Below, one piece after another: positions 1-64,000 of a stretch of 64,000 bases of DNA. A model generated the notes under the pieces. The model did no database searches. It saw only the letters and a program-made list of their open reading frames with translations, and had not been told where the DNA came from. The stretch covers positions 1 to 64,000 of IMG/VR virus record IMGVR_UViG_3300012964_000004; one strand, written 5' to 3'. Positions within the stretch are counted from its first letter, which is position 1. Every line of letters starts with the position of its first letter. Source of the DNA: a virus. The translations under genes were made by a program, and so were the position numbers.

Positions 1-2
1 CC

Positions 3-3000
3 CGTGGAGGCGGATGGGAAATTACTATCGAGAGCATGGATGAGGCCATATCCGCCAAGGTGAGTGCCGTGCTCAGCATGGATGCGGACAATCGCTTCAT
101 CCTGACGGTCAGCAAAACTGAGGAAGGGTTCGATGCACTCAGTCGGCAACGTCTGGAACGTTGGGCGCGGGACATGGGTGTCAATCGATTGGTCATTGAG
201 AACAAGACCATCAACCTGGATAAGATTGTAGATGCGCCTCGTGTTGAACCTCTGCTGAGCGGCAGTGGCATACTGGGTAGCACCACTTGGTTGGCCGATC
301 AGCATGGTCACTTGCAAGCTATCCTGCGAGCTTTTCCTGGCGCCAACGTCACTACTTCCATTCATGAGCCATTCCATGCTATCGAAGCTCTGCTGCGAGA
401 GCATGTACCAGAGGCCGCTCGCGTGCTGGATGACTGGGCAGATACAACTCTGCTGGCGATGAAAGAGAAGGACAGCCGAATGTGGAAGCAGATCTATCAA
501 AATCTGCCCCAAGAAGCTGCGCGTAGAGAAGTCAAAGCCCGAGCATTCGAGAAATACATCATCACTGCAACTGCGCCCAACAAAGAAGTGGGCAAAATCT
601 TCAAGGCAATCCGCAGTTATCTGGTCAACTTCTATCGTCTGATGAAGGACTATTTCGATGGCATTTACCTGACGCCTGAAGTGCGCAAGATCTTTGATCA
701 GATGGTAGGAGATGGTTGGAAAAAGAGCAAGGCCGACACTCTGCCTAAGCCTCCGCCGACCAAACCTAAACCGCCAGTAACTCCACCCACGCCACCGCCT
801 GTGCCTGAAACGGCGGCAGTCAAAGCGGCTAAGCCTGCCAAGGCTGCTAAAGCTGCACCCGCACCTGCACCCCCGCCGCCCAAGACGCCTGAAGAGCGCA
901 CGGCTGAATTCATTGGATTGAAACCAGCCGAGCCAGGAGCACCTCCGCCTGCAGCGGCTGAAAAGAAACCGCTCATGCCGCCGCTGGCCAAGACTAATGT
1001 GCGTGTAGTTCACTTTGCCACACCTGATCTCGAGCGATCTATTCGCAAGGATGGATTGAAGTATGCGCAGCAGGGCACATTGAAAAATGCGGCTAGAATT
1101 TACAAGCGGGCGGAGGATGTCATTCTGGTCAGCGACGATCCCCGCATGGCTGAGAAGGTTGCTTTCGTCTTTGATATTCCAAAGCGGTCTTTGAAATTCC
1201 ACAACAATCCCGAACTCGCTCCTGGAAGATTGCGCAGAGATGCACTGGTGGGTGTATACGATCCCATGGATGCCAAGGGGTTACGCAAAAAACGCTCTGA
1301 AGCTGGCAAGAGATCAGCAGCTAAACGAGCGGAGGCCAAAGCCAAGGCTGGAAAAGTAGACACCAGCGCAGCCGCCAAGACAGAAGTGCAGACAGCCGAA
1401 GAACGCACGGCTGAGTTCATCGGCCTCAAGCCGATCACGCCAGCTAAGAAAGCCAAATCCACTACACCTGCGGCGTTGGCATCCAAACCACCTGCCAAGA
1501 AAGCCAAGCCAAGAAGTGTAGAAGTACCACCTGAACCTGAAGCTCCGCCCATGACTGAGTTCGAGCGTCTATATGGTTTCAAACCTGGGGCGATCGTCAA
1601 GCCCAAACCCGAACCAGGGATAAGACCCAAGCCTGCTAAGCAAGTTGTCAAAAGGACGCCTGAAGAGATCATCGCCACACGGCTAGCAGAAGATGAGATG
1701 GAACGTACAGGTGCATTGTGGAGCCAGGGTGGGTATCTCTATCCGATGCAGAAATTGAAGAAGGACTACAGCTTGGGCGCGACCGCCCAGGATGTGCTCG
1801 ATGATCGGATCAAGAAGGGCAAACGACTGACGATCAATGAAGAGATTGACATGAGCAAGATCCGTGCCAACACTACCGCCTGGGTCAGTGAGAGCGAAGA
1901 TGTGGCAACTAAGTATGCAATAGGAGATGAACCTGTCGATCGAGTGCTCTATGCCAACTACCGCATCTTAGCCAAGGATGAGCGTGGCGGCTTGCTGATC
2001 CATTACTCGGTCAATCCACCACAGTTGCAGAGTGAATTAGCTCCCCCACCTGCCAGTGTGGAAGAACTGATAGAGGAAACACCCAAACCTGTTACCAAAG
2101 CTGTCGTTCCTTATCAGAAAGCTCTGTCTGTCACTGAGCGCAGACGCATGGATGCAGTCAGCAACGTGCTCGTAGATGAATTGCGCATCAAGGAGTCGTC
2201 AGGCCAGCCATTTTATACCAGCTTGAAAACTCTGCGAGAAGATGTTCGTAAAGCATTCACAGGTGAGACTATTGTCCCAACTGTCAAATTGCGCCGCGTA
2301 GCTGGCAAGAGGAAGAAAGTTGTACCTACTGAAAAAGAAATTGATGACGTTCTAGCTTCCATGGGTTTGGATACAGTTGAAAAACTGGCGGCTGCGAATA
2401 GGAAGATGGTTGAGAAATACGTCGAGAAGCCCTGCCAGCCGCTGGTGCGCAAGTTGCTCAAAGAAGGTCACATTCCGTATGCTTCCAACGCCTACGGCCC
2501 AGGCTGGAAGGGCGTATGGTATTACAAGAAGGGCATCAAGCGTGTGCCTGATCTGGGCAACGCCGACCCCGCCATAGGCTTCGCACCTTTGGAAGATTTG
2601 TCCTATCTCAACAAGGCACTCAAAGCTAAGAAGAAACCCAAGCCTGCCAAATTCGATCCCAATCTGGCCACTGTCCCAGGCAAGGTGAAATACAGACCTC
2701 GTGGAGCCGATCTCATGCTTTATCCTGATTTTGAGATTGCCAAGCGGGATCTGGCACTGCTTCGTTTTGGTGAGGATTGGACAAAGATGCCTGACGATCT
2801 GGTGGTTCGGCAACTCAAGATCCAATTCAATCTTGGCGATGACGCAGATGTGATGCTGAACAATGCCGAGGTTATCCAGAAATATGTGGAAGAACCTGCT
2901 CGCCCACTGGTCGAGAAGTTATTGAAGGATGGTTATCGTGTCACTAACGCCAATGCTTATGGTATTGGTAAGAAAGGTGTGTATTGGATTGATAATGCAG

Positions 3001-6000
3001 GTGTGGCTCAATTCACCGAATTACCTGATCTCAATTATCTCAGAGGTAATGCACTCTTCCAAGAAGTGGGTAGGTACAACACCCTGGCGGATCTGCTGAG
3101 TGGCCCACCCAACGAAATACAGGAAGCGCTGCTGGAATTGCTGCACGTGAACAGCGAGCGTGAGATGCTCACTAAGCTGGCGGATCTGGAGCCTGTTATT
3201 GATGATCTCTCATTCAAAATTGAAAGAGCGAATTACAAGTTGCTGTTCAAGGATTTCAATTCTGCTGAGCGGGAGGCCATCCAATTTATTGTGGACAATT
3301 ACATTCCAAGTTCGTACATTCTGCGGACGGGAGTTCCGACAAAGCCAGTCCAAAAATACATTCAGCATCGCCGTAATGCTGCGAATGAGGCTTTTGATTT
3401 CTTTGCAGTAGAGTCCATCGATATGGATGCAATTACCGACCCCAACCAATTCTTCGATGTTTTCAGACAAGGTGTAGAGAACGTTTGGAATTCGCTGCAG
3501 GGAGGTGCTCGTCCTGAGCCGAGGAGATTTAGTAGTTATGTTATGGAAATCTTGGAGCAGCGTGGTTTCGTTCCAGAAGAAATGTTGAAACTCATGTGGG
3601 GTGAACAAGCGGGCAAGCTCTTGGCAGGGGGACGCGAATTTCGCGTGATCATCTCACCTGATACTCCCGAGTTCAACAGTTTTATCAATGGCAGCAAAGT
3701 CATGGACTCGACAGGTCGAATAGTTCCAATGTATCATGCCACCCCGCGTAATTTCCGCAGTTTCTTGGTCACAGAAGATGGTGGCTACCATTTTGGTGAA
3801 TATCTCACCTCCATGGATAAGGCGCAATTCAATCCTGAGTGGTACGTGCATGGTTATTGGCTGGCAGTCAAAAATCCGATTGATATGCTTGATAGAGGCA
3901 GTTGGGGCATCCGTGCCCTGACCGAGGGCATGGCAGACGCTAAGGTTATTACTCGTGAAGTTGCAGACAAGCTACAGTTGGAAGCCTATCGCATCGCAGA
4001 CGAATACAGCCTATTGCTTCAGTTGATGAGAAAGAATACGACTGAGCCGCTGACCCGAGAAGAGGCCATCAGGATCGTCGGAGAGATGCACGATACCTTC
4101 CCAGAGGAATTGAAGAATGGCAACTTTGGTGTTGACGAACTCATGGCCACTTGGGACTACAACTTGGCGTATCAAAATAGCAGTGGCCCAACTTGGAGGG
4201 CAGTCAATATTGGCAATCGATTTGGAACCAGCAGCATCGTGTCAAAAATGAAGAGCATGGGATACGATGGTATCCACTACATCAACAATTTTGAGAACGC
4301 AGGTTCTAATTGCTGGATGGTTTTCGATCCAACCAACATCAAACGCATTGATAATTATGGAACATACGATCAAGCTAACTCAGACATTCTATTCCAAGCT
4401 GTTGACAGACGCATCACCAACGCGGAGGACAAGATAAAAGGTAGCCGATTTATGCTGGACGTGTGGACAGACAGTGTGAATGTGCTCGTCGATAACGTCC
4501 ACAATCTGTACATCGATCCGCGCACTGGTTTTCTCAATGCTGTCGCCATGGTTGAATTGCCAGAAACTTTGACTAAGCCCAACACTGCATATCTAATCGG
4601 TAATGGATTTGATTACATCTCGCGCAACTTTGGCGATGAGGCTGCGAACAGTTATCTCAATGCCCTATCTGAAGCCATGCGCGACTCGGGTCTGCCAGTG
4701 GAGGATTTCTTCCACATGGGCGGCGCTCGTTTCGTAGTGCAACTGGGTGATCCCGAGGAACTCAACCCACTTTTGGAAGCATTAGATGAAGTTCCTGCTT
4801 TCAGGCTGACAGACACCAGTGGCAAAGAATGGGAAGTTACGCTGAACGTCAGTCATTCGGATGTGCTACCCAGGAGCCAAGTAGAAACTCAATTCTATCA
4901 AGCACAGAAGCTCTCCGAACAAATCCGCGCCCAGGCTTATCAAGACTGGCTATTGAAAAATGGTGAAGTCTCCCGCTTTGCCAGCACCTATGACGCGCTG
5001 GACGGCGCAGATGAAATTGGTGCTGAGATTGCAACCCATCCATACATCAGACCAGTTGAAGAAGATCTAGAGCGCAAGAACATCCGCCCGATCGAAGCGC
5101 TCTTCCAGACAGCCGATGGAGCCAGGGTGGAAGATCAAATTGACGAGGCCTGGAGAGCCTTCACTCAAGCGCCCATCTTCACCCAAGGCAATCAGCAAGT
5201 CAGTTTGGTGGATTTCTGGGGCGTGCTATTCGGGGATGCTGAGACTATGTGGAAAGCTGGGCCGCGTGGGTTCGGCAACATAGCTGAGCGTTGGGCAGAG
5301 GATCTGCGTGTCCAAGGTCTGGTTGAGCAGGCTGAAGTGTTCAACTCGATTGCAAATTTGGCACGCAACTTTGAAGAGTATGTGGCCAGCAAAACCATTA
5401 CTCTTGATAAGATCATCCCACCGCCACTAGGCATCTGGCGCTCTGATCCAGGTTTGCGTATGTGGGTCTCCAATATGTATGGTGTTGGTTCTGAATGGAT
5501 GAAAGCTAGGAAATTACTCGAACGATGGAAGGACGATTTCAGCCGCGAGGTCTTGGAGTCACCTTATGCCGATCTGAAACTCAGTCAGGAAATGGACGAT
5601 GTTCTGACTGAGGTTGGTCGCAGGGGCGCCAAGCTCAAACAAGATATAAAGCAGGCTGCCAATTATGGTGGAGAGATCAACGGTGTGCGCATCTCGCCCG
5701 CGCATGGTGCAGTGAATGAGACCAACTTCAACATGATCGACTACACGGACTTCAACCGTTTCGATCAACTGATGAAAGACATCGTGCCCTTCTGGATGTA
5801 TCCGATCAAGTCTATTCCCTTCTGGGCTAAGACCATGCTGCAGCACCCGATCTTGGTTTCGTTCTATTACAAGTACCTGCGCTGGACGAAAATTGCTGCT
5901 CGCCAGATGGGAGCTACTACCAGCCGTGGCGAGGAATTACCATCTTTGAAAGGCTACATGCCGCTCCTGCCAGGGTTGTGGTTCAACCCGCTAGCTCCGC

Positions 6001-8447
6001 TATTCTATCGGTATGTATTCCCCAGGGTGACAGAGATACCTGAGTCCGACCCAGACATGGGGCCGCTGCAGCACATCGCCAAATTCTTCTTGGAAGATGC
6101 CAGTCTGTACGGTATCAATATCTCGCCAGTGGTCTCGGCGATCATGCAAGTCTTTCGCGATCCTTACTATCCAAAGACCAATCTAGCGTATGAATACATC
6201 GCCAAGCCTATCTTCCCCATCGAATACATCCCGCCCTTCATGGAGCGCTGGATCTTATCGAAGCTGAAGCAGGTCGCACAGGGCAAGCCTTCTACTCCCA
6301 GTCGCTTCATCGAGGAAGTGGATTGGCGCGACTATATGATTGAGCGTGAAATCCTGATGAATGCGCTGGAAAAACTCAACGCAACCACTGACACAGTGGA
6401 GAAAGAGCGGATTGGCACCGAAGCCTACAGCATTATTATCAAACCTGATCGGGAGAATGATCCGCACTGGATTGAGGCCAGGAACCATTTGGATAACAAT
6501 GATTATTTCCGCAAGATGGCGGGCATCTTCACAGGGTTCTACGTCAAAGAATTCTCGTCTGGGCAGGCTGAACTTCAAGCGCTGCGCGATGAAGTCAATG
6601 GCTTGCGAGCAGCCATCAATGATGAAGTCCAGGCGGCTCTGTTCCTGCCGTACATGAACAGCACGGATATTTACAACTTGTACACCGATCGGCGCTACCA
6701 GACGCCTGATGGTTATATCTGGAATGCCTACACCATGATCAGTTACGTGACCGATGAAGAAGGCCATCCCGCCATTGGTCAGGCGCGGCGCGACATCATC
6801 GCCCAGAAAGCCGCCGAAGATGAAGATACTCAGCAGCGCTATGAAGCTCTGCGGGTAGCTGCTGATCTGCGCGATGAGCGCTTGCGTCAGGTGCCTGTTG
6901 GAGCCGATGAATTGCTTGGCAAGATCTGGGATGAATACTTCGCAGCCGTGGACGAAATTGACCGAGACGATGAAGGCGCTCTTTATCCGCTGGCGCGGAA
7001 GGATTACATAATCGGTTACAAACCCTGGGAGATGTTTGAAGAATATGCGACAAGCAAGTGGTGGCGGGAGATCCGCAGCACCTATCCGAACTACCAGGAT
7101 GGGGAAAGTTGGGACGTTTACCAGTTGCGGTTGGAGGCCTGGTTTGACTCCCTACCCGATCTAGCTCATCATCTTGCGCCCATCTTCGAGACCTCACTGG
7201 CTTACCGTGTCTTTGACAATGAGATCAATGCGGAAGAACGCATGGATCTGGTGCCCGAATTGGTTCAAAAATTGGTCGACCAAACCAACCGCGAAGGCTA
7301 TGATAAATGGGAATTGGCAAATGACACCAGCATTGATGCCATCTGGAAGGCTTATGAAGAACTCTATCTGCGGCCTTACTATGATGCTATCAACGGTAAG
7401 AAGGATCCAGAGCGCAGTCTGGCTGAACTCGAGTTCTTGCAGACACACACTTTTGAGCCGAGCATCAATGAGATCTATAGCTGGATCCAGCAGAAATACA
7501 GACTGGATCGTTTCAGCCACGAACAAATCAGCGCTGACATCCAAGGTTTGACTTTCGCCACGCCTGATGAGATCAGCAATCTAGGCAAGACTGAGATGGA
7601 TAAGACAGCCGAGGAGGTCTGGAATATCTTGGCTTGGGCAGGCCCGCGTTCCAGCCAAAACTTCAAGGATCTGATAGCTGCCTATGAGTCCTTGGGTGGC
7701 TACGACTCGGACATCGATGTGTTCTATGCTATGAAAGGTGAACCTGGGCGCTACCCAGACCCAGAGGATTACTACAACTTCTTGGATCGGATGCGTGAGG
7801 CGGCCGAACTGGTCGGCGCTCATACGCCAACTGCAGAAGAATTGCAGACTGAGATCGATGCCAGGAATTTGAATGATGCCTTTCTCAAACTGGTGGATGC
7901 TGAACTGGGTGCCAACTTCACCCGCAACGTTCTCAACCCATACTTCTCCATGAGTTCAGACGAACGCACAGCTTGGAGAAAACAAAATAAGGAGGAATAT
8001 GCAAAAATTCGTCGATACTATGAGTTGAAAGATGCTTTTGCAGAGCTTCACCCTGAATGGGTGCCTTATTATTACCCAAGCTACATAGCTGCGGCGGCCG
8101 CAGCAGGTGGCGGCGGTGGAACCTACGCAGACTACGGCTTTTCCAACAGATCGATCTCTGCGGAAGAAGCTGCCTTCTGGATCCCAATGGGCAGACGTTC
8201 AACGTTGGAAGCTAGAGATTTGCTGATCAGCAAACTAGGTGCAGGTGGAGTTGTTGGGCGACCTTGGTGGCCTGACTCACTCAGAGCTTTGCTACACCCG
8301 ATTGCAATTCAACAAGTTGAGCAAGCTGCCAAGGGTACAATCCCGTTGCCGAAAGCAACGGTTACTTACTTGAAGAAAGTAGCGACTAAAAATCCTGAGT
8401 ATGCTACGATAATCCGTGACAATTTAGAGTTGGCGACTGGGGAGTGA
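3..8447 (+). CDS. Giant multidomain virion protein, 5'-truncated (zincin, ADP-ribosyltransferase and GGDEF-like domains)
   Basis: The frame is open from base 3. The first ATG is at 36 with only a weak ribosome site, so the gene very probably starts upstream of the window. Residues below count from that ATG. A zincin motif HEPFH lies at 110-114. It is followed by a helical block at 165-225 (FEKYI, then LTPEVRKIFDQM) typical of polyvalent-protein metallopeptidases. Pro/Ala/Lys-rich linkers follow. ART-like segments lie at about 321-411 and 559-658, and a convincing ART-PolyVal domain at 1210-1455 (VPMYHAT, WLAVKNPIDML, GYDGIHY). A degenerate GGDEF-like domain lies at 1490-1580 (DPRTGFLN, MGGARFVV). 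The rest is helical, with a hydrophobic segment near 1910-1990 and an Ala6-Gly5 linker near residue 2690. The place just before the scaffold gene suggests an internal, probably ejected, virion protein that modifies host targets. The domain reading is by eye. Confidence 0.88.
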   Translation, partial: RGGGWEITIESMDEAISAKVSAVLSMDADNRFILTVSKTEEGFDALSRQRLERWARDMGVNRLVIENKTINLDKIVDAPRVEPLLSGSGILGSTTWLADQHGHLQAILRAFPGANVTTSIHEPFHAIEALLREHVPEAARVLDDWADTTLLAMKEKDSRMWKQIYQNLPQEAARREVKARAFEKYIITATAPNKEVGKIFKAIRSYLVNFYRLMKDYFDGIYLTPEVRKIFDQMVGDGWKKSKADTLPKPPPTKPKPPVTPPTPPPVPETAAVKAAKPAKAAKAAPAPAPPPPKTPEERTAEFIGLKPAEPGAPPPAAAEKKPLMPPLAKTNVRVVHFATPDLERSIRKDGLKYAQQGTLKNAARIYKRAEDVILVSDDPRMAEKVAFVFDIPKRSLKFHNNPELAPGRLRRDALVGVYDPMDAKGLRKKRSEAGKRSAAKRAEAKAKAGKVDTSAAAKTEVQTAEERTAEFIGLKPITPAKKAKSTTPAALASKPPAKKAKPRSVEVPPEPEAPPMTEFERLYGFKPGAIVKPKPEPGIRPKPAKQVVKRTPEEIIATRLAEDEMERTGALWSQGGYLYPMQKLKKDYSLGATAQDVLDDRIKKGKRLTINEEIDMSKIRANTTAWVSESEDVATKYAIGDEPVDRVLYANYRILAKDERGGLLIHYSVNPPQLQSELAPPPASVEELIEETPKPVTKAVVPYQKALSVTERRRMDAVSNVLVDELRIKESSGQPFYTSLKTLREDVRKAFTGETIVPTVKLRRVAGKRKKVVPTEKEIDDVLASMGLDTVEKLAAANRKMVEKYVEKPCQPLVRKLLKEGHIPYASNAYGPGWKGVWYYKKGIKRVPDLGNADPAIGFAPLEDLSYLNKALKAKKKPKPAKFDPNLATVPGKVKYRPRGADLMLYPDFEIAKRDLALLRFGEDWTKMPDDLVVRQLKIQFNLGDDADVMLNNAEVIQKYVEEPARPLVEKLLKDGYRVTNANAYGIGKKGVYWIDNAGVAQFTELPDLNYLRGNALFQEVGRYNTLADLLSGPPNEIQEALLELLHVNSEREMLTKLADLEPVIDDLSFKIERANYKLLFKDFNSAEREAIQFIVDNYIPSSYILRTGVPTKPVQKYIQHRRNAANEAFDFFAVESIDMDAITDPNQFFDVFRQGVENVWNSLQGGARPEPRRFSSYVMEILEQRGFVPEEMLKLMWGEQAGKLLAGGREFRVIISPDTPEFNSFINGSKVMDSTGRIVPMYHATPRNFRSFLVTEDGGYHFGEYLTSMDKAQFNPEWYVHGYWLAVKNPIDMLDRGSWGIRALTEGMADAKVITREVADKLQLEAYRIADEYSLLLQLMRKNTTEPLTREEAIRIVGEMHDTFPEELKNGNFGVDELMATWDYNLAYQNSSGPTWRAVNIGNRFGTSSIVSKMKSMGYDGIHYINNFENAGSNCWMVFDPTNIKRIDNYGTYDQANSDILFQAVDRRITNAEDKIKGSRFMLDVWTDSVNVLVDNVHNLYIDPRTGFLNAVAMVELPETLTKPNTAYLIGNGFDYISRNFGDEAANSYLNALSEAMRDSGLPVEDFFHMGGARFVVQLGDPEELNPLLEALDEVPAFRLTDTSGKEWEVTLNVSHSDVLPRSQVETQFYQAQKLSEQIRAQAYQDWLLKNGEVSRFASTYDALDGADEIGAEIATHPYIRPVEEDLERKNIRPIEALFQTADGARVEDQIDEAWRAFTQAPIFTQGNQQVSLVDFWGVLFGDAETMWKAGPRGFGNIAERWAEDLRVQGLVEQAEVFNSIANLARNFEEYVASKTITLDKIIPPPLGIWRSDPGLRMWVSNMYGVGSEWMKARKLLERWKDDFSREVLESPYADLKLSQEMDDVLTEVGRRGAKLKQDIKQAANYGGEINGVRISPAHGAVNETNFNMIDYTDFNRFDQLMKDIVPFWMYPIKSIPFWAKTMLQHPILVSFYYKYLRWTKIAARQMGATTSRGEELPSLKGYMPLLPGLWFNPLAPLFYRYVFPRVTEIPESDPDMGPLQHIAKFFLEDASLYGINISPVVSAIMQVFRDPYYPKTNLAYEYIAKPIFPIEYIPPFMERWILSKLKQVAQGKPSTPSRFIEEVDWRDYMIEREILMNALEKLNATTDTVEKERIGTEAYSIIIKPDRENDPHWIEARNHLDNNDYFRKMAGIFTGFYVKEFSSGQAELQALRDEVNGLRAAINDEVQAALFLPYMNSTDIYNLYTDRRYQTPDGYIWNAYTMISYVTDEEGHPAIGQARRDIIAQKAAEDEDTQQRYEALRVAADLRDERLRQVPVGADELLGKIWDEYFAAVDEIDRDDEGALYPLARKDYIIGYKPWEMFEEYATSKWWREIRSTYPNYQDGESWDVYQLRLEAWFDSLPDLAHHLAPIFETSLAYRVFDNEINAEERMDLVPELVQKLVDQTNREGYDKWELANDTSIDAIWKAYEELYLRPYYDAINGKKDPERSLAELEFLQTHTFEPSINEIYSWIQQKYRLDRFSHEQISADIQGLTFATPDEISNLGKTEMDKTAEEVWNILAWAGPRSSQNFKDLIAAYESLGGYDSDIDVFYAMKGEPGRYPDPEDYYNFLDRMREAAELVGAHTPTAEELQTEIDARNLNDAFLKLVDAELGANFTRNVLNPYFSMSSDERTAWRKQNKEEYAKIRRYYELKDAFAELHPEWVPYYYPSYIAAAAAAGGGGGTYADYGFSNRSISAEEAAFWIPMGRRSTLEARDLLISKLGAGGVVGRPWWPDSLRALLHPIAIQQVEQAAKGTIPLPKATVTYLKKVATKNPEYATIIRDNLELATGE

Positions 8448-8450
8448 GTA

Positions 8451-8480
8451 TTGACCCCAGATCATACAATTTCATATAAT
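8451..8480 (+). promoter_or_regulatory. Sigma70-like promoter for scaffold/capsid genes
   Basis: TTGACC at 8451-8456 and a perfect TATAAT at 8475-8480 are 18 bases apart, directly after the stop of the giant gene and 20 bases before the scaffold start. This would give the capsid genes strong extra transcription. Confidence 0.7.
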
Positions 8481-8500
8481 GGGAAAAGGAGATAGAAACA

Positions 8501-9250
8501 ATGTTCAAGCCTGTTAGATTTGACAAACCTGATACGGGATTGGCTGATGGCGGGGGTGCAGAACCTACGCCATCAGCGCCTTCCCCACAGGGATCGGTTC
8601 CAGTAGGGACGCCTTCCCAGGTTACGCCAGATGCAGGGCCAAGTCTGCAGAAGTTGCAAGAGACACTCGCTCAGCGTGAAAAAGACATCAACAATATCAA
8701 GTCCACGCTGCAACGTCAACAAGCTGAGCAAAAGCGTCTGTGGGACGAAGAGCGTAAGCAATTACAAGAGGATCTGCGCCGAGCGCAGATGGCCAGCCTT
8801 GACGACGATGAAAGGGCTGAGTTTGTAAAAAACCTTGAATTGGAGAATGCAGGTCAGTTGCGGACGCAAGTCCAAGACTATGAACAGCAGATCCAAGAAA
8901 TGAAAGCCAAGGAAAGTTACACTCAATTCTTCATCGATCAAGGCGTGCCCGTCGATAAGCTGGTCAGGAATGATAGTCTGGATGCTCTGGTCAACTCTGG
9001 TTGGTCAGGAATTCAGGCCATCATCAAAGACCAGCAGAAAGAACTTGACATGCTCAAAAATCCCGCTCCCCCTCCTGCCACTTCTCCTACTCCAACCCCT
9101 CAAGTGCGCTCTCCGATTTCCGCCGCTCCTGCACCTGCTGGCACAGGCCCGACCTGGGCAGACCTTATCCAACGATATGGTTCGCAAGAGGAGGTGTACA
9201 GGATGGTGGAGCAAGGGGATCTCCCGCCCTCTATCATTCCAATCTCATAG
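8501..9250 (+). CDS. Putative capsid scaffolding protein
   Basis: 249 aa. A Pro/Gly-rich N-terminus (about 1-45) leads into a long charged coiled coil (about 48-155, rich in Gln, Glu, Lys and Arg). A Pro/Ala-rich linker and a short C-terminal helix (WADLIQRYGSQEEVYRMVEQ) follow. This is the usual composition of phage scaffolds, which line the procapsid and bind the shell through their C-terminus. It lies just upstream of the major capsid gene. AAAAGGAGA precedes the start. The role rests on composition and position, not on a sequence signature. Confidence 0.82.
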   Translation: MFKPVRFDKPDTGLADGGGAEPTPSAPSPQGSVPVGTPSQVTPDAGPSLQKLQETLAQREKDINNIKSTLQRQQAEQKRLWDEERKQLQEDLRRAQMASLDDDERAEFVKNLELENAGQLRTQVQDYEQQIQEMKAKESYTQFFIDQGVPVDKLVRNDSLDALVNSGWSGIQAIIKDQQKELDMLKNPAPPPATSPTPTPQVRSPISAAPAPAGTGPTWADLIQRYGSQEEVYRMVEQGDLPPSIIPIS

Positions 9251-9291
9251 AATGATGGCGGGCACCATACTAAAACTCTGGAGAAACTGAG

Positions 9292-10299
9292 ATGGCCGTT
9301 ACAATTACCACCACCACGATGTCAGACGCAATCAAGACCCAATACGAACGGCGTCTGCTCTCTCGGGCGCTCCCACGCTACGTCCATGGACGTTGGGCTA
9401 TGCGTGCCCGCCTTACCAAAAACGGCACCTATGAAGTCCGCAAATATGGCTCTCTATCTGCCGTAACCGCGCAGCTAACCGAAGGCACCACGCCTGCTGA
9501 GACGGCTGCACCAATTCCCACCCTGATCACCATGACGCCTGCGTTCTATGGTGCCTGGATGGGTTTTTCTGATCTTGTGGATCTGGAAGCCTTCGATCCA
9601 ATCTTGTCCGAAATGACCAGTATCCTGGGCGAGCAGTGTGGTCTGTCTGCCGACACGCTAGTCCGCAACGAAATAGTCACAGACTCGACCATCAGCTACT
9701 CAGGTGGTCAATCTGGAGTTGCCACCCTGGACAGCCCTGCCCACGACTTGAGTTACACCGATCTCATCAAGGAATACGCCTATCTCGAAGCCGAAAGTGC
9801 CCTGCCTGTAGATGGTGAGGATTTCATTCTCATCATCCACCCGCACACCTATGCCACGCTCATGCTGGATCCCACATTCGTCAACCTCCTGATCCAGGAG
9901 GCTCCAGCCACAGCGATCCGCAACGGCTACATCGGGCGCCTCTTGCGCATGAAGATCTTCGTGTCATCCAACGTTACCGAGTGGGCGGATGTTGGCGTTG
10001 GCAGTACCACAGATGTGTATGCCGCGATCTTGATCGGTCGTGAGTCGTACTGCATCTTAGGCATGACAGGCTATCCTGAACCCGCTTCGGTTGACAACCA
10101 AGGCCCAGACGGTCGCCCGCTGACGGGCAACAAGATGCGCCCTGTGGAAGTTATTGCGAAGCCCGTTGGTTCGGCTGGCGCTGCTGATCCCCTCAATCAG
10201 CGTGGATCATTGGCTTGGAAGATGAGCCTGACCACCGAAGTTCTGAACAGTGCCTGGATCCGCTGCATCAAACACACCAACGTATTCAGCGATCTGTAA
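9292..10299 (+). CDS. Major capsid protein, N4-gp56 family
   Basis: 335 aa, normal for the family. The N-terminus (TTTTMSDAIKTQYERRLLSR), the LTEGTTPAET stretch near residue 62 and the following TMTPAFYGAWMGFSDLVDLE segment fit N4-gp56-type HK97-fold capsid proteins. No protease is visible nearby and no cleaved delta domain is apparent, since scaffolding is a separate gene. The gene follows the scaffold by 41 bases, with a GGAGAAACTG leader. Confidence 0.93.
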   Translation: MAVTITTTTMSDAIKTQYERRLLSRALPRYVHGRWAMRARLTKNGTYEVRKYGSLSAVTAQLTEGTTPAETAAPIPTLITMTPAFYGAWMGFSDLVDLEAFDPILSEMTSILGEQCGLSADTLVRNEIVTDSTISYSGGQSGVATLDSPAHDLSYTDLIKEYAYLEAESALPVDGEDFILIIHPHTYATLMLDPTFVNLLIQEAPATAIRNGYIGRLLRMKIFVSSNVTEWADVGVGSTTDVYAAILIGRESYCILGMTGYPEPASVDNQGPDGRPLTGNKMRPVEVIAKPVGSAGAADPLNQRGSLAWKMSLTTEVLNSAWIRCIKHTNVFSDL

Positions 10300-10327
10300 G
10301 CCGAGCGTCTCATAGGAGAACAATATA

Positions 10328-10777
10328 ATGGCTACTGAACTACTCAAAACCCCACCTTACGCTCCTGGTCATCTTGTCGCTGAGTCTTTGCGTGACGCCG
10401 TGCGCGTCATGGTAACTCCAAGCGCCGCATTCAGTGCTGTGGGTGATGGCACAATCACGACCGCCCTGGTTCGTGTGCCTGCCAATACCCTCATCATCGG
10501 TGTGCTAGCTGAAGTTACCACGGCCTTCAATGGAACAGCCCCCATCTACAATTTCGGGGACAGTGATAACGCGGTTGCTCTTTGGGCAAGCTCGGATCTC
10601 ACTACCCCGCTCGCCTCCACTGGTTTCAAGGGGCTGTTCAATGGTAAGGAATACACGGCTGCGCAGGATCTCATCGCCACGTTCGCAAACGCTTCGTCCG
10701 ACTCTAGTGCTGGAGCCATGCGCTTCTGGCTGCTGTACAGCACCGAGATAGACAAGCGCCGTGTCAAGTCCACATAA
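10328..10777 (+). CDS. Putative head decoration protein, paralogue 1
   Basis: 149 aa, beta-rich, Ala/Thr-rich and without membrane segments. It shares a diagnostic block with the next protein: GDSDNAVALWASSDL here, GDSDSAAGFLASADL there, each followed by STG. Both also end in an aromatic strand (RFWLLYS against EVYMIYS). Two tandem paralogues directly after the capsid gene suggest capsid decoration or head-surface proteins. A head-completion role cannot be excluded. An AGGAGAAC ribosome site precedes the start. Confidence 0.75.
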   Translation: MATELLKTPPYAPGHLVAESLRDAVRVMVTPSAAFSAVGDGTITTALVRVPANTLIIGVLAEVTTAFNGTAPIYNFGDSDNAVALWASSDLTTPLASTGFKGLFNGKEYTAAQDLIATFANASSDSSAGAMRFWLLYSTEIDKRRVKST

Positions 10778-10793
10778 CGATTGAGGTGATGCT

Positions 10794-11234
10794 ATGGCTA
10801 AAACACTTCCGTACAAGGGCGAGTTCCTCAACTCTTTCGACTATCCTGCTCCATTGCGCTGCGCCCGTCTGACCATGGGAGCTTCCAGTGACAATGATGT
10901 TGTCTTGGGTGACGCTGCCACATACAATCTCTTCACTGTGCCTGCGGGCACTCTGGTACATGAGATTGCTTCCCGCGTTGTCACAGCCGTCACTGCTTCC
11001 GTCACTATCACCATTGGTGACAGTGACTCAGCGGCTGGCTTCCTGGCCTCAGCCGATCTCGCTCCGCAGTCCACAGGCGTCTTGCTGGTTTCTTCCAGGG
11101 GTGCAGCCGAAGCCTATGCTGGCGGTAAGATTTACGATGCTGAGCAATCCATCCAAGCGGTCACCGCTGCAGCCACAGTTGCTGCTGGCGTAGTCGAAGT
11201 CTACATGATTTACTCGATGGCAGGTGCTGACTAA
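10794..11234 (+). CDS. Putative head decoration protein, paralogue 2
   Basis: 146 aa, a diverged tandem paralogue of the previous gene. Both share the GDSDxA...ASxDL core, the VPAGTLV/VPANTLI strand and the C-terminal MIYS/LLYS strand. It is very rich in Ala, Val and Thr. The start is preceded by TGAGGTGAT. A perfect hairpin lies just after its stop, so this seems to be the last gene of the scaffold-capsid transcription segment. The function is inferred from its place. Confidence 0.74.
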   Translation: MAKTLPYKGEFLNSFDYPAPLRCARLTMGASSDNDVVLGDAATYNLFTVPAGTLVHEIASRVVTAVTASVTITIGDSDSAAGFLASADLAPQSTGVLLVSSRGAAEAYAGGKIYDAEQSIQAVTAAATVAAGVVEVYMIYSMAGAD

Positions 11235-11245
11235 CTCGCAACCGA

Positions 11246-11269
11246 CTAGGGCGGGGCAACCCGCCCTAG
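11246..11269 (+). other. Perfect RNA hairpin with GCAA tetraloop after the capsid genes
   Basis: CTAGGGCGGG and CCCGCCCTAG pair over 10 bases around a GCAA (GNRA-type) loop. No T-run follows on either strand, so it is not a classic intrinsic terminator. It could act as a partial terminator or as a 3' stabiliser of the capsid mRNA. Confidence 0.6.
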
Positions 11270-11288
11270 ACAATTAGAAGGAGACATC

Positions 11289-12458
11289 ATGAAAAAAGTC
11301 GCATTGGTCGGCTTCTCTACGGCGACGCGTCATCAAGCTCCGTTTGAGGATGAAAGTGTAGAGATCTGGGGCTGTAATGAAGGCTATGTGCTGCCATTTC
11401 CACGGATAGCACGCTGGTTTCAGTTGCACAATTACCAGACTTTCAGCCGAGAGAACAATCAAAACGACCTGAACCATTACGCCTGGCTCAAAAGCGTAAC
11501 CGATTTTCCGATCTATATGCAGAGGGTCTATCCGAACATTCCCATGAGCGTTCAATATCCCATCGATGCGATTGTGGAATACTTTGGGCTGCCATATTTT
11601 TCCTCGACTTTCGCCTATATGATTGCGCTGGCTATCTATGAAGGTTACGAATGGATTGGCCACTATGGTTTTGAGATGGCCACTGACTCAGAATATTTCC
11701 ATCAGCGTCCCAACGCGGAGTATCTCATCGGATGGGCGAAAGGCAAGGGCATTTATGTCCAATCACCTGTCGATGGTAATCTGCTACGGGGGCGGATGTA
11801 TGCGTATGAAGATGAGTCCATAGGTTTCAGACAGCAGTTGGAATTCCGCAAGGCACTGCTGGCTGGCCAACTGAAAAAGCAGGAAGAGAAATTCTGGCTT
11901 TTGACAGGGCAAAACAATATTTTGAATGCGCTGGCGGCTGGTCGAGATCCCATCTTGGAGAACTTGGCCGCAGGCGGTTTGGAAATCACACTGCCCTATC
12001 AAATGAAATTACAACAAGAATTACTGGATGCTTCCGCTCTGGCTAACACGATCAACGGTGCCAGGATGGAAGTTGACTTGATGATCCAGATATTTGACAA
12101 TCAGAACGGTACAAAGGCGGTAGATTATGTCACGAAAGAGATCGAGCAAAATCGAACAAGCGCAGAAGGAACAGGAAGTCCTGTCATCCCAGGTGAGAAC
12201 GGACGGGATGGGGGAAGCCCCAGTGATCCAGGACTTATTGTCGGACAAATTCGTGGAGGGGAAGAACACGGAAGCGATGAGCATAGCCCTGGCCTTGCAA
12301 CAGTTAGTGCGGGGGCAGAACGCGATCCTCAGTCAGATGCAAGGACAAGGAGAACAGATCAGCCAACTCCAGCAGCGCATGGAGATCATAGACCAAGACG
12401 CCGCCCGTTGGCAGAACGACAAACAGAAATTCATGGAGGAGATCCAGGCCAAGTCTGA
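11289..12458 (+). CDS. Conserved phage Rossmann-like protein (paralogue of the 47207 gene)
   Basis: 389 aa as an open frame. Residues 1 to about 230 hold a conserved phage domain of unknown function. It begins with a nucleotide-fold-like strand (MKKVALVGF), has EIWGCNE near 35 and the block AYMIALAIYEGYEWIGHYGFEM near 115-136, then SEYFHQRPNAEYLIG. This resembles Rossmann-type glycosyltransferase or MptE-like proteins, but no activity can be assigned. A second copy sits at 47207. From 12127 the frame overlaps the next gene, and its last 110 residues are Arg/Pro/Gly-rich and look like a by-product of that gene's codons. The start has AGAAGGAGACATC in front. Confidence 0.78.
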   Translation: MKKVALVGFSTATRHQAPFEDESVEIWGCNEGYVLPFPRIARWFQLHNYQTFSRENNQNDLNHYAWLKSVTDFPIYMQRVYPNIPMSVQYPIDAIVEYFGLPYFSSTFAYMIALAIYEGYEWIGHYGFEMATDSEYFHQRPNAEYLIGWAKGKGIYVQSPVDGNLLRGRMYAYEDESIGFRQQLEFRKALLAGQLKKQEEKFWLLTGQNNILNALAAGRDPILENLAAGGLEITLPYQMKLQQELLDASALANTINGARMEVDLMIQIFDNQNGTKAVDYVTKEIEQNRTSAEGTGSPVIPGENGRDGGSPSDPGLIVGQIRGGEEHGSDEHSPGLATVSAGAERDPQSDARTRRTDQPTPAAHGDHRPRRRPLAERQTEIHGGDPGQV

Positions 12459-12918
12459 AGCGTTACTGATCAAGAACCCCGAGGAAAAAGCAAAGCTGGT
12501 CGCCAGGGCAGGCGCCCATGTACAACAGGCGATTGCTGCGGCTCGAGTGCTGAAGAGTACAGGCGATCTTGAATTTGCCGCGTGGCTGGCTCAGCAACCT
12601 GTAGTAACGATTACTTCACCTGGAAAACCTGTCACGATCAATCGAGATGGCGTGATCCAATCTGTGCTGGAAGATGAAGTCATTCGCATCCGCAACAAGA
12701 AATGGGTGCTGCCGCCTGGAATTCCAGTGGATGTGCCCAAGCCTGTGGCAGAAGAGTTCTTTGCCAGACAGAAGATCAGACAAGAGACCTTGGAGCGCAA
12801 GAAAATTTTGAATGCCAACGCTCCGATGGATAATACGGTTATGGCACGTAAATGGAATGAGATCAATCAGAAGTTTGGATCTCAGACTGACTTCATGCAA
12901 TCTGAGGATAGAGGCTGA
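12127..12918 (+). CDS. Coiled-coil virion-region protein of unknown function
   Basis: 263 aa. Residues about 1-30 are basic and charged. Residues 45-110 form a Gln/Glu-rich coiled coil (LSQMQGQGEQISQLQQRMEI). A compact C-terminal part includes VTITSPGKPVTINRDGVIQS. It overlaps the end of the previous open frame by 332 bases in the +1 frame. AAAGGCGG lies about ten bases before the start. The codon pattern here looks more natural than in the overlapping frame. It may be a head-tail or assembly factor, but I do not recognise it. Confidence 0.72.
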   Translation: MSRKRSSKIEQAQKEQEVLSSQVRTDGMGEAPVIQDLLSDKFVEGKNTEAMSIALALQQLVRGQNAILSQMQGQGEQISQLQQRMEIIDQDAARWQNDKQKFMEEIQAKSEALLIKNPEEKAKLVARAGAHVQQAIAAARVLKSTGDLEFAAWLAQQPVVTITSPGKPVTINRDGVIQSVLEDEVIRIRNKKWVLPPGIPVDVPKPVAEEFFARQKIRQETLERKKILNANAPMDNTVMARKWNEINQKFGSQTDFMQSEDRG

Positions 12919-12920
12919 CC

Positions 12921-14048
12921 ATGACTCGACCTACTTCAACCCGAGCACAACTGCGTAGAGCGATTGCGATGCGCTTGATGATGCCCTTTGCTCGCAGAAT
13001 TTCCTACGGTCATGCGACTGCGACTGGTGGCTCTACTACCACATTGATCGATACCGTCAACTTGAAGCAGCCACTCAATTATTGGGTTGGACAATGGCTT
13101 TTCTTGACTACCGCAGATGTGACGCGACGGATCATAGGTTTCAATCCCCTGGTCACCACGCTCTCGCTGGAATATGCGCTGGCGGCAGCTATAATAAATG
13201 GTACCGATTATGAAATCCATTCAGTTTTCAATGCTCTGGAAATTCATGAAGCTATCAATCAGTCCATCAATGCCAGCTTCCCACTCTTCTTTGAAACTGT
13301 GGAAGATGACAGCCTTGTGATCTGTGAAAATACCATGGAGTATAGTTTAGCCACTATCGTCCCCAGTGTTGGAATTGTGCATGGAGTGGCACTGGAGCGC
13401 CCTATTACCCGAATATATGCAATAGTGGAAAGTTATGAAGAAGGAGAACCTGCAACAGTTACCTTCCAGGGGGATAATTCCACAGCCGATGTTGAAACTG
13501 GCTGGAGACTTTCTTTTTATGATGGCACAGGCAAGGGTCATGAATTTGCCGTCCTGTCCGCAGGGTCGAACACCGTGACGATTGCTCCCCCAAGTATAGT
13601 TCCAGTGAATGGAACTAAAGCCATGCTCTGGGATCCAAATGATCAGCAGCTAGACTGGTATCACATGAAGCATGTGCATTTTGACTCCAAAGAATGGCCT
13701 ACTAACTTACGCCTGTATACTCCAATTTATGCCTATCGGGGTAGTCGGTTACGGATCAAGTACAGCACCATGCCACAGGCACTGACCATCGATGCCAGCA
13801 CCACAGTTGTGCCTCAAGAATATATTGTTCCTAAGGCGGTTTCCCTCCTATGCAAGACTCGTGTGGGTGATAATCGTGTGGATCGCCAGCGTTACGCAGC
13901 CATGGCAGAAGAATATGAAAAAGAAGCTGAAAATTACAAGAAGATGAACCGCTTCCTGCTACCCGACACCGAATTATGGATGGAGGGCAGTGACTTGCCT
14001 GATCAATATGTCCAAGATCCGCAGGGTGATCCCTTGGGTTGGAGATAA
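12921..14048 (+). CDS. Putative head-tail adaptor / neck protein
   Basis: 375 aa. A beta-rich N-terminal and central part is followed by a helical C-terminal segment (RVDRQRYAAMAEEYEKEAEN, about 325-345). Podophage adaptors (gp11-like) and head-completion proteins often end in such a tyrosine- and alanine-rich helix. It lies between the capsid cluster and the propeller-like tail protein, as an adaptor would. It starts two bases after the previous stop. The assignment rests on order and general shape only. Confidence 0.6.
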   Translation: MTRPTSTRAQLRRAIAMRLMMPFARRISYGHATATGGSTTTLIDTVNLKQPLNYWVGQWLFLTTADVTRRIIGFNPLVTTLSLEYALAAAIINGTDYEIHSVFNALEIHEAINQSINASFPLFFETVEDDSLVICENTMEYSLATIVPSVGIVHGVALERPITRIYAIVESYEEGEPATVTFQGDNSTADVETGWRLSFYDGTGKGHEFAVLSAGSNTVTIAPPSIVPVNGTKAMLWDPNDQQLDWYHMKHVHFDSKEWPTNLRLYTPIYAYRGSRLRIKYSTMPQALTIDASTTVVPQEYIVPKAVSLLCKTRVGDNRVDRQRYAAMAEEYEKEAENYKKMNRFLLPDTELWMEGSDLPDQYVQDPQGDPLGWR

Positions 14049-14051
14049 AAC

Positions 14052-16097
14052 ATGGATACATCTGAGGACATCCAACTTGCAGGCCGTCCTTACCGCATTG
14101 ACATCACTTCCTACCGCGATAAAGATCTAGCCGATTTCTCACCCCGCGCTTCTGTCCCAGGTGGATCCATTTCACAATCTGAACTCATGCTCTATCAGCC
14201 GCTGAACCTCACGGACTGGCGGCACGGCATCGGCTTTCAATGGCACACGGACGCGATGGGCTATATGTATTCAATGGGCAACATCGACACCCGCCAGCCT
14301 GGGATCGCTATGCTGTTCACCTCGCCAACTGCAATCCAAGATACAGGCGACACAGTGGGAACCAAGATCGGCATGTGCTTGTTCAACAGCGCGATGTATA
14401 CCTGGGGTTCGACAGGCCTGCGCAAATGGGATGGAGCTACTTGGACTTCCATATACAGTGCGGGTGCAGTGAATTGTGTTCTGCCCACAGGTGATTATCT
14501 TTTCTTCTGTCCAAATAATGGGCGCATCCAGAAGATGGATACCAATGGCAACATCACCAATGCAGGTTTGGATATTTATGCAGGCGACTACAAGTGGCTT
14601 TGCATTCACAAAGGCTACATCTATGCGGGCAAGGATGGAGAACGGCGCATCCATTACGCTTCAGAAGAAGATCTATCCGATCTGGAGGGCGGCGGGCCTA
14701 AGGATGGAGAGAACGAAGATGCTGCCCTGATCAATGTGGGTGCAGGTAAGTTTCCAACCCTGGGAGCTACCTCTTACGGACAGGAATTATTTATCTTCCG
14801 CAAGGATGGTGTATGGGTGCTTGGCTCAGACAACATCGCCCGCCGCATTCTGGATTATAGTAGCGAGTCCAGCGACGATAACTTCAAGGGCTACTGCATT
14901 TTCAATGGTTATTTATATTTCTCGGTGCGCAACAAGATTTTCCAGTGGAACGGTTCCCGTCTGGTGGATGTCACCCCACCCAGAATTACGGATCAATTTC
15001 CTTACTCTGAAATCAAGACGATCGGCCCGATGCTAACTGCCAACAATTTCTTGTACATGCTGGCCAACTGGGAACATCAGCCGATCACTACCGAATATGT
15101 CGGTTATTATGGCTCGGGCACATTCACTTCGCTGTTTTGCTATGATGGTGTAGGCTGGCACAAATTGGCTGATTTGGTTTACAGTGATGGCCTGCCTGGA
15201 ACCAGTTGCATGTGCTATGACGGCGACAACAACAAGTTATACTTTTCGATCGGCAACTCTGTGGCTGCCAGTCGTTATGATGGTTACTTCGCCATGGGAA
15301 CGACAAACCTGCCATCTGCACCCTACCAGACGGGTGCGGGTACCAACGTCCTGCTCAGCAGCCGCCTGGACATGGGCTTCCGCAGGGTGAAGAAATTCTC
15401 GCCGAGCCTCATGATCGAGGCCTCCAACATTTATTATGATCCTGTCAATACTAGCTCGAACCATTATCTGAAACTTTATGCCATCTTTGGCGTCGGCGAG
15501 AATGATTTGGGCGTGGATGAATTGGCTTATGTTTTCCTGGGGGACGTGATCCACAATGGCATCAACGAAATTTACCTGCCTGGGATTTCTCTTATAGGTT
15601 TCCCTATGGCTCACGTAAGAGGCGCACCTCGTTTGGGTATAATCCCAGGCGTGGAAATGCCAAGTCAACGGTATATTGATGTGATCAGACCAGCGCATAG
15701 TGTGGTCAAGCCGTTTGTCTCTACTTATAACTATGTCATCCTGCTGGTTGAATTCATTACAGAGGACAATACAGAGTCACCAATTCTGGAAGGCCTGACG
15801 ATGCGCTTCCTGTTGCGTCCGAATGTGTTCTATGGTTACAACTTCAATGTGGTTGCCGCCGACAACATGGTATATGGCGACACTATAGACACTCGCACAG
15901 CCACCCAGATTGTGGCCGAACTCAAAGCAATCCGCGACTCAAAAGTGCCTGTCGATTTCGTGGACATCTATGGCAATACTGTTCAGGTGTATGTCAGTTC
16001 CGTTACCAATCAAGGTATAGAGCGCCACGAAAACCATGAGAATGAAATGCACAGCATTGAGAGCTTTGTCAATCTGAACCTTGTGGAATGTAAATAA
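14052..16097 (+). CDS. Putative tail nozzle/tubular protein, beta-propeller-like
   Basis: 681 aa. The protein has repeated Trp/Gly/Asp blade-like segments: GLRKWDGATWTSI, NGRIQKMDTNGN, GQELFIFRKDGVWVLGSDN, NGYLYFSVRNKIFQWNGS and SLFCYDGVGWHKLADL. These suggest a propeller in residues about 90-420, followed by further beta domains. Tail tubular B/nozzle proteins of podophages have this design and follow the adaptor gene, as here. It overlaps the next gene by one base (TAATG). It could instead be a receptor-binding propeller. Confidence 0.6.
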   Translation: MDTSEDIQLAGRPYRIDITSYRDKDLADFSPRASVPGGSISQSELMLYQPLNLTDWRHGIGFQWHTDAMGYMYSMGNIDTRQPGIAMLFTSPTAIQDTGDTVGTKIGMCLFNSAMYTWGSTGLRKWDGATWTSIYSAGAVNCVLPTGDYLFFCPNNGRIQKMDTNGNITNAGLDIYAGDYKWLCIHKGYIYAGKDGERRIHYASEEDLSDLEGGGPKDGENEDAALINVGAGKFPTLGATSYGQELFIFRKDGVWVLGSDNIARRILDYSSESSDDNFKGYCIFNGYLYFSVRNKIFQWNGSRLVDVTPPRITDQFPYSEIKTIGPMLTANNFLYMLANWEHQPITTEYVGYYGSGTFTSLFCYDGVGWHKLADLVYSDGLPGTSCMCYDGDNNKLYFSIGNSVAASRYDGYFAMGTTNLPSAPYQTGAGTNVLLSSRLDMGFRRVKKFSPSLMIEASNIYYDPVNTSSNHYLKLYAIFGVGENDLGVDELAYVFLGDVIHNGINEIYLPGISLIGFPMAHVRGAPRLGIIPGVEMPSQRYIDVIRPAHSVVKPFVSTYNYVILLVEFITEDNTESPILEGLTMRFLLRPNVFYGYNFNVVAADNMVYGDTIDTRTATQIVAELKAIRDSKVPVDFVDIYGNTVQVYVSSVTNQGIERHENHENEMHSIESFVNLNLVECK

Positions 16098-16795
16098 TGC
16101 CTATCAGTCGTATTCGCACCCCACGCTACATCAGTCCAAGCAAAGTGGGCAAGCGTAAGCGCATCCATATCCCACAGCCAGAAGAGCGCCCATTGATCTT
16201 CCGCGCCAAAGATGTGGTGCGTTGGGGTAGCGTCAACTTAGAACCTTGGTGGTTTACGCTGCATCGTCGTGGTGCCAGACGCCCCAATGTGGGTGAAGAT
16301 CCGCTGGAAGCGCGGGCTATTTCCAAAAATGCGATCCGTGGCACGCTACCTGAGCGCATCGTCTATCTTTATTTGGTAGAAAGATTACGGTTCAGGCCAA
16401 ACATAGACTTTGATTTTCAAAGTTCACTTCAAGGTGGTCGCATGGAGCTTGGCGGCATTGTGGCTGACTTCCTGTTTCCGTTCTTGAAGATCATCATCCA
16501 GGTGATGGGGCCAACCCACAATGATTTTCTGCGCCAAAAGAAAGACATTGAACAGGAAGGCGATCTGACCAATATGGGCTTTCGTGTATTCGTCATCGAT
16601 GACACCACCATCTATGATGAGTATTTGTTCGAGGAATGGATGCGACGTGCCTTTGGCCTGGCCAATGGTATGGGTGGCTCGAGTGGTGCACATGGATCCT
16701 ATGAAGCCGATACAGATATGTGGGGATTAGTGCTGCAAAAAATGCAAGTTATTACAATGTCACTCGAGCGAGCCGTGGGAGGTCAACATGGCTGA
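16097..16795 (+). CDS. VSR-like / PD-(D/E)XK-fold nuclease-like protein
   Basis: 232 aa. An Arg/Lys-rich N-terminus leads to a nuclease-like core: GTLPERIVYLYL near 93, then GGRMELGGIVADFLFPFLK near 118-136 and IIQVMGPTHNDF near 140. GFRVFVIDDTTI and a final helical pair follow. The VADF...IIQV...TH arrangement resembles the VSR/restriction-endonuclease fold seen in phage tail regions. The usual second acidic/lysine pair is replaced by Gln (IIQV), so activity is uncertain. A role at genome entry or as a structural relic is possible. Confidence 0.6.
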   Translation: MPISRIRTPRYISPSKVGKRKRIHIPQPEERPLIFRAKDVVRWGSVNLEPWWFTLHRRGARRPNVGEDPLEARAISKNAIRGTLPERIVYLYLVERLRFRPNIDFDFQSSLQGGRMELGGIVADFLFPFLKIIIQVMGPTHNDFLRQKKDIEQEGDLTNMGFRVFVIDDTTIYDEYLFEEWMRRAFGLANGMGGSSGAHGSYEADTDMWGLVLQKMQVITMSLERAVGGQHG

Positions 16796-17669
16796 CGCAC
16801 AAGATGTACTGAACGCCTTGACCAACCTGCAATATTCGGTGGAGTCGCTGCCATCCAAAATTCAAATACCTGCCACCCAAATCAAAATCGTAACAGGTTT
16901 ATCTGAAATCTCCGAGGATCTGGGCACTATCTTGGCGGGTGAATTTCGAGCAGGCAACAAGCTGGAACCTGGGAAGGGCTTCTCGGGTATGCGCATGGCC
17001 TATCCCGCCATGACCTACGGTGATGATCTTTGGAATTTGGTAGGTGTGAATAATGACGCTCTGCAATTTGGCGTGAGCGCAGATGATGGTAAGTTGTATG
17101 CAGGCGGAGGTGCGGTCGTACTGGATGCAACTGGGTTGCGCATTATTGGATCAGGTCTTACTGATCAGACAAAACAACTAAAATTTATTGTTGATGAAGG
17201 TGGAACAGAATATAAGACAGGCACAATTCTTGGAGATTATGGATCAAGCGACAATGCTGCGATGTGGATAATCACAAGGGTAACGGCAACGACTCCCTGG
17301 AATTCCACTTACACAATAATGATGGCGCTTGATGATGTCAATGCTACCGAGGGCCGCCTTTATCTAAGTTCCACGGGTTATGCAAGAATGTATGTATCTT
17401 CTTCTGATGTTCCCATTGTGTGTGAACTCGCACTCAATGCGTTATCAGGAGGAGGGCCTGCCACTGCTTCTCTCACTGCGCCAATAGTCGCACTAAATGG
17501 AACTTCGCTTATAAGGATGGAAACGCCAGTGACCATCGTAGAAGTCGCTGACTCTCCTGATACACCCACAAGCGGATATGGAGTGCTTTATGTGAAAACA
17601 GATGGAAATCTGTATTTCAAAAATGATGGTGGCACTGAATATAAACTCACCCCAGTACCGAGCACATAA
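16788..17669 (+). CDS. Tail fibre / receptor-binding-like virion protein
   Basis: 293 aa. A short helical N-terminus (about 1-50) would attach or trimerise. A Gly/Thr-rich beta region follows (FGVSADDGKLYAGGGAVVLD), ending in the fibre-like motif YVKTDGNLYFKNDGGTEYKL. Such repeating beta elements are common in fibre and capsid-peptide tips. The gene overlaps the nuclease-like gene by 8 bases and directly precedes the lysis block. The function is inferred. Confidence 0.6.
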   Translation: MADAQDVLNALTNLQYSVESLPSKIQIPATQIKIVTGLSEISEDLGTILAGEFRAGNKLEPGKGFSGMRMAYPAMTYGDDLWNLVGVNNDALQFGVSADDGKLYAGGGAVVLDATGLRIIGSGLTDQTKQLKFIVDEGGTEYKTGTILGDYGSSDNAAMWIITRVTATTPWNSTYTIMMALDDVNATEGRLYLSSTGYARMYVSSSDVPIVCELALNALSGGGPATASLTAPIVALNGTSLIRMETPVTIVEVADSPDTPTSGYGVLYVKTDGNLYFKNDGGTEYKLTPVPST

Positions 17670-17713
17670 TGAGTTTTCAACTGTACCTGCCTTTTATCGG
17701 AAAGGAGATCCCC

Positions 17714-18601
17714 ATGGCTTACAATCTGGTTATTGATATATCCCGCTGGCAAGTTTATGTTGACTATGCTGCCCTCAAAACGGCAGGCATTGTCAAAGGT
17801 GCGGTCGTCAAGTGTAGCCAGGGCAAAAGCGTCGATGCCCTTTTTGATACTCACGCTCTGGGTTTCACTGAACAGAACCTGCCCATGGCCGTTTACCACT
17901 GGTATGATCCCTACGTGGATGTGAAAACACAACTCGACACTATTCGGTCACAGATTAGCAAATATCCCCAGATCAATGCCGTGGCGATCGATGTCGAACA
18001 ATACGGCTGGACAATTTCTAATCTGATACCGATCAAGGATCCACTCTGGTTGGCAATCAACATTCTCAGCTTGGTCACAGGCGTAATGACCCTGGGTGTA
18101 AACGTGATGATCTACAGTCGCACGCTGCTGATCATGGAAAAGTTCAAATATCTAGTGATCACCGATCCAGCCAATGCTGCTAGCACCAACTGGCTATACC
18201 GCTCGGATCTGAATTTGATCAAATGGATGGCATCCTATCCATTTGGCAGCGCTGTAATTACCTGCACCTGGGAAGTGCTCATGTCTGGTTGGGCACCCAA
18301 GATCTTCTCCCCCTTCATCGCCAGCACTTGGCCGTCAAGTTACCGTTACTTCGATGCTTGGCAGTGGAGTGGCGACAAATTTGTCCTGCCCCATATCACC
18401 AACGCCAATGGCGGGGGAACGGCCATTGATCTGAATTACTTCAGCGACGAAGCTCTGGCGCGGTTTTCCAAGCCAGCCCTTCCGCCTGCTCCCGATTACA
18501 AAATATTGCTGGAGAATGTGTACAATGAATTAGTAGACTTGAAAGCTCATGATGTGAAAGAACTGGATTACGTCATGGGACTGATCAAGCCAGGAGGGTA
18601 G
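17714..18601 (+). CDS. GH25 lysozyme (endolysin)
   Basis: 295 aa from this start. It would cleave the beta-1,4 bond between MurNAc and GlcNAc of peptidoglycan at lysis. DISRWQ at residues 8-13, AVAIDVEQ near 94 and WQWSGD late in the domain, with a final AIDLNYF, are GH25 features. The DxE-type acids of the active site are present (D8; D and E in AIDVE). The C-terminal 40 residues are helical and may bind the wall. I chose the ATG with AAAGGAGA eight bases upstream. An ATG at 17669 overlaps the previous stop but has no ribosome site and would add 15 residues. Confidence 0.9.
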   Translation: MAYNLVIDISRWQVYVDYAALKTAGIVKGAVVKCSQGKSVDALFDTHALGFTEQNLPMAVYHWYDPYVDVKTQLDTIRSQISKYPQINAVAIDVEQYGWTISNLIPIKDPLWLAINILSLVTGVMTLGVNVMIYSRTLLIMEKFKYLVITDPANAASTNWLYRSDLNLIKWMASYPFGSAVITCTWEVLMSGWAPKIFSPFIASTWPSSYRYFDAWQWSGDKFVLPHITNANGGGTAIDLNYFSDEALARFSKPALPPAPDYKILLENVYNELVDLKAHDVKELDYVMGLIKPGG

Positions 18602-18602
18602 T

Positions 18603-18980
18603 ATGGAACCGTTGCCTTCAGGCTATGCAGTTTGGGTGGATGTTGCCCAGATAATGACCACTGTACTGGCAGCCGCGATCATTATCACAGAATTCTGGAG
18701 AACCAGGAAGCCGAACGGTGGCCACATCGCTGAGCCACTGCTGTTGATTATGTGGATGATGCACACCATCATCTACTATGCGTTTGTATTTCTGTGTAAA
18801 GCAGAAGTGATCCATATTCAAGACAGTGCTGTGTTCTTCACTTCCTGGTCAGCCACCCTTCGCTTCCATGGCTACACCTCTCTGTTTGTCTTGTCCTTGT
18901 TGAAAATCAACAAGACCAAGCTCATCAAGAAAGCGAAGGAGGAATTCTTGAATGGATCCAGTGGTAGTGGAACCCCTTAG
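18603..18980 (+). CDS. Small membrane protein, holin candidate
   Basis: 125 aa with about three hydrophobic segments: near 10-27 (VAQIMTTVLAAAIIITEF), 43-65 (PLLLIMWMMHTIIYYAFVFL) and 88-100. A basic C-terminal tail (KINKTKLIKKAKEE) follows. It lies one base after the lysozyme stop and overlaps the next gene by 29 bases. The location and topology fit a holin or another lysis membrane protein. No family signature is evident. Confidence 0.7.
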   Translation: MEPLPSGYAVWVDVAQIMTTVLAAAIIITEFWRTRKPNGGHIAEPLLLIMWMMHTIIYYAFVFLCKAEVIHIQDSAVFFTSWSATLRFHGYTSLFVLSLLKINKTKLIKKAKEEFLNGSSGSGTP

Positions 18981-19284
18981 TATTTGGATCATCGTAGGTG
19001 CTTATGTCATTCCTAGTGCAATCGCCATCGGCACGTTCATCTTGCAAGCCAGAAAAGATAAGCGTGACATTCATCATACTACCCACCAGGACGATCTTGA
19101 TCAAGGCAAATTATCACTGGATATAGCCAAAGAGCTACGGTCTGAAAATGCGGAATTGAAACAGGAGATCAAGATATTGAGAGAGGAAAATCGGTTACTG
19201 AATAAACGTGTGCAGGAACTGGAGACTGAAGTCACGTCCCTGCGGCGATCCCTAGAAAACACTAGACCTAAGAATGGAGGCTAA
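18952..19284 (+). CDS. Membrane-anchored coiled-coil protein of the lysis block
   Basis: 110 aa. There is one N-terminal membrane segment (about 9-30). A charged segment and a long coiled coil at about 55-105 follow (ENAELKQEIKILREENRLLN). This layout is that of an inner-membrane spanin-like or holin-regulating protein. No lipoprotein partner gene is seen nearby, so a two-part spanin cannot be claimed. GAAGGAGG precedes the ATG, which lies inside the holin candidate. Confidence 0.68.
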   Translation: MDPVVVEPLSIWIIVGAYVIPSAIAIGTFILQARKDKRDIHHTTHQDDLDQGKLSLDIAKELRSENAELKQEIKILREENRLLNKRVQELETEVTSLRRSLENTRPKNGG

Positions 19285-19285
19285 G

Positions 19286-19615
19286 ATGTTTGACTTCAAA
19301 GTATCAGCCGAGCTTATTGCTGGAGTAGCAGGTGTAATCGTCACCTTGCTGTTCAAATATTTTCCAGGGTTGAATACCTGGTTCGCCAAGAAAACGGAGA
19401 ACGTAAAACAACTCTGGATGCTGATTATAATGGTCATCGTTTCTGCTGGTGTCTTTGGTGGCGGCTGTATTGACTTGTTCAAGATCAACATCGCCTGCTC
19501 CCTAGATGGTGGCTGGCAACTGGTTGGCATTCTAATTACAGGCATTGTGGCCAACCAGGGCGTGTTCAAGATCCTGCCCACACCCAAGAAGGTCAGAGAC
19601 GCTAAGATCGACTGA
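19286..19615 (+). CDS. Small membrane protein, second holin candidate
   Basis: 109 aa. Three hydrophobic segments lie at about 7-24 (LIAGVAGVIVTLLFKYF), 43-63 (LWMLIIMVIVSAGVFGGGC) and 76-93. The C-terminus is basic (KKVRDAKID). I use the ATG at 19286, which has GGAGG seven bases upstream; an ATG at 19274 has none. The last 14 bases overlap the 3' end of the opposing resolvase gene, so the structural and replication operons meet tail to tail without a visible terminator. Confidence 0.7.
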   Translation: MFDFKVSAELIAGVAGVIVTLLFKYFPGLNTWFAKKTENVKQLWMLIIMVIVSAGVFGGGCIDLFKINIACSLDGGWQLVGILITGIVANQGVFKILPTPKKVRDAKID

Positions 19616-20174
19616 GACATTGTTCAGCAGCGGCGATCGCCAAGCCGAGTGAGTCGGCCGCGTTCGGGTTCAGATTGATCCAGATGTCCTTGCCAGTTTT
19701 ATTGGCACTGCCAAATGCCAGTTTCCTGGCGGTGTTTGGCTGCATATACTTGGTATCGCCATAGTGCTGAACAAACCCATGAGCAAATCCGAAGCGGATT
19801 TGCTCTAATAAAGGTTGACCGACTCTCTCACTGTAAGCAGGCCCTTCCACTCGCACCACATATTTCAATCCCATCTTGAAAATTGCCTGAAGCTGCCAGT
19901 CAGCTTTGATCAGTGAAGAAGCAAGTGCAAATGCTTCGAGACCTGGGAAGTGCAGGAGTTTGGGCAGTGATCCCCACAGGACATAGACCCAGGTCTCGTG
20001 TAATATCGTAATGCCAAAGTGAATGCCAGGATCCACACCAATGCACACCATGCCAGATAGTTCTGGGATGAGATCTGCATCCATGCGGACTAATTGAAAT
20101 TGAAACGGATCTAGTTCACATTTCTGTTTCTTCTTCGGATCGAACTGGATTGTTTCCCAATACTTTTCTAGCAT
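19602..20174 (-). CDS. RuvC-like Holliday-junction resolvase
   Basis: 190 aa. The RNase H-like fold is marked by CIGVDPG (D48), VRVEGPAYSE (E110) and NAADSLGLAIAAAEQ (D174). These match the D, E and last D of RuvC-type resolvases, which cut four-way junctions. The acidic residue usually three before the last Asp is Asn here (N171). The start has AGAGG eight bases ahead and lies inside the RecA-like gene (59-base overlap). It probably trims branched recombination or packaging intermediates. It is the last gene of the replication operon. Confidence 0.85.
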   Translation of the reverse strand: MLEKYWETIQFDPKKKQKCELDPFQFQLVRMDADLIPELSGMVCIGVDPGIHFGITILHETWVYVLWGSLPKLLHFPGLEAFALASSLIKADWQLQAIFKMGLKYVVRVEGPAYSERVGQPLLEQIRFGFAHGFVQHYGDTKYMQPNTARKLAFGSANKTGKDIWINLNPNAADSLGLAIAAAEQCLSRS

Positions 20175-21144
20175 GATAGTCCTCTAATAATCCAAAGAAC
20201 GGGTTGAACTTGTCATGATTTCCATCCTGAGCTTGATCGATCAGCTTGCTGATAAAACCAAAACTTTTATCACCAATTTTGACATGGGTGCTGCGCTCGG
20301 CCAAACCAAGTTCAAAACAATCGAACATAGCTGACAACTCCTGGCTGATGCCAAAGTCAGGGATCAGAATGAACTGAAAGCCGCGACCCTTGCCGCCATA
20401 GCGCAGCTTCTCCACCTTGCCTCCCACCCAGAAACCGATGATCTCATCATCGCTGTTCTTGATGGCCTGTTTCTGCCACAGCATTATGCGTGTGTGAGCA
20501 ATGTATTTCAAAGTGTCACCCCCTGCAGTGATATGGCCTTGACCACCAATGGCTGAATGCACATGATTGACGATCAAGGCCACACCTGCTTGTTCTTTGG
20601 TGATCAGATAGTTGTTGATCCTGCGCACGAATTGGGCTATAGCATGGGCACGTCTACCCATAAAGGCCTCACCTATGTCGCCTTCGCTTTCAGCCGTAGG
20701 CACAAAGGCGCCGATGCTGTCCAATATAGCGGCGTTAGTAGTCGGACTGGACAGGATGTCGCCAGCCATCTCATTGACCATATCCACATGCTTCCTAGGC
20801 TTACCCTTGTCGATGTTCTCAATCACCTTCACTTTGCCGCGAAAATCTGCGTTGAGCAGCACGCTACGCAGATAGACAGGATCCAGCCCTTCCAGATCGC
20901 ACAGATCGATGGTGCCTCGATGAGCTACAGTGCCTGCCAAGTAGTAGGATAAGGTGGATTTGCCGACTTGAGTGTTGCCATAGATCTCTACTACACCGCG
21001 CAGAGGTAAACCCAGATTGCCAGCGGATGACAGCGCCACGTCCAGCGAGTACAGACCCGTGCGTTTGCGCACGATCTGACCTGCAGGTGCGTCCACATTC
21101 ACGTCATCCACATATTCAGGTTCTGGAAGTAACTGTTTCTTCAT
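20116..21144 (-). CDS. RecA-like recombinase ATPase
   Basis: 342 aa. Walker A is GNTQVGKST (56-64). The segment after it (IDLCDLEGLD) and AAILDSIGAF (Walker B-like) fit RecA/UvsX-type ATPases. VNHVHSAIGGQGHITAGGDTLKY resembles the L2/ATPase-coupling region. It would promote strand exchange during recombination-dependent replication. The C-terminus lacks the usual RecA domain and ends in an acidic tail (EEETEM). It lies one base after the upstream gene's stop and overlaps the resolvase. Confidence 0.88.
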   Translation of the reverse strand: MKKQLLPEPEYVDDVNVDAPAGQIVRKRTGLYSLDVALSSAGNLGLPLRGVVEIYGNTQVGKSTLSYYLAGTVAHRGTIDLCDLEGLDPVYLRSVLLNADFRGKVKVIENIDKGKPRKHVDMVNEMAGDILSSPTTNAAILDSIGAFVPTAESEGDIGEAFMGRRAHAIAQFVRRINNYLITKEQAGVALIVNHVHSAIGGQGHITAGGDTLKYIAHTRIMLWQKQAIKNSDDEIIGFWVGGKVEKLRYGGKGRGFQFILIPDFGISQELSAMFDCFELGLAERSTHVKIGDKSFGFISKLIDQAQDGNHDKFNPFFGLLEDYHARKVLGNNPVRSEEETEM

Positions 21145-21145
21145 C

Positions 21146-21826
21146 TCATTTCTCCAATATGCCTGCTGAACTGACCACCCGATCGATGGCAGCTTTGATC
21201 AAGTCATTCTTGTTGTAATCCTTGACGGTCAGAGCGCCAAAATTGACCTGGGTGTCGCCCCTACGAGCAGTCAATATACCGTTGCGCACATTGATTTCCA
21301 AGACTAATGCGGAGTGGCTGGAAGTTTGCTGGCCTCTGGCCTCGCGCACAATCTCACGGATCTCATGTGGGGTAGTCGCATCCACCACCTTATCCCAATC
21401 CAGATTTTCCTCTCGAGCCGCAGCAGTTAGCAAGATCAAAGAACGGATTGGCTTATCTTCCAGAGCATCCTTGATTGAGTCTGGGATTTGTGGGTTGGCA
21501 AAGATCGAACTCCACAGCGCAACATATTTATTGGTGGTGCCCGCAGCTACACCCATCTCTGCGTAGATCACATCCACGAACTCATCATCTATGCCTGCAG
21601 CCTGAAACAATTCCCACTTCTCCTGCAGGCGATATAGTAACTTGGCCAATGCCAGACCCGATGCTTGCATTTGCCTGCGCAGCGCACGGCCAAAAGTCAT
21701 CGCTGGCGTCAAGTCCCCCTGTGCTACAGCGGCTTCAATCGCAGCATCCACCATGTTGAGCACGTCCTTATCGGACGGACGCAGGCGGACAGCAGTATCA
21801 ATCCCATTACCAAGTGGTTCAGACAT
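21146..21826 (-). CDS. Unknown protein in replication operon
   Basis: 226 aa and mostly helical (residues 15-150), with a beta-rich C-terminal region around LEINVRNGILTARRGDTQVN. I do not recognise a family. Its place between the UDG-like and RecA-like genes, with an 8-base overlap upstream and one base downstream, suggests a DNA-associated role such as a mediator or regulator. No catalytic motif is visible. Confidence 0.8.
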   Translation of the reverse strand: MSEPLGNGIDTAVRLRPSDKDVLNMVDAAIEAAVAQGDLTPAMTFGRALRRQMQASGLALAKLLYRLQEKWELFQAAGIDDEFVDVIYAEMGVAAGTTNKYVALWSSIFANPQIPDSIKDALEDKPIRSLILLTAAAREENLDWDKVVDATTPHEIREIVREARGQQTSSHSALVLEINVRNGILTARRGDTQVNFGALTVKDYNKNDLIKAAIDRVVSSAGILEK

Positions 21827-22349
21827 GGGGGTACACCTTTATTCCTTTCAGAATTCGACTGAACACATATAATCCGTGACGAATTTCGCCAACGGTGGAG
21901 TGAAACACAATGGCTGGATTAGGTAGAAACATGCACATATAGGGAAAACCGAGCACAGGGACAGCATCGAAGATGATCCCTGAGATCGAAGTAACAGGTG
22001 GCATGTTGAAGAGCGGCGGGATTTCGCTGCCCAAAAACAGCACACCCTTGCGGGGAATTTCCAATTCTTTCATCAAAGCTGATACCCCCATGTTGAGACA
22101 ATGGTTGTAATTGTAATCTTTGTTATCCAATGGGCGATGTAACCACAAATTAGTAACACGACAACGCCCGATGATGATGCCAGCTACAGCTAATTCGTAA
22201 CGTAATACATCGCCTGTCTTGCCCACGAAGGGCAAGCCCGTCATAACTTCTTCATCGCCAGGGAATTCACCCACGATGAGGACATCAGCATCGACCGCGC
22301 CGTTAGGCGACACCAGCAGATGGCCACAATGTGGACAGGCTTCACGCAT
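21819..22349 (-). CDS. Uracil-DNA glycosylase superfamily protein
   Basis: 176 aa. IVGEFPGDEE (25-34), GLPFVGKTGD (38-47) and RVTNLWLHRP follow the family 4/5 pattern GExPGxxED...PFVGxxG...TN. The C-terminal part has FLGSEIPPLF and LPNPAIVFHST in place of the usual HPS motif. CPHCGH at the N-terminus may bind iron-sulphur or zinc. It would remove uracil or related damage from phage DNA. In some phages this family has become a replication accessory. It starts inside the upstream gene (8-base overlap). Confidence 0.8.
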   Translation of the reverse strand: MREACPHCGHLLVSPNGAVDADVLIVGEFPGDEEVMTGLPFVGKTGDVLRYELAVAGIIIGRCRVTNLWLHRPLDNKDYNYNHCLNMGVSALMKELEIPRKGVLFLGSEIPPLFNMPPVTSISGIIFDAVPVLGFPYMCMFLPNPAIVFHSTVGEIRHGLYVFSRILKGIKVYPHV

Positions 22350-22581
22350 GAGTCACCTCCGTTGGATCATAGAACCACAGGCCTGTGTTGAAAGGCGGGG
22401 GATCTAACAAGGACTTGGGTGTTAGACAATGGCGGACAGGTCTTTGGGTCATTCGATTTAGCTCATGCCTGATTACGACATACTGCCTGCCATCCTCAAT
22501 CATCACACCCTGCATTATTCCTACACCATTTGGCGTTTCAATTTCATCGTTGACTTTGAATTGCTTGATGTTAGCGTTCAT
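22342..22581 (-). CDS. Small unknown protein, SH3-like beta fold suspected
   Basis: 79 aa. The first half is rich in beta strands with VNDEIETPNGVGIMQGVMIE and RQYVVIRH, which could form a small barrel. A Pro-rich end follows. It overlaps the polymerase stop by 4 bases (ATGA) and the UDG-like gene by 8, so translation is probably coupled. No known family is recognised. Confidence 0.75.
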   Translation of the reverse strand: MNANIKQFKVNDEIETPNGVGIMQGVMIEDGRQYVVIRHELNRMTQRPVRHCLTPKSLLDPPPFNTGLWFYDPTEVTHA

Positions 22582-24302
22582 TTCTTTTCTCCCCAGTTGT
22601 CGCCGACTATGTATTCAAACTCAAAGGGTACAGGTGAGCCAGGGAATACCAATTCAACTGCCTGCTTGAATGCCTCTTTCAATAGCAGGACGTAATTGTC
22701 AAGCATATCTTCGGGCACATCCAGCACCAACTCATCATGGATGACCATGCAGACGGGGAAGGGCAGGTGAACTATACGACAGGCCTCCCACAATCTGGCC
22801 ATCCATGCCTTGGTCATGTCGGCTCCACCCCCTTGAACTGGATTGTTTTTACAATTATTTTCCCATCCCATAGCATGAATGTTGAGATAGGCTCGGCGTC
22901 CATAAGGCGTAGTCGTAAACTCCAACCGATGGCCGTCTTGTACAGCCCGATCCAGCATTGTCTTGACTCGCGGAAATTTATTGAAATAGGCATCGATATA
23001 CGTTTGACATTTCTCCTCGTCCAATTCGCCAGGGTCATCTAGCACCTCCTTCAGGCGCCCGAGTAGGCCGATCGCAGTCAGACCATACACGATACCCAAG
23101 TTGATTTCCTTGCCAATTTTGCGGCGGGGATCATCCTTTTGAATGGTCTCATCTTCGAACAACATACGTGTGACCATCAAGTGCACGTCCTCGTGATTGG
23201 CAAAGATGTTGATCAAATTCTTATCCATGCTGAGCAGTGCTGTGATGCGTGGCTCCTGCTGGCTGACATCTGCGATGATATATTTGCCATTACGGGGAAT
23301 GAACAAACTTCTGAACACAGGCATCTTGCGGGATGGAATGTTCTGCAGATTGGGACTGTCCGAACTCATGCGTCCAGTCGCTGCACCCGTCACGTTCCAG
23401 CTACAATACACATCGCCATCTGGTGGGGTAGCATGTTTCTGCAGCCAGACCTCGCCATACGTGGAAACTGCCTTACGATACCCTCGACCTTCACGGATTT
23501 TCTGGATGATGGGCAGGTGCTTGTATTCAGCTAGCGTTTCATCTTCTGTATTGGCCAAGCCAATACCGTATTTGGCAGCGATCATTTCCTTGACCTTCTT
23601 GTAGGAAAAAACATTCACCCCCAATTCTTCCTCGATGCTCTTACCCTTGGACTCGTTCTCTTTAGCCAGTGTCAGCCAGCCGTCCATATTCACACGGGCA
23701 GGCGGCATGTCTAACACCACCCAGATCATGGGTTCGTCGATGGATATGTAGACCAAGTATTCAGGTCGGCGCTGGTTCAACAGCTTCAACTGCTCTTGGC
23801 ACACCCGCAGGGTCATGTAAGTATCCTTGGCTGCATAGCTGTACAATTCGGCTAATGGGATTGATCGGTCACGGATTTGTTCATACTTGTCCTTTTCCAT
23901 GTATAGACCAAAGTAACGCCGAGCCATGGATGCCAGACTGAAAGTAGAATAGAACCCGCTCCACAAGATCTTCTCTAACAGCATCGGATCCAAAATGAAG
24001 TGGCGATCGATCTGAGTAAAGCGCCGTAATTGACGAATATCATAGGTGGCGTTCTGGATGATCCACTGCAAGCTAATCAATCTCATTAGTGCGCTACCAA
24101 TTATCTTATGATCGGTGATGATATAGTTCTTGCCATTATCCAATGACAGGGCGAGGCAGGCGAATTCACCGTGCGGAATATGCAACTTGTCCTTGTCTTG
24201 CCCAAACATCTCTAGGTCGATGGCCACATTGTAGGCATTGGTCACATCGATCTGATCGGCATTTTCAACGATTGAATATTCAACATCAGGTACAGTTTTC
24301 AT
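22578..24302 (-). CDS. Family A DNA polymerase with 3'-5' exonuclease domain
   Basis: 574 aa from the ATG that overlaps the upstream stop (ATGA); a longer start at 24335 is less likely. The exonuclease domain (1-190) has AIDLEMFG (D29, E31), NATYDIRQL and YAAKDTYM. Polymerase motif A reads IADVSQQEPRI instead of the common DYSQIELR, motif B is RRKIGKEINLGIVYG, and motif C is VIHDELVLDV. No 5'-3' exonuclease domain is present, which is normal for T7-like phages. It is the replicative polymerase and acts with the helicase and primase of the same operon. Confidence 0.97.
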   Translation of the reverse strand: MKTVPDVEYSIVENADQIDVTNAYNVAIDLEMFGQDKDKLHIPHGEFACLALSLDNGKNYIITDHKIIGSALMRLISLQWIIQNATYDIRQLRRFTQIDRHFILDPMLLEKILWSGFYSTFSLASMARRYFGLYMEKDKYEQIRDRSIPLAELYSYAAKDTYMTLRVCQEQLKLLNQRRPEYLVYISIDEPMIWVVLDMPPARVNMDGWLTLAKENESKGKSIEEELGVNVFSYKKVKEMIAAKYGIGLANTEDETLAEYKHLPIIQKIREGRGYRKAVSTYGEVWLQKHATPPDGDVYCSWNVTGAATGRMSSDSPNLQNIPSRKMPVFRSLFIPRNGKYIIADVSQQEPRITALLSMDKNLINIFANHEDVHLMVTRMLFEDETIQKDDPRRKIGKEINLGIVYGLTAIGLLGRLKEVLDDPGELDEEKCQTYIDAYFNKFPRVKTMLDRAVQDGHRLEFTTTPYGRRAYLNIHAMGWENNCKNNPVQGGGADMTKAWMARLWEACRIVHLPFPVCMVIHDELVLDVPEDMLDNYVLLLKEAFKQAVELVFPGSPVPFEFEYIVGDNWGEKK

Positions 24303-24538
24303 TTTTTCATCACATCTTCTCTGATCTTGCGACATGCGATTTCATAATCCAACTCCAATAGGTTGCTGTCATCCACTGGATCTCCTTCATCTGGAGTAAG
24401 GGTACCCCGCAGTAGTTCCTGAGCGCTCTCTTTGTCTAATCCACCCGCCCGATAAACACCAGTGATCATACCCAGACGCAAGCAGCGTGCCAAGATGGTA
24501 AGTTCCTGTTCGCTTAGTGTGTCACCGATTGTTTTCAT
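24299..24538 (-). CDS. Small helical unknown protein
   Basis: 79 aa, helical and acidic (SEQELTILARCLRLGMI; DEGDPVDDSNLLELDYE). Both ends overlap neighbours by four bases (ATGA), which ties its translation to the zinc-ribbon gene and the polymerase. No family is recognised. It could be a polymerase accessory peptide. Confidence 0.75.
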   Translation of the reverse strand: MKTIGDTLSEQELTILARCLRLGMITGVYRAGGLDKESAQELLRGTLTPDEGDPVDDSNLLELDYEIACRKIREDVMKK

Positions 24539-24804
24539 TTAGGTTTTCCTTTACCTTTCTTCTTGACCGTTCCATAATACAAGGTGTGGATGGCTCCACA
24601 TATAGGACATTTCTTGCCAGAACCTGCCAAGCTCCAGTTATATGCCTCAACTTCATATTCACAAAAAGGGCAGATGATCCAGGTGGTGCTCCTGCCATGT
24701 TGCATAGAGCCACGCATCTCTTTGTGTGGGCGTACCTCAAACTTATCAAGATAGTTGGGGTCTGTGTGTCTTTTCATACACTTGGGGTCTGTGTGTCTTT
24801 TCAT
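24535..24804 (-). CDS. Small zinc-ribbon protein with duplicated N-terminus
   Basis: 89 aa. ICPFCEYEV and KKCPICGAIH give two CxxC knuckles, a zinc ribbon likely to bind nucleic acid or a protein partner. The C-terminus is very basic (TVKKKGKGKPK). The first nine residues, MKRHTDPKC, are repeated as MKRHTDPNY by a 27-base tandem duplication, so a second start at 24777 is possible. The upstream start overlaps the helicase stop (ATGA). Confidence 0.78.
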   Translation of the reverse strand: MKRHTDPKCMKRHTDPNYLDKFEVRPHKEMRGSMQHGRSTTWIICPFCEYEVEAYNWSLAGSGKKCPICGAIHTLYYGTVKKKGKGKPK

Positions 24805-24808
24805 ACGC
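24755..24808. repeat. 27-bp tandem duplication spanning a start codon
   Basis: Two units (24755-24781 and 24782-24808) differ at one base. Each contains a start codon of the zinc-ribbon gene on the minus strand, so the duplication adds nine residues in frame and doubles the initiation site. The high identity suggests a recent event. Confidence 0.9.
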
Positions 24809-25988
24809 TTGTCAATCCTATCCAGCCTAGGCTCTCTTCACCCCAAGCTAATTTACCATCGAACGCGACACGGATCGCGCCAGGCCCACCTTCGCGGTAG
24901 CCGAAACGCGACTTGCCGTTTATGATGTAGCCCGAATTCGGCAGCGGCGGCAGCGTCGGATCGCGCACGGTCGTCGCATAAATTTGGTTCGGGTTATATA
25001 TGAGGAGGATGAGCGCAGCCGTGGCTTCAGCCATACCCGAATAGCGCAAGTGGTTGATCTTCGGCACGCCGCCCGTATAGTTGCGGTTCAACTGCGCCAA
25101 TAAAAAGACGGGTGCGCCCATGGAATTTTCCTTCGCCAAAGATGCGCACCTTCTATATACATAAGCCATGGACTGTTCGTCCTCTTGGCCTTCGATCAGC
25201 ATGTCGGAGAAATCCACAAAGATGTGGTACACGCCTTCCGTGGCGCTCAAACGCATGGCGTCCGTGTAGACTTCATCCACCGATATTATTTTGTCACAGA
25301 TTATGACGTTCCTGCGATGGGCAGGCTCGAGTGGCTTGAGTGCCACCTGTACAATGCGCCGAGCGATCTGACCTGTGGTCATTTCCAGCGTGTATAGCAG
25401 TGAGACCTTGTTCTCCAGCGCAGAATTGGCGATGATCTTGGCAATCAAACTGGTCTTACCCGTTCCTGGCGGCCCGCCCACCACAACCAGGCCAGCTTCG
25501 GGCACACCACTCATGCTCAGATTTTCAGGATCACCACAATGTTCATCGACGGGTGGATAGTAGGTCTTGCGCCACACAGCAGGCTGGCTGTCCACCTGAT
25601 CCATGTGAATGTAGCTGCCCTCATAATGGTTAGCTTGATCTATAAGCGTTACGATTTTAGCCACATCCAGATCATCACCCTTGCGCAAGCGTTTGACTTG
25701 TTGCTCGAGCAGACCAATCTGTTTCTCTCTGCGGTAGCAGACCAACAGTTGGGATAACAATTCTTGTATATCCAAGACCTCGCCGACGCTGGCGATGGCT
25801 TGCTTGGCCGTCACCACAGGCATCAAGCCCACCTTGTCGATGATGTAAGGAATGTCCTTGCCTTCCCTTAGATGGTTACAGATTAGGTCATAAGGCGGAG
25901 CCAGATATTCGGGCAGAACATATTGGGCAGATACCCTGCCTTCCAGCAACAGTCCACCCCACAGTTCACTGATGTCTGTGTGCTTCAT
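24801..25988 (-). CDS. DnaB-like replicative helicase
   Basis: 395 aa from the start MKHTDISELW, which fits a DnaB-type N-terminal domain; the frame is open further upstream to 26102. Walker A is GGPPGTGKTS (171-180), then LLYTLEMTTGQIARR (H1a-like), a Walker B-like YHIFVDFSDM and FLLAQLNR (the conserved Gln motif). The end carries KSRFGYREG, the DnaB-type KxRxG arginine region. It unwinds the fork as a hexameric RecA-fold motor. The N-terminal part (1-130) would contact the primase. It overlaps the upstream small gene by 23 bases. Confidence 0.92.
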   Translation of the reverse strand: MKHTDISELWGGLLLEGRVSAQYVLPEYLAPPYDLICNHLREGKDIPYIIDKVGLMPVVTAKQAIASVGEVLDIQELLSQLLVCYRREKQIGLLEQQVKRLRKGDDLDVAKIVTLIDQANHYEGSYIHMDQVDSQPAVWRKTYYPPVDEHCGDPENLSMSGVPEAGLVVVGGPPGTGKTSLIAKIIANSALENKVSLLYTLEMTTGQIARRIVQVALKPLEPAHRRNVIICDKIISVDEVYTDAMRLSATEGVYHIFVDFSDMLIEGQEDEQSMAYVYRRCASLAKENSMGAPVFLLAQLNRNYTGGVPKINHLRYSGMAEATAALILLIYNPNQIYATTVRDPTLPPLPNSGYIINGKSRFGYREGGPGAIRVAFDGKLAWGEESLGWIGLTSV

Positions 25989-26217
25989 CAAATACCATCC
26001 AGACGGGAATGGGATGATCTTTCTTCCAACAAATAGGACACACCCATCCACCCTTCTTCTTGGAGAAGTGCCAGCCTTTGGCTCTGAAATGACTAATGGC
26101 ATCTTCTTGCCGAAATGTTTCTATTTCATACCAGCGGGTGCAAGATCCGTCAATGTCCTCATAGACGCATGAGATCAGCCATTGTTTATGTAAATGTATT
26201 GACTCTGATAGTTTCAT
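25966..26217 (-). CDS. Small unknown protein
   Basis: 83 aa. It has aromatic strands (WLISCVYEDIDGSCTRWYEIE) and a single CxxC (WVCPICWKK), so a zinc site would need partners. Its ATG overlaps the stop of the 29-aa membrane peptide (ATGA). It lies between the primase and helicase genes. The function is unknown. Confidence 0.72.
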   Translation of the reverse strand: MKLSESIHLHKQWLISCVYEDIDGSCTRWYEIETFRQEDAISHFRAKGWHFSKKKGGWVCPICWKKDHPIPVWMVFDEAHRHQ

Positions 26218-26303
26218 CGTTTATCCAATCTGTACAACTGAATTCCAAGAATTACACCTACGATCACCGCAAGTATTATGACAACAATTCGATCTCCACT
26301 CAT
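26214..26303 (-). CDS. 29-aa single-pass membrane micropeptide
   Basis: The sequence starts MSGDRIVVIILAVIVGVI, continues LGIQLYRLDKR and stops at 26214-26216, where ATGA couples it to the next gene. One 15-17 residue hydrophobic helix is followed by a basic tail. AGAAGGAAG precedes the ATG, which lies three bases after the stop of the previous micropeptide. It is too short for usual gene calls, but start, ribosome site and overlap all fit. Confidence 0.65.
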   Translation of the reverse strand: MSGDRIVVIILAVIVGVILGIQLYRLDKR

Positions 26304-26306
26304 TGT

Positions 26307-26402
26307 CTACTTCCTTCTTATGATCTTGCTGAGATGCCACCCAATGGTAAAGGCAACAATCATCAGCACACATCTAAGCACCATCCAATCTAGTTGGCTC
26401 AT
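26307..26402 (-). CDS. 31-aa single-pass membrane micropeptide
   Basis: The sequence starts MSQLDWMVLRCVLMIVAFTI, followed by a basic end (KIIRRK). The ATG overlaps the primase stop (ATGA, 26399-26402), so it should be translated by coupling. It has one membrane helix. With its neighbour it forms a pair of micropeptides in the replication operon. They may anchor the replisome or act at the membrane, but this is a guess. Confidence 0.62.
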   Translation of the reverse strand: MSQLDWMVLRCVLMIVAFTIGWHLSKIIRRK

Positions 26403-27238
26403 CTTGATCTCTCAATCGCGTTCATTATTTCCATGTCCTTTCCTGCTACATGCAAATCGTTCACATCTTTCATTCCATCAGGCCAATCCATCCTGACCAC
26501 TCGACCGCGCCAGCCCAGGTTGCGATAGTATTCGATGGCTTTCAACTCTTCGCCTTGATCTGGGAAAACTAAGATGGGTTTGCGCACGCTGTCCAGATCA
26601 CTGAGCTTTAGTCGCGTGCCCCACATGGTTGAAGCCGCAGGGATGCGCAGATCGACCAGCGTCAGTGCATCTAGAATTCCAAAAGTTACCACCACAAATT
26701 GACCAGTGCGATATAAGTACCAATCAGGCACATACAAGCTGGCCGCCGAGCGGTTCACATAGCGGTGACCAGTAGCTTCCTGCACATGCTGGCCTGCTCT
26801 TAGTACGTAACCGTTTAGTTGATCCTCTCGGCTGTAAACGGGTATGACATACCAGCCATTATGCCAGCCCAGATGCTGGCCCTCGATGCGCTCATTCAGC
26901 TTGCGTATGCGCAGGTACCAGCCCAGGCTTTCACAATATTTGGACAGAATTTCGTGAGCGTCTTCTACAAAGTGGATTGGATCTTCCCATTTGCCTGGGG
27001 GAGACCAATCGACTGACTCTTTCTCATGTGCGAATGAGGGCGGTGACCACCCTGATAGGCGGCGATCCAGCATGTATAAGTCGCCACTGCGTCCGCAAGA
27101 TAGACAGCGGAACCATCCATCTTTGTACACCAGCATGGATGGATGGTGATCTGGATGGAAAACACAAAGCGCACTGTAGTAGCGTTCATATTCTTTTACT
27201 CTGTCCAAGCGTGATACAATATCAGCTAGGTTCTTCAT
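26399..27238 (-). CDS. DnaG-type primase with CHC2 zinc finger
   Basis: 279 aa from the ATG at 27238. The zinc finger is C25-x2-H28...C45-x2-C48 (CVFHPDHHPSM, FRCLSCGRSGD). The TOPRIM-like part has VTFGILDALTL and ILVFPDQGEE, which give the E/DxD-type metal site. It makes RNA primers at the fork. It is short for DnaG because no long helicase-interaction domain is present. AAAAGG is directly before the ATG, an unusually tight spacing. It starts downstream of a terminator hairpin. Confidence 0.88.
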   Translation of the reverse strand: MKNLADIVSRLDRVKEYERYYSALCVFHPDHHPSMLVYKDGWFRCLSCGRSGDLYMLDRRLSGWSPPSFAHEKESVDWSPPGKWEDPIHFVEDAHEILSKYCESLGWYLRIRKLNERIEGQHLGWHNGWYVIPVYSREDQLNGYVLRAGQHVQEATGHRYVNRSAASLYVPDWYLYRTGQFVVVTFGILDALTLVDLRIPAASTMWGTRLKLSDLDSVRKPILVFPDQGEELKAIEYYRNLGWRGRVVRMDWPDGMKDVNDLHVAGKDMEIMNAIERSR

Positions 27239-27250
27239 CCTTTTGAAGAA

Positions 27251-27280
27251 AATGCCCCCGTTCCCCAAGTCGGGGGCATT
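27251..27280 (-). terminator. Intrinsic terminator (minus strand)
   Basis: AATGCCCCCG and CGGGGGCATT form a perfect 10-bp stem with a 10-base loop. On the minus strand a T-rich stretch (TTTTCTTC) follows. It lies between the 338-aa gene and the primase and would reduce read-through into the fork genes. Confidence 0.78.
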
Positions 27281-27285
27281 ATTAT

Positions 27286-28302
27286 TTATTTGCCAAGCTG
27301 TTCTTGAGCGATCTCAAGTAACCGTTTCTTCGCTTCAGGGTTGGTGTTGGCCAATGAGGACAGCATGTTCAACGAGTCCTGATCGCCGGCCTTGGCGTTG
27401 TTAGCCAGAATGTCAAGGATGGTTGGAGCAGAAGGTGATTTCTTGTTGGATGCTGGCTTAGTTGTAGGCTCAGGTTTCTTGGGTTCTTCCTCAGTTACAA
27501 GTTTCTTGGGTTCTTCCTTAGCTACAGGCGTTTCTAACTTCAGATCATCTTCGTGCATGATCCGAATGACATTCTGCTCACCCGATATTTCAAGTTGGGT
27601 GACAGGCTCAGGTGCATTGGCAACTGCCGCGCCAGCAGGGATGCTATCTTCTTCTTCATCATCAGGAAGCTCGGATAAATCTTTTACCCAACCCTGATCA
27701 TTCAAAGAAATAGCAAACACTTTATCGCGGCTGCCAAGCAATTTGTTCAAATAAACCAAGACGTTCTCACTCCATGGGATGGAGTCAGTGGAGAAATCCA
27801 AACCGCACAACTGCAGGAATTTGGTGACCTTTTCGCCATACACCAGCGTGATTGTCTTGCCTCTTTCTTCATCCTCGAATTTTTCAAAGCTGTAAGGCAG
27901 GTTGTAGACGATCTGATAGTTCTTCCATTTGCCTGCAGTGATCACGAAGATCGCAGTGAATTCCAGATGCTGCTTGATGTTGTATTTCTTGCCTTCTTTA
28001 GTGACACCTGACTTGGCTGCCACTGTGCGGATGGTGGGTGGTTCACTTTCTTTGCCAGCGAAGCCCAGGAATTTGACTTTGTATGTGCCTAAGATGGGTC
28101 TAGCTCCAAAGATCTCTGTGTTGCTGGAGTTGAGTGTGACTGCTTGGCGCCCATCCCGAATATAATCGGGGGCGTCGCGCAATAAGACTGTAACAGTTTG
28201 TTTATTATCCTCAAAGGTGACATCCAGCTTGTCATCGCGGGTGGAAATCATGGCGATGCCTGTTTTACCTTTTGAATATTGACGTACAGGAATGGGGGAC
28301 AT
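27286..28302 (-). CDS. Unknown replication-region protein
   Basis: 338 aa. Residues 1-195 are beta-rich (KLDVTFEDNKQTVTVLLRDAP, YKVKFLGFAG). A long Glu/Lys/Pro/Thr linker (about 200-290, with the repeat EEPKK) leads to a small helical C-terminus. A beta domain with a charged tail would suit an abundant DNA-binding protein such as a single-strand binder, but no OB-fold signature is visible. AGGAGAG precedes the start. Confidence 0.78.
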   Translation of the reverse strand: MSPIPVRQYSKGKTGIAMISTRDDKLDVTFEDNKQTVTVLLRDAPDYIRDGRQAVTLNSSNTEIFGARPILGTYKVKFLGFAGKESEPPTIRTVAAKSGVTKEGKKYNIKQHLEFTAIFVITAGKWKNYQIVYNLPYSFEKFEDEERGKTITLVYGEKVTKFLQLCGLDFSTDSIPWSENVLVYLNKLLGSRDKVFAISLNDQGWVKDLSELPDDEEEDSIPAGAAVANAPEPVTQLEISGEQNVIRIMHEDDLKLETPVAKEEPKKLVTEEEPKKPEPTTKPASNKKSPSAPTILDILANNAKAGDQDSLNMLSSLANTNPEAKKRLLEIAQEQLGK

Positions 28303-28320
28303 GAGATTTCTCTCCTTTAT

Positions 28321-28689
28321 TTAGAATTTGCGGTCTCGGGCGCGGAATTCATCGTGCATTTTATCCAAGGCAGTAGCAAGCTGGTCAGCGATATAAGCGA
28401 TGCCATCGGGTGTGAGCACAACAAATGATGCGTCGGTTGCTATATCGACTATATATTTATCTTTGAGAGGAATGGTCACTTCCACAGCCACATTATACGG
28501 AAACATGAATAATGGGCTGTAGGGTTTATATTGAGTGCGATCGGGAGCCAGTTGTGTGGGTATCATGCGAATATGAATGATATTATCTGGATCCATAAAT
28601 ATATGGGACGGCTGAATTTTCTCACCGAGAGGGGAAACGTAGGTTTCCTTATCGCCGTCATCTGCTCGGGAAAATTCATTATCAGGCAT
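28321..28689 (-). CDS. Unknown protein
   Basis: 122 aa. An acidic N-terminus and a beta-rich middle (VAVEVTIPLKDKYIVDI) lead to a C-terminal helix (ADQLATALDKMHDEFRARD). It overlaps the SNF2 helicase stop by 8 bases. No family is recognised. Confidence 0.78.
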   Translation of the reverse strand: MPDNEFSRADDGDKETYVSPLGEKIQPSHIFMDPDNIIHIRMIPTQLAPDRTQYKPYSPLFMFPYNVAVEVTIPLKDKYIVDIATDASFVVLTPDGIAYIADQLATALDKMHDEFRARDRKF

Positions 28690-30235
28690 CTAATTCATCT
28701 CCTATTGTAAGTAAATCCAAGACTGGAATGTCATCCAAGGTGATCAACTGTCCAAAGATTTCCCGTTTGGTTTCGATGAGCCGATGGATACGCTCATCAA
28801 TGGTATGGCGTGCGATCAGATAGATAGACTCTACGGCTGAGCGCTGCCCAATACGATGTAAACGTCCTTCGATCTGTTCCTCCCTTCCTGCATTCCACTC
28901 ACGCTCGACAAAAATGAGCATATCTGCGGAATACAAATCAATACCTTCACCGCCAGCGATGCTGATGATGGCCACGCGTATTTTGGGATCGATAAGGAAA
29001 CGCTGGACATTATCATAGCGTTCCTTTTGCGATGTATCCCCAACCACTTTGATCGTGCCATATTCGGCTAGCTTTTCTTCCAAGGCAGCCACGACTGCAC
29101 GATGATGAGCGAACAAGACTACTTTGTTTTTACTCTTGAGAATATCCTGCGCAAGTTCCACAGCAGGCACAACTTTCATCATGCCAATGACTTGGCGCAG
29201 ATTAGCAATCTGCTGCAGGCGGGAAGCACCCTTCCCATCCAGCATAACACGTTTGCGTGTCTCTTCCAATGTCTCTTTATATTTGCGAGCATAGATCTTA
29301 TCCCAATCCACAGGCAAATGCACGCGAGTGATGGCTGGCAGATCCTGCAACACTTCCTGCTTGGTGTGGCGCAGATAATAATTTCCCAGTTCAGTTTTCA
29401 ATTCACCCAGGTTGGTGGCACCATCAACATCCCAACCCCACTTGTCCATATAAGCGCCGCAATATTTGATCGCATAGCGCCAATAGGAATTCCAACGCGC
29501 AGGATTGAGGATGTTCAACTGCGGCCACAATTCAATGGGGCGGTTCAAGAAAGGCGTGCCTGACAGCCCGATTACATAATTAGTTTGTAACGCTTTAGCT
29601 GCGCGAGTGCGCTGGCTCTTGCGATTTGCGAGGTAGTGGCATTCATCATATACGACCAGTTGATAATTATGCGCTTTGATCTCAGCGATCTTGAGCGTGA
29701 AAATGGCGTAGGACATCAAGGTAAATCGGCTACGAATTAGCGGATCCTTGCCCTTGCTGATGATGACCGACTCATCGCCCAACCAATTCTTGATCTCAGC
29801 CTGCCATTTATATACCACCGAAGCGGGGCAGACAATCAGCACTGAATGAAAGCCACGCTCTTGAATGAATGCCAGAGTCTCAACAGTCTTGCCCAAACCC
29901 ATCTCATTGGCATTGACGAAGCGTCCGCCTGTCTCGTGCATCCAATCCAGATCAGCCAACTGGAAGGGATATAAACGCTGCCGCACCGCATCCGCTTTGG
30001 TAAAGATCGGATCCCGACCTAAATCAAGTACGGCTTTATCAATCATAAAGCCGTACTCTTTGCCAAACTTGACCGCTAGCTTGGCTCCGAATTCAGTCGC
30101 GGGCATCCACCATTGACGCAGATCACCATCGTAGCGCGTATCAGGCAGCGATTTGATCTTGTTCTTCATCCCTGGGGAATAGGGGAAGGAGAACTCAATG
30201 CGGTAGTTTCTAAAATCGATCGACTTATATATCAT
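28682..30235 (-). CDS. SNF2-family DNA helicase/translocase
   Basis: 517 aa. The N-terminal 75 residues resemble a HARP-like fork-binding segment (RYDGDLRQWWMPA). The ATPase then has NEMGLGKT (110-117), VVYDECHYL (motif II), GLSGTPFLNR (III), SIAGGEGIDL (V) and EGRLHRIGQ (VI). SMARCAL1-like phage enzymes remodel or rewind forks, and in other phages they initiate recombination-dependent replication. It is the first gene of the replication operon, with a 5' leader that carries a hairpin and a promoter. Confidence 0.92.
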   Translation of the reverse strand: MIYKSIDFRNYRIEFSFPYSPGMKNKIKSLPDTRYDGDLRQWWMPATEFGAKLAVKFGKEYGFMIDKAVLDLGRDPIFTKADAVRQRLYPFQLADLDWMHETGGRFVNANEMGLGKTVETLAFIQERGFHSVLIVCPASVVYKWQAEIKNWLGDESVIISKGKDPLIRSRFTLMSYAIFTLKIAEIKAHNYQLVVYDECHYLANRKSQRTRAAKALQTNYVIGLSGTPFLNRPIELWPQLNILNPARWNSYWRYAIKYCGAYMDKWGWDVDGATNLGELKTELGNYYLRHTKQEVLQDLPAITRVHLPVDWDKIYARKYKETLEETRKRVMLDGKGASRLQQIANLRQVIGMMKVVPAVELAQDILKSKNKVVLFAHHRAVVAALEEKLAEYGTIKVVGDTSQKERYDNVQRFLIDPKIRVAIISIAGGEGIDLYSADMLIFVEREWNAGREEQIEGRLHRIGQRSAVESIYLIARHTIDERIHRLIETKREIFGQLITLDDIPVLDLLTIGDELDA

Positions 30236-30273
30236 AAGCTCCTATTCAGTTGTTGAAGTCACGAGTTAGTCAT

Positions 30274-30308
30274 GTGGGGCGAATTTGAGGGGGGCAAACC
30301 CGCCCCAC
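30274..30308 (-). promoter_or_regulatory. Leader inverted repeat of the replication operon
   Basis: GTGGGGCG (30274-30281) pairs with CGCCCCAC (30301-30308). The G-run and C-run between them allow an alternative GGGCGGG/GCCCCCC pairing. It lies in the transcribed leader of the SNF2 gene. An attenuator or RNA-level switch is possible. Confidence 0.45.
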
Positions 30309-30371
30309 TAATGAAAGGAGTGGCGCATAGCATAGGGTGGGCAGTTCGCTTATACATATACGCCAACCTCA

Positions 30372-30402
30372 TTGTAACAGATCGGCTTGCTCAAACATTA
30401 GA
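30372..30402 (-). promoter_or_regulatory. Phage-type promoter of the replication operon
   Basis: On the minus strand TCTAATGTTT and ATCTGTTACAA are separated by 10 bases. The same two boxes occur at 40414-40445, separated by 11. Read as a promoter, AATGTT and TACAAT lie 17 bases apart. It is 137 bases upstream of the SNF2 start. Confidence 0.6.
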
Positions 30403-30442
30403 GTTAGATTAGAGTTTCTTAGAAATCCTAATCGGCGACGCA

Positions 30443-30679
30443 TTAGAGGCATTTCTGTTTGACTTGCTCAACAGATCGTGCTACTATGGCCTCAGGCGCG
30501 TTAGTTGTGGCTGACGCTGACCTGCCCAACGCTGGCATGGGTGCTCGAGCCAGCTTCATAAGGGGAAATTTCTCAGCCAGCGCAGGCACCTGCATACAAG
30601 GATGGATCTGGACAATCTGAAAGCCAGACACCGCCCAATCGGAACAGGCAATTAGCTCAAAGCTAAAGACGGGCATCAT
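30443..30679 (-). CDS. Doubtful 78-aa open frame
   Basis: Starts MMPVFSFELIACSDWAVSGF and ends in a basic region with KQKCL. The first half looks protein-like, but there is no ribosome binding site. The frame continues upstream only to a TTG. A ribosome site with ATG at 30822 opens only a 20-aa frame in another phase. It could be a decayed gene or chance. Confidence 0.25.
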   Translation of the reverse strand: MMPVFSFELIACSDWAVSGFQIVQIHPCMQVPALAEKFPLMKLARAPMPALGRSASATTNAPEAIVARSVEQVKQKCL

Positions 30680-30806
30680 GGGTGGGCACTTGCGTCTTTC
30701 ATCTGCTTGATGAAAAGCCTCAGTACATTCGGTGAAGGAAGAAATCCTTCTCAATTTCTACTCTCACGACCTTTGGCAAGGTCGGATTGTGTCTCTTGAT
30801 GAAACA

Positions 30807-30888
30807 ACTTCTCTGATACTAACCATGATAAATACTCCTGAACAAACCGAATAATAACCATCCAGACTTCTCTGATAATATAGAGAAG
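30807..30888 (+). promoter_or_regulatory. Repeated operator-like sites before the 30903 gene
   Basis: ACTTCTCTGATA occurs at 30807-30818 and again at 30866-30877, 59 bases apart. The second copy is part of an inverted repeat, CTTCTCT (30867-30873) with AGAGAAG (30882-30888). It sits just upstream of the AAAGG ribosome site of the 30903 gene. A regulator, perhaps the downstream protein, may bind here. Confidence 0.5.
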
Positions 30889-30902
30889 AGAAAGGCTATT
30901 GT

Positions 30903-31424
30903 ATGGAACCCAAGCGCGTCATGAAACTTGACATTCCTCTGGTGATCGAGACTTATCAGCGCATGTTGCGTGAAGCTCCCTCTGGGCATGTGTCCGCGAA
31001 GGCGCTCACGTATGAGATTAGCAAGCAGATCATATCGGCTAAGACAGGCAAGCCCTTCACGCGGCAGGCACTCTATTTTATTTTGAACCGCTCGGTGCGT
31101 GCGCATCCTGAGACGCACGTGCGTGACCTGCCCATTGTATGTATGAATGTGAATTATGTCATGTTGAGCACATGGTTGGCAGATCACATTCAACCCGCAC
31201 TTATATACGGTTTCTTCGATTGCACGCCTGAGGTTGCTCGTGGTCGCGTGGTCTATGGAATGCCAAGCATAGCTGCTATGATGGCAGCTAAGCTGGTATA
31301 CTGGCCTTATCATCAACGCGCACCTATCTTTACGGACGTTGACCCTACCCAATTTGGTGACGAATTAGTGTTCCTGCCCCTGATATGCGTATCGCCCCGA
31401 TCCCGAAAGCTAGAGAAGTTTTAG
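30903..31424 (+). CDS. Unknown protein, possible DNA-binding N-terminus
   Basis: 173 aa. The N-terminal half (25-65) has helices typical of a winged-helix or HTH unit (TYEISKQIISAKTGKPFTRQ, then ALYFILNRS). The C-terminal half is hydrophobic and Tyr/Pro-rich (YGMPSIAAMMAAKLVYWPYH) and I do not recognise it. Repeated and inverted sequences directly upstream would suit autoregulation. It is one of two plus-strand genes inserted between minus-strand blocks and overlaps the HNH gene by 40 bases. Confidence 0.75.
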   Translation: MEPKRVMKLDIPLVIETYQRMLREAPSGHVSAKALTYEISKQIISAKTGKPFTRQALYFILNRSVRAHPETHVRDLPIVCMNVNYVMLSTWLADHIQPALIYGFFDCTPEVARGRVVYGMPSIAAMMAAKLVYWPYHQRAPIFTDVDPTQFGDELVFLPLICVSPRSRKLEKF

Positions 31425-31648
31425 AGCATTACCAATTTATCTGCGCTGTGTGCTTTTCGCCAGCCACGCAGGTACATGAGATCATGCCCAAAAGCAAAAG
31501 ACCCGCCGATTGGTGGGCTTGGGAAAATCGTGTTCCTTTGTGCGCCAACTGTCATGATCGTGTGCATCAGGAAGGCACCGCTGCTTGGGAAGAGCGGCTA
31601 AGAGAGAGCCGAGATGTGCTAGCTATTCTCCTAGCCGATGTCCGCTAA
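31385..31648 (+). CDS. HNH endonuclease
   Basis: 87 aa, the size of a minimal HNH domain. CAVCF and LCANCHDRVH supply the two CxxC zinc knuckles. VHEIMPKSK gives the catalytic HE...P region, and ENRVPLCANCH contains the N and H of the motif. It would nick or cut DNA. Since it is not beside the terminase, a homing or packaging role is equally open. Its start lies inside the upstream gene. Confidence 0.88.
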   Translation: MRIAPIPKAREVLEHYQFICAVCFSPATQVHEIMPKSKRPADWWAWENRVPLCANCHDRVHQEGTAAWEERLRESRDVLAILLADVR

Positions 31649-31661
31649 GTAACGGTTACTT
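31647..31661. promoter_or_regulatory. 15-bp palindrome AAGTAAC-G-GTTACTT
   Basis: Perfect 7-bp arms around one base, located where the HNH gene and the DUF932 gene converge. The same palindrome, with C in the centre, occurs at 46172-46186 directly upstream of a promoter. It is a candidate binding site for a phage regulator. Confidence 0.55.
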
Positions 31662-32648
31662 TCTGGGCAGTCCAGAGATAATGGCGAAGGCATCCATCTT
31701 GATCTCAGCGCGTTCGCCAAACAGGGCGGAAGCATAGCGGCCGTTGCCACGACCTTTCTTCCAGTCCTCCAATTCCACAACTGATTGGAATGCACCCCAC
31801 TGGGTGAGCGCCAAGCCTGGGTGCTCATCGTTGAATTTCTCGAACAAGTTCAAGGCGGCAGTCTGGTGTGCCAAGCGATCGATGCGCAGTTTCTCATAAT
31901 CGACAGTGACATCGATCACTTTTATTTCCTCTGGATTGGGTGGCAGTTTATAGATTTGGCTGACGGCTGTCTTGAAATCTTCAATGGGGAAGGTAGCGGT
32001 AGCCATGTTGAGGAAAAGCTGGTTGGTAAAGTCCAGCCGTTGCTTGAGATCCAAAGCAATCTGGGCGATCTTCTCAAGTCTGAACAAGTTGCCTCTGACG
32101 TGCGTGACATTCAATGTGAGAGTGGCTTGCTCGAGACCCATGCGCACGGTATTGGCACATTCAGTGCGGACGGGCGTGACAAAGACCTTGGTTGAACTAC
32201 GCCCAGATTTCTCATCATAGATCGTGAAGTAATTGTGAACGGTATCACCTTTGATACTGACGAAGCCAGCATCCAAGCAGATGAAGATGCGCTCACCTCT
32301 GCCCAAGAGACCCAGGGTCTCGACGGGGAACAATTCGCTCAGTCCATTGAACATCTCAAACAGATTGTCATTGGGAACTTGTTGATAGTTCTTGCCGACT
32401 ATCTCCATAGGTAGCCACTCGGTTTCACTCTTGAGTGGAGGTCTACACACAGCCGCATGGTTAGGCATCTCAATCAGCTTGCCCTGAATTTCCACATAGA
32501 CTTTGCCCATCTCGGTATGAAAATTCATGCCCGTCCGTTCTCCAGCCTGCAGTAGAGTGATATGCTCATCTGCGGGAAAGACTGTGCCGATCCTATGCCA
32601 GCCTGGAATACCTCTGGCTGTGAAATAATCCATCAAAATTTCATCCAT
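31656..32648 (-). CDS. DUF932 / phage-plasmid-like protein (TIGR03299-type)
   Basis: 330 aa from the ATG with AAAGGAGG nine bases upstream; the frame is open to 32714. Features of this family are GIPGWHRIGT near residue 12, LFPVETLGLLGRGERIFICL, DTVHNYFTIYDEKSGRSSTK, TPVRTECANT and LTQWGAFQSVVELEDWKKGR late in the protein. The family is common in phages and plasmids and its function is not settled; a DNA-related role is assumed. It converges with the HNH gene. Confidence 0.88.
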   Translation of the reverse strand: MDEILMDYFTARGIPGWHRIGTVFPADEHITLLQAGERTGMNFHTEMGKVYVEIQGKLIEMPNHAAVCRPPLKSETEWLPMEIVGKNYQQVPNDNLFEMFNGLSELFPVETLGLLGRGERIFICLDAGFVSIKGDTVHNYFTIYDEKSGRSSTKVFVTPVRTECANTVRMGLEQATLTLNVTHVRGNLFRLEKIAQIALDLKQRLDFTNQLFLNMATATFPIEDFKTAVSQIYKLPPNPEEIKVIDVTVDYEKLRIDRLAHQTAALNLFEKFNDEHPGLALTQWGAFQSVVELEDWKKGRGNGRYASALFGERAEIKMDAFAIISGLPRK

Positions 32649-32829
32649 CTTTAGCCTCCTTTTTAGGCCAGATGAGGGCAGTGGATATTCTCTCAGCGAT
32701 CTCTGTTGTGACAACCATCATAATGCTGGTCATCTCACGGTCGGATAATTGATATGCTTTCTGGAACATAGTCAGCACCACCCTTAGAACTTCTAGCATT
32801 TTGTTTGTTTCTATTATTATCTCTTCCAT
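32641..32829 (-). CDS. Small helical unknown protein
   Basis: 62 aa from MEEIIIETNKM, chosen because AAGGAGG lies nine bases upstream; the longer frame to 32922 has no such site. It is a single long amphipathic helix (KMLEVLRVVLTMFQKAYQLS) followed by a charged end. It overlaps the DUF932 start by 8 bases. Confidence 0.68.
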   Translation of the reverse strand: MEEIIIETNKMLEVLRVVLTMFQKAYQLSDREMTSIMMVVTTEIAERISTALIWPKKEAKDG

Positions 32830-32830
32830 C

Positions 32831-33022
32831 TTAATCATCCTCCTTATATACATCCAAGAACTGTAAGAATTTATCTGCATCCCCTGGGTGCTCATGGGAT
32901 CCATCAGCCTCAGCCATTCCACTTTTCACCAAGTCCTTAGCGACTTGTACAGACTCAGCTTCCACCCGATAACTAGCGTGAGTCTCCCACAATTCACAAG
33001 TCTCAATGATATATGTTGGCAT
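32831..33022 (-). CDS. Small unknown protein
   Basis: 63 aa. It starts MPTYIIETCELWETHASYRV and then has an AESVQVAKDLVKSG helix and an acidic end. The beta-beta-alpha start resembles small phage proteins that carry sensory-type AESxxxA segments. It ends one base before the start of the next gene. GAAAGGAG lies ahead of its ATG. Confidence 0.7.
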   Translation of the reverse strand: MPTYIIETCELWETHASYRVEAESVQVAKDLVKSGMAEADGSHEHPGDADKFLQFLDVYKEDD

Positions 33023-33045
33023 ATTCCACTCCTTTCTCTAATTGG

Positions 33046-33705
33046 TTACGAATTTGCTAAAACTAATTGGTTTTTAGCATTTTGAATGCGCTTGTAGGCT
33101 ATTCCACACTGATCGGGGTCAATCTCGATCCCGATAAAATTGCGGTTCAACTGTATGCACGCCTCACCCGTTGTGCCACTACCCATGAACGGGTCTAAGA
33201 CAGTCTCGCCTTCTTTGGTCATCATATTGATGATCCGTTTGGTCAGTTCCAGAGATGTCAGCCCTGGGTTTTTATAACGCTTCTCTTTGAAGTAGTAGCC
33301 CTCTCCAGGCAGGCGGATGTCATCGATCAGATCACGTGTGATTACGATCGGCCTACCTTCGATCAGAGCTACATGATACTGTTGGCGCCAGCCCTGCTTA
33401 GCCACGCCTGCTGCTCTCTTATACACAATGACAGGGTGGGCAGTTGGCATGAGTTGAAGATAAGTTGGGAGCAGTGCGCCACTCACATACATACCCACGC
33501 CACGAGTAGCCAACATTCTGGATATGGATAGGAGCAATCCCATGCGATGCAGGTATTCTTCAGGGCTGAGTTTATCTTTGTACACGCCATAATCCTTGCC
33601 CACGTTATAGGGTGGATCGGCGAACACGAAGGATACGATCTTGGGTGCTCTGGTTGGTAGGACTTCCAACCAATCTCCATGATAAATTTGAAAGTCGATA
33701 GTCAT
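33046..33705 (-). CDS. DNA methyltransferase (N4/N6, beta class)
   Basis: 219 aa from the ATG one base after the upstream stop; ATGs at 33714 and 33723 are alternatives. DPPYNVGKDYG (30-40) is the catalytic motif IV and DPFMGSGTTG is the SAM-binding motif I. Motif IV precedes motif I, which is the beta-class order. The target-recognition region between them is short. It probably methylates phage DNA to evade host restriction or for regulation. No restriction enzyme partner is next to it. Confidence 0.92.
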   Translation of the reverse strand: MTIDFQIYHGDWLEVLPTRAPKIVSFVFADPPYNVGKDYGVYKDKLSPEEYLHRMGLLLSISRMLATRGVGMYVSGALLPTYLQLMPTAHPVIVYKRAAGVAKQGWRQQYHVALIEGRPIVITRDLIDDIRLPGEGYYFKEKRYKNPGLTSLELTKRIINMMTKEGETVLDPFMGSGTTGEACIQLNRNFIGIEIDPDQCGIAYKRIQNAKNQLVLANS

Positions 33706-33706
33706 G

Positions 33707-34015
33707 TTAGTCATCCCAATCATCGGGCAGTCCTGGCAATTTCAAGTCCCCGCCCCAAATCTCATCATCGATCATTTCCTCTGCCATTGTGGAAGTGTGG
33801 TCATGTCCCTCACTCATGAACCAAGCTACAAACTGAATAGGTATGCCATTTGGCAGGTGAGTGGGTTCGTCTTGTCCCTTGTCGGGTGGCATACCAGCCA
33901 GATACCATGATCCTTGAACTTTGATGAGCCGCTCCCCCCATTTCTTTTTCAGACGGGCAAGTTCACAGCCGTTGCATCGCAAGTAGCCATAGTCTATATA
34001 TTCTTCGTTGCTCAT
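33707..34015 (-). CDS. Unknown protein with CxxC
   Basis: 102 aa. CNGCELARLKKKWGERLI near residue 14 has one CxxC. The middle holds GMPPDKGQDEP and the end is acidic (DEIWGGDLKLPGLPDDWDD). It lies upstream of the methyltransferase with a TAACATG junction, so the two are probably cotranslated. The function is unknown. Confidence 0.72.
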   Translation of the reverse strand: MSNEEYIDYGYLRCNGCELARLKKKWGERLIKVQGSWYLAGMPPDKGQDEPTHLPNGIPIQFVAWFMSEGHDHTSTMAEEMIDDEIWGGDLKLPGLPDDWDD

Positions 34016-34037
34016 AACAACTCCTTTCTGTTAGAAT
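34008..34037 (+). promoter_or_regulatory. Plus-strand promoter of the 34059 gene
   Basis: TTGCTC at 34008-34013 and TAGAAT at 34032-34037 are 18 bases apart. The bases before the -10 box (TTCTGT) match the extended -10 of the two minus-strand phage promoters (ATCTGT). Confidence 0.5.
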
Positions 34038-34058
34038 AAATTTACGGAGGTAAATGAT

Positions 34059-34343
34059 ATGTTACCTAACGCTCCCGTTCCAAGACCCGTTCCAGGTGGG
34101 GGTGCGGCGGCTGCTGCAGCCCCAGGTGGTAATGCCATGCCAATGGGTGAAGCTCCGCCAGCAGCGGCTGCTGCTGAGCAGGGTGCTACGCCCGAACAAG
34201 TCCGCGCCGCAATCATGACTGTACTTCAACGAGTGAAGTCACTGGCAGACAAGTATGGCTTAGACTTAGGTGAGATGGTAGCCTCACTGGGGTCAGCGCG
34301 TGGTGCTGCACCGCCGCCGCCAGTGCCTACGCCACAAGCCTAG
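34059..34343 (+). CDS. Ala/Pro/Gly-rich unknown protein
   Basis: 94 aa. A low-complexity Pro/Gly/Ala half (1-45) is followed by one helix (EQVRAAIMTVLQRVKSLADK, then YGLDLGEMVASL) and a Pro-rich tail. ACGGAGG stands 9 bases ahead of the ATG. This is the only plus-strand gene within a 10-kb minus-strand block, with its own promoter. The opposite-strand frame here is rejected because it lacks a ribosome site. The function is unknown; it could be a virion or adaptor peptide. Confidence 0.72.
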   Translation: MLPNAPVPRPVPGGGAAAAAAPGGNAMPMGEAPPAAAAAEQGATPEQVRAAIMTVLQRVKSLADKYGLDLGEMVASLGSARGAAPPPPVPTPQA

Positions 34344-34569
34344 CCAGTAAAAACAAAAGGGACAGAGCTACGCCCATTCGCAAGAGCCACTTACGGATGG
34401 CGTATTCTGTCCCTTTCGCTTTGAGTTCTCTGGGCATCATCATGGTAGATGACTGACCTGTGGCTGGATCGGTTGCTTCCAGCTTGATATGCTTACTGCC
34501 CTGCACGATGGTTATCTTGCCAGATCGTCTGGCTTTACGGATGTAGTAATCAGTCAGGTTTTGTGGCAT
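34327..34569 (-). CDS. HicA-like protein with C-terminal membrane segment
   Basis: 80 aa from MPQNLTDYYIRKARRSGKIT. The part VQGSKHIKLEATDPATG (22-38), followed by TMMMPRELKAKGTEYAIRKW, follows the HicA/YcfA double-stranded RNA-binding fold, with H27 at the catalytic position. The last 15 residues (VALSLLFLLARLVA) form a hydrophobic helix not usual for HicA. No HicB antitoxin is seen, though the adjoining 62-aa gene overlaps its start. The 17-base 3' overlap is with the opposing gene. Confidence 0.65.
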   Translation of the reverse strand: MPQNLTDYYIRKARRSGKITIVQGSKHIKLEATDPATGQSSTMMMPRELKAKGTEYAIRKWLLRMGVALSLLFLLARLVA

Positions 34570-34738
34570 CGGGCACTTCCTCATAATCCAGAGTAAGGAC
34601 TGCCTGATCCATTCCCCAACCTGAAAGGATTTCATGGGCGAGGGAATTGAACAGCATGGCAGGGCGGACATTCTTATCAGGATCATTCAGTTTGAATTGT
34701 TCTTCAGGTATGGTGATGGTGATAATTACGTTACGCAT
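34550..34738 (-). CDS. Small unknown protein upstream of the HicA-like gene
   Basis: 62 aa. It begins MRNVIITITIPEEQFKLND and has a helix (RPAMLFNSLAHEILSG) and an acidic C-terminus. It overlaps the HicA-like gene by 20 bases and the upstream stop by one base. It is a candidate partner by position, but it lacks the HicB signature. Confidence 0.65.
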   Translation of the reverse strand: MRNVIITITIPEEQFKLNDPDKNVRPAMLFNSLAHEILSGWGMDQAVLTLDYEEVPDATKPD

Positions 34739-35004
34739 TAGTCGCTCCTTTCCTGCTTGCGTTTATAAATCCGACTACCAATCTGTACATCATAGCCGAT
34801 GGACATGAGTTCTTCTTGCAAGTCTTTAGTCTCAGGGTGATAAGCAGGTTCAGTTACACTGATGATAAAGGGATAGTCAGCCTCACTGTGCTGTCCCATG
34901 TGCATATAGCTCATGACCCTGCCTGGATGGGCAGGCAAATTAGGGAATAGAGCAATCACTTTCCCATTGTCTTTGAATTTACGAAACACCACTCTATCCT
35001 TCAT
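34738..35004 (-). CDS. Conserved small phage protein of unknown function
   Basis: 88 aa. VVFRKFKDNGKVIALFPNLP, then SYMHMGQHSEADYPF and LQEELMSIGYDVQIGSRIYK, form a pattern that I know from other phage genomes, without a known role. It overlaps the upstream zinc-ribbon gene by 11 bases. Confidence 0.78.
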   Translation of the reverse strand: MKDRVVFRKFKDNGKVIALFPNLPAHPGRVMSYMHMGQHSEADYPFIISVTEPAYHPETKDLQEELMSIGYDVQIGSRIYKRKQERSD

Positions 35005-35197
35005 TCTTTCCCTCCTTTGTTACAGTTATGTCAGTTGCATCTCCCCACTCATAGGTGGCTGTGAATTCACAGCCACACTCAGGGCAGACGAACTCGACTT
35101 TTATTTCATTCCACACAATGGAACTGGAATTATCTGATGATATAATCTCCCTACAATTAGGGCATTCTTCTTCCCACGGTATAGTGATAGGCATCAT
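34994..35197 (-). CDS. Small zinc-ribbon protein
   Basis: 67 aa. ECPNCREI and FVCPECGCEF are two CxxC knuckles about 25 residues apart, a small zinc ribbon. It starts within the upstream stop (ATGA), close to an AGAGGTG ribosome site. The second ATG, three bases on, is equally possible. It may bind nucleic acid or host proteins. Confidence 0.75.
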   Translation of the reverse strand: MMPITIPWEEECPNCREIISSDNSSSIVWNEIKVEFVCPECGCEFTATYEWGDATDITVTKEGKNEG

Positions 35198-35550
35198 TCA
35201 CCTCTCAATCTACTTAGCACTGATCTAAGTTGTGTCATCATGTCCGCTTGAGGCAGGTCACGCTGTAAAGCCAGATATTCCATGCCCATCTCTGAACAGC
35301 GGAGCGAGCGCTTGCGATTGCCCACAACCCAGTGACCAAACACTCCCAAGAAATCTACTGCCAACCTGTGTTGTATGCCTGGACGGTACGACACAACGGC
35401 TGGTAGATAGTATCCATAGTTCCTGTTCTGCCTGCCGCCCACCCAATACACTTTGACATAGGGCAGTTGGATCATATCCAAGACATGCCACAGTCGGATG
35501 ACTGGAGCGGGCATGGGCTGATCTGGATGGACGTAGACTTGACCTTTCAT
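35194..35550 (-). CDS. Unknown protein
   Basis: 118 aa. It is rich in aromatics and Arg (VYWVGGRQNRNYGYYLPAVV), with a C-terminal helix (LPQADMMTQLRSVLSRLRGE). ATGA overlaps couple it to both neighbours. No family is recognised. Confidence 0.75.
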   Translation of the reverse strand: MKGQVYVHPDQPMPAPVIRLWHVLDMIQLPYVKVYWVGGRQNRNYGYYLPAVVSYRPGIQHRLAVDFLGVFGHWVVGNRKRSLRCSEMGMEYLALQRDLPQADMMTQLRSVLSRLRGE

Positions 35551-35840
35551 TCTGGTTGGATGTTCATGGTTTGATAGATAAAAGCTCTGGCTATCTCATC
35601 CACAGTGAACTTGACCGGCTCAATGATGATGAAGTTATCACCAGCTTCGGCATACGCTCGCTCTAAATCGTCACGATTTTTCAATCCCCTTATACCTTCT
35701 GCCTTTGCCCACTCACTCATAATACGCTCTGCTTCTGCATCCGCTTCTTTCAAGGACAGATAAGCAGACAGGTCTGTGTTCTCAGCGTAATCATGACAGA
35801 CAATATAAATGGTAAAATCCTTTGATACTTTCTTACTCAT
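35547..35840 (-). CDS. Unknown protein
   Basis: 97 aa from MSKKVSKDFTIYIVCHDYAE, where AAAGGAGA lies eight bases upstream. A TTG nine bases earlier is less likely. It has a beta strand, then helices (KEADAEAERIMSEWAKAEG) and a C-terminal strand-helix. The IYIVCHDYAENTDLS start resembles the IYTLCHDTPTEDVV start of the protein at 36605, so the two may be distant paralogues. Confidence 0.72.
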   Translation of the reverse strand: MSKKVSKDFTIYIVCHDYAENTDLSAYLSLKEADAEAERIMSEWAKAEGIRGLKNRDDLERAYAEAGDNFIIIEPVKFTVDEIARAFIYQTMNIQPE

Positions 35841-35845
35841 CACTG

Positions 35846-36073
35846 TCAATCTCCTTTCCAGAGTTTATACAACCTATGAACTCCGTGATGATGCACAAAG
35901 CTGCGTATTTTACGCACGTATCCACCCCCCTCCATTGCCATCTCAACCGCACTGTAGTTCTGACCTCTGCGTTTGTACACCCACTTTGCGATATTCCTTT
36001 CAGTCTTCTTCCAATCAATGCGAGTAGATGACTTGAATACCAAGACTTCTCTCACGCTCAGTAGCTCAGGCAT
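35846..36073 (-). CDS. Small basic unknown protein
   Basis: 75 aa with many Arg, Lys and His residues (NIAKWVYKRRGQNYSAVEMA, IRSFVHHHGVHRLYKLWKGD). The charge suggests nucleic-acid binding. The start overlaps the upstream stop by 8 bases. No family is recognised. Confidence 0.62.
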   Translation of the reverse strand: MPELLSVREVLVFKSSTRIDWKKTERNIAKWVYKRRGQNYSAVEMAMEGGGYVRKIRSFVHHHGVHRLYKLWKGD

Positions 36074-36407
36074 GGGTCACCTCGGGCTGGATATAGCGCC
36101 ATTTCTTGACAGTGCGTGCAGGAGCACCAATTCTGCTGCCGAGATACCATGTCTCGCCATACGGGATAAATTCCGTCCAATACTCGTTGTAATCCGAGCC
36201 TATGCCCAAGTGTTCTCTAGACATGTCTGTATCTTTGAACCCACAGAAAGCACCACCTTCATTGGCACGAACGCGCCTGAACTGAACAACTTCTTGCGTC
36301 CCATCGCTGAGGATCACTTCAACTATGACACGGGCGGTCATCCCACTTACTTCTCCACCTCTTGTATCAGGTAGGGATTTCATTGGATTGTGCCATCTCT
36401 TATCCAT
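36066..36407 (-). CDS. Unknown protein
   Basis: 113 aa with AAGGAGAC before the ATG. Residues 23-90 are beta-rich (VIVEVILSDGTQEVVQFRRV, WTEFIPYGETWYLG) with basic stretches at both ends. It overlaps the next gene upstream by 8 bases. No family is recognised. Confidence 0.72.
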   Translation of the reverse strand: MDKRWHNPMKSLPDTRGGEVSGMTARVIVEVILSDGTQEVVQFRRVRANEGGAFCGFKDTDMSREHLGIGSDYNEYWTEFIPYGETWYLGSRIGAPARTVKKWRYIQPEVTHA

Positions 36408-36603
36408 TATCAGTCTCCTTCTCTGTGAACTGGGGTAATTGTGCCTGGGTTAGTGACATAACTACGTGCTCCTGATACCACAAGCGCACCAAGACCGCGC
36501 CCGCTTTTAATTGGCTGATTGCCTCATCTTCCGCAGCCTGACGATCACTGAACATCTGGTAGGTCATGTATCCTTGCGGATCGACCACACTTAGCTGGTA
36601 CAT
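36400..36603 (-). CDS. Small unknown protein
   Basis: 67 aa from MYQLSVVDPQGYMTYQMFSD, with AAAGGAGAC upstream. A beta hairpin and an AAEDEAISQLKAG helix form a compact alpha-beta unit, followed by hydrophobic strands. The function is unknown. Confidence 0.7.
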   Translation of the reverse strand: MYQLSVVDPQGYMTYQMFSDRQAAEDEAISQLKAGAVLVRLWYQEHVVMSLTQAQLPQFTEKETDNG

Positions 36604-36604
36604 A

Positions 36605-36889
36605 TCAGTCTCCTTTCTTACTTTCCTCAATCAGTTCATCCAATTCAATCTCATCCATGTCAGTAGTGATAATCTCTTCTGCATACTTATTGTAGATTGA
36701 GGACAGCGCATTGTAACTCAGAGCATTAGGATCAGCATCTTCATCGTCTGCCCACAATTCCATGTGCTCATTAGCCCACTCACGCATGAGATCATCAACC
36801 TTATCCCACATTTTCTGGCAGGTGGGAAAGACATAGACTACATCCTCAGTCGGCGTGTCATGGCAGAGCGTATAGATTTTTACTCTCAT
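36605..36889 (-). CDS. Acidic unknown protein
   Basis: 94 aa, strongly acidic after residue 40 (ELWADDEDADPN; DMDEIELDELIEE). The N-terminus MRVKIYTLCHDTPTED resembles the protein at 35547. Such acidic phage proteins can mimic DNA or bind host factors, but nothing more specific is visible. Confidence 0.7.
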   Translation of the reverse strand: MRVKIYTLCHDTPTEDVVYVFPTCQKMWDKVDDLMREWANEHMELWADDEDADPNALSYNALSSIYNKYAEEIITTDMDEIELDELIEESKKGD

Positions 36890-37332
36890 GCTGCCCTCGC
36901 TTGTAAGACCGTATCCAAGAAATAATTCAGGTCGTAGCCGGTCTGGTCATGCAGGGTCACCCAAGAGTAGTTGTTGACCAGCTTGATACATACTCGGTCA
37001 TAGACTATCCTGAGTTGTAGCTCCCATCGATACTCAGTTGCACCCTCCCGTTCTGCCAGTTCATTTTCTTCGGCGCCGATCACAACCAGACGATCATTCT
37101 TTGCCTCATTCTGGATCTCTTCATACAGACTTTCATCCCCCTTGTCCTCGTCAAACTCGAATGCGTAGCCGTTCACTGGCATACAGGCATAGCCTAGATG
37201 ATGTTTCTTCAACATCTCAGGCACGCCTTTTAGATCATCAATCCATTTGTCAGTCACATCCACGAATACAAGGTGGTCTGGGATGTACTCGTCATGTTCA
37301 GCGATGAACACAACATAATTCTTCTTAGCCAT
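36886..37332 (-). CDS. Unknown protein
   Basis: 148 aa from MAKKNYVVFIAEHDEYIPDH, where AAAGGAGG precedes the ATG; the frame is open to 37386. Alternating strands and helices are acidic in the middle (FEFDEDKGDESLYEEI). It ends with an ATGA overlap into the next gene. No family is recognised. Confidence 0.74.
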   Translation of the reverse strand: MAKKNYVVFIAEHDEYIPDHLVFVDVTDKWIDDLKGVPEMLKKHHLGYACMPVNGYAFEFDEDKGDESLYEEIQNEAKNDRLVVIGAEENELAEREGATEYRWELQLRIVYDRVCIKLVNNYSWVTLHDQTGYDLNYFLDTVLQARAA

Positions 37333-37549
37333 TGTTACCTCCTTTCTTGAACCTGCCTCGTTCGTCTCGCTTGGCAGACTGAGCACGAGCTATTCCGCCC
37401 AGTCTGCCATATTCCCAGGCTTGCATACCCATGTGGATAAATACTTGGAGGTCATCAGGATTGAGCAGGCGTATCCAATTTCTGCCTGACAACTGATACC
37501 TCTGCTTGAAAGTGTTCCTCAGTTCCTGGTAGATAGGTTTGAATTCCAT
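37325..37549 (-). CDS. Small basic unknown protein
   Basis: 74 aa. A helical first half (YQELRNTFKQRYQLSGRNWI) leads to a glycine- and lysine-rich tail (SAKRDERGRFKKGGNNG). Its first 95 bases overlap the 3' end of the upstream gene in another frame, an unusually long overlap here. AGAGGAATTGAAGA precedes the ATG. Confidence 0.62.
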   Translation of the reverse strand: MEFKPIYQELRNTFKQRYQLSGRNWIRLLNPDDLQVFIHMGMQAWEYGRLGGIARAQSAKRDERGRFKKGGNNG

Positions 37550-38162
37550 TCTTCAATTCCTCTCTGACCATAGCATCAATGTTGCTCTTAGCCTCAATGA
37601 TAGCCTGATCCTCGCCGCTATTAAAGTGATCGCGGAGCATTCTCTCACTGTCATCGTAGTCGTAATAACCGTAGCAACTATCGACTATCTCGCCACCAGC
37701 ATCTTCAATGATGAAGCCATACACTGAGCCAGACAAATAGGAACTATACGTACTGACTTCTCCGCGCAACTGATTGACTATATATTGAATGCGCTTGGCT
37801 GTAAGGCGCTTCCATCTATGATCTTCCCTTGCTCTCTGCTTGGTCACATAGATATATCCGACCATGCCACTGTCCCACTCGGCATGAACGGCTCTACCCA
37901 CGAACGACTGGGTACTCATACACTGTATGCTATGGTCGTACAGATAGAGAGGCAGTGAGATAACATCAGGCTGGCGGACAAATGCGAGCAAATCCTCTGT
38001 GCTATCAAATTCATGTACATCCCCCAAGTTATAGCGTCTGTGTTTACAGTACATTGTGCCCAGATTAGACCAGCCCCGTGGATCTTCGGGACAATAATCT
38101 GGGACGATCTTGATAGTGTAGCCCTTGTACTCCAACTGTTCGATTACATTCTCCTCATTCAT
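37455..38162 (-). CDS. Conserved phage protein of unknown function
   Basis: 235 aa. The N-terminal segment YKGYTIKIVPDY, with NLGTMYCKHRRYNLGD (34-49), is a pattern recurring in phage proteins. A strand-rich middle (YIYVTKQRAREDHRWKRLTA) and YGFIIEDAGGEIVDSCYGYY follow. The biochemical role is unknown. Confidence 0.78.
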   Translation of the reverse strand: MNEENVIEQLEYKGYTIKIVPDYCPEDPRGWSNLGTMYCKHRRYNLGDVHEFDSTEDLLAFVRQPDVISLPLYLYDHSIQCMSTQSFVGRAVHAEWDSGMVGYIYVTKQRAREDHRWKRLTAKRIQYIVNQLRGEVSTYSSYLSGSVYGFIIEDAGGEIVDSCYGYYDYDDSERMLRDHFNSGEDQAIIEAKSNIDAMVREELKNGIQTYLPGTEEHFQAEVSVVRQKLDTPAQS

Positions 38163-38590
38163 GATAGTTCCCCCAAGAACTCTTCAGTCAAAGTGTGATC
38201 GACCTTATAGCGTCGATGAGCATCGTTCTCATCCACCAAGACAACCACATTCTGAGGGACACGATCGACGGTTACTACACCCCCGTTTACACTGAGGATC
38301 ACTGTCAAATCCTCATCTTGAGTGTGGCGCTTGAGTGCCGCCTGTAATTTCAAGATGAATTGATTACGCGGAATACGAGCCTCATGGTCTAACAAAATCC
38401 AGTTCAAGTGCTTGCCAGTAGTCGCCCCCCAGATATTCTCACTGACAACCAGACCATCTTCTCGTGTGCTGAAAGCCACAATGGTACGGTAGGAAAACCA
38501 GAGCGAGATAGAACCAAGCTCTAATTTCACAGCATTCATGCCGTAACTGCCAGTGTATTTCCCGTAACAATAAAAGCGTGGAATATTCAT
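38159..38590 (-). CDS. Conserved phage protein of unknown function
   Basis: 143 aa. FYCYGKYTGSYGMNAVKLEL near the N-terminus, SLWFSYRTIVAFSTREDGLV and ENIWGATTGKHLNWI are typical of a widespread phage and plasmid family without known activity. The last 40 residues (VPQNVVVLVDENDAHRRYKV) are a further strand-rich extension. It ends with an ATGA overlap into the next gene. Confidence 0.8.
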   Translation of the reverse strand: MNIPRFYCYGKYTGSYGMNAVKLELGSISLWFSYRTIVAFSTREDGLVVSENIWGATTGKHLNWILLDHEARIPRNQFILKLQAALKRHTQDEDLTVILSVNGGVVTVDRVPQNVVVLVDENDAHRRYKVDHTLTEEFLGELS

Positions 38591-38610
38591 AGTAACTTCT
38601 CCTTTCTAAT

Positions 38611-38877
38611 CTAATTTGTCAAGTCTCCATATCTTGTCTTTGAAAACCAGTTCCCATTCTCAGTCTGCTCTACCTTTTCTTCACTGAAAGGTTGAGTGGT
38701 ATTGATATGTAAGGCATGGATTTCAAACCTAGGATGCCCTTTGCCAAGCCAGACAGTGGGTTCGACCAACATGCCGTGTCTGAACGCACCATCATGGGCG
38801 GAGAATACTCCGCCCAGGATTAGTTCACTGCCAGTATTCAGAACCAGCACCCAGACTATCTCACCCATTGTCAACAT
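38611..38877 (-). CDS. Small unknown protein
   Basis: 88 aa. It is beta-rich (EIVWVLVLNTGSELILGG, FEIHALHINTTQPFSEEK). The start could be this ATG or the one at 38868, which overlaps the upstream stop; neither has a strong ribosome site. The function is unknown. Confidence 0.66.
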   Translation of the reverse strand: MLTMGEIVWVLVLNTGSELILGGVFSAHDGAFRHGMLVEPTVWLGKGHPRFEIHALHINTTQPFSEEKVEQTENGNWFSKTRYGDLTN

Positions 38878-39841
38878 CTTTGTCCCAGTCCCCCTCGATA
38901 AATTGTTTATGCGTGATTGTGCGTGTCTTTACATGGAGGTGATCAGAGTGCTCACCCCACATGACTTTGGGAAATTCCTCTGCAATATCCCATCCCTGAC
39001 CTGGATTGAACCCAGACAGAAGAGACTGTGCTCTATCATGCTGCTCTCCCGAGACCAGTGGATAGAAGGTAGTATCAAATTGACCATTAGAATACTCGAA
39101 CCAGACAGACACCATCTTCTGATGCAGTCTCTCGATAATGCGCTCTGGGTCATCGGTCTGTCCTCCATACCAGCCATTCTGGTACTCAAAGTGTTCTTCC
39201 ACGTCCTCTCTGCGCCACTGATCTTTGGGTTTCATCACTCTGGTCAGCTTGCCTGACTTGTGAATGAGCCAATCAGGGATGGGCTTGCCTTCGTTGATAG
39301 CCAGGTAATCCTCAATGTCACTGTCCTCAAGGCAGTCCTTGTGGATGATGCCCTCCTCTATGATGATGAAATCAGGCTGCCACTCATAGCAGTCATGAGT
39401 AGTGCGGACAACCTCATAGCAGCATGAGCACTCACTGTACTCATCCGAGAACACGAACTCGCCGAGCCAGCGGTCAATCTCATCGCTCATCTCATCCACT
39501 ACATCAGGCAGACTGTAAGGATACTCATCCCGATTAGGAAAGTAACCGTTTCTTCCCAGTCTCAGGTCAGTGACAATCTCATATTGATTGCCTTGCCACT
39601 GAACCTTGCCCATGTCATCATATCCCTGCTTATTCTGGATGGCTTTCTTATACAGGTGATAGAGACCGCCCTCCAGTAAGCAGAGAGTGTACAGATTGTA
39701 AATACCACGCCACTCATACCAGACTGTAACTTTGTCGTTCGTGCCGTGGAAATTGACGGCATGAGTTAGCAAGTGCTGGTCTACCTGATGATCTTCCACC
39801 ACCCTTGATAGAATTGTATGCCACTCTGATATTACGTTCAT
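38861..39841 (-). CDS. Unknown protein with central Cys cluster
   Basis: 326 aa from MNVISEWHTILSRVVEDHQV, with GAGAGGAG upstream. Residues 130-180 hold ECSCCYEVVRTTHDCYEW and HKDCLEDSDIEDYL, a likely metal-binding cluster. The flanks are aromatic and acidic. I do not recognise the family. Confidence 0.75.
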   Translation of the reverse strand: MNVISEWHTILSRVVEDHQVDQHLLTHAVNFHGTNDKVTVWYEWRGIYNLYTLCLLEGGLYHLYKKAIQNKQGYDDMGKVQWQGNQYEIVTDLRLGRNGYFPNRDEYPYSLPDVVDEMSDEIDRWLGEFVFSDEYSECSCCYEVVRTTHDCYEWQPDFIIIEEGIIHKDCLEDSDIEDYLAINEGKPIPDWLIHKSGKLTRVMKPKDQWRREDVEEHFEYQNGWYGGQTDDPERIIERLHQKMVSVWFEYSNGQFDTTFYPLVSGEQHDRAQSLLSGFNPGQGWDIAEEFPKVMWGEHSDHLHVKTRTITHKQFIEGDWDKDVDNG

Positions 39842-39870
39842 CGCCAATCTCCTCTCATTGTCAAACAAAA

Positions 39871-39902
39871 CTACCCTCGCTCCCAGGTGGGAGCAAGGGT
39901 AG
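39871..39902 (-). terminator. Intrinsic terminator after the 39908 gene
   Basis: CTACCCT-c-GCTCCCA pairs with TGGGAGC-a-AGGGTAG, 14 pairs with one mismatch. On the minus strand TTTTGTTT follows. It ends the single-gene unit at 39908-40396. Confidence 0.85.
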
Positions 39903-39907
39903 GATAT

Positions 39908-40396
39908 TCAGCCTGTGTAAGGGGCTGTGCGGATGGGGCAATCCAAAGCAGAACACTTAGAACAATCCTCGCCGAGTTCTTCAGAGACCTTGAGATCCTT
40001 CAGTGCATCAATGAGGGAAATGTGGCTAGGGTCATTCATGAGTTCTTTCAGCATTTGAGTGAGGGATGACAGACCACTATCGACTTTGATATTATCAATG
40101 TCAGACTTGATGAGTTGATAGTCCTCGGCTGTTTCCTGATTGCCAAACAGATAACCGAGTTCAAAGGCAGACACAGAGAAGGCAGCTATCACATCACCAT
40201 ACTTATCATGAGCTTCATTGGCTCGCATACTTTTCTCGCCCAGACTATTCAGTGTTCCATTCGACATGCTAGTAGTTGCCAGAGCTTTGAGCAATCTGAC
40301 AGAGAAGTTGCTCTGGATATAATCCTGCCCTATTTGAGCGAGCAGAGGGAACACACGATCTTGAATAATGCTCATTATTTTATCGAACGTATCCAT
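39908..40396 (-). CDS. Unknown protein, separately transcribed
   Basis: 162 aa and mainly helical, with the C-terminal Cys group EDCSKCSALDCPIR. It has its own promoter (40414-40445) and its own terminator (39871-39902), so it is expressed alone, probably early and strongly. A short alignment with the 40484 protein (VIAAFSVSAFELGYLFGNQE against VIGYYSFITGYLAAHPATAE) hints at distant kinship. The function is unknown. Confidence 0.75.
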   Translation of the reverse strand: MDTFDKIMSIIQDRVFPLLAQIGQDYIQSNFSVRLLKALATTSMSNGTLNSLGEKSMRANEAHDKYGDVIAAFSVSAFELGYLFGNQETAEDYQLIKSDIDNIKVDSGLSSLTQMLKELMNDPSHISLIDALKDLKVSEELGEDCSKCSALDCPIRTAPYTG

Positions 40397-40413
40397 TTGA
40401 GCCTCCAGTTCAT

Positions 40414-40445
40414 TTGTAACAGATTAGTAAAGCGGAAACATTAGA
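40414..40445 (-). promoter_or_regulatory. Phage-type promoter of the 39908 gene
   Basis: On the minus strand TCTAATGTTT and ATCTGTTACAA are 11 bases apart, the same two boxes as upstream of the replication operon at 30372-30402. AATGTT to TACAAA is 18 bases. It is placed between the preceding terminator and the gene start. Confidence 0.62.
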
Positions 40446-40448
40446 ATG

Positions 40449-40477
40449 GCATGAGTGCTCTGTCAGCACTCATGCCA
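40449..40477 (-). terminator. Hairpin terminator after the 40484 gene
   Basis: GGCATGAGTGCT and AGCACTCATGCC form a perfect 12-bp stem with a CTGTC loop. The tail on the minus strand is only moderately T-rich (ATTCTAATGTTT), so termination may be partial. Confidence 0.72.
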
Positions 40478-40483
40478 ACTAGA

Positions 40484-40972
40484 CTACTCTTCGTCATCCT
40501 TATCGATCATGGATGACAGAATATCCATCATGCTAGGGTGTGTGTTGGGAAGAGCAATATTGAGGATGTCCTCTTCCTTCTCCCGCTTGGCAATCTCGGC
40601 ATCAGTCAGTGTGTCTGGATAAAGCTCTTCGAGGGCGTGACTGCGTGCTGAAACCTCAGCACTGAATTGTTTGAAAGCCTCGGCAGTGGCAGGGTGAGCA
40701 GCCAGATAGCCAGTGATAAAGCTATAGTAGCCAATCACTGATGTGTTACTTTCCCGATATATTTTCTCAGTATCAGTGATTGTGCCTGTCAGATTATCCA
40801 TCTTCCAGCGATTGTTACCGAGTGCCATGATAGTCATCAATGTATGATTGCCGTGAATTTCATCAATGACTGGCTCGCCGCCAACTTTCTGGAGCATGTC
40901 GATCAAGACACTGCCAAAGTCTTTGATCAAGCTCTCCATATACATCTTGAACCGCCTACGTGAGCAACGCAT
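40484..40972 (-). CDS. Unknown helical protein
   Basis: 162 aa with AAAGGAGA before the ATG. A basic start (MRCSRRRFKMYMESLIKDFG) is followed by helices and an acidic end (SSMIDKDDEE). It is weakly similar to the adjoining 39908 protein in the segment around NTSVIGYYSFITGYLAAHP. No family is recognised. Confidence 0.73.
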   Translation of the reverse strand: MRCSRRRFKMYMESLIKDFGSVLIDMLQKVGGEPVIDEIHGNHTLMTIMALGNNRWKMDNLTGTITDTEKIYRESNTSVIGYYSFITGYLAAHPATAEAFKQFSAEVSARSHALEELYPDTLTDAEIAKREKEEDILNIALPNTHPSMMDILSSMIDKDDEE

Positions 40973-40998
40973 TGTATATCTCCTTTCAAACTGTCTGA

Positions 40999-41214
40999 TT
41001 ATGAATTGAAGTCCCCGTCAAAGTAGCCCTCATCTTCGAGTGCATCATTGACTGCTTCTTTGACTGTAGTACCATCATCATACCAATCTCTGTAATTCTT
41101 ATCTCCCAGGTCAGAGGTGGATAGACCAACACGAGCGGACATAACTTTATCAACGAGCTTCATCCATGTTACAAAGTCAACTGTGTCACTGTCAATGTTA
41201 GCTGGATCAATCAT
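40999..41214 (-). CDS. Small acidic unknown protein
   Basis: 71 aa. It starts MIDPANIDSDTVDFVTWMKL and is strongly acidic (DLGDKNYRDWYDDGTTVKEA; DEGYFDGDF). It resembles other small acidic phage proteins made early, which may act on host factors, but this is only an analogy. Confidence 0.68.
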   Translation of the reverse strand: MIDPANIDSDTVDFVTWMKLVDKVMSARVGLSTSDLGDKNYRDWYDDGTTVKEAVNDALEDEGYFDGDFNS

Positions 41215-41223
41215 TGTGTCGCC

Positions 41224-41607
41224 TCAATTCTCGAAACCAAACATATCCTGATCCCAGAAGCCAAACAGAGAATTGTTACCTGGGTGGGCAGAGAAAACTG
41301 ACTTCTCTGGAGCAATCAAGTTGAGTTGTTCCCAGAGAGTTTCCCAAAGCAGGATGTCAATCTCCTCAGCCATGTCCCGTGCAACTTTCCTCGTCTTGCC
41401 CTGATGGATTGACTTTGAATACAGACTGGATGAGTATCCAAAGTCACCATATCTCCTCAATATTCTGCGTGCCTCTGCTACTGACCAGTGGTCTGGCTTG
41501 ACAAGTGCCAGACAATCACTGAATGCCCTGAGCAAGTCACTGTCCCTCAGGGTATCTTTAGATACCTCATAGCCTATGTGAATTGTCTGTACTGGTTGAC
41601 CAGTCAT
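41224..41607 (-). CDS. Unknown protein
   Basis: 127 aa. A helix-rich middle (DLLRAFSDCLALVKPDHWSV, ARRILRRYGDFGYSSSLY) is followed by an aromatic C-terminus (NSLFGFWDQDMFGFEN). It is the first gene after the strong terminator of the 41761 gene. Its leader contains inverted repeats. The function is unknown. Confidence 0.7.
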   Translation of the reverse strand: MTGQPVQTIHIGYEVSKDTLRDSDLLRAFSDCLALVKPDHWSVAEARRILRRYGDFGYSSSLYSKSIHQGKTRKVARDMAEEIDILLWETLWEQLNLIAPEKSVFSAHPGNNSLFGFWDQDMFGFEN

Positions 41608-41659
41608 GTTGTCCTCACTTGACTGCTATACGCAGTCGATAGGATTTTACTGTCTGTCA

Positions 41660-41711
41660 CTCTCTCGATCTACCACACAGTCCCCCACAATGCGCGTAGG
41701 GATCGAGAGAG
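41660..41711. promoter_or_regulatory. 11-bp inverted repeat in the 41224 leader
   Basis: CTCTCTCGATC (41660-41670) pairs with GATCGAGAGAG (41701-41711) over 30 bases. A smaller hairpin, GACTGC-tatac-GCAGTC, lies at 41621-41637. It could be an operator or a leader structure. The short stretch from 41608 to 41760 holds no gene. Confidence 0.5.
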
Positions 41712-41723
41712 AAAAAAAATAAA

Positions 41724-41748
41724 ACTGGGGGGTCAGAGACCCCCCAGT
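41724..41748 (-). terminator. Strong intrinsic terminator
   Basis: ACTGGGGGGTC and GACCCCCCAGT form a perfect 11-bp stem with a three-base loop. On the minus strand TTTATTTTTTTT follows, a very good U-tract. It ends the transcript of the 41761 gene. Confidence 0.92.
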
Positions 41749-41760
41749 GTCGAGGGGAAA

Positions 41761-42072
41761 TTATTCCTCGTCCTCCTCCTCAGGCACGAAGTCAGGGTTG
41801 CGCAGACCAAAGGTCATAGTACCCTCAATCGTGCCAATGCCAGTAGTAGCCCAGGGAAAGACAGTGATGTTGATCATCTTGCCCTTTTTGCTTTGCTCCA
41901 GCTTGACTTTAGCAGGGTCAAGCTCGACCTCGATATGCAGCCTAGTTCCAACCAAGGCAAAGGTATGATTTGTCTTGGGGATCAGTCTGCCGTCTGGTTT
42001 GGTATCTTTACCAATACCATATTTGGACAGATCGACTGTCTTGACAGCAACTGTCTTGCCATTTGTGGTCAT
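41761..42072 (-). CDS. Unknown beta-rich protein with acidic tail, separately transcribed
   Basis: 103 aa from the ATG with AAAGGAGTTATC ahead. It is strand-rich (HTFALVGTRLHIEVELDP, KMINITVFPWATTG) and ends in VPEEEDEE. A small beta protein with an acidic tail resembles phage single-strand DNA-binding proteins in outline, but no OB signature is visible. A strong promoter and a strong terminator surround it, so it is likely abundant. Confidence 0.75.
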   Translation of the reverse strand: MTTNGKTVAVKTVDLSKYGIGKDTKPDGRLIPKTNHTFALVGTRLHIEVELDPAKVKLEQSKKGKMINITVFPWATTGIGTIEGTMTFGLRNPDFVPEEEDEE

Positions 42073-42129
42073 GATAACTCCTTTCATGAGTAGTTATTTC
42101 CAGTCATGGACTGACCTATCCATGTCTGG

Positions 42130-42184
42130 GCTGTTGTGATCGCAACAGCACGACCAACATACAAAAACTATCCAAAAAAGTCAA
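42130..42184 (-). promoter_or_regulatory. Sigma70-like promoter of the 41761 gene with start-site hairpin
   Basis: On the minus strand TTGACT (42179-42184) and TATGTT (42156-42161) are 17 bases apart. A GCTGTTG/CAACAGC inverted repeat (42130-42149) covers the expected transcription start, and an imperfect CCAGTCATGG/CCATGTCTGG repeat follows in the leader. These could be operators. Confidence 0.68.
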
Positions 42185-42481
42185 GTCGCATAGCCAAATC
42201 GGATCGGGTTCGCGTAGCCGAACAGCACCTGCAGCCCGCGCGCGTACATATAATGCGCGTGAAGATGAGAACGACTACGCGCAATTTGAGTTTGATATTT
42301 AGGATCAGGATAGTACGAATACAGCCTCAAATATGGAAAGACGCATTTATAATCGGCGCGTGTTTTTGTGACAATTCGCTTACATCGTTACCGATTAGAA
42401 CGATCAAGGACTATAGGCGCTCAATCAGCCCTATTTGTGGGGGATGGATAGCAAGCGACCGCTAGATATAGTGGTTTTTGG

Positions 42482-42505
42482 TTTCGATAACTACACTTAT
42501 CGAAA
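42482..42505. promoter_or_regulatory. Perfect inverted repeat, operator candidate
   Basis: TTTCGATAA and TTATCGAAA are 9-bp arms around a 6-base spacer in the divergent control region. AT-rich symmetry of this size suits a dimeric repressor. No T-run follows, so a terminator is unlikely. Confidence 0.55.
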
Positions 42506-42632
42506 GCATAGGCGCTCTGGTGCACAAAGTAAACTTATAACAGCGGGGTTTGCTATGTATCGTTTGGTTGGGTAGGGTTCGTTTTGGTTATCAGTTCCTT
42601 GTTTTGTATCCTGGCTCATCCGCACGACTATA

Positions 42633-42668
42633 CAAATGCTTTGCACATGACCACACAAGTGCTTTGCA
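42633..42668 (+). repeat. 13-bp direct repeats before the plus-strand operon
   Basis: CAAATGCTTTGCA (42633-42645) and CAAGTGCTTTGCA (42656-42668) differ by one base and are 23 bases apart, about two helical turns. They lie just upstream of a TATAAA box. They may be activator or repressor sites. Confidence 0.55.
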
Positions 42669-42756
42669 AGAGTATAAAGGTTATTTTCTAATCTAATTCT
42701 CATGCACAGCCGCGCGGATCCTGTTAGCATAGACTGGAAGGAAAGGAGGTAAATAT

Positions 42757-42966
42757 ATGGAATGGTGGCAACTGCTTGGGATTTATCTATTAGGTCTACT
42801 GATCGGATCGCTGGTGGTTGGTTTGCTGGATTTCGGGGATGATCCAGGCTGGTATCTTTTCGCCATTTTATGGCCTCTGGCTCTGCCTGTTTTGATCCTT
42901 TATGTTCTGGCTACTCTGTCTAACGATCTGGGTTACGTTATACGCAAATTGGTGCGGGGCAAATGA
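42757..42966 (+). CDS. Small membrane protein
   Basis: 69 aa with two membrane helices: 5-24 (QLLGIYLLGLLIGSLVVGLL) and 32-54 (YLFAILWPLALPVLILYVLA). A basic end (YVIRKLVRGK) follows. GGAAAGGAGG lies ahead of the ATG. It is the first gene of the plus-strand right arm. Early small membrane proteins of phages often act on the host envelope, but nothing specific is visible. Confidence 0.78.
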   Translation: MEWWQLLGIYLLGLLIGSLVVGLLDFGDDPGWYLFAILWPLALPVLILYVLATLSNDLGYVIRKLVRGK

Positions 42967-42982
42967 TGAAGCCCTGGGCGAA

Positions 42983-43252
42983 ATGACTGTAGAGGATATT
43001 GTTCTAAAGTCGGACTTGCCAGGGCTTTTGATGAATGTGTCGCGCCTAATATCGATGGGAATGATGCCCAAAAAAATCTGGATTGGCAAGCAGTTCTATA
43101 TGCCGATTATATACATGGAATTTTCGATGAACTCGCCAAGTTTTTCTATTGGTGAAACTGGACGGTTGGTAGACATACCGTTTGAGGTCATAAACACCGA
43201 TATGCGCTATGCGTTTGAATTTGAGGATGCCCTGAAAGGCGGTAAGATATGA
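42983..43252 (+). CDS. Unknown protein
   Basis: 89 aa from MTVEDIVLKSDLPGLLMNVS. The start is chosen by position because no clear ribosome site exists, and the frame is open upstream into the previous gene. It is rich in Met and Ile (MGMMPKKIWIGKQFYMPIIY). It overlaps the next gene by four bases (ATGA). Confidence 0.62.
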   Translation: MTVEDIVLKSDLPGLLMNVSRLISMGMMPKKIWIGKQFYMPIIYMEFSMNSPSFSIGETGRLVDIPFEVINTDMRYAFEFEDALKGGKI

Positions 43253-43488
43253 AGTTATTCAAACGACCTATTTACAAGATCGGGGAGCACATCAAAGTCC
43301 ACGATCGCAAGGCAATCAAGTTGTCGCGGCGCGTCGAAGGCCTGCGCTATTTGGCCGATCGTCTGGGCGCAGCCAGAACTAAATTCTGGCACAGGATCCG
43401 CCGCCTCTATCCAGAATTGGATGGGTTCGAGATGAACTACGATTTCACCACGGATGAACTTATTTTGATAAAAAAGAAGGAGATCTAA
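43249..43488 (+). CDS. Small basic unknown protein
   Basis: 79 aa and highly basic (IKVHDRKAIKLSRRVEGLRY, RTKFWHRIRRLYPE), ending in a strand with IKKKEI. Translation is probably coupled on both sides. Nucleic-acid binding is likely from its charge. No family is recognised. Confidence 0.7.
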   Translation: MKLFKRPIYKIGEHIKVHDRKAIKLSRRVEGLRYLADRLGAARTKFWHRIRRLYPELDGFEMNYDFTTDELILIKKKEI

Positions 43489-44039
43489 TGACAGAAAAAT
43501 TGATGATTGCCCAGGCCATGAATGAGGTCAAGCTGGCCGAGAAGAAAATTCAGTCCTCGCTCGAATTCATTCTGCGCAACCTCTTGCGCGAGGAAGATCG
43601 GCGCGATCCGTTCGCCAAGGATGGCACTACCCAGGAAGCCATGGTCAAGTCAGCCCTGCAGTCCATCCAGGATAATGAGAAACGCATCGTGAGCCTCAAG
43701 CTGGCTATCAACAAGATCAACTTGGAGACCAGTTTGACTGTGGAAAGCATGAGTGCTACCATCGCGGAGTGGCTGATCTGGCGCCGCGACATCCTGCCTC
43801 CACAGAAACAGCGCCTGCAGGCGTTGGTGCAGCGCATGACTGCCGCCCTGGGCGAGCCTTCCATCGCTGCGCGGCGAACGGCTGCTGCCGCAGGCGTGCA
43901 GTTTGAGAAGGTGCAGATCATCGTCAACTTGTCCGAAAAGGATTTGATGGCAGCTATCCAGAAGCTGGATACCATCGAAGAGCGGCTGGACGCTATGCTC
44001 AGCATGGCCAACGCCACTACTCCGATCGAAGTATTATAA
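43488..44039 (+). CDS. Coiled-coil protein, distant DIP1984-like family possible
   Basis: 183 aa, long and helical. Segments NEKRIVSLKLAINKINLETS and TIAEWLIWRRDILPPQKQRL resemble the DIP1984/DUF6847-type helical proteins, which have an INxxN and a RRD core. The last part has FEKVQIIVNLSEKDLMAAIQ. AAAGAAGGAGATC precedes the start, which overlaps the previous stop by one base. The role is unknown. Confidence 0.68.
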   Translation: MTEKLMIAQAMNEVKLAEKKIQSSLEFILRNLLREEDRRDPFAKDGTTQEAMVKSALQSIQDNEKRIVSLKLAINKINLETSLTVESMSATIAEWLIWRRDILPPQKQRLQALVQRMTAALGEPSIAARRTAAAAGVQFEKVQIIVNLSEKDLMAAIQKLDTIEERLDAMLSMANATTPIEVL

Positions 44040-44354
44040 TGAAATTGGCTTTCGGTTGCGAAATCGTGAGAATGTGCTTGGAACTCAAGGGTTCGACTCC
44101 CTTACCACGCTCTGGTATGAGCACAGGCTTGAAACCTGATCGCCCCCAGTGGGCGCACCTCAACGTTCAGCGCTTATGACTCAACGATTTTCTTCTCACA
44201 GTTCAACGGGTAAAGCGCAACGGTTTTTCAAAAACCACTATTGGTCTGGTTCGGCGCAGAAATGCGCCAAATGCTCCACCACCAAGCAGGAGCACTCACA
44301 GGACGGTGGCTGCAATCTGGAAGCCAAAGTAATCCTTACTTAGAAGGAGGATTT
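44040..44354 (+). ncRNA. Non-coding patch with tRNA-like hairpins
   Basis: About 315 bases without a convincing gene. A perfect T-arm-like hairpin, AAGGG-TTCGACT-CCCTT, lies at 44087-44103. It is followed by GCTC-tggtat-GAGC (44109-44122), CAGG-CTTGAAA-CCTG (44124-44138, loop as in tRNA-Ser with anticodon UGA) and CGCCC-ccagt-GGGCG (44141-44155). These resemble T, D, anticodon and long variable arms, but the T-arm comes first and I cannot close an acceptor stem. It could be a tRNA remnant, a permuted tRNA or another structured RNA. Confidence 0.35.
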
Positions 44355-44534
44355 ATGCGTAAATATGTCAAGTACCATTATGCCAGCCTTATGACTCCCT
44401 TCCCAGAAATGGAAGAGTTGGAAGTTGACAAGGTAAAGAAAAAGAACTGGCGCATCCGCCTGTCCAATCAGCACTTCGCTCTGCGCATCCATGGGGGCAA
44501 CCGCATCAAGAACCCCGCTAGGAGAAATCAGTGA
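44355..44534 (+). CDS. Small basic unknown protein
   Basis: 59 aa from the ATG after AGAAGGAGGATTT. It has a Tyr-rich start (MRKYVKYHYASLMTPFPEME) and a basic second half (VKKKNWRIRLSNQHFALRIH). It overlaps the next gene by four bases (GTGA). No family is recognised. Confidence 0.7.
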   Translation: MRKYVKYHYASLMTPFPEMEELEVDKVKKKNWRIRLSNQHFALRIHGGNRIKNPARRNQ

Positions 44535-44725
44535 GTAAACCTGTAAGTTCACCTTCGATTTCAATAGATTGGATCGAGATCACAATCAAGGATACGACTG
44601 TTTGTCTGACAGTGGATGAGGTCAGGCAATTGGCCGCACTCTTGGACGATCTGTTGGGAAAAGCGTTTTCAGGATCTTGGACGATTACCAGTGCACCTTC
44701 TGGTAACGTAACCCAGACAGGATAA
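44531..44725 (+). CDS. Small unknown protein, GTG start
   Basis: 64 aa. The GTG overlaps the previous stop (GTGA). A beta hairpin (SIDWIEITIKDTTVCLTV) and a helix (DEVRQLAALLDDLLGKAF) are followed by a Thr/Ser-rich end. The strand-strand-helix shape is common in small phage proteins of unknown role. Confidence 0.68.
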   Translation: MSKPVSSPSISIDWIEITIKDTTVCLTVDEVRQLAALLDDLLGKAFSGSWTITSAPSGNVTQTG

Positions 44726-44728
44726 ACC

Positions 44729-44953
44729 ATGCTAGGCTTTTGGAAAGGCCGCCCAGTCTATAATATTTGCAGTTCAGACTATTTTGACCCCACGGTGTGT
44801 ACTTCCACTGGGGTGGATAGTCGTTTCATGCCACCCAATGTCATGTATCCGAACTGGGAGCCAGCCCATTCTGGTAAGCTGCGCTGTGACTATTGTGGAC
44901 GAAAAAATCATGCGGATGACGAGATCTGTGAAAGCTGCGGTGCCCCCTTATGA
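44729..44953 (+). CDS. Small protein with C-terminal zinc ribbon
   Basis: 74 aa. The last 22 residues, CDYCGRKNHADDEICESCGA, form a compact RanBP2/zinc-ribbon-like knuckle with two CxxC. The first 50 residues are aromatic and Pro-rich. It ends in an ATGA overlap with the next gene. It may bind nucleic acid or a protein. Confidence 0.75.
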   Translation: MLGFWKGRPVYNICSSDYFDPTVCTSTGVDSRFMPPNVMYPNWEPAHSGKLRCDYCGRKNHADDEICESCGAPL

Positions 44954-45255
44954 GTAGACTGAAACTGGAGGACGTAATCAATTTTGATGAACTGCCCACC
45001 GATCGAAGGATGGGACTCCTTTTCGTTCCCATTTCGGTTGGCAAGAACATTGAACAGTTCTGGAGTAAAGATGCGCAGGCCGATATACTCTGGCACCGCT
45101 ATTATTCTGCCCTCGGCGCGACTGCAATTTTGATCCACCATCCAGTTCTTCCACCTGTAGAGGATCTTCCACAGATGGATCTGCCTGTCTATGACTGTGA
45201 GATGGTCTTTTATAAGAACGGAACGATTGAATATATCTATAGGAGGATAGCTTGA
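44950..45255 (+). CDS. Unknown protein
   Basis: 101 aa. The N-terminus has KLEDVINFDELPTDRRMGLL and the middle is beta-rich with many aromatic and Pro residues (AILIHHPVLPPVEDLPQMDL). It is coupled at both ends by overlapping stops and starts. No family is recognised. Confidence 0.7.
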   Translation: MSRLKLEDVINFDELPTDRRMGLLFVPISVGKNIEQFWSKDAQADILWHRYYSALGATAILIHHPVLPPVEDLPQMDLPVYDCEMVFYKNGTIEYIYRRIA

Positions 45256-45443
45256 TAAATGAGGATGCCACTAAATTGCTGGAAGCTATGCGCAAGGCCA
45301 ACGCCATTGTGGACGATTACTTGTATGCGCCCTTTCCTGACAGCCAGGAAGAGATTGAGGTGGAAATTACGGAGGTGATGGAAGAGCTTCATGAAATTCT
45401 CAACCCTATTGTTGAAGAATATGACAATATTGGGACGGTCTAA
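45252..45443 (+). CDS. Small acidic helical protein, TTG start
   Basis: 63 aa. The TTG overlaps the previous stop (TTGA) and has AGGAGG six bases upstream, so this rare start is well supported. The protein is an acidic helix pair (ATKLLEAMRKANAIVDDYLY; EIEVEITEVMEELHEILNPI). The function is unknown. Confidence 0.68.
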   Translation: MINEDATKLLEAMRKANAIVDDYLYAPFPDSQEEIEVEITEVMEELHEILNPIVEEYDNIGTV

Positions 45444-45448
45444 TCGCC

Positions 45449-45787
45449 ATGGCTCGCACAAAAGGCGCCAAGGGCAAGTACCAACCCCGCGCTAAAGGCT
45501 ACATTGTCAGCTATCCAAGCCTGGGTATTCACTATTTTGTCCATGCTTTCGATGACAGTCGGGCAAAATGGCTTGTAGTCAAGCGCCTGAAGCGTGCGCG
45601 GGGCTTCACTGAGGCTATCGCACTGCGCTTTCGGGCACTTGATAACACCGTAATCACTCTAAAAATGCTGGAAGATCTTGGTTATTCACTCTTTGAGAGC
45701 CAAAAGGGGCGGAATTATTGGTTGACACATCCGCTTTGTACCTGTGAATTCTGTATGGAGCAGCTTTATGCCACACAAATTTCGTAA
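45449..45787 (+). CDS. Small basic unknown protein
   Basis: 112 aa with a very basic N-terminus (MARTKGAKGKYQPRAKGYIV) and middle (WLVVKRLKRARGFTEAIALR), then a Cys pair near the end (CTCEFCMEQL). It is likely a nucleic-acid binder. It overlaps the next gene by 20 bases. Confidence 0.7.
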   Translation: MARTKGAKGKYQPRAKGYIVSYPSLGIHYFVHAFDDSRAKWLVVKRLKRARGFTEAIALRFRALDNTVITLKMLEDLGYSLFESQKGRNYWLTHPLCTCEFCMEQLYATQIS

Positions 45788-46010
45788 TCCTACCCTTGAA
45801 GTGGTGGTCGTTATGTCTCCCGCTCAACTTTTGGCGATTACTGAGAAATCTCTGAAGGAATTTTCATTCGCACGCGGGCTGATACAGTGGAATTTGGCGG
45901 GTAGGAAGCCAACTCACCTGCGTGCACGCAGGTTGGAGCTAGATAAACAGGGTTTGAAGGTCTTTCCAGAGGACGAAGCCATCCCCGCCTTCATAATTTC
46001 GGCGAAATAA
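45768..46010 (+). CDS. Unknown protein
   Basis: 80 aa from MPHKFRNPTLEVVVVMSPAQ, with GGAGC upstream. It has a basic helix (HLRARRLELDKQGLKVFPED) and an Ile-rich end. It is the last gene before the 345-base region with two promoter-hairpin cassettes. Confidence 0.65.
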   Translation: MPHKFRNPTLEVVVVMSPAQLLAITEKSLKEFSFARGLIQWNLAGRKPTHLRARRLELDKQGLKVFPEDEAIPAFIISAK

Positions 46011-46122
46011 TTGCTTGATCTTCGTGCTACAATCGTTATAGAATGAAAATGCCGCTGAAAATGGTTCGGCAGCCGTATATTTATGCTCAGGGAGGGTTCC
46101 CACGCCCTCCCAAGCCTTTTTA
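46011..46122 (+). ncRNA. Candidate small RNA 1: extended -10 promoter plus terminator
   Basis: GTGCTACAAT gives an extended -10 box (TACAAT at 46028-46033). A start near 46040 would yield an RNA of about 80 bases with a GCCG/CGGC hairpin. It ends in GGGAGGG-N8-CCCTCCC (46090-46111) followed by TTTTTATT. A 44-codon frame from 46043 (MKMPLKMVRQPYIYAQGGFP) runs through the terminator but has no ribosome site. An untranslated small RNA is my preferred reading. Confidence 0.45.
46090..46122 (+). terminator. Intrinsic terminator of candidate small RNA 1
   Basis: GGGAGGG (46090-46096) and CCCTCCC (46105-46111) pair perfectly around 8 bases. AAGCC and a TTTTTATT tract follow on the plus strand. Confidence 0.8.
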
Positions 46123-46171
46123 TTGGCTTATTCGCCATGTTTTGATGCGCAAAATTCGTCGTTCAGGTCGA

Positions 46172-46186
46172 AAGTAACCGTTACTT
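46172..46186. promoter_or_regulatory. 15-bp palindrome AAGTAAC-C-GTTACTT
   Basis: Second copy of the palindrome found at 31647-31661. It ends two bases before the -35 box of the next promoter, so its centre is about 46 bases before the expected start. This is a usual place for an activator or for a repressor overlapping the -35 region. Confidence 0.58.
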
Positions 46187-46188
46187 CG

Positions 46189-46218
46189 CTTACATTCTTG
46201 ATTTTCTTGTGCTATAAT
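46189..46218 (+). promoter_or_regulatory. Promoter of candidate small RNA 2
   Basis: CTTACA (46189-46194) and TATAAT (46213-46218) are 18 bases apart, with an extended TGC before the -10. The stretch CTTGATTTTCTTGTGCTATA resembles CTTGATCTTCGTGCTACA of the first cassette. Confidence 0.65.
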
Positions 46219-46225
46219 GCCATAA

Positions 46226-46304
46226 TGAAGCTGACACACCGCTAAAGCGGTGCCAGTCTCCTTCTCAAGCGGGTCGATAGAGCACCCTATCGACCTGCTT
46301 GTAT
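46226..46304 (+). ncRNA. Candidate small RNA 2: two hairpins
   Basis: From an expected start near 46226 there is CACCGC-TAAA-GCGGTG (46237-46252). A long hairpin, AAGCGGGTCGATAG with CTATCGACCTGCTT (46267-46300), has 14 pairs including one GU around AGCACC. GTATTTCTG follows, a weak T-tract. No reading frame of note is present. It may be a small RNA or a structured leader of the virion operon. Confidence 0.45.
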
Positions 46305-46328
46305 TTCTGAACCTCTGTTCTGTATAAT
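46299..46328 (+). promoter_or_regulatory. Promoter before the 46356 gene
   Basis: TTGTAT (46299-46304) and a perfect TATAAT (46323-46328) are 18 bases apart. AGGAGG and the gene start follow within 30 bases. It probably drives the fibre operon. Confidence 0.6.
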
Positions 46329-46355
46329 TATTTTGTATCCAATTAGGAGGTGCTC

Positions 46356-46664
46356 ATGATGAGATTGTATCAGCGCCCATCTGATGAATTGGTTGTGCCC
46401 AGTTCGGACTTCACTGGCATAATCACCGTTGCCACGGCAGGAACGGAAGTCCAGGGGCCAGATATTTCCGCCCCGAACGGTTTCTATATCTGTGGCCATC
46501 CGAGCAACACCCAAAACGTCTGGATTATGCCTCATGGAGAGGCTAAGACTTCGGGTTATTGCCTGGATGCCATGCAATCCATCCTGGTGCGGGTTGCTTG
46601 CCTGTATTCGCTCGACTTCGATGCCGATGTGAACGGCGAGAAACTCTGCTATATCAAAGCATAA
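46356..46664 (+). CDS. Small virion-region protein
   Basis: 102 aa. Beta-rich, with FTGIITVATAGTEVQGPDIS, FYICGHPSNTQNVWIMPHGE and LVRVACLYSLDFDADVNGEK. This jelly-roll-like outline is typical of small virion proteins, but no family is clear. AGGAGG stands five bases ahead of the first of two ATGs (46356 and 46359). It heads the operon that runs to the fibres. Confidence 0.68.
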   Translation: MMRLYQRPSDELVVPSSDFTGIITVATAGTEVQGPDISAPNGFYICGHPSNTQNVWIMPHGEAKTSGYCLDAMQSILVRVACLYSLDFDADVNGEKLCYIKA

Positions 46665-46674
46665 GGAGCTTGAG

Positions 46675-46809
46675 ATGCGAAGGAGATTATGGAGATGGCG
46701 CGTCATTATCGCCGATAGGATCCGCATGTGGAAAAATCGGAACAAGCCGTCTGTGTCGCTGGACATCAAGGACAGTAAGCATCTTTACAAAATTACACTA
46801 AGGAGATAA
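46675..46809 (+). CDS. 44-aa basic micropeptide
   Basis: The sequence starts MRRRLWRWRVIIADRIRMWK and ends LYKITLRR. It is very rich in Arg and Trp. AGGAG stands six bases before the ATG, and the stop is two bases before the next start, with its final AAGGAGA serving as the next ribosome site. The tight packing supports expression. A DNA- or membrane-interacting role is possible. Confidence 0.65.
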   Translation: MRRRLWRWRVIIADRIRMWKNRNKPSVSLDIKDSKHLYKITLRR

Positions 46810-46811
46810 AG

Positions 46812-47207
46812 ATGGCTCGATACCAAAATGATTTGATGTTGGATGCGGCGTTCGATTGGCTCCGTGCCCGTATTACGATGGAGACGGCTTCTGACAATAC
46901 GGCCATGCCGACCACCTATTCCCAGGCAACTACCATCGGCACCTACCGTCTGGCCAAGGCCTCCCTGACTTCCACGCAGATGACCCTCTCGGACTACACA
47001 GGTTCGGGTTTGGGGCGCAAGGTGACGATCGCAGCCCGCTCAGGCATCACCATTGATACCAGTGGCGTGGCCAAATACGTGAACCTGGCTGGATCAACGG
47101 GGTCGGTGCTCATGTACATTACGGAGTGCACCACCCAACAGTTGACCACGGGCAACACCGTCAACTTCCCTGCCTGGAACATCATACTCAACGACGCCTC
47201 ATCCTAA
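46812..47207 (+). CDS. Putative virion structural protein
   Basis: 131 aa, beta-rich and Thr-rich. RYQNDLMLDAAFDWLRARIT near the start is followed by strands (TSTQMTLSDYTGSGLGRKVT; SVLMYITECTTQQLTTGNTV). The pattern is common in virion proteins encoded near tail fibres. Its exact place in the particle is unknown. AAGGAGATAAAG precedes the ATG. The stop overlaps the next start (TAATG). Confidence 0.66.
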   Translation: MARYQNDLMLDAAFDWLRARITMETASDNTAMPTTYSQATTIGTYRLAKASLTSTQMTLSDYTGSGLGRKVTIAARSGITIDTSGVAKYVNLAGSTGSVLMYITECTTQQLTTGNTVNFPAWNIILNDASS

Positions 47208-48100
47208 TGAAAACAGTCGCCCTGGTTGGTTTCGCTGAAACCACACGGGACGCTGTAAATCAGTCGAAAGCTGATGAGATATGGACGGTCAACTGGGCGT
47301 ACCACTATCCTTTCATCCCCAGGATTGACCGTCTATTCGAGATGCACCCCGTCTGGGTTTATCAATCCACTACCAAACCCGAGTATGTCAAGATGAAGGA
47401 ACACTGGGAGTGGCTGCATCAGCCGCGCGACTATCCAGTGTACATGCTGGCTGATTTTCCAGATATACCCCGCTGTATCTCCTACCCCCTGAAAGAAGTT
47501 TCCAGATTTATCTTTGGCAAAAGACTTCTGAAAGGAGGTGATCCGCGCTCTCCATTCCTGTCCTCTGTGGATTACATGATGGGATTGGCAATTTACGAAG
47601 GGTTCGAGCGCATCGAACTGTATGGCGTTGAAATGGGGTCGGATACAGAATATCGCTACCAGCGGGAGGGCATAAAATTTTTCGTTGGAAATGCCGTCGC
47701 CCGTGGCATTGAAGTTTATGCGCCCGAGAATGCCACTCTGTTCTCGGGCAAAAAGTATGGCTATGAAGGAGGCCAAATGATCTTCCGCCAAGATTTGGAG
47801 CGCCTGAAGGAACAGGTGCAAATGCGCAGGGACAAAGTGGTGGCCAGGATGCAGTTCGTGCAGGGACAGATCACAGAGGCCAATAAGGTCAAGCCAGATA
47901 CCCGCAAGTTGCAGCGAGAACACAGCAAGGCTAAAAAGGTGCTGGTGATGGAATATACCAAAGCCAGGGAGGATGTGCTGTTGGTGTCGGCTTTCGAGCA
48001 GGTGCTGGAATATCTAATCAAAGAGCTTGATTTGGAAGAACATCTGACCCTCGAGATCCAAAATCCGCTGCTTGAGTTGGATTGGGAGGACACCTTGTAA
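47207..48100 (+). CDS. Conserved phage Rossmann-like protein (paralogue of the 11289 gene)
   Basis: 297 aa. MKTVALVGFAETTRD, then DEIWTVNWAYHYPFIPRIDR, YPVYMLADFPDIPRCISYPL, MMGLAIYEGFERIELYGVEM and TEYRYQREGIKFFVGNAVAR align along most of the length with the protein at 11289. The C-terminal 110 residues differ and form a coiled coil (REHSKAKKVLVMEYTKARED). A Rossmann-type or MptE-like activity is suspected but not shown. It is coupled to its neighbours by single-base overlaps. Confidence 0.8.
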   Translation: MKTVALVGFAETTRDAVNQSKADEIWTVNWAYHYPFIPRIDRLFEMHPVWVYQSTTKPEYVKMKEHWEWLHQPRDYPVYMLADFPDIPRCISYPLKEVSRFIFGKRLLKGGDPRSPFLSSVDYMMGLAIYEGFERIELYGVEMGSDTEYRYQREGIKFFVGNAVARGIEVYAPENATLFSGKKYGYEGGQMIFRQDLERLKEQVQMRRDKVVARMQFVQGQITEANKVKPDTRKLQREHSKAKKVLVMEYTKAREDVLLVSAFEQVLEYLIKELDLEEHLTLEIQNPLLELDWEDTL

Positions 48101-48384
48101 TGGCCACCCAGACGTACATCCACACATCCATTGGGGATGGAGTAGTGGTTGAGTTTGATGTCAACACCGCCAACTGGCGCATGTCTCAGGTGCGGTGTAT
48201 CAATCAATCCGCTTGGTCAGTCCATGCTGCTATCTATGAAGGAGGCGTATTGCGCTTTGAGGCTACAGCACCTGGATTTCAGACAACCAGTTGGAATACG
48301 ACTGGAGTTCAGTTAGGTTGGGATCCAGTGGATGGGGGTTTGATGATGGGTAATTACACCATGCACGTAAGATTTCCAGCATAA
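48100..48384 (+). CDS. Small virion-region protein
   Basis: 94 aa and beta-rich (IHTSIGDGVVVEFDVNTANW, GVLRFEATAPGFQTTSWNTT). It sits between the Rossmann-like gene and the large fibres and starts on the previous stop (TAATG). It may be a small fibre or adapter protein. Confidence 0.68.
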   Translation: MATQTYIHTSIGDGVVVEFDVNTANWRMSQVRCINQSAWSVHAAIYEGGVLRFEATAPGFQTTSWNTTGVQLGWDPVDGGLMMGNYTMHVRFPA

Positions 48385-48387
48385 ATT

Positions 48388-51300
48388 ATGGCCATTTCTG
48401 TCACATCTTTGGGAACAGCAAAAGATAAGGCGACATCGAAATACTTATCTGTCATATCCGCATCTGTTTCTGCAGGGGAATGGCTCATTATTTGTGGTGC
48501 GGCTGACGCCTACAACACGCTCGATGTATCTGAGAACAACACTGTAGATCCCGATTTTTCCAACTTTTTACCTATACAGTGGCGTACTTATGTTACCAAT
48601 GTTGGAAACGTTCTTTCTCTTATACGACTGGCATATTGTTATGTAGATACAACTTCGGGTTCAATTTATTTGATTGGGTCAGCCGATTATGCTAAGGTAG
48701 GAACAGTTTACAAAGTTACTGGCATAGATTATGAATTGCCTTATCCAACAGTTACTCCAATATCGGCCATTAGCACCACGCCTGCTTCAACCACTAAAAA
48801 ATATGGGCAACTATGTATCTTTGCACCTTGCACACTCAATTCAGTAAAATTTCGACTCTCCAGAGACGCAACTATCACAGGGGGAACTGCGTACATAAGA
48901 CTTCGTAGCTATCCCGATTACACACTTCTTCACACCTTCGGTTCAAAAGATATAGTTACAGAACTAACTACAACTCCAACTGATTACACTTTTAGTTCAA
49001 GTGGATATACTTTCACGAGTGACACGCCCGCATTAGTGACAGTTGAATTTGATGACCTCGCTGGCACAGGAGATTTCAACATTGGCTATGCCGTAAGTAG
49101 CATTTATTTTTTGGCACGAGGCTCTTACGTATCAGGCACATGGTCAGATACAGCATGGACAACATCTTCTACTCTGCTTTTACAAACAAATGATGGAGCA
49201 AAGATTGTTAGTCCAATAGATCAAATTGCTTCGGCCACTGGCTCGAGTTCAGCTTTCAGTGTCGGGCCGACTGGCACATTAGCACAATCTGCCGAACTTG
49301 GTGTTGCAATAGCTGGATTTGAAGATAAGCCCAGTGACCAAACTGGAACTTATACCACTGGATCAACTTATATATCTGGGAATGAACAAACTAATGGTAC
49401 GACTGGCTCAGGAGATGCTTCCAACATTGTAGCTCGTTCTGCTGCTGAAGTTTTGTCTGCTACGACTGCCCAGTATGCAGCGATAACTATGCCCAATTCT
49501 GCGGATTGGGCGGGTGTTATTGTTACCTTTCGAGAGGAAGTTATTACAGGCACTAATCTCACCATTGAGAATAGTTCCCATGTTCATAAATCTGGAGATG
49601 CGGTTGTCACCACCCAAATTCCATTAGTGGTCGAGGGTAGTTTCCACATCCACAAGTCGGTGGATTTGGTGCTCACCAAGTCGGACACGCTGGTGATCGG
49701 CGACAGTTTCCATGCTCATGTGGTAGCGGACATGGTGCTGACCCAAGTGCAGGTGCTGGCAATCGAGCAAGCCATCCACATTCATACTGCGGAGGAACTC
49801 GCGCTCACCCAGGCGCAGGTGCTGGCGATCGAGCATGGCATTCATGTCCACAAAGCTGGAGAGCTTACTCTTGGCCAACTCCACAATCTTCAGGTCGAGT
49901 TTGCGTATCACGCACACCGATCTGAAGATTGTGTTTTGGGCTTGATCCATAATTTGCAAATTGAAAATGGTTTCCACGGGCACACATCTGGGGAACTGGT
50001 ACTCTCTACGCCGATAGCTCTCAATATTGAAAATAGTTCTCACAGTAATCTATCTGAGAATGTGGTATTGCAGACCAATGTAGGAACACTCTTCAACCTT
50101 GACCATGAAGAGGGTGATTTGTCCGAGTACAACGCCAGCCAAACGGGAGGCGGCGACTTGGCAGTTGAAGCTGGTGCCGCTTTGGGTGCTTCCAATTTTG
50201 GTATGCGTGTTCTGATAAATGACTATGGCATTCTCTGGGCCAGGAAGGATATTTCCCCGCCGAACGCGATGGGAAATCTCAGGCTACGCTTATACTTTGA
50301 TCCGAATTCGATAACCTTAGCAGATGGCACTATCCTACAGATATTGCAGGCGACCAACACGGGCGGCCAACCTATCGCACAGGTTGACGCCTTTTACAGT
50401 GTAGCAACTGGGTATCAAGTCAGGATGAAATATTGGGATAATTATGCAGCTTCCCATGTGACATCGTATGGCAGTATTACAGATGCTCCACATTGGATTG
50501 AATTCTGGCTTATTCGTGATACTCTCGCTGGAACTATTACGCTTTGGATTGATGATGTTGAAATTTCATCAGCCGAGGAATATCCCAATAATACCCGCTT
50601 CGCTAATTTTGAAAGCCTTTGGGTTGGTGCTTTAGATATTCCAGGTGGAACTTCTGGGACAATTTATATTGATGAGATCAGGGCCAATGACACGGGTGCA
50701 TACATCGGCCCGATCCACATCCAGACCAGTGATAGTTTCCATGTCCATAAAGCTGATGGTTGTAATGTCACCACTCAGCAGTCCCTGGTCATCGAGAATA
50801 GTTCTCATGCTCACAAAGCTGACGATCTGACGCTCACTATTGCTTTTCAACTCACAATCGAAAATGGATACCACGTTCATCCTGCCGACGCTGTAGGTTT
50901 GACTCAGGTGCACGTCTTGGATATACAGGGTAGCCTGCATAGTCATTCCGCAGAGGACGTGCACCTGAGTCAGATCCACAATCTGCAAATAGAGAACAGT
51001 TTCCATGCGCATACTGCAGATGATTGCAATCTGACCACAGCAGGTGCCCTGGCGATTGAAAGCAGCTTCCATGCTCATGTGGCAGACGAGACTAATCTCA
51101 CTCAACTGCACAATCTCATTGTTGAGAGCAGCCAGCATGTGCTTCAATCTGGTGATGTGCTTCTGACCAAATCTGACACGCTGGTTATTGAGGCAAGCAA
51201 ACATGGCCACACAGCTTCGGACGCAAATCTCACTCTGGTACATAATTTGGTGGTCGAAGAGAGCCACCATGCTCATCGAGCAGATGATCTCCTCATCACC

Positions 51301-52092
51301 AAGTCAGACACACTGGCGATTGAAAGTTCTAAACACAGCCACGCGGTTGGCGATCTGGTTCTTGGGCAAATACATAATCTGCAGATAGGCAGCAGCCAAC
51401 ACGCGCACACCTGCGCGGATCTCACGCTTGGACAAACTCACAACCTGCAAATTGGTAACGGATTACACGTTCATAAAGCCAATGATCTCACACTCGAACA
51501 AACTCATGTTCTCCAAATTGGTAACGGATTACATGCGCACCAGGCCAGTGATTTGGTCTTGGGGCAGATCCACGTTCTAGTCATCGAGAATTCCAGCCAC
51601 AGCCATGTGGCTACAAATTGCGAAGTTTCTGCATTGTTATTGCTAGCGATCGAGGACAGCCGCCACAGCCACACCGCTGAAGAAGTCATCGCTTTGGATG
51701 TCTACCTGCCCGCCAGCGATACTTCCCTGGGATCCTGGACAGATCAAGATGGTGGTGCGACCGACATCTACTTGGCGATCAATGAAATCATCCCTGACAA
51801 TGACAATTATGTTCAATCTCCTACGCTGCCCGCTGCCAACACATATAAGTTCAAATTCCAATCTGCGAGTGACCCATCCGATCATACACATCATTACATC
51901 GCCCTGCGAGTCAAGGTGACCGCAGGCACACGCTCCCTGGCCATTCGTTTGAAAGAAGGCATCACAACTCGAGCATCTTGGTCTGTCGATCCTACCCCCG
52001 ATTGGATGGATGTCGTCAAAGAAATAACCCAGGCTGAAGCTGCCAGCATCACGGATTACTCCAATCTGTTTCTGGAACTGGAGGCGTCCTGA
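48388..52092 (+). CDS. Giant fibre-like protein with 22-residue HxH repeats and jelly-roll domains
   Basis: 1234 aa. Residues 1-390 are beta-rich, possibly two carbohydrate-binding-like domains. Eight 22-residue repeats of the form LxIExSxHxHxADDLxLTQxH follow (from about residue 391). Next comes a ConA/LamG-like jelly roll (about 570-775, HEEGDLSEYN...LWIDDVEIS...IYIDEIRAND), then 15 more repeats and a final jelly-roll-like domain. Regular HxH pairs suggest a metal-bound beta-solenoid or needle-like shaft with sugar-binding insertions, as in tail fibres. Two neighbouring repeats share near-identical DNA, a sign of recent unit duplication. Confidence 0.8.
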   Translation: MAISVTSLGTAKDKATSKYLSVISASVSAGEWLIICGAADAYNTLDVSENNTVDPDFSNFLPIQWRTYVTNVGNVLSLIRLAYCYVDTTSGSIYLIGSADYAKVGTVYKVTGIDYELPYPTVTPISAISTTPASTTKKYGQLCIFAPCTLNSVKFRLSRDATITGGTAYIRLRSYPDYTLLHTFGSKDIVTELTTTPTDYTFSSSGYTFTSDTPALVTVEFDDLAGTGDFNIGYAVSSIYFLARGSYVSGTWSDTAWTTSSTLLLQTNDGAKIVSPIDQIASATGSSSAFSVGPTGTLAQSAELGVAIAGFEDKPSDQTGTYTTGSTYISGNEQTNGTTGSGDASNIVARSAAEVLSATTAQYAAITMPNSADWAGVIVTFREEVITGTNLTIENSSHVHKSGDAVVTTQIPLVVEGSFHIHKSVDLVLTKSDTLVIGDSFHAHVVADMVLTQVQVLAIEQAIHIHTAEELALTQAQVLAIEHGIHVHKAGELTLGQLHNLQVEFAYHAHRSEDCVLGLIHNLQIENGFHGHTSGELVLSTPIALNIENSSHSNLSENVVLQTNVGTLFNLDHEEGDLSEYNASQTGGGDLAVEAGAALGASNFGMRVLINDYGILWARKDISPPNAMGNLRLRLYFDPNSITLADGTILQILQATNTGGQPIAQVDAFYSVATGYQVRMKYWDNYAASHVTSYGSITDAPHWIEFWLIRDTLAGTITLWIDDVEISSAEEYPNNTRFANFESLWVGALDIPGGTSGTIYIDEIRANDTGAYIGPIHIQTSDSFHVHKADGCNVTTQQSLVIENSSHAHKADDLTLTIAFQLTIENGYHVHPADAVGLTQVHVLDIQGSLHSHSAEDVHLSQIHNLQIENSFHAHTADDCNLTTAGALAIESSFHAHVADETNLTQLHNLIVESSQHVLQSGDVLLTKSDTLVIEASKHGHTASDANLTLVHNLVVEESHHAHRADDLLITKSDTLAIESSKHSHAVGDLVLGQIHNLQIGSSQHAHTCADLTLGQTHNLQIGNGLHVHKANDLTLEQTHVLQIGNGLHAHQASDLVLGQIHVLVIENSSHSHVATNCEVSALLLLAIEDSRHSHTAEEVIALDVYLPASDTSLGSWTDQDGGATDIYLAINEIIPDNDNYVQSPTLPAANTYKFKFQSASDPSDHTHHYIALRVKVTAGTRSLAIRLKEGITTRASWSVDPTPDWMDVVKEITQAEAASITDYSNLFLELEAS
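49558..51700 (+). repeat. 66-bp coding repeats (23 HxH units) in the first fibre
   Basis: Twenty-three units of about 22 codons, 8 before (49558-50080) and 15 after (50713-51700) the jelly-roll insertion. Protein similarity is strong and DNA similarity mostly weak, except for units near 51448 and 51514 that share a 20-base identical run exactly 66 bases apart. Confidence 0.85.
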
Positions 52093-54857
52093 TGGCTCAA
52101 TTTGCTCGTCCCAGTTCCGATGTTGTAACTGATAGCTGGGCCACTGCCCCGTTATATAGCAAGATCAATGAGACTTCTTACGAGACCTCGACGTTCATCA
52201 ATGGCCCAAACAAAGCTGATGGGACTTGTGAGATTGGACTGAGCAGCATTACCGATCCATCTAGCAGCAGCACACACGTCATGCGTGTGGGCGCCTATGC
52301 GATCGGAACGTATGGATCAGGCATCAATTTGTATGTGGAGTTGTACTGTGGCGCTACTCTGATCAAAAGCTGGAACCCAACTCTAACTACTGCCTTTGCT
52401 CAATACTCCTATACATTGACCTCTGGCGAGGCAGATGCAATCACTGACTACACCGATTTGAGAGTGAAATTCAATCAGGATTACATAACAGGTGCACAAG
52501 GGCGTTGCTATGTGTCTTGGTTTGAATTTGAAGTTCCTGCTGCTTCAACTCCTACCAATCTGACGATTGAAAACAGCACTCACATTCATAAATCCACAGA
52601 TGCAGTTGTAACCACTCAGATCCCGCTGGTTATTGAGAACAGTTATCACATCCACAAATCAGACGATGCAAACATCACAAAATCTGATACGTTGGTGATT
52701 GGGAGTTCTGCTCATGCCCACCAAGCTGGAGATGCTGTTTTATCTCAGGCGCAGAGCTTGGCGGTTGAGAGCAGCCTTCACATTCACAAGTCAGGGGATG
52801 TCAATCTCACTCAACTGCATAATTTGGTAATTGGAGATAGTCGGCATAGCCATGTGGCCGAAAATGACAATGTAATGGTTACTTCCAGTCTAACAATCGG
52901 GGACAGTTTCCACACTCATGCGGCTGGCGATCTCATCTTGCAACCCAACCTGATTATTGAGAATTCCAGCCACGCTCATACGGTGGCCGATCTCACTCTC
53001 ACTGTCTCAGGCGGAGAACGTGTGCAGGTCTCTTGGGTGGCATTGTTGCTGCCCAAACATGGTATAGCTCTTGTCATCGAAGATAGTCAACATACGCATA
53101 CCGCTGATGATGCCAATCTGACGCAGACTTCAATGCTGACCATTGAGGATAGCAAGCACATTCTGCTCAGCAGTGATGCTAATCTGCAACCGAATTTACT
53201 GATCCAGGACAGCTTCCATGCGCACACAGCGCAGGATGCCAGTCTGACAATCAATTTCAACCTGACGATTGAGAACAGTTTCCACATACTGATCTCCACT
53301 GAGCCTAATCTGCAACCGAATTTGCAGATTGAAAACAGCCAGCATGTCCATACTTCTGGTGATCTCCAGCTAACGCAACTGCATATCCTGCAGATCGAGA
53401 ACAGTCAACACAGCCTTACATCCGATGAGATCAGCCTGACAGGTATGGGTTGGATCAGCATTGAGAATAGCCATCACACTCTTACTTCCAGCACCATAGT
53501 CCTGGGCGAGTCTCCCACACTTGTCATTGAGGACAGTAAACACATCCTCACTGATACGGGCTATCCCTGTGTCATGCCCATGGGGATTTTGGCTGACATT
53601 GATCATGAAGATGGAACACCATCAGAGTACAGTTTGGTTTGGAACGATCCTGGTGGGCATCCAAGTGTTAGCGTGTCCACAGATGCTGGTCTCGTCAACA
53701 CCGAATATGGATTGGCAGTCAATCTGGATGGTGTGTATGGTGAAGATCCAGAACAAGCCTACGCTGAGATTGATTTCCTCACAAATTACAGCGGAGCTTA
53801 CACACTGCGGTTTTATTTCGATCCCAACACGCTGTCAATCCCGCTGAACTGGGCTGGCTATTTAGTCATCGCTCGGTTCTACACAGATGCAGGCGTCAAG
53901 GTTGGTGAGATCCGCGTTACCCAACATACCACTTCGCCTTATTGGTATTTCCAGTTTGTCTATTGGAGCAACGGTGGGGTGTACCAGTCCACATCCGCGA
54001 CGGGTAATGCAGGCCCGCCCTTCTTCATCCAGGCCCGCCTTTATCAGCAAACAGTTGGCTACATAGCTAGGATTTATGTAGATGGCACAGCCTTGGGTTC
54101 GGCTGAAGGTAGCAGTACCAACCATCCTAATGAAATTTATTTCTCCGATCTCAGCTACGTGCGCATTGGTGTGCTGGAGACAGGTGGCGGTGGTTTGACA
54201 TTCAGTGGTACCTACTACATTGATGAGATCAAACTCAGTGACACTGGATTGTATCTGGACAGGATCTACGCCCCGATAGTTGAACACAGCTACCATTCAC
54301 TCACATCGGACGAAGTAGTCCTCACCACACCTGCAACGCTGAACATTGGGGACAGCCGACACATTCATATTTCGGATGGACTGGGTGCGATCAAGGCCCA
54401 TGAACTGGTCATTGAAGATAGCTACCACACACATAGAAGTGAAAAGCTCTATTTTGTTACAATTATCATAAAGCTGACCTTAGAGTCGAGATCCTCCGCT
54501 CTGAGTTTGGGTCTGAGAGAGACGACTTTCACACTTTTCGACCGATATGCTTCGCTCTCTTTGCATCGCAGAAGCCCAGAACTCACACTGGAAAATCGAT
54601 CTCAGTCACTGACTTTGCCACACATAAAGAAGCTCGCCAAACGCTCTATTGGTGGAGAGGCCCTGACCATAGCAGACAGTCGGCACCTTCATATTGCAGA
54701 CGGTTGTGATGCGTGGCCATCCAATCAATTATACATTTGGAGCGGCCAGCATTCCCACGAAGCGGATGGTTTATTGGTTACAATGAGCGCAGGCTTCAAT
54801 TTGACGATCGAAAATTGCTATCATGTCCAAGTCGCAGATGAAGTGGTACTCACGTAG
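52092..54857 (+). CDS. Second giant fibre-like protein with HxH repeats
   Basis: 921 aa. An N-terminal jelly-roll-like domain (about 1-150) resembles the C-terminal domain of the previous fibre. About 15 repeats of the LxIENSxHxHTxDDxxLT type follow, several with HIL or HSL instead of HxH. A ConA/LamG-like domain (about 495-730, IDHEDGTPSEYS...YIDEIKLSDTG) comes next, then a few degenerate repeats. The two fibres are paralogues. It starts on the last base of the previous stop. Receptor binding or shaft formation is inferred. Confidence 0.79.
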   Translation: MAQFARPSSDVVTDSWATAPLYSKINETSYETSTFINGPNKADGTCEIGLSSITDPSSSSTHVMRVGAYAIGTYGSGINLYVELYCGATLIKSWNPTLTTAFAQYSYTLTSGEADAITDYTDLRVKFNQDYITGAQGRCYVSWFEFEVPAASTPTNLTIENSTHIHKSTDAVVTTQIPLVIENSYHIHKSDDANITKSDTLVIGSSAHAHQAGDAVLSQAQSLAVESSLHIHKSGDVNLTQLHNLVIGDSRHSHVAENDNVMVTSSLTIGDSFHTHAAGDLILQPNLIIENSSHAHTVADLTLTVSGGERVQVSWVALLLPKHGIALVIEDSQHTHTADDANLTQTSMLTIEDSKHILLSSDANLQPNLLIQDSFHAHTAQDASLTINFNLTIENSFHILISTEPNLQPNLQIENSQHVHTSGDLQLTQLHILQIENSQHSLTSDEISLTGMGWISIENSHHTLTSSTIVLGESPTLVIEDSKHILTDTGYPCVMPMGILADIDHEDGTPSEYSLVWNDPGGHPSVSVSTDAGLVNTEYGLAVNLDGVYGEDPEQAYAEIDFLTNYSGAYTLRFYFDPNTLSIPLNWAGYLVIARFYTDAGVKVGEIRVTQHTTSPYWYFQFVYWSNGGVYQSTSATGNAGPPFFIQARLYQQTVGYIARIYVDGTALGSAEGSSTNHPNEIYFSDLSYVRIGVLETGGGGLTFSGTYYIDEIKLSDTGLYLDRIYAPIVEHSYHSLTSDEVVLTTPATLNIGDSRHIHISDGLGAIKAHELVIEDSYHTHRSEKLYFVTIIIKLTLESRSSALSLGLRETTFTLFDRYASLSLHRRSPELTLENRSQSLTLPHIKKLAKRSIGGEALTIADSRHLHIADGCDAWPSNQLYIWSGQHSHEADGLLVTMSAGFNLTIENCYHVQVADEVVLT
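52560..54857 (+). repeat. HxH-type repeats in the second fibre
   Basis: About 15 units of 20-22 codons up to 53570 and about 5 degenerate ones after the jelly-roll domain (54283-54466 and 54660-54857). The DNA is less regular than in the first fibre, so this array looks older. Confidence 0.8.
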
Positions 54858-54865
54858 GAGGTAAC

Positions 54866-55180
54866 ATGACGAGCCGAGAAGTAGTAGAAGGTCAACAGCC
54901 GCAGGGTGCGGATGAAGAGGTCACATATACATTGACCACTACGCCTTGGGGATCCAGCCCAAGCAACGTGGTCGTTACAGTTTACGATATTACTCTTGAG
55001 TCTGTGCGCGAAAATGTGACCAGTACAGTGACCAGCGGATCCCCGTCTGTGAATGGAGATGTGATCACTTTACCTGTTATTCTGGATTTGGTCGAGAACC
55101 ACAATTATCGGGTGGAGGTCAAATTCACCACAGGCGGTCAAGTATATGAACCCTATTTTTATATCGTTGGAGAAATGTAG
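54866..55180 (+). CDS. Small Ig-like virion protein
   Basis: 104 aa, almost entirely beta (EEVTYTLTTTPWGSSPSNVV, VTVYDITLES, NYRVEVKFTTGGQVYEPYFY). The outline is that of a single immunoglobulin-like domain, a frequent surface module in phage virions. GTAGGAGGTAAC precedes the ATG. It follows the fibres. Confidence 0.7.
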   Translation: MTSREVVEGQQPQGADEEVTYTLTTTPWGSSPSNVVVTVYDITLESVRENVTSTVTSGSPSVNGDVITLPVILDLVENHNYRVEVKFTTGGQVYEPYFYIVGEM

Positions 55181-55189
55181 GAGGTGCAC

Positions 55190-55336
55190 ATGCCACTGAG
55201 AAAAGGTAAAAGCAGGAAGTCCGTTTCGGCTAACATAGCGCAGTTGATGAGGGAAGGTTATCCTCAAAAGCAGGCGATTGCGATCGCCATGTCCAAGGCG
55301 GGTCTGTCTTGGAAGAAAAGAAAGAGGAGAAAATAA
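55190..55336 (+). CDS. 48-aa basic protein, DUF6496-like
   Basis: MPLRKGKSRKSVSANIAQLM, then REGYPQKQAIAIAMSKAG and a basic tail (WKKRKRRK). The block LMREGYPQKQAIAIAMSKAG is a recurrent small phage motif (DUF6496-type). AGGAGGTGCAC precedes the ATG, and the stop overlaps the next start (TAATG). Possibly a DNA- or capsid-binding peptide. Confidence 0.78.
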   Translation: MPLRKGKSRKSVSANIAQLMREGYPQKQAIAIAMSKAGLSWKKRKRRK

Positions 55337-55569
55337 TGGCAAAGAAAAAATGGGCATCGAAGGCCTGGGAGAAGGTCAAGGAAGGTTCGCTCACCAAGAT
55401 GGGTTGGCCAGATCGCAACAAGCTGCTGGCGGCTGCCCGCCGCGATCGAGCAGGCGTCATGCGCAAGTTGAATTTCTTAGCGAATGCCAGTAAGGACGAT
55501 GCTACCAAAGCCAAAGCTCGAGCCATCGCCAATTTCATCAAGAACACGCTCGACAAAGGCGAAGATTGA
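55336..55569 (+). CDS. Small basic helical protein upstream of terminase
   Basis: 77 aa from MAKKKWASKAWEKVKEGSLT. It is helical and basic (RNKLLAAARRDRAGVMRKLN; KAKARAIANFIKNTL). It lies between the DUF6496-like gene and the large terminase, both joined by overlapping stop/start codons. By position it might be a small terminase subunit, but it is short for one and has no clear HTH. Confidence 0.68.
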   Translation: MAKKKWASKAWEKVKEGSLTKMGWPDRNKLLAAARRDRAGVMRKLNFLANASKDDATKAKARAIANFIKNTLDKGED

Positions 55570-57161
55570 TGTTTCCCAGGATTTTCCCTAGGGATAAGAT
55601 CAAGTTGCCCGATGTGGACAACGATGTGAAACCCTTTTCCATTGGCTTTACAAAGTGGGTGGAGAAGCATGGTTTCTTAGTGCGCGAGACTTGGGATGCG
55701 GATACATACAAGTGGGCGGGTGCGGGTTGGTTGCAGCTTCTTCCACATCAGCGAGAAATCCTAGATCTTGCGTTACAAATGCAGGACGGTGTTTTCAAAT
55801 ACAGTACTGTGCTGTTTTCAACCATCAAAAAATCTGGCAAGACAATGTTGGGTGCTGCAGTAGGTAGCTGGTATGCAGAGGTGGCGCCGCCAGGAACGGA
55901 GATCTATGTTATCGCCAATGACCTGGAGTCAGCCGAAGGGCGTGTGATGCGAGACATCAAATACCATGCTGCTCATCGCGGTTACGCTTACACAAAATAT
56001 GAAGTCACCTTGCCGAACGGTACATCCATCAAAGCTCTGGCGCAAAACTACCGCTCCGTCGCTGGCACCCGTCATGCTTTGACTATTTGGGACGAGTTGT
56101 GGGGTATCACTTCTGAATTGACTCGCCGCACCTATGAAGAGATGACACCCATCCCAACCATTCCTTGGTCGTTGCGCTTCATCGCTACTTACGCTGGCTT
56201 CATCAATGAGTCGGATCTGCTATGGGAATTGTATATCAATGGAGTCGGTCGAGATGAACATGAGGATGGGCATGGTAAGCTCTTCTTCGACCAGATCGAC
56301 AAACCCATTTGGGAAAACGGCCGCCAATTCACCTATTGGAACCACGAACCGAACATGCCTTGGCAATCACCTGACTATTATGAAGAGCAGCGCGACTCGC
56401 TGCGCCCTGCAGCTTATTTGCGCTTGCATGAAAATCGTTGGGTAACCACCCATGAAGAATTTATACCCATCGAATGGTGGAGTGCTGCCGAAGTGCACTT
56501 CCCTGACTCGGCTGAACTGTGGAAGGATCATCCCTACGCCAAGTTCCCAGTCTACATGGGCGTAGATGCTGCACCCAAGCGCGACTCCACTTCAGTGGTG
56601 GGCGTTACTTATGATCCGAGCAAAGGTGTAGTCATTGAATTATTCCATCGGATCTGGACGCCAATCAATGTCCAGCTTGATCTGGACGAGACCATGAAAC
56701 AATTCATCATCGACATGACCAAACGCTTCTTGGTAATCAAGATTGGCTATGATCCCTCGCACTTATATCAGCTTATGCTGAACTTGTACAAGGATGGTTT
56801 TCCTGTTTCTGAGTTCACCCAGACAGTGAGCAATATGACTAGAGCGTCACAAAACTTGTATGACCTCTTGAAATTTAGGCGCTTTTACACGTATAAAGAT
56901 GATGAGGCTAGAACACATATTCAAAACACAGTTGCTCAAGCTGAAAGCGGCGGTATGCGCATTGTCAAAATTCAAGGCAGCCCAGGCAGGAAAAAGCCAG
57001 TGGATTATTCCATAGCCCTGGCCATCGCCGCATATTTGGCTGTCCAGGGCGGCGGCATCGATGTCTCCCAACCCTTGACGTTGGAAGCGCCCTTCTCAGA
57101 TTTGACAGCCTGGAAAAATCCAAGCGATCGAATTATTGTACCCTGGCAATTCAGGACTTAG
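55569..57161 (+). CDS. Large terminase subunit (TerL)
   Basis: 530 aa from the ATG that overlaps the previous stop (TGATG). The ATPase has FSTIKKSGKT (Walker A, 83-92) and LTIWDELWG (Walker B, D175 E176). The nuclease domain has YMGVDAAPKRDST, IGYDPSHLYQL and a late PVDYSIALAIAAY with the last acidic residue. It packages DNA into the procapsid by ATP hydrolysis and cuts the concatemer. The portal gene follows nine bases downstream. Confidence 0.97.
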   Translation: MFPRIFPRDKIKLPDVDNDVKPFSIGFTKWVEKHGFLVRETWDADTYKWAGAGWLQLLPHQREILDLALQMQDGVFKYSTVLFSTIKKSGKTMLGAAVGSWYAEVAPPGTEIYVIANDLESAEGRVMRDIKYHAAHRGYAYTKYEVTLPNGTSIKALAQNYRSVAGTRHALTIWDELWGITSELTRRTYEEMTPIPTIPWSLRFIATYAGFINESDLLWELYINGVGRDEHEDGHGKLFFDQIDKPIWENGRQFTYWNHEPNMPWQSPDYYEEQRDSLRPAAYLRLHENRWVTTHEEFIPIEWWSAAEVHFPDSAELWKDHPYAKFPVYMGVDAAPKRDSTSVVGVTYDPSKGVVIELFHRIWTPINVQLDLDETMKQFIIDMTKRFLVIKIGYDPSHLYQLMLNLYKDGFPVSEFTQTVSNMTRASQNLYDLLKFRRFYTYKDDEARTHIQNTVAQAESGGMRIVKIQGSPGRKKPVDYSIALAIAAYLAVQGGGIDVSQPLTLEAPFSDLTAWKNPSDRIIVPWQFRT

Positions 57162-57170
57162 GAGTGAGAC

Positions 57171-59006
57171 ATGGCTCAAGAAAATACTACCCTTATGGAT
57201 GTCCAATTCAATATTGGCCAGGCCATGACATTCTCGGAAGGCTGGCACAAGAACATCAATTTATGGCGCAGGCTGTATGATTTCAATCACTATGACATCG
57301 CGCCTCTAGCTGGTGAGACCCAGTTCAATGATCCTACTTTTACCAACACTGTGGATCTGGCGGTGGCTATCGTCTTGGCCAATCCGCTCACTTGGAAGGC
57401 TACACCTTGGAAACCTACGTCACTGGCAGGCAAGATGTCAGATGCGGCTGAGAAATTCTTGATTGGCACTGAACAGACTAACACTGACCGCAACGAATAC
57501 GATCTCGCCTACGAGATCCTGATGCACTTCGTCCGAGATGGAGGTGCGGTGGTCTATACGTGGTGGGATGAGGACATCGCAGCTTATTCCCGTGGCACTG
57601 AGGAAGTGTTGAACCTCAACGGTGAAGTCGTGAGTGGTATCACCTACGAAGAGTGTCCGCTGCGTATGCAAGTCATTGATCCGCTTTCCATTATGCTGCT
57701 TCCTGGTGGGCGCGGACGTTGGATGGCTATCGTGCGCACTGAAGAGCAGACCCTTTATGATATTCAAAGACGCTTTGGCTCGCTGCCCGCTTCAGTCGCC
57801 CATCTGTCCGATTACCAAACAATGTTGGCTAACAAGGGCACGCTATACGATTACTGGGATATTATTCTCAAACCAGAGGCCAATAGTGACAGGAAAATTC
57901 CTGTTGTGCGTAATGCAGTTTTGTTTGGAACTACTACTGCCACTGAATTCATCCCTGGGTGGGAATTGAAAGAGATGCCCAAATACAATTCCCTGCCCTA
58001 TACGGTTGGATTTTATAAGCCGACCGATCGCCTGAACTCCAAGAAATGGGATGGGATTATCACACCGCTGGTCGGTTCGGTGAGGCAACTGGAAGTCAGC
58101 ATCAATCGCCGCCAGCGTCAAATCGATATTTTCTCATCCATGCCTTTTGTCTCCAAGACGGCCACAGGTCGGGCAGTCAATGTGGATCCTGGTCTGGGCA
58201 AGGTTGTGGCGCTTTCGACTGAGGAAGATTTTGGCTTCCCTGTCTGGCAGGGCAATCCACCCGATGTGGAGCGCCAGATTGATTTCTTGCGCTCCCGCGT
58301 GCAACAGTCAGGTTTTTCAGATGTGTTCTATGGTGCGGGCGCCAGTCAGGTATCTGGTTACGCTTTATCTCAACTGGGCGATCAGAACCGCATTCGTCTC
58401 GAGCAGCCCGTCACCCATCTTGAACGTTTTTACTCATGGTTGGGCAAGAAGATCATTGACATCACCGAGGCCAATGCAGGTCAGAACGCTTTCATACGTG
58501 TGTATGGGCGCGTGCGTGGGGCACCTTTTGCTGGTGCAGTCGAGATCGACGCTCTAAAAGGGTTGCAGATTAGTTGCAAGATCGTGCCTGAGTTCCCGAA
58601 TGAGCGCGTGCGCAACCATGCTATGGCTACCCAGGTGCGTGGCATTCTGTCAGATCATCGCATCATGGAAGATTATTTGGGTGTGCAACAGCCTGATGAT
58701 GAGTTCGATGTGCGCATGACTGAGGATGCTCAGAAACATCCTATAGTCACTGGCTATAACTTGATGCGCAAATTGAGCGAGATGGCAGAAGCTGGTGATA
58801 AAGTAGCGGCTATGACCCTTGTGGCTTTGCAGCAGAGTGGTATGCCAGGGATGCCAGGCCGCCCCAGTGAGCCGCCCAATCCGCAGCAACCCCAGGGAGT
58901 TCCTCAAGCAGGTCGCCCAATGGGTGGCACTATTGGCGGAACTGAAGAGGCATTAGCCAGCGCTGCTCCCACCATGGAGGGAGGCGTATATGGCACAGAA
59001 GTTTAG
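57171..59006 (+). CDS. Portal protein
   Basis: 611 aa, a usual length. The N-terminus has WRRLYDFNHYDIAP, the middle YKPTDRLNSKKWDGIITPLV, and then GAGASQVSGYALSQLGDQNR near residue 390, a region common in portals. The C-terminus is rich in Gly, Pro and Met (GMPGMPGRPSEPPNP). It forms the dodecameric channel through which DNA enters and leaves, and holds the terminase and later the adaptor. It overlaps the next gene by 17 bases. Confidence 0.93.
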   Translation: MAQENTTLMDVQFNIGQAMTFSEGWHKNINLWRRLYDFNHYDIAPLAGETQFNDPTFTNTVDLAVAIVLANPLTWKATPWKPTSLAGKMSDAAEKFLIGTEQTNTDRNEYDLAYEILMHFVRDGGAVVYTWWDEDIAAYSRGTEEVLNLNGEVVSGITYEECPLRMQVIDPLSIMLLPGGRGRWMAIVRTEEQTLYDIQRRFGSLPASVAHLSDYQTMLANKGTLYDYWDIILKPEANSDRKIPVVRNAVLFGTTTATEFIPGWELKEMPKYNSLPYTVGFYKPTDRLNSKKWDGIITPLVGSVRQLEVSINRRQRQIDIFSSMPFVSKTATGRAVNVDPGLGKVVALSTEEDFGFPVWQGNPPDVERQIDFLRSRVQQSGFSDVFYGAGASQVSGYALSQLGDQNRIRLEQPVTHLERFYSWLGKKIIDITEANAGQNAFIRVYGRVRGAPFAGAVEIDALKGLQISCKIVPEFPNERVRNHAMATQVRGILSDHRIMEDYLGVQQPDDEFDVRMTEDAQKHPIVTGYNLMRKLSEMAEAGDKVAAMTLVALQQSGMPGMPGRPSEPPNPQQPQGVPQAGRPMGGTIGGTEEALASAAPTMEGGVYGTEV

Positions 59007-59217
59007 CATGGATGATACTTTCAAACGTTCCTATAAATCTATCGATTTGGCTTTCAAGATTTCTGCCAAGCGTATGGGTTTGGAGCAAGATGAAGATTTG
59101 AATTTATATGCCACTTTGCAGCCTAACGATTTTGCGGAGCTTACCAAATTGTACGGTGAGAATGAAGTGCTGAATTACATCAAGACCATGGAGAAGCAAC
59201 GTTTGCTTGGAAAATAG
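58990..59217 (+). CDS. Small helical protein after the portal
   Basis: 75 aa. MAQKFSMDDTFKRSYKSIDL, then KISAKRMGLEQDEDLNL and a C-terminal helix (ENEVLNYIKTMEKQRLLGK). It begins inside the portal gene with GGAGGG upstream. It could be a portal- or packaging-associated peptide. The function is unknown. Confidence 0.7.
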   Translation: MAQKFSMDDTFKRSYKSIDLAFKISAKRMGLEQDEDLNLYATLQPNDFAELTKLYGENEVLNYIKTMEKQRLLGK

Positions 59218-59226
59218 GAGGATGTC

Positions 59227-60096
59227 ATGGCTCAACCTGTTGGATCTGGGTTGAAGAAACCCAAACCTAAGACGCCAGTTTACACTGTCAAACCTTATCC
59301 CATTCATGGGCAAGGCCCTTATATGCCCAGGGTGGAGACAGTGCCTTATAATCCCTATCCGACTTACAACCAAGGCCCTTACATGCCCAGGGTCGAGATG
59401 GGAGGTAGCCCTTACGCCAATCCCTACTTGACTGCAGTCTACGGTGGCGGTGGAGGTGGAGGTGCTGCAGGCGGAGGCCCTGTCACTTGGTCGCAGGCTT
59501 ATAACTTGGAAGGTGCACCTTCTTGGTGGAAAGGTATGCTGCCCAGTCAATGGACACCTGAGACCGAGTTCGCTGCTATGGTGAATGCGCTGATGCCTTA
59601 TTTGACTATTGAGGATCAGCGTGCGATGGGATCCAGTTTGTCACGCCTCTTCCCAGATGCGTTCGGCAGCTATTCGCCTGAGAAAACTGCTTATCCAACA
59701 CCACCTTCCAGCATCAAGGCGGAACGCGAGTATTATTTCCAATCCCAACAGCGTGCTACAGATCTATTGGGTGCTCTAGACAAAATGAAGGCGGCTTCGG
59801 GTCAAGATGAAAAGAAGTTTGGCCCTGGTTATCAGTATTTGCGCCAGTTGGCTACAACTGTCAAAGAATTTGGCGCTAAGGTTGGCCAAAGCCAGATGTC
59901 CCGCAGACAATATATCAATATGTACTCTGCTTTGGATCCATTGTTAGCTGAGACCAAAGGTGAAGCACTGTCCGCGTATGGCGAGATCGCCCGTGCGCTG
60001 ACTCAACCCTTCATGGGGGCGGGCAAGCTGATCAACGTCTATAAGGATCAATCAGGGAATTGGATCTTTGGAAAGCCAAACACTGGCTGGTTCTGA
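59227..60096 (+). CDS. Unknown virion-region protein with GQGPYMPRVE repeats
   Basis: 289 aa. The N-terminal 70 residues are Pro/Tyr-rich and contain GQGPYMPRVE and NQGPYMPRVE 23 residues apart, with a Gly-rich linker at about 74-85. The rest is helical (ATDLLGALDKMKAASGQDEK; GEIARALTQPFMGAGKLINV). It sits between the portal and a giant gene. It may bind the portal or capsid, but this is not established. Confidence 0.72.
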   Translation: MAQPVGSGLKKPKPKTPVYTVKPYPIHGQGPYMPRVETVPYNPYPTYNQGPYMPRVEMGGSPYANPYLTAVYGGGGGGGAAGGGPVTWSQAYNLEGAPSWWKGMLPSQWTPETEFAAMVNALMPYLTIEDQRAMGSSLSRLFPDAFGSYSPEKTAYPTPPSSIKAEREYYFQSQQRATDLLGALDKMKAASGQDEKKFGPGYQYLRQLATTVKEFGAKVGQSQMSRRQYINMYSALDPLLAETKGEALSAYGEIARALTQPFMGAGKLINVYKDQSGNWIFGKPNTGWF

Positions 60097-60106
60097 GAGG
60101 TAATTG

Positions 60107-63100
60107 ATGGAAACCGATAAGGCACCTTTCTGGAAAGACCCCAAATTCAAACGGACGGTCAAACAACTCCAGGCGCTATATTCAGCGCGTCTGGCAGCTA
60201 GACAAGCGGCTCGCAAGTTGTGGCAGCGCTCGAGCAACTATGCTGCGGCCAATCGAATTCCTAATGTGGTCTCATCTGCCCAGTCGCAGGTACAAGCTCA
60301 GCGCAAACCCATCATGGGTATGCCCGATCGGGAGATGGAAATCATCCAGCGCATCCCTACTATCCAGCAGACAGTCACGCAGCCTACTACCAAGACGCCC
60401 CAGGGAGCACCGCCCGTCAGCGTGGATCCGAGCATTATTCAAGGCGCACCCGCTTACTATGATCCACAAACCAATCAAATTACTAACAAACTAACCAATA
60501 CCAAACTATTCAATTTGAATGGTGAGGTGATCCCGACCAATCAAGCAGATGATGGTTCCTGGCTGGTGCCTGATGAAATGCAGAGATTAGGCGTCACGCT
60601 AAACCAAATGACCGAGGCGATTTACACGCCCGATATGTTGGAACAATTCAACTATGTGCCCAGTGCGGATGAAATCATTCCACCCCTGGGTTTCGATGTT
60701 GCTTCCATAGAGGGTGAGAATTTATATTATGATCCGCTCACCCATCGCATCACGACCACGCCGACCCAAGTCCAATATTTCTGGACGCCCGATGGTAATG
60801 AGATTACTCAGCAGCGCTTTGCGGTGGAGCATGGCCGCCTTATTCCCAATCAAGAAGTCAAGCTGGATGCAAATACCCGAGCACTCATCGATGCGATCCT
60901 GACAACGCAAAAAAGCCAAGCTGATGCCACGGCGCTCTTGGTGGAAAGAGGATCGCCTGTTTCTCCAGGTCAGGTAATTCAAGGCAGCAATCAAATCAGC
61001 CAGACAGATTATCAGAATATGTTCAAGCCCTGGGTGAAAGCCACTCAAGAGGCTGAGGTTCTGCGGGTGGGCGAGCAATATAGTGAGACGGGTGAATTGC
61101 TGAAGGAAGGCACAGTCATCTTCACCACACCTGCTACACCTGGGTTGCAATTACCTGCAGGCCTTTCCAATATGTTGGAAACTACACCTTTTGGAAGGCT
61201 GGTCATGTATGTCCCACCTTGGAACCCACTATCTTGGAACCCCAAGACCAAAGCGATTGCACAAGAAGCTTACCGCAAAGTTTTGGATCGGGTGGCTGGT
61301 GGCTTGATCTATTTGTTTTCGGAGTCCAACTGGTGGCTCAAGCAGAAGTTCTTTTCTAACGCTCGTGATATGAAGCGTCAATCTGGCTTTGGGGATTGGT
61401 TGCCATCTGCGGCTGCCACTACTCTGACCGTGGCAGTCGGACTGCCTTGGGCGGCCGTTCACCTCCTCGGCGCCCCCTTTGTTTCCATTTGGGACAAAGA
61501 AAAGGGTGCAGAGTGGCGGACTTTCGGAGAGAAGGTCAAGCGAGAGTGGCAGAACAAGATGTCAGTCATGACCGATCAATTCTTGGAAACCACTCTGTTC
61601 TATCAGGGTTCGCCTTCCTCTGGTCTATCCTTGTCTCCTACTCAATATGATCTCCTCATGGAAAATTATTGGACTGGAATTGAGACAGGAGCGAATCAAA
61701 CTTGGGGCGACTATCTTGGGGAAAGTGGTGTCACGGCTGTAAAGATCAGACAGCACGCCGATCGAATGAATGGCAAGATGACCATCGGTTGGGATTATGT
61801 CCAGCGGGCGCAGCTAGCCTGGAATGAAGGCCGCCAAGAGGAAGCTGTCACGCTCATGACCGAAGGTCTGTCTGACATTCTGGTGTACGGTCTGGACTAT
61901 GCAGCTTTTGGAAACTATGCACGGCACGAGTTTGATCCCAAATGGAAGCCCAACCAAGTGGGCGCTGACGCCTTCTTAGATAAGACCATCCCTGTTTCAT
62001 CCGAAGAATTGGACTGGGTTTACAAATTGGTGGCACTGAACAATGCCGAGAAATTCATGAGCTTGTTTGCTAAATGGGGAACGCCTGAAGAGCAACTCAC
62101 CCTAGCCAAGAATTTGGGGTCAGGCACGAACTATTTGTTCATTCGCCAGCTAGCCATGAATGCGCTTGAGTCTGGCCGAATGCCTACCATTCATGAGATT
62201 TACAATGAGGCCTTTCCTTGGTTGAAGGGCTATGCAGCCAATCCAATGAGCACCAAGCAGATCCGCGAGTTCATTCAGAAGGACTCGATTGCTTTTCATG
62301 ATCGTGCTCGAGAATTGGCACTCATCTCGACTGCCTATGAAAAGCAGGCCAATGCCTGGGGTGATGAAAATGTAGCTGAGAAGGAACGGTTACTTGGATT
62401 GGCACGCAAATTTATGAACGAAGCCAAGAACTTGCTGGATGCAGCTTATGAATTGGATCGCAAAGCTGGTGGATTGGATCCGTTCGCCATGTATTCTTGG
62501 GATGCCTATCCAGAGAAGTACAAGGAGTTCAAGCAGCGGTTGGCCGAAGCTGAGATCCAACTAGGCCGTCCGCCCACGCGCAACGAAATTATCGATGTTG
62601 GCTACCAGTATGCCGATTTTGTTTATGAGGCTTCGGGCGAAGCCATTATTGATGTTTTCAACTTATTGGAGTCTCTCAAAATTGGGAAGATAGCGGGCGA
62701 AGTATCTAAGAATGCGCTCACCGTCGCGCTATCAAAATCCAAAGTTGGCCGCAATCTCACTTCAGCCTGGATGCAGACAGTAGATGACATGATTGAGTCC
62801 CGACGCATTCGCCACATGAAAAATCGCGCTTTCGTCTCCCAAGGTTTCAAACAGCAACAGTGGACGACCAACCTGATAAAGGACATCGCAGATACCAAAC
62901 CGACCAGCAAAGATGAACTTCTGTGGCAGGTGCAGCGAGCAGCCAATCAAATCAATGCAATTTCTTTGGCTAAAAATCCAGAAGAATATCAGCAATTAGT
63001 GCGATCGGCCAGAAACGTTTTACCTGTTACAGTTTCTGAGCGTTCGTTAGCGGATGCTCGCTACGTACTGGGCACGCTGGATGCAGACAAATGGAAAGAT

Positions 63101-64000
63101 CTAGTGGATGATGTCTGGGAAGATGCTTCCAATACATTTCTTGATCGCTCGGCCAAGGAAATAAAGCGCGAACTCAAGAAAAATCCCATCCCAACAGGCA
63201 TGGATGTTGAAGAAGTTATGCGCAATCGCATTCAGGCCAAACTGAACAATTACTTGTACAGTCAGCACGGTCTATATAAGATTGCTCAAGAAACGGGTGA
63301 ACGCATCAAGCGGTTATTCCTGCGAGAACACGAGGCCTGGGCGGGTTCGATTTTCCAAAAAGATACCTGGATGGCCAAACTGGGTCTTGCCAATTTACCT
63401 CCAGAAAAGGTTGGCCCTGGGCTGGTAAAGTTCCGTAAGGGTATCAATATCACCTACCAGATTAGCCGCTGGTTTATGAACGCTTGGGTGTGGGCAACGC
63501 TGGCTCGCCGCCCCGCCTGGATGCTATTCAACTTCTATGACAACACCTTCCGCTTCCTGGTCAGCGGTTCGGCTGACAGTTTGCACGATGTCATCTACTT
63601 GATGAAACGTTATGTCGGCATAGATGTGGAAAAAGAGATAGGACTCAGAGCCGAGGTGACTACATCCATGCAGGCGGCAGCCTTCAATGTAATGATTGAG
63701 CAGACAGGTCTGGGAGAGAAGATTACCCATCTGCAAAGCATCCTGGATTTCGCAGACAATCCTTTTGGCTTTCTATCTCATTACAAATCGAACTACAAAG
63801 TTCTGACCGATGGAAAGAATGTGGCTGCACATGCTTACGCGGTCTGGCGGGCGTTCCCGCTGTCAGTCAAAACCTTGGCGTCTGCGATCGAGGTTGGTTC
63901 CCGCGTGCGCATGTACTACAAGCTCTTCATGAAGAATGTGGCCAAAGTCAACACACCCAGATTGTTGGCGCTGGTTACTGAAGGTCTGGTTGAGCGATTG
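60107..64000 (+). CDS. Giant virion protein, 3'-truncated
   Basis: At least 1298 aa, open to the last base of the window. Residues 117-158 and 207-252 are related (YYDPQTNQIT and YYDPLTHRIT, each with a later IPTN/IPNQ). A hydrophobic segment lies at about 432-462 (PSAAATTLTVAVGLPWAAVH). The rest is largely helical with many Trp and Tyr residues. Near 1128-1160, ARRPAWMLFNFYDNTFRFLV resembles a hydrophobic element common before the effector domains of giant phage proteins. GAGAGGTAATTG precedes the ATG. It is probably an internal, ejected protein and possibly the 5' part of the gene at the left end. Confidence 0.85.
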   Translation, partial: METDKAPFWKDPKFKRTVKQLQALYSARLAARQAARKLWQRSSNYAAANRIPNVVSSAQSQVQAQRKPIMGMPDREMEIIQRIPTIQQTVTQPTTKTPQGAPPVSVDPSIIQGAPAYYDPQTNQITNKLTNTKLFNLNGEVIPTNQADDGSWLVPDEMQRLGVTLNQMTEAIYTPDMLEQFNYVPSADEIIPPLGFDVASIEGENLYYDPLTHRITTTPTQVQYFWTPDGNEITQQRFAVEHGRLIPNQEVKLDANTRALIDAILTTQKSQADATALLVERGSPVSPGQVIQGSNQISQTDYQNMFKPWVKATQEAEVLRVGEQYSETGELLKEGTVIFTTPATPGLQLPAGLSNMLETTPFGRLVMYVPPWNPLSWNPKTKAIAQEAYRKVLDRVAGGLIYLFSESNWWLKQKFFSNARDMKRQSGFGDWLPSAAATTLTVAVGLPWAAVHLLGAPFVSIWDKEKGAEWRTFGEKVKREWQNKMSVMTDQFLETTLFYQGSPSSGLSLSPTQYDLLMENYWTGIETGANQTWGDYLGESGVTAVKIRQHADRMNGKMTIGWDYVQRAQLAWNEGRQEEAVTLMTEGLSDILVYGLDYAAFGNYARHEFDPKWKPNQVGADAFLDKTIPVSSEELDWVYKLVALNNAEKFMSLFAKWGTPEEQLTLAKNLGSGTNYLFIRQLAMNALESGRMPTIHEIYNEAFPWLKGYAANPMSTKQIREFIQKDSIAFHDRARELALISTAYEKQANAWGDENVAEKERLLGLARKFMNEAKNLLDAAYELDRKAGGLDPFAMYSWDAYPEKYKEFKQRLAEAEIQLGRPPTRNEIIDVGYQYADFVYEASGEAIIDVFNLLESLKIGKIAGEVSKNALTVALSKSKVGRNLTSAWMQTVDDMIESRRIRHMKNRAFVSQGFKQQQWTTNLIKDIADTKPTSKDELLWQVQRAANQINAISLAKNPEEYQQLVRSARNVLPVTVSERSLADARYVLGTLDADKWKDLVDDVWEDASNTFLDRSAKEIKRELKKNPIPTGMDVEEVMRNRIQAKLNNYLYSQHGLYKIAQETGERIKRLFLREHEAWAGSIFQKDTWMAKLGLANLPPEKVGPGLVKFRKGINITYQISRWFMNAWVWATLARRPAWMLFNFYDNTFRFLVSGSADSLHDVIYLMKRYVGIDVEKEIGLRAEVTTSMQAAAFNVMIEQTGLGEKITHLQSILDFADNPFGFLSHYKSNYKVLTDGKNVAAHAYAVWRAFPLSVKTLASAIEVGSRVRMYYKLFMKNVAKVNTPRLLALVTEGLVERL

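What the first reader, a model, noticed from the sequence alone, without database searches (positions are those of the whole stretch)
36..4410. Injected-effector layout: zincin, three ADP-ribosyltransferase-like segments and a peptidase-associated helical block in a virion protein
Seen: HEPFH at residues 110-114; FEKYI plus LTPEVRKIFDQM; ART-like cores at about 321-411, 559-658 and 1210-1455, the last with YHAT, LAVKNPI and GYDGIHY. These match polyvalent-protein zincins and ART-PolyVal, which phages are thought to inject to cleave or modify host proteins. Here they lie in a structural gene rather than an early gene.
Basis: partly seen in the sequence, partly recalled or inferred. Interest (0 to 1): 0.7.

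Follow-up and report, generated by a model that had tools for sequence, protein, structure and literature searches.

The report
Giant phage protein carrying effector domains
A virus of bacteria encodes a 4,842-residue protein beside its head genes that carries a predicted protein-cutting domain, one predicted protein-modifying domain and a decayed signalling domain; it is probably packed in the particle and shot into the host with the DNA, a strategy already proposed for other phages, and here related phages swap these domains in and out of one conserved giant protein.

Summary
The zincin is real: HEPFH and a downstream Glu165 are invariant in a 50-sequence alignment, with a confident AlphaFold core. 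The third ART segment is a real ART-PolyVal domain. The first two 'ART' segments have no statistical support. The 'helical block' is part of the zincin. Thirteen divergent phages, this one included, keep the giant gene between portal and scaffold/capsid genes wherever contigs cover the flanks, with conserved N- and C-terminal cores. The middle is a variable cargo bay: zincin in 6 (plus one relic), ART in 5, neither detected in 5. This is a polyvalent protein (Iyer et al. 2017), in which MPTase+ART+GGDEF combinations are already described. Virion packaging and injection are inferred from gene position and analogy, not shown. A late/structural gene is the expected place for an injected protein, not a surprise.

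The parts
36..8447 (+). C-terminal 2,803 codons of the giant ORF; the full protein (4,842 aa) starts at contig position 60107 and crosses the contig join
   Evidence: 36% identity over 2,291 columns with L015 runs unbroken across the join
60107..64000 (+). N-terminal part of the same giant gene (continues to contig end 66311); includes the conserved N-core from about 62204
312..722 (+). zincin metallopeptidase domain (residues 93-229; full 2132-2268), including the LPD1-like helical block at 522-704
   Evidence: leave-out profile 78.8 bits; alignment A7; AlphaFold pLDDT 84-95 over the core; LPD1 weak, E 0.012
363..377 (+). HEPFH zinc-binding and catalytic motif
   Evidence: invariant H, E, H; lies in model helix 48-64
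528..530 (+). Glu165, predicted third zinc ligand (EVKARAFEKY)
   Evidence: invariant E106 of A7; lies in model helix 100-118
726..1010 (+). Pro/Ala/Lys-rich linker
   Evidence: 29 Pro and 19 Ala in 95 residues
   Evidence: no homologue found, no Pfam, hhalign probability 0.2%, low pLDDT
3663..4415 (+). ART-PolyVal domain (residues 1210-1460), with an insert of about 80 aa between its halves
   Evidence: AlphaFold, mostly pLDDT 70-94
3735..3737 (+). His1234 of YHAT, strand-1 catalytic His position
4266..4268 (+). Asp1411 of GYDG, invariant
   Evidence: invariant D217 in A6
4473..4928 (+). cryptic GGDEF-fold domain; signature decayed to GGARF at 4719-4733
   Evidence: structure match to diguanylate cyclases, Z up to 11.8; intact GGDEF in the same protein family, L016
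5403..8435 (+). conserved C-terminal core of about 1,000 aa, present in all 13 giants
55566..57161 (+). terminase large subunit
   Evidence: PHROG 9, E 3.6e-32
57171..59006 (+). probable portal protein (by position; conserved in relatives)
   Evidence: no family hit
59227..60096 (+). 289-aa conserved gene directly upstream of the giant gene
8501..9250 (+). probable scaffolding protein (by position)
9292..10299 (+). major head protein
   Evidence: PHROG 1357, E 2.3e-41

Best explanation
The gene encodes a giant polyvalent virion protein. Its conserved N- and C-terminal cores are inferred to build it into the procapsid next to the portal and to let it pass into the host with the DNA. Between them sits a variable bay of enzymatic cargo. 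In this phage the cargo is a gluzincin-type metallopeptidase (HEPFH + Glu165), one ART-PolyVal ADP-ribosyltransferase, a GGDEF-fold domain that has lost its catalytic signature, and unassigned segments joined by Pro/Ala/Lys linkers. Inferred action: the protein is made late, packaged, and ejected on infection; the peptidase cuts the protein itself at linkers to free domains, or cuts host proteins; the ART modifies a host protein to favour early infection. Shown here: domain identity, conserved active-site residues of the zincin, gene order, and patchy cargo. Inferred: packaging, ejection, processing, enzyme activity and targets.
For: Zincin: HExxH in 76 of 79 and HExxxH in 3 of 79 homologous domains in phage giants of 1,287-4,381 aa; H, E, H, E invariant in 50; high-confidence core fold. 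ART: leave-out profile 67.5 bits, orthologues over Pfam cut-off, His and Asp conserved. Gene order terminase - portal - 289-aa gene - giant - scaffold - capsid is kept wherever contigs cover it in 13 divergent phages, with two non-detections; capsid gene identified by PHROG. Giants with neither cargo domain detected (L107, L113, L114, L116, L119) keep the cores, so the cores, not the effectors, are the constant part. The zincin family also occurs in BPP-1 Bbp10 and in vir555, next to tail and 'internal virion protein' genes. Literature: N4 vRNAP, a giant ejected protein, carries an HExxH subdomain (PMC12633501); polyvalent proteins are predicted to be packaged and injected (PMC5512222); SPP1 gp7, a MuF protein encoded next to the portal, sits in the capsid (PMC5576092).
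Against: No proteomics: packaging is inferred from synteny. Portal and scaffold are named by position only. The ART strand-2 position is His in my alignment, not the Tyr of the published H-Y-D set, so activity is uncertain. The zincin model gave no match to a solved zincin in Foldseek. The cores have no solved relatives by sequence.
Confidence: 0.75

Rival explanations
1. The zincin is a maturation protease: it cuts the giant protein during head assembly or after ejection and does not target host proteins; only the ART is an effector. (A variant of the best explanation rather than its opposite.)
For: Pro/Ala/Lys linker follows the zincin; Iyer et al. cite P1 DdrB processing before packaging and propose autoproteolysis (PMC5512222); zincin is present in giants without a detected ART, e.g. 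L108, L115.
Against: Five related giants, up to 3,368 aa, have no detected zincin, so cutting by it is not required for the core function; N4 vRNAP is reported to be packaged uncut despite its MPTase domain.
Confidence: 0.45
2. The cargo is decaying: the domains are retained folds with little or no enzymatic activity, serving as bulk or binding modules.
For: GGDEF signature is GGARF here and GDARF in L015, with the acidic signature residues lost here; L109 keeps the zincin helical block without HExxH; ART strand-2 aromatic is His here.
Against: The zincin residues are kept in this phage, its relatives and 76 of 79 homologues; the ART His and Asp are kept.
Confidence: 0.15
3. The giant is an N4-type virion RNA polymerase with an HExxH C-terminal part.
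For: Capsid protein is distantly related to those of N4-like podoviruses (StenR_269, PunP_Y3); N4 vRNAP carries an HExxH subdomain.
Against: No tblastn match of the N-terminal 2,069 aa to any of 50,697 phage records, no RNA polymerase Pfam or PHROG, no R...K...YG motif, no PDB relative of the N-core.
Confidence: 0.07
4. The protein is not packaged: it acts in the infected cell during head assembly as a giant scaffold or processing factor.
For: No direct evidence of packaging; it is encoded next to the scaffold gene.
Against: ART-PolyVal and zincin domains of this kind occur in elements that are predicted to deliver protein with DNA (PMC5512222); the zincin family is encoded beside internal virion and tail genes in other phages.
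Confidence: 0.12

Closest known systems
Polyvalent proteins (Iyer et al. 2017, PMC5512222), including the Acetonema longum prophage protein with GGDEF, SWI2/SNF2, DNA adenine methyltransferase, MPTase and ART
   Same: Zincin MPTase, ART-PolyVal and GGDEF domains in one giant phage-encoded polypeptide; predicted packaging and injection.
   Different: Here the GGDEF is decayed, no SNF2 or methyltransferase domain was detected in the giant, and the domains sit between two conserved cores in the portal-scaffold interval of a distinct phage group.
N4 virion RNA polymerase gp50 (PMC12633501)
   Same: Giant protein with an HExxH subdomain and a large C-terminal region (C2, about 1,100 aa, mostly helical in N4); carried in the particle and ejected in N4.
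   Different: No polymerase detected; 4,842 versus 3,500 aa; different gene position (StenR_269, with an annotated vRNAP, has it after the tail genes); no sequence match.
MuF proteins and MuF toxins (SPP1 gp7; EFV toxin, an ART; PMC5576092)
   Same: Head-module gene just downstream of portal, can carry an ART effector.
   Different: No MuF domain detected; MuF proteins are much smaller.
Bordetella phage BPP-1 Bbp10 and Caulobacter phage Jess A 'lysis protein' (PHROG 9880 group)
   Same: Same zincin domain family, 29-30% identity; Jess A also has an ART-like YHGT segment upstream of it.
   Different: About 2,050 aa, encoded beside tail genes; their C-terminal region does not match this one.

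Membership tests
Polyvalent-protein zincin-like MPTase | HExxH in one helix and a Glu in a following helix | tested here: met
   HEPFH and Glu165, invariant in 50 sequences; both in predicted helices
Polyvalent-protein zincin-like MPTase | core of a three-stranded sheet with an N-terminal helix, then the two catalytic helices | tested here: inconclusive
   Two confident strands and the two helices predicted; no solved zincin returned by Foldseek/VIA for the whole 611-aa model
ART-PolyVal (PF18760) | profile match over the curated cut-off (31.2 bits) | tested here: inconclusive
   Window 22-23 bits, below cut-off; orthologues L003, L004 and L008 over cut-off; own leave-out profile 67.5 bits
ART-PolyVal (PF18760) | active-site His in strand 1 | tested here: met
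   YHAT aligned with YHGT of relatives; His40 of the model in strand 38-42
ART-PolyVal (PF18760) | active-site Tyr in strand 2 | tested here: inconclusive
   Aligned residue is His (YHFG); relatives have Phe, Tyr, Trp or His there; a Tyr lies four residues on
ART-PolyVal (PF18760) | active-site Asp in strand 5 | tested here: met
   Asp of GYDG invariant in A6, immediately before model strand 218-222
ART-PolyVal (PF18760) | ADP-ribosyltransferase activity | not testable with these tools
   needs an assay
GGDEF diguanylate cyclase domain | GGDEF fold | tested here: met
   Top listed structure matches are GGDEF domains, Z up to 11.8, 3.2 A over 124 residues
GGDEF diguanylate cyclase domain | GG[DE]EF catalytic signature | tested here: not met
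   GGARF here, GDARF in L015; intact GGDEF in L016. So an active cyclase is not claimed
Phage polyvalent protein | several unrelated enzymatic domains in one polypeptide of a portal-terminase phage | tested here: met
   zincin + ART + GGDEF fold; terminase and major head protein in the same genome
Phage polyvalent protein | packaged and delivered with the DNA | not testable with these tools
   only synteny
N4-type virion RNA polymerase | single-subunit RNA polymerase domain | tested here: inconclusive
   no profile, tblastn or motif match; fold of the N-core not predicted
MuF protein | MuF domain (PF04233/PF06152) | tested here: inconclusive
   no Pfam hit in either part of the giant; divergent MuF3/MuF4 profiles not available here

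The most novel reading that the evidence does not exclude
In this uncultured phage group, a giant protein in the portal-scaffold slot is a dedicated ejection chassis: conserved N- and C-terminal cores do the packaging and ejection, and the stretch between them is a loading bay in which zincin, ART, GGDEF or other domains are gained, lost and reordered as delivered weapons.
Probability: 0.45. Interest if true: 0.6.

Novelty: new member of a known kind. Interest (0 to 1): 0.42.

Why it matters
How phages deliver multi-enzyme proteins is largely predicted, not tested. This group gives natural comparisons: the same giant protein with and without zincin and ART at one invariant locus (e.g. L107 versus L108, sisters on the core tree). 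That separates what is needed for packaging (the cores) from what is carried (the cargo), so packaging signals and effector functions can be tested apart.

Tried and rejected
Exact-pattern search with the C-terminal protein in viral contigs: nothing, solved by going through the capsid gene. Three ARTs: rejected for lack of support; segment 1 has an ART-like order of strands and helices in the model but low confidence, so a very divergent ART is not excluded. Foldseek and VIA on the 611-aa zincin model: no informative PDB match, probably because one small domain sits in a largely disordered model; BFVD gave only weak matches, the best to long phage proteins. Homology of the C-core with the Bbp10 group C-terminus: not found. 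ART alignment A6 was too diverse for a collection scan. C-core search in 84,980 bacterial and archaeal genomes: no relative, so host unknown. PDB profile searches with zincin, ART, N-core and C-core alignments: no credible relative. PF11123 DNA_Packaging_2 in the N-part (E 0.023) and DUF6022 in L015 are below cut-off and not used.

Full report
What was checked. The window begins inside a gene. The ORF 3..8447 (+) is open at the window edge. The virus record is 66,311 bp; its last 123 bp equal its first 123 bp, and the ORF that starts at 60104 (TTG) / 60107 (ATG) runs in the same frame off the contig end and into the window. A relative (L015) aligns without a break across this point (2,291 columns, 36% identity). 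The overlap of 123 bp fits an assembler k-mer closing a circle (own knowledge).

Zincin. HEPFH is at residue 110. A six-sequence alignment and then 50 sequences keep H, E, H and a later E (Glu165) invariant. In 79 homologous domains from IMG/VR giants, 76 have HExxH and 3 HExxxH, a variation also reported for polyvalent MPTases (PMC5512222). A profile built without this phage and its nearest relatives scores 78.8 bits. The AlphaFold core has pLDDT 84-95 with HEPFH and Glu165 in two helices. FEKYI and LTPEVRKIFDQM belong to this domain; Pfam LPD1 matches the stretch weakly.

ART. The third segment is an ART-PolyVal domain with a long insert: 22-23 bits in Pfam here, below cut-off, over cut-off in orthologues, 67.5 bits with a leave-out profile. 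YHAT, GYDG and the FDPTNIK..NYGTYD..ILFQ tail align with the family. The strand-2 residue is His rather than Tyr in my alignment. The first two segments did not match ART in any test; the second is kept in the nearest relatives (L003/L022/L101), the first was found nowhere else.

A missed domain. Residues about 1480-1631 fold like diguanylate cyclases: the listed VIA rows are GGDEF or diguanylate-cyclase entries, Z up to 11.8, although no Pfam profile finds it. The signature is GGARF here and GDARF in L015. In the relative L016 an intact GGDEF domain (Pfam 49.9 bits, cut-off 23.8) follows the ART.

Context. Terminase and major head protein flank the gene, with a probable portal, a 289-aa gene and a probable scaffold between. 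A search with the C-terminal core found further relatives. In 12 relatives plus this phage the order terminase - portal - 289-aa gene - giant - scaffold - capsid is kept wherever the contig covers it, except that the 289-aa gene is not detected in L115 and the scaffold not in L116. In the cultured phages with related capsid proteins (StenR_269, PunP_Y3, API480) portal, scaffold and capsid are nearly contiguous, and in the first two the giant gene lies after the tail genes.

Cargo. Across the 13 giants (2,786-4,842 aa) the C-core is fully conserved and an N-core around residues 700-1400 is recognisable. Between them: intact zincin in this phage, L105, L108, L111, L112, L115; a zincin relic without HExxH in L109; ART in this phage, L105, L111, L112, L122; neither in L107, L113, L114, L116, L119. 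On a C-core tree these states are scattered, with L107 (none) next to L108 (zincin) at 0.99 support. 'None' means no known profile; unknown effectors may be there.

Interpretation. The best reading is an ejected polyvalent virion protein with swappable cargo. The concept, the domain families and even their co-occurrence are published (Iyer et al. 2017). Packaging next to the portal has a precedent in SPP1 gp7 (PMC5576092), and ejection of a giant HExxH-bearing protein in N4 (PMC12633501). That the gene is 'structural' is what the model predicts. Not shown: presence in the particle, ejection, cleavage, ADP-ribosylation, host, target.

Noticed in passing
window 1-123 and contig 66189-66311: Exact 123-bp end overlap: the contig is circular (or terminally redundant), and the linear record splits the largest gene.
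   Followed up: yes
window 4473-4928: Cryptic GGDEF-fold domain with GGARF signature; intact GGDEF in L016 (4651-5253, - strand).
   Followed up: yes
window about 2400-2700 and 2870-3140: Two similar stretches of about 70 residues (KYVEKPCQPLVRKLLKEGH... and KYVEEPARPLVEKLLKDGY...), a duplicated unassigned domain between the second unsupported segment and the ART.
   Followed up: no
L005 3021-4238, L006 200-1417, L007 2324-3541: The major head protein match spans about 220 bp more than in L003/L004 and the ORF starts late, as if an insert interrupts the capsid gene in these contigs; StenR_269 has an annotated intron homing endonuclease gene beside its capsid gene.
   Followed up: no
L109 giant, near residues 1485-1628; L111 1736-1848; L115 1731-1801: Zincin helical block or partial second copy without HExxH: relics of lost peptidase domains.
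   Followed up: partly
L122 giant, residues 1840-2130: Two ART-like repeats with FRGT and YRGT instead of YHGT, i.e. Arg at the strand-1 His position.
   Followed up: no
L053 giant (ORF from 6560), residues 736-1140: Two ART-PolyVal copies upstream of a zincin, with an LPD22 domain at the N-terminus.
   Followed up: no
window 20116-32714, - strand: The opposite-strand module carries RecA, family A DNA polymerase, a DnaB-like helicase, an SNF2-family helicase and a DUF932 protein.
   Followed up: no
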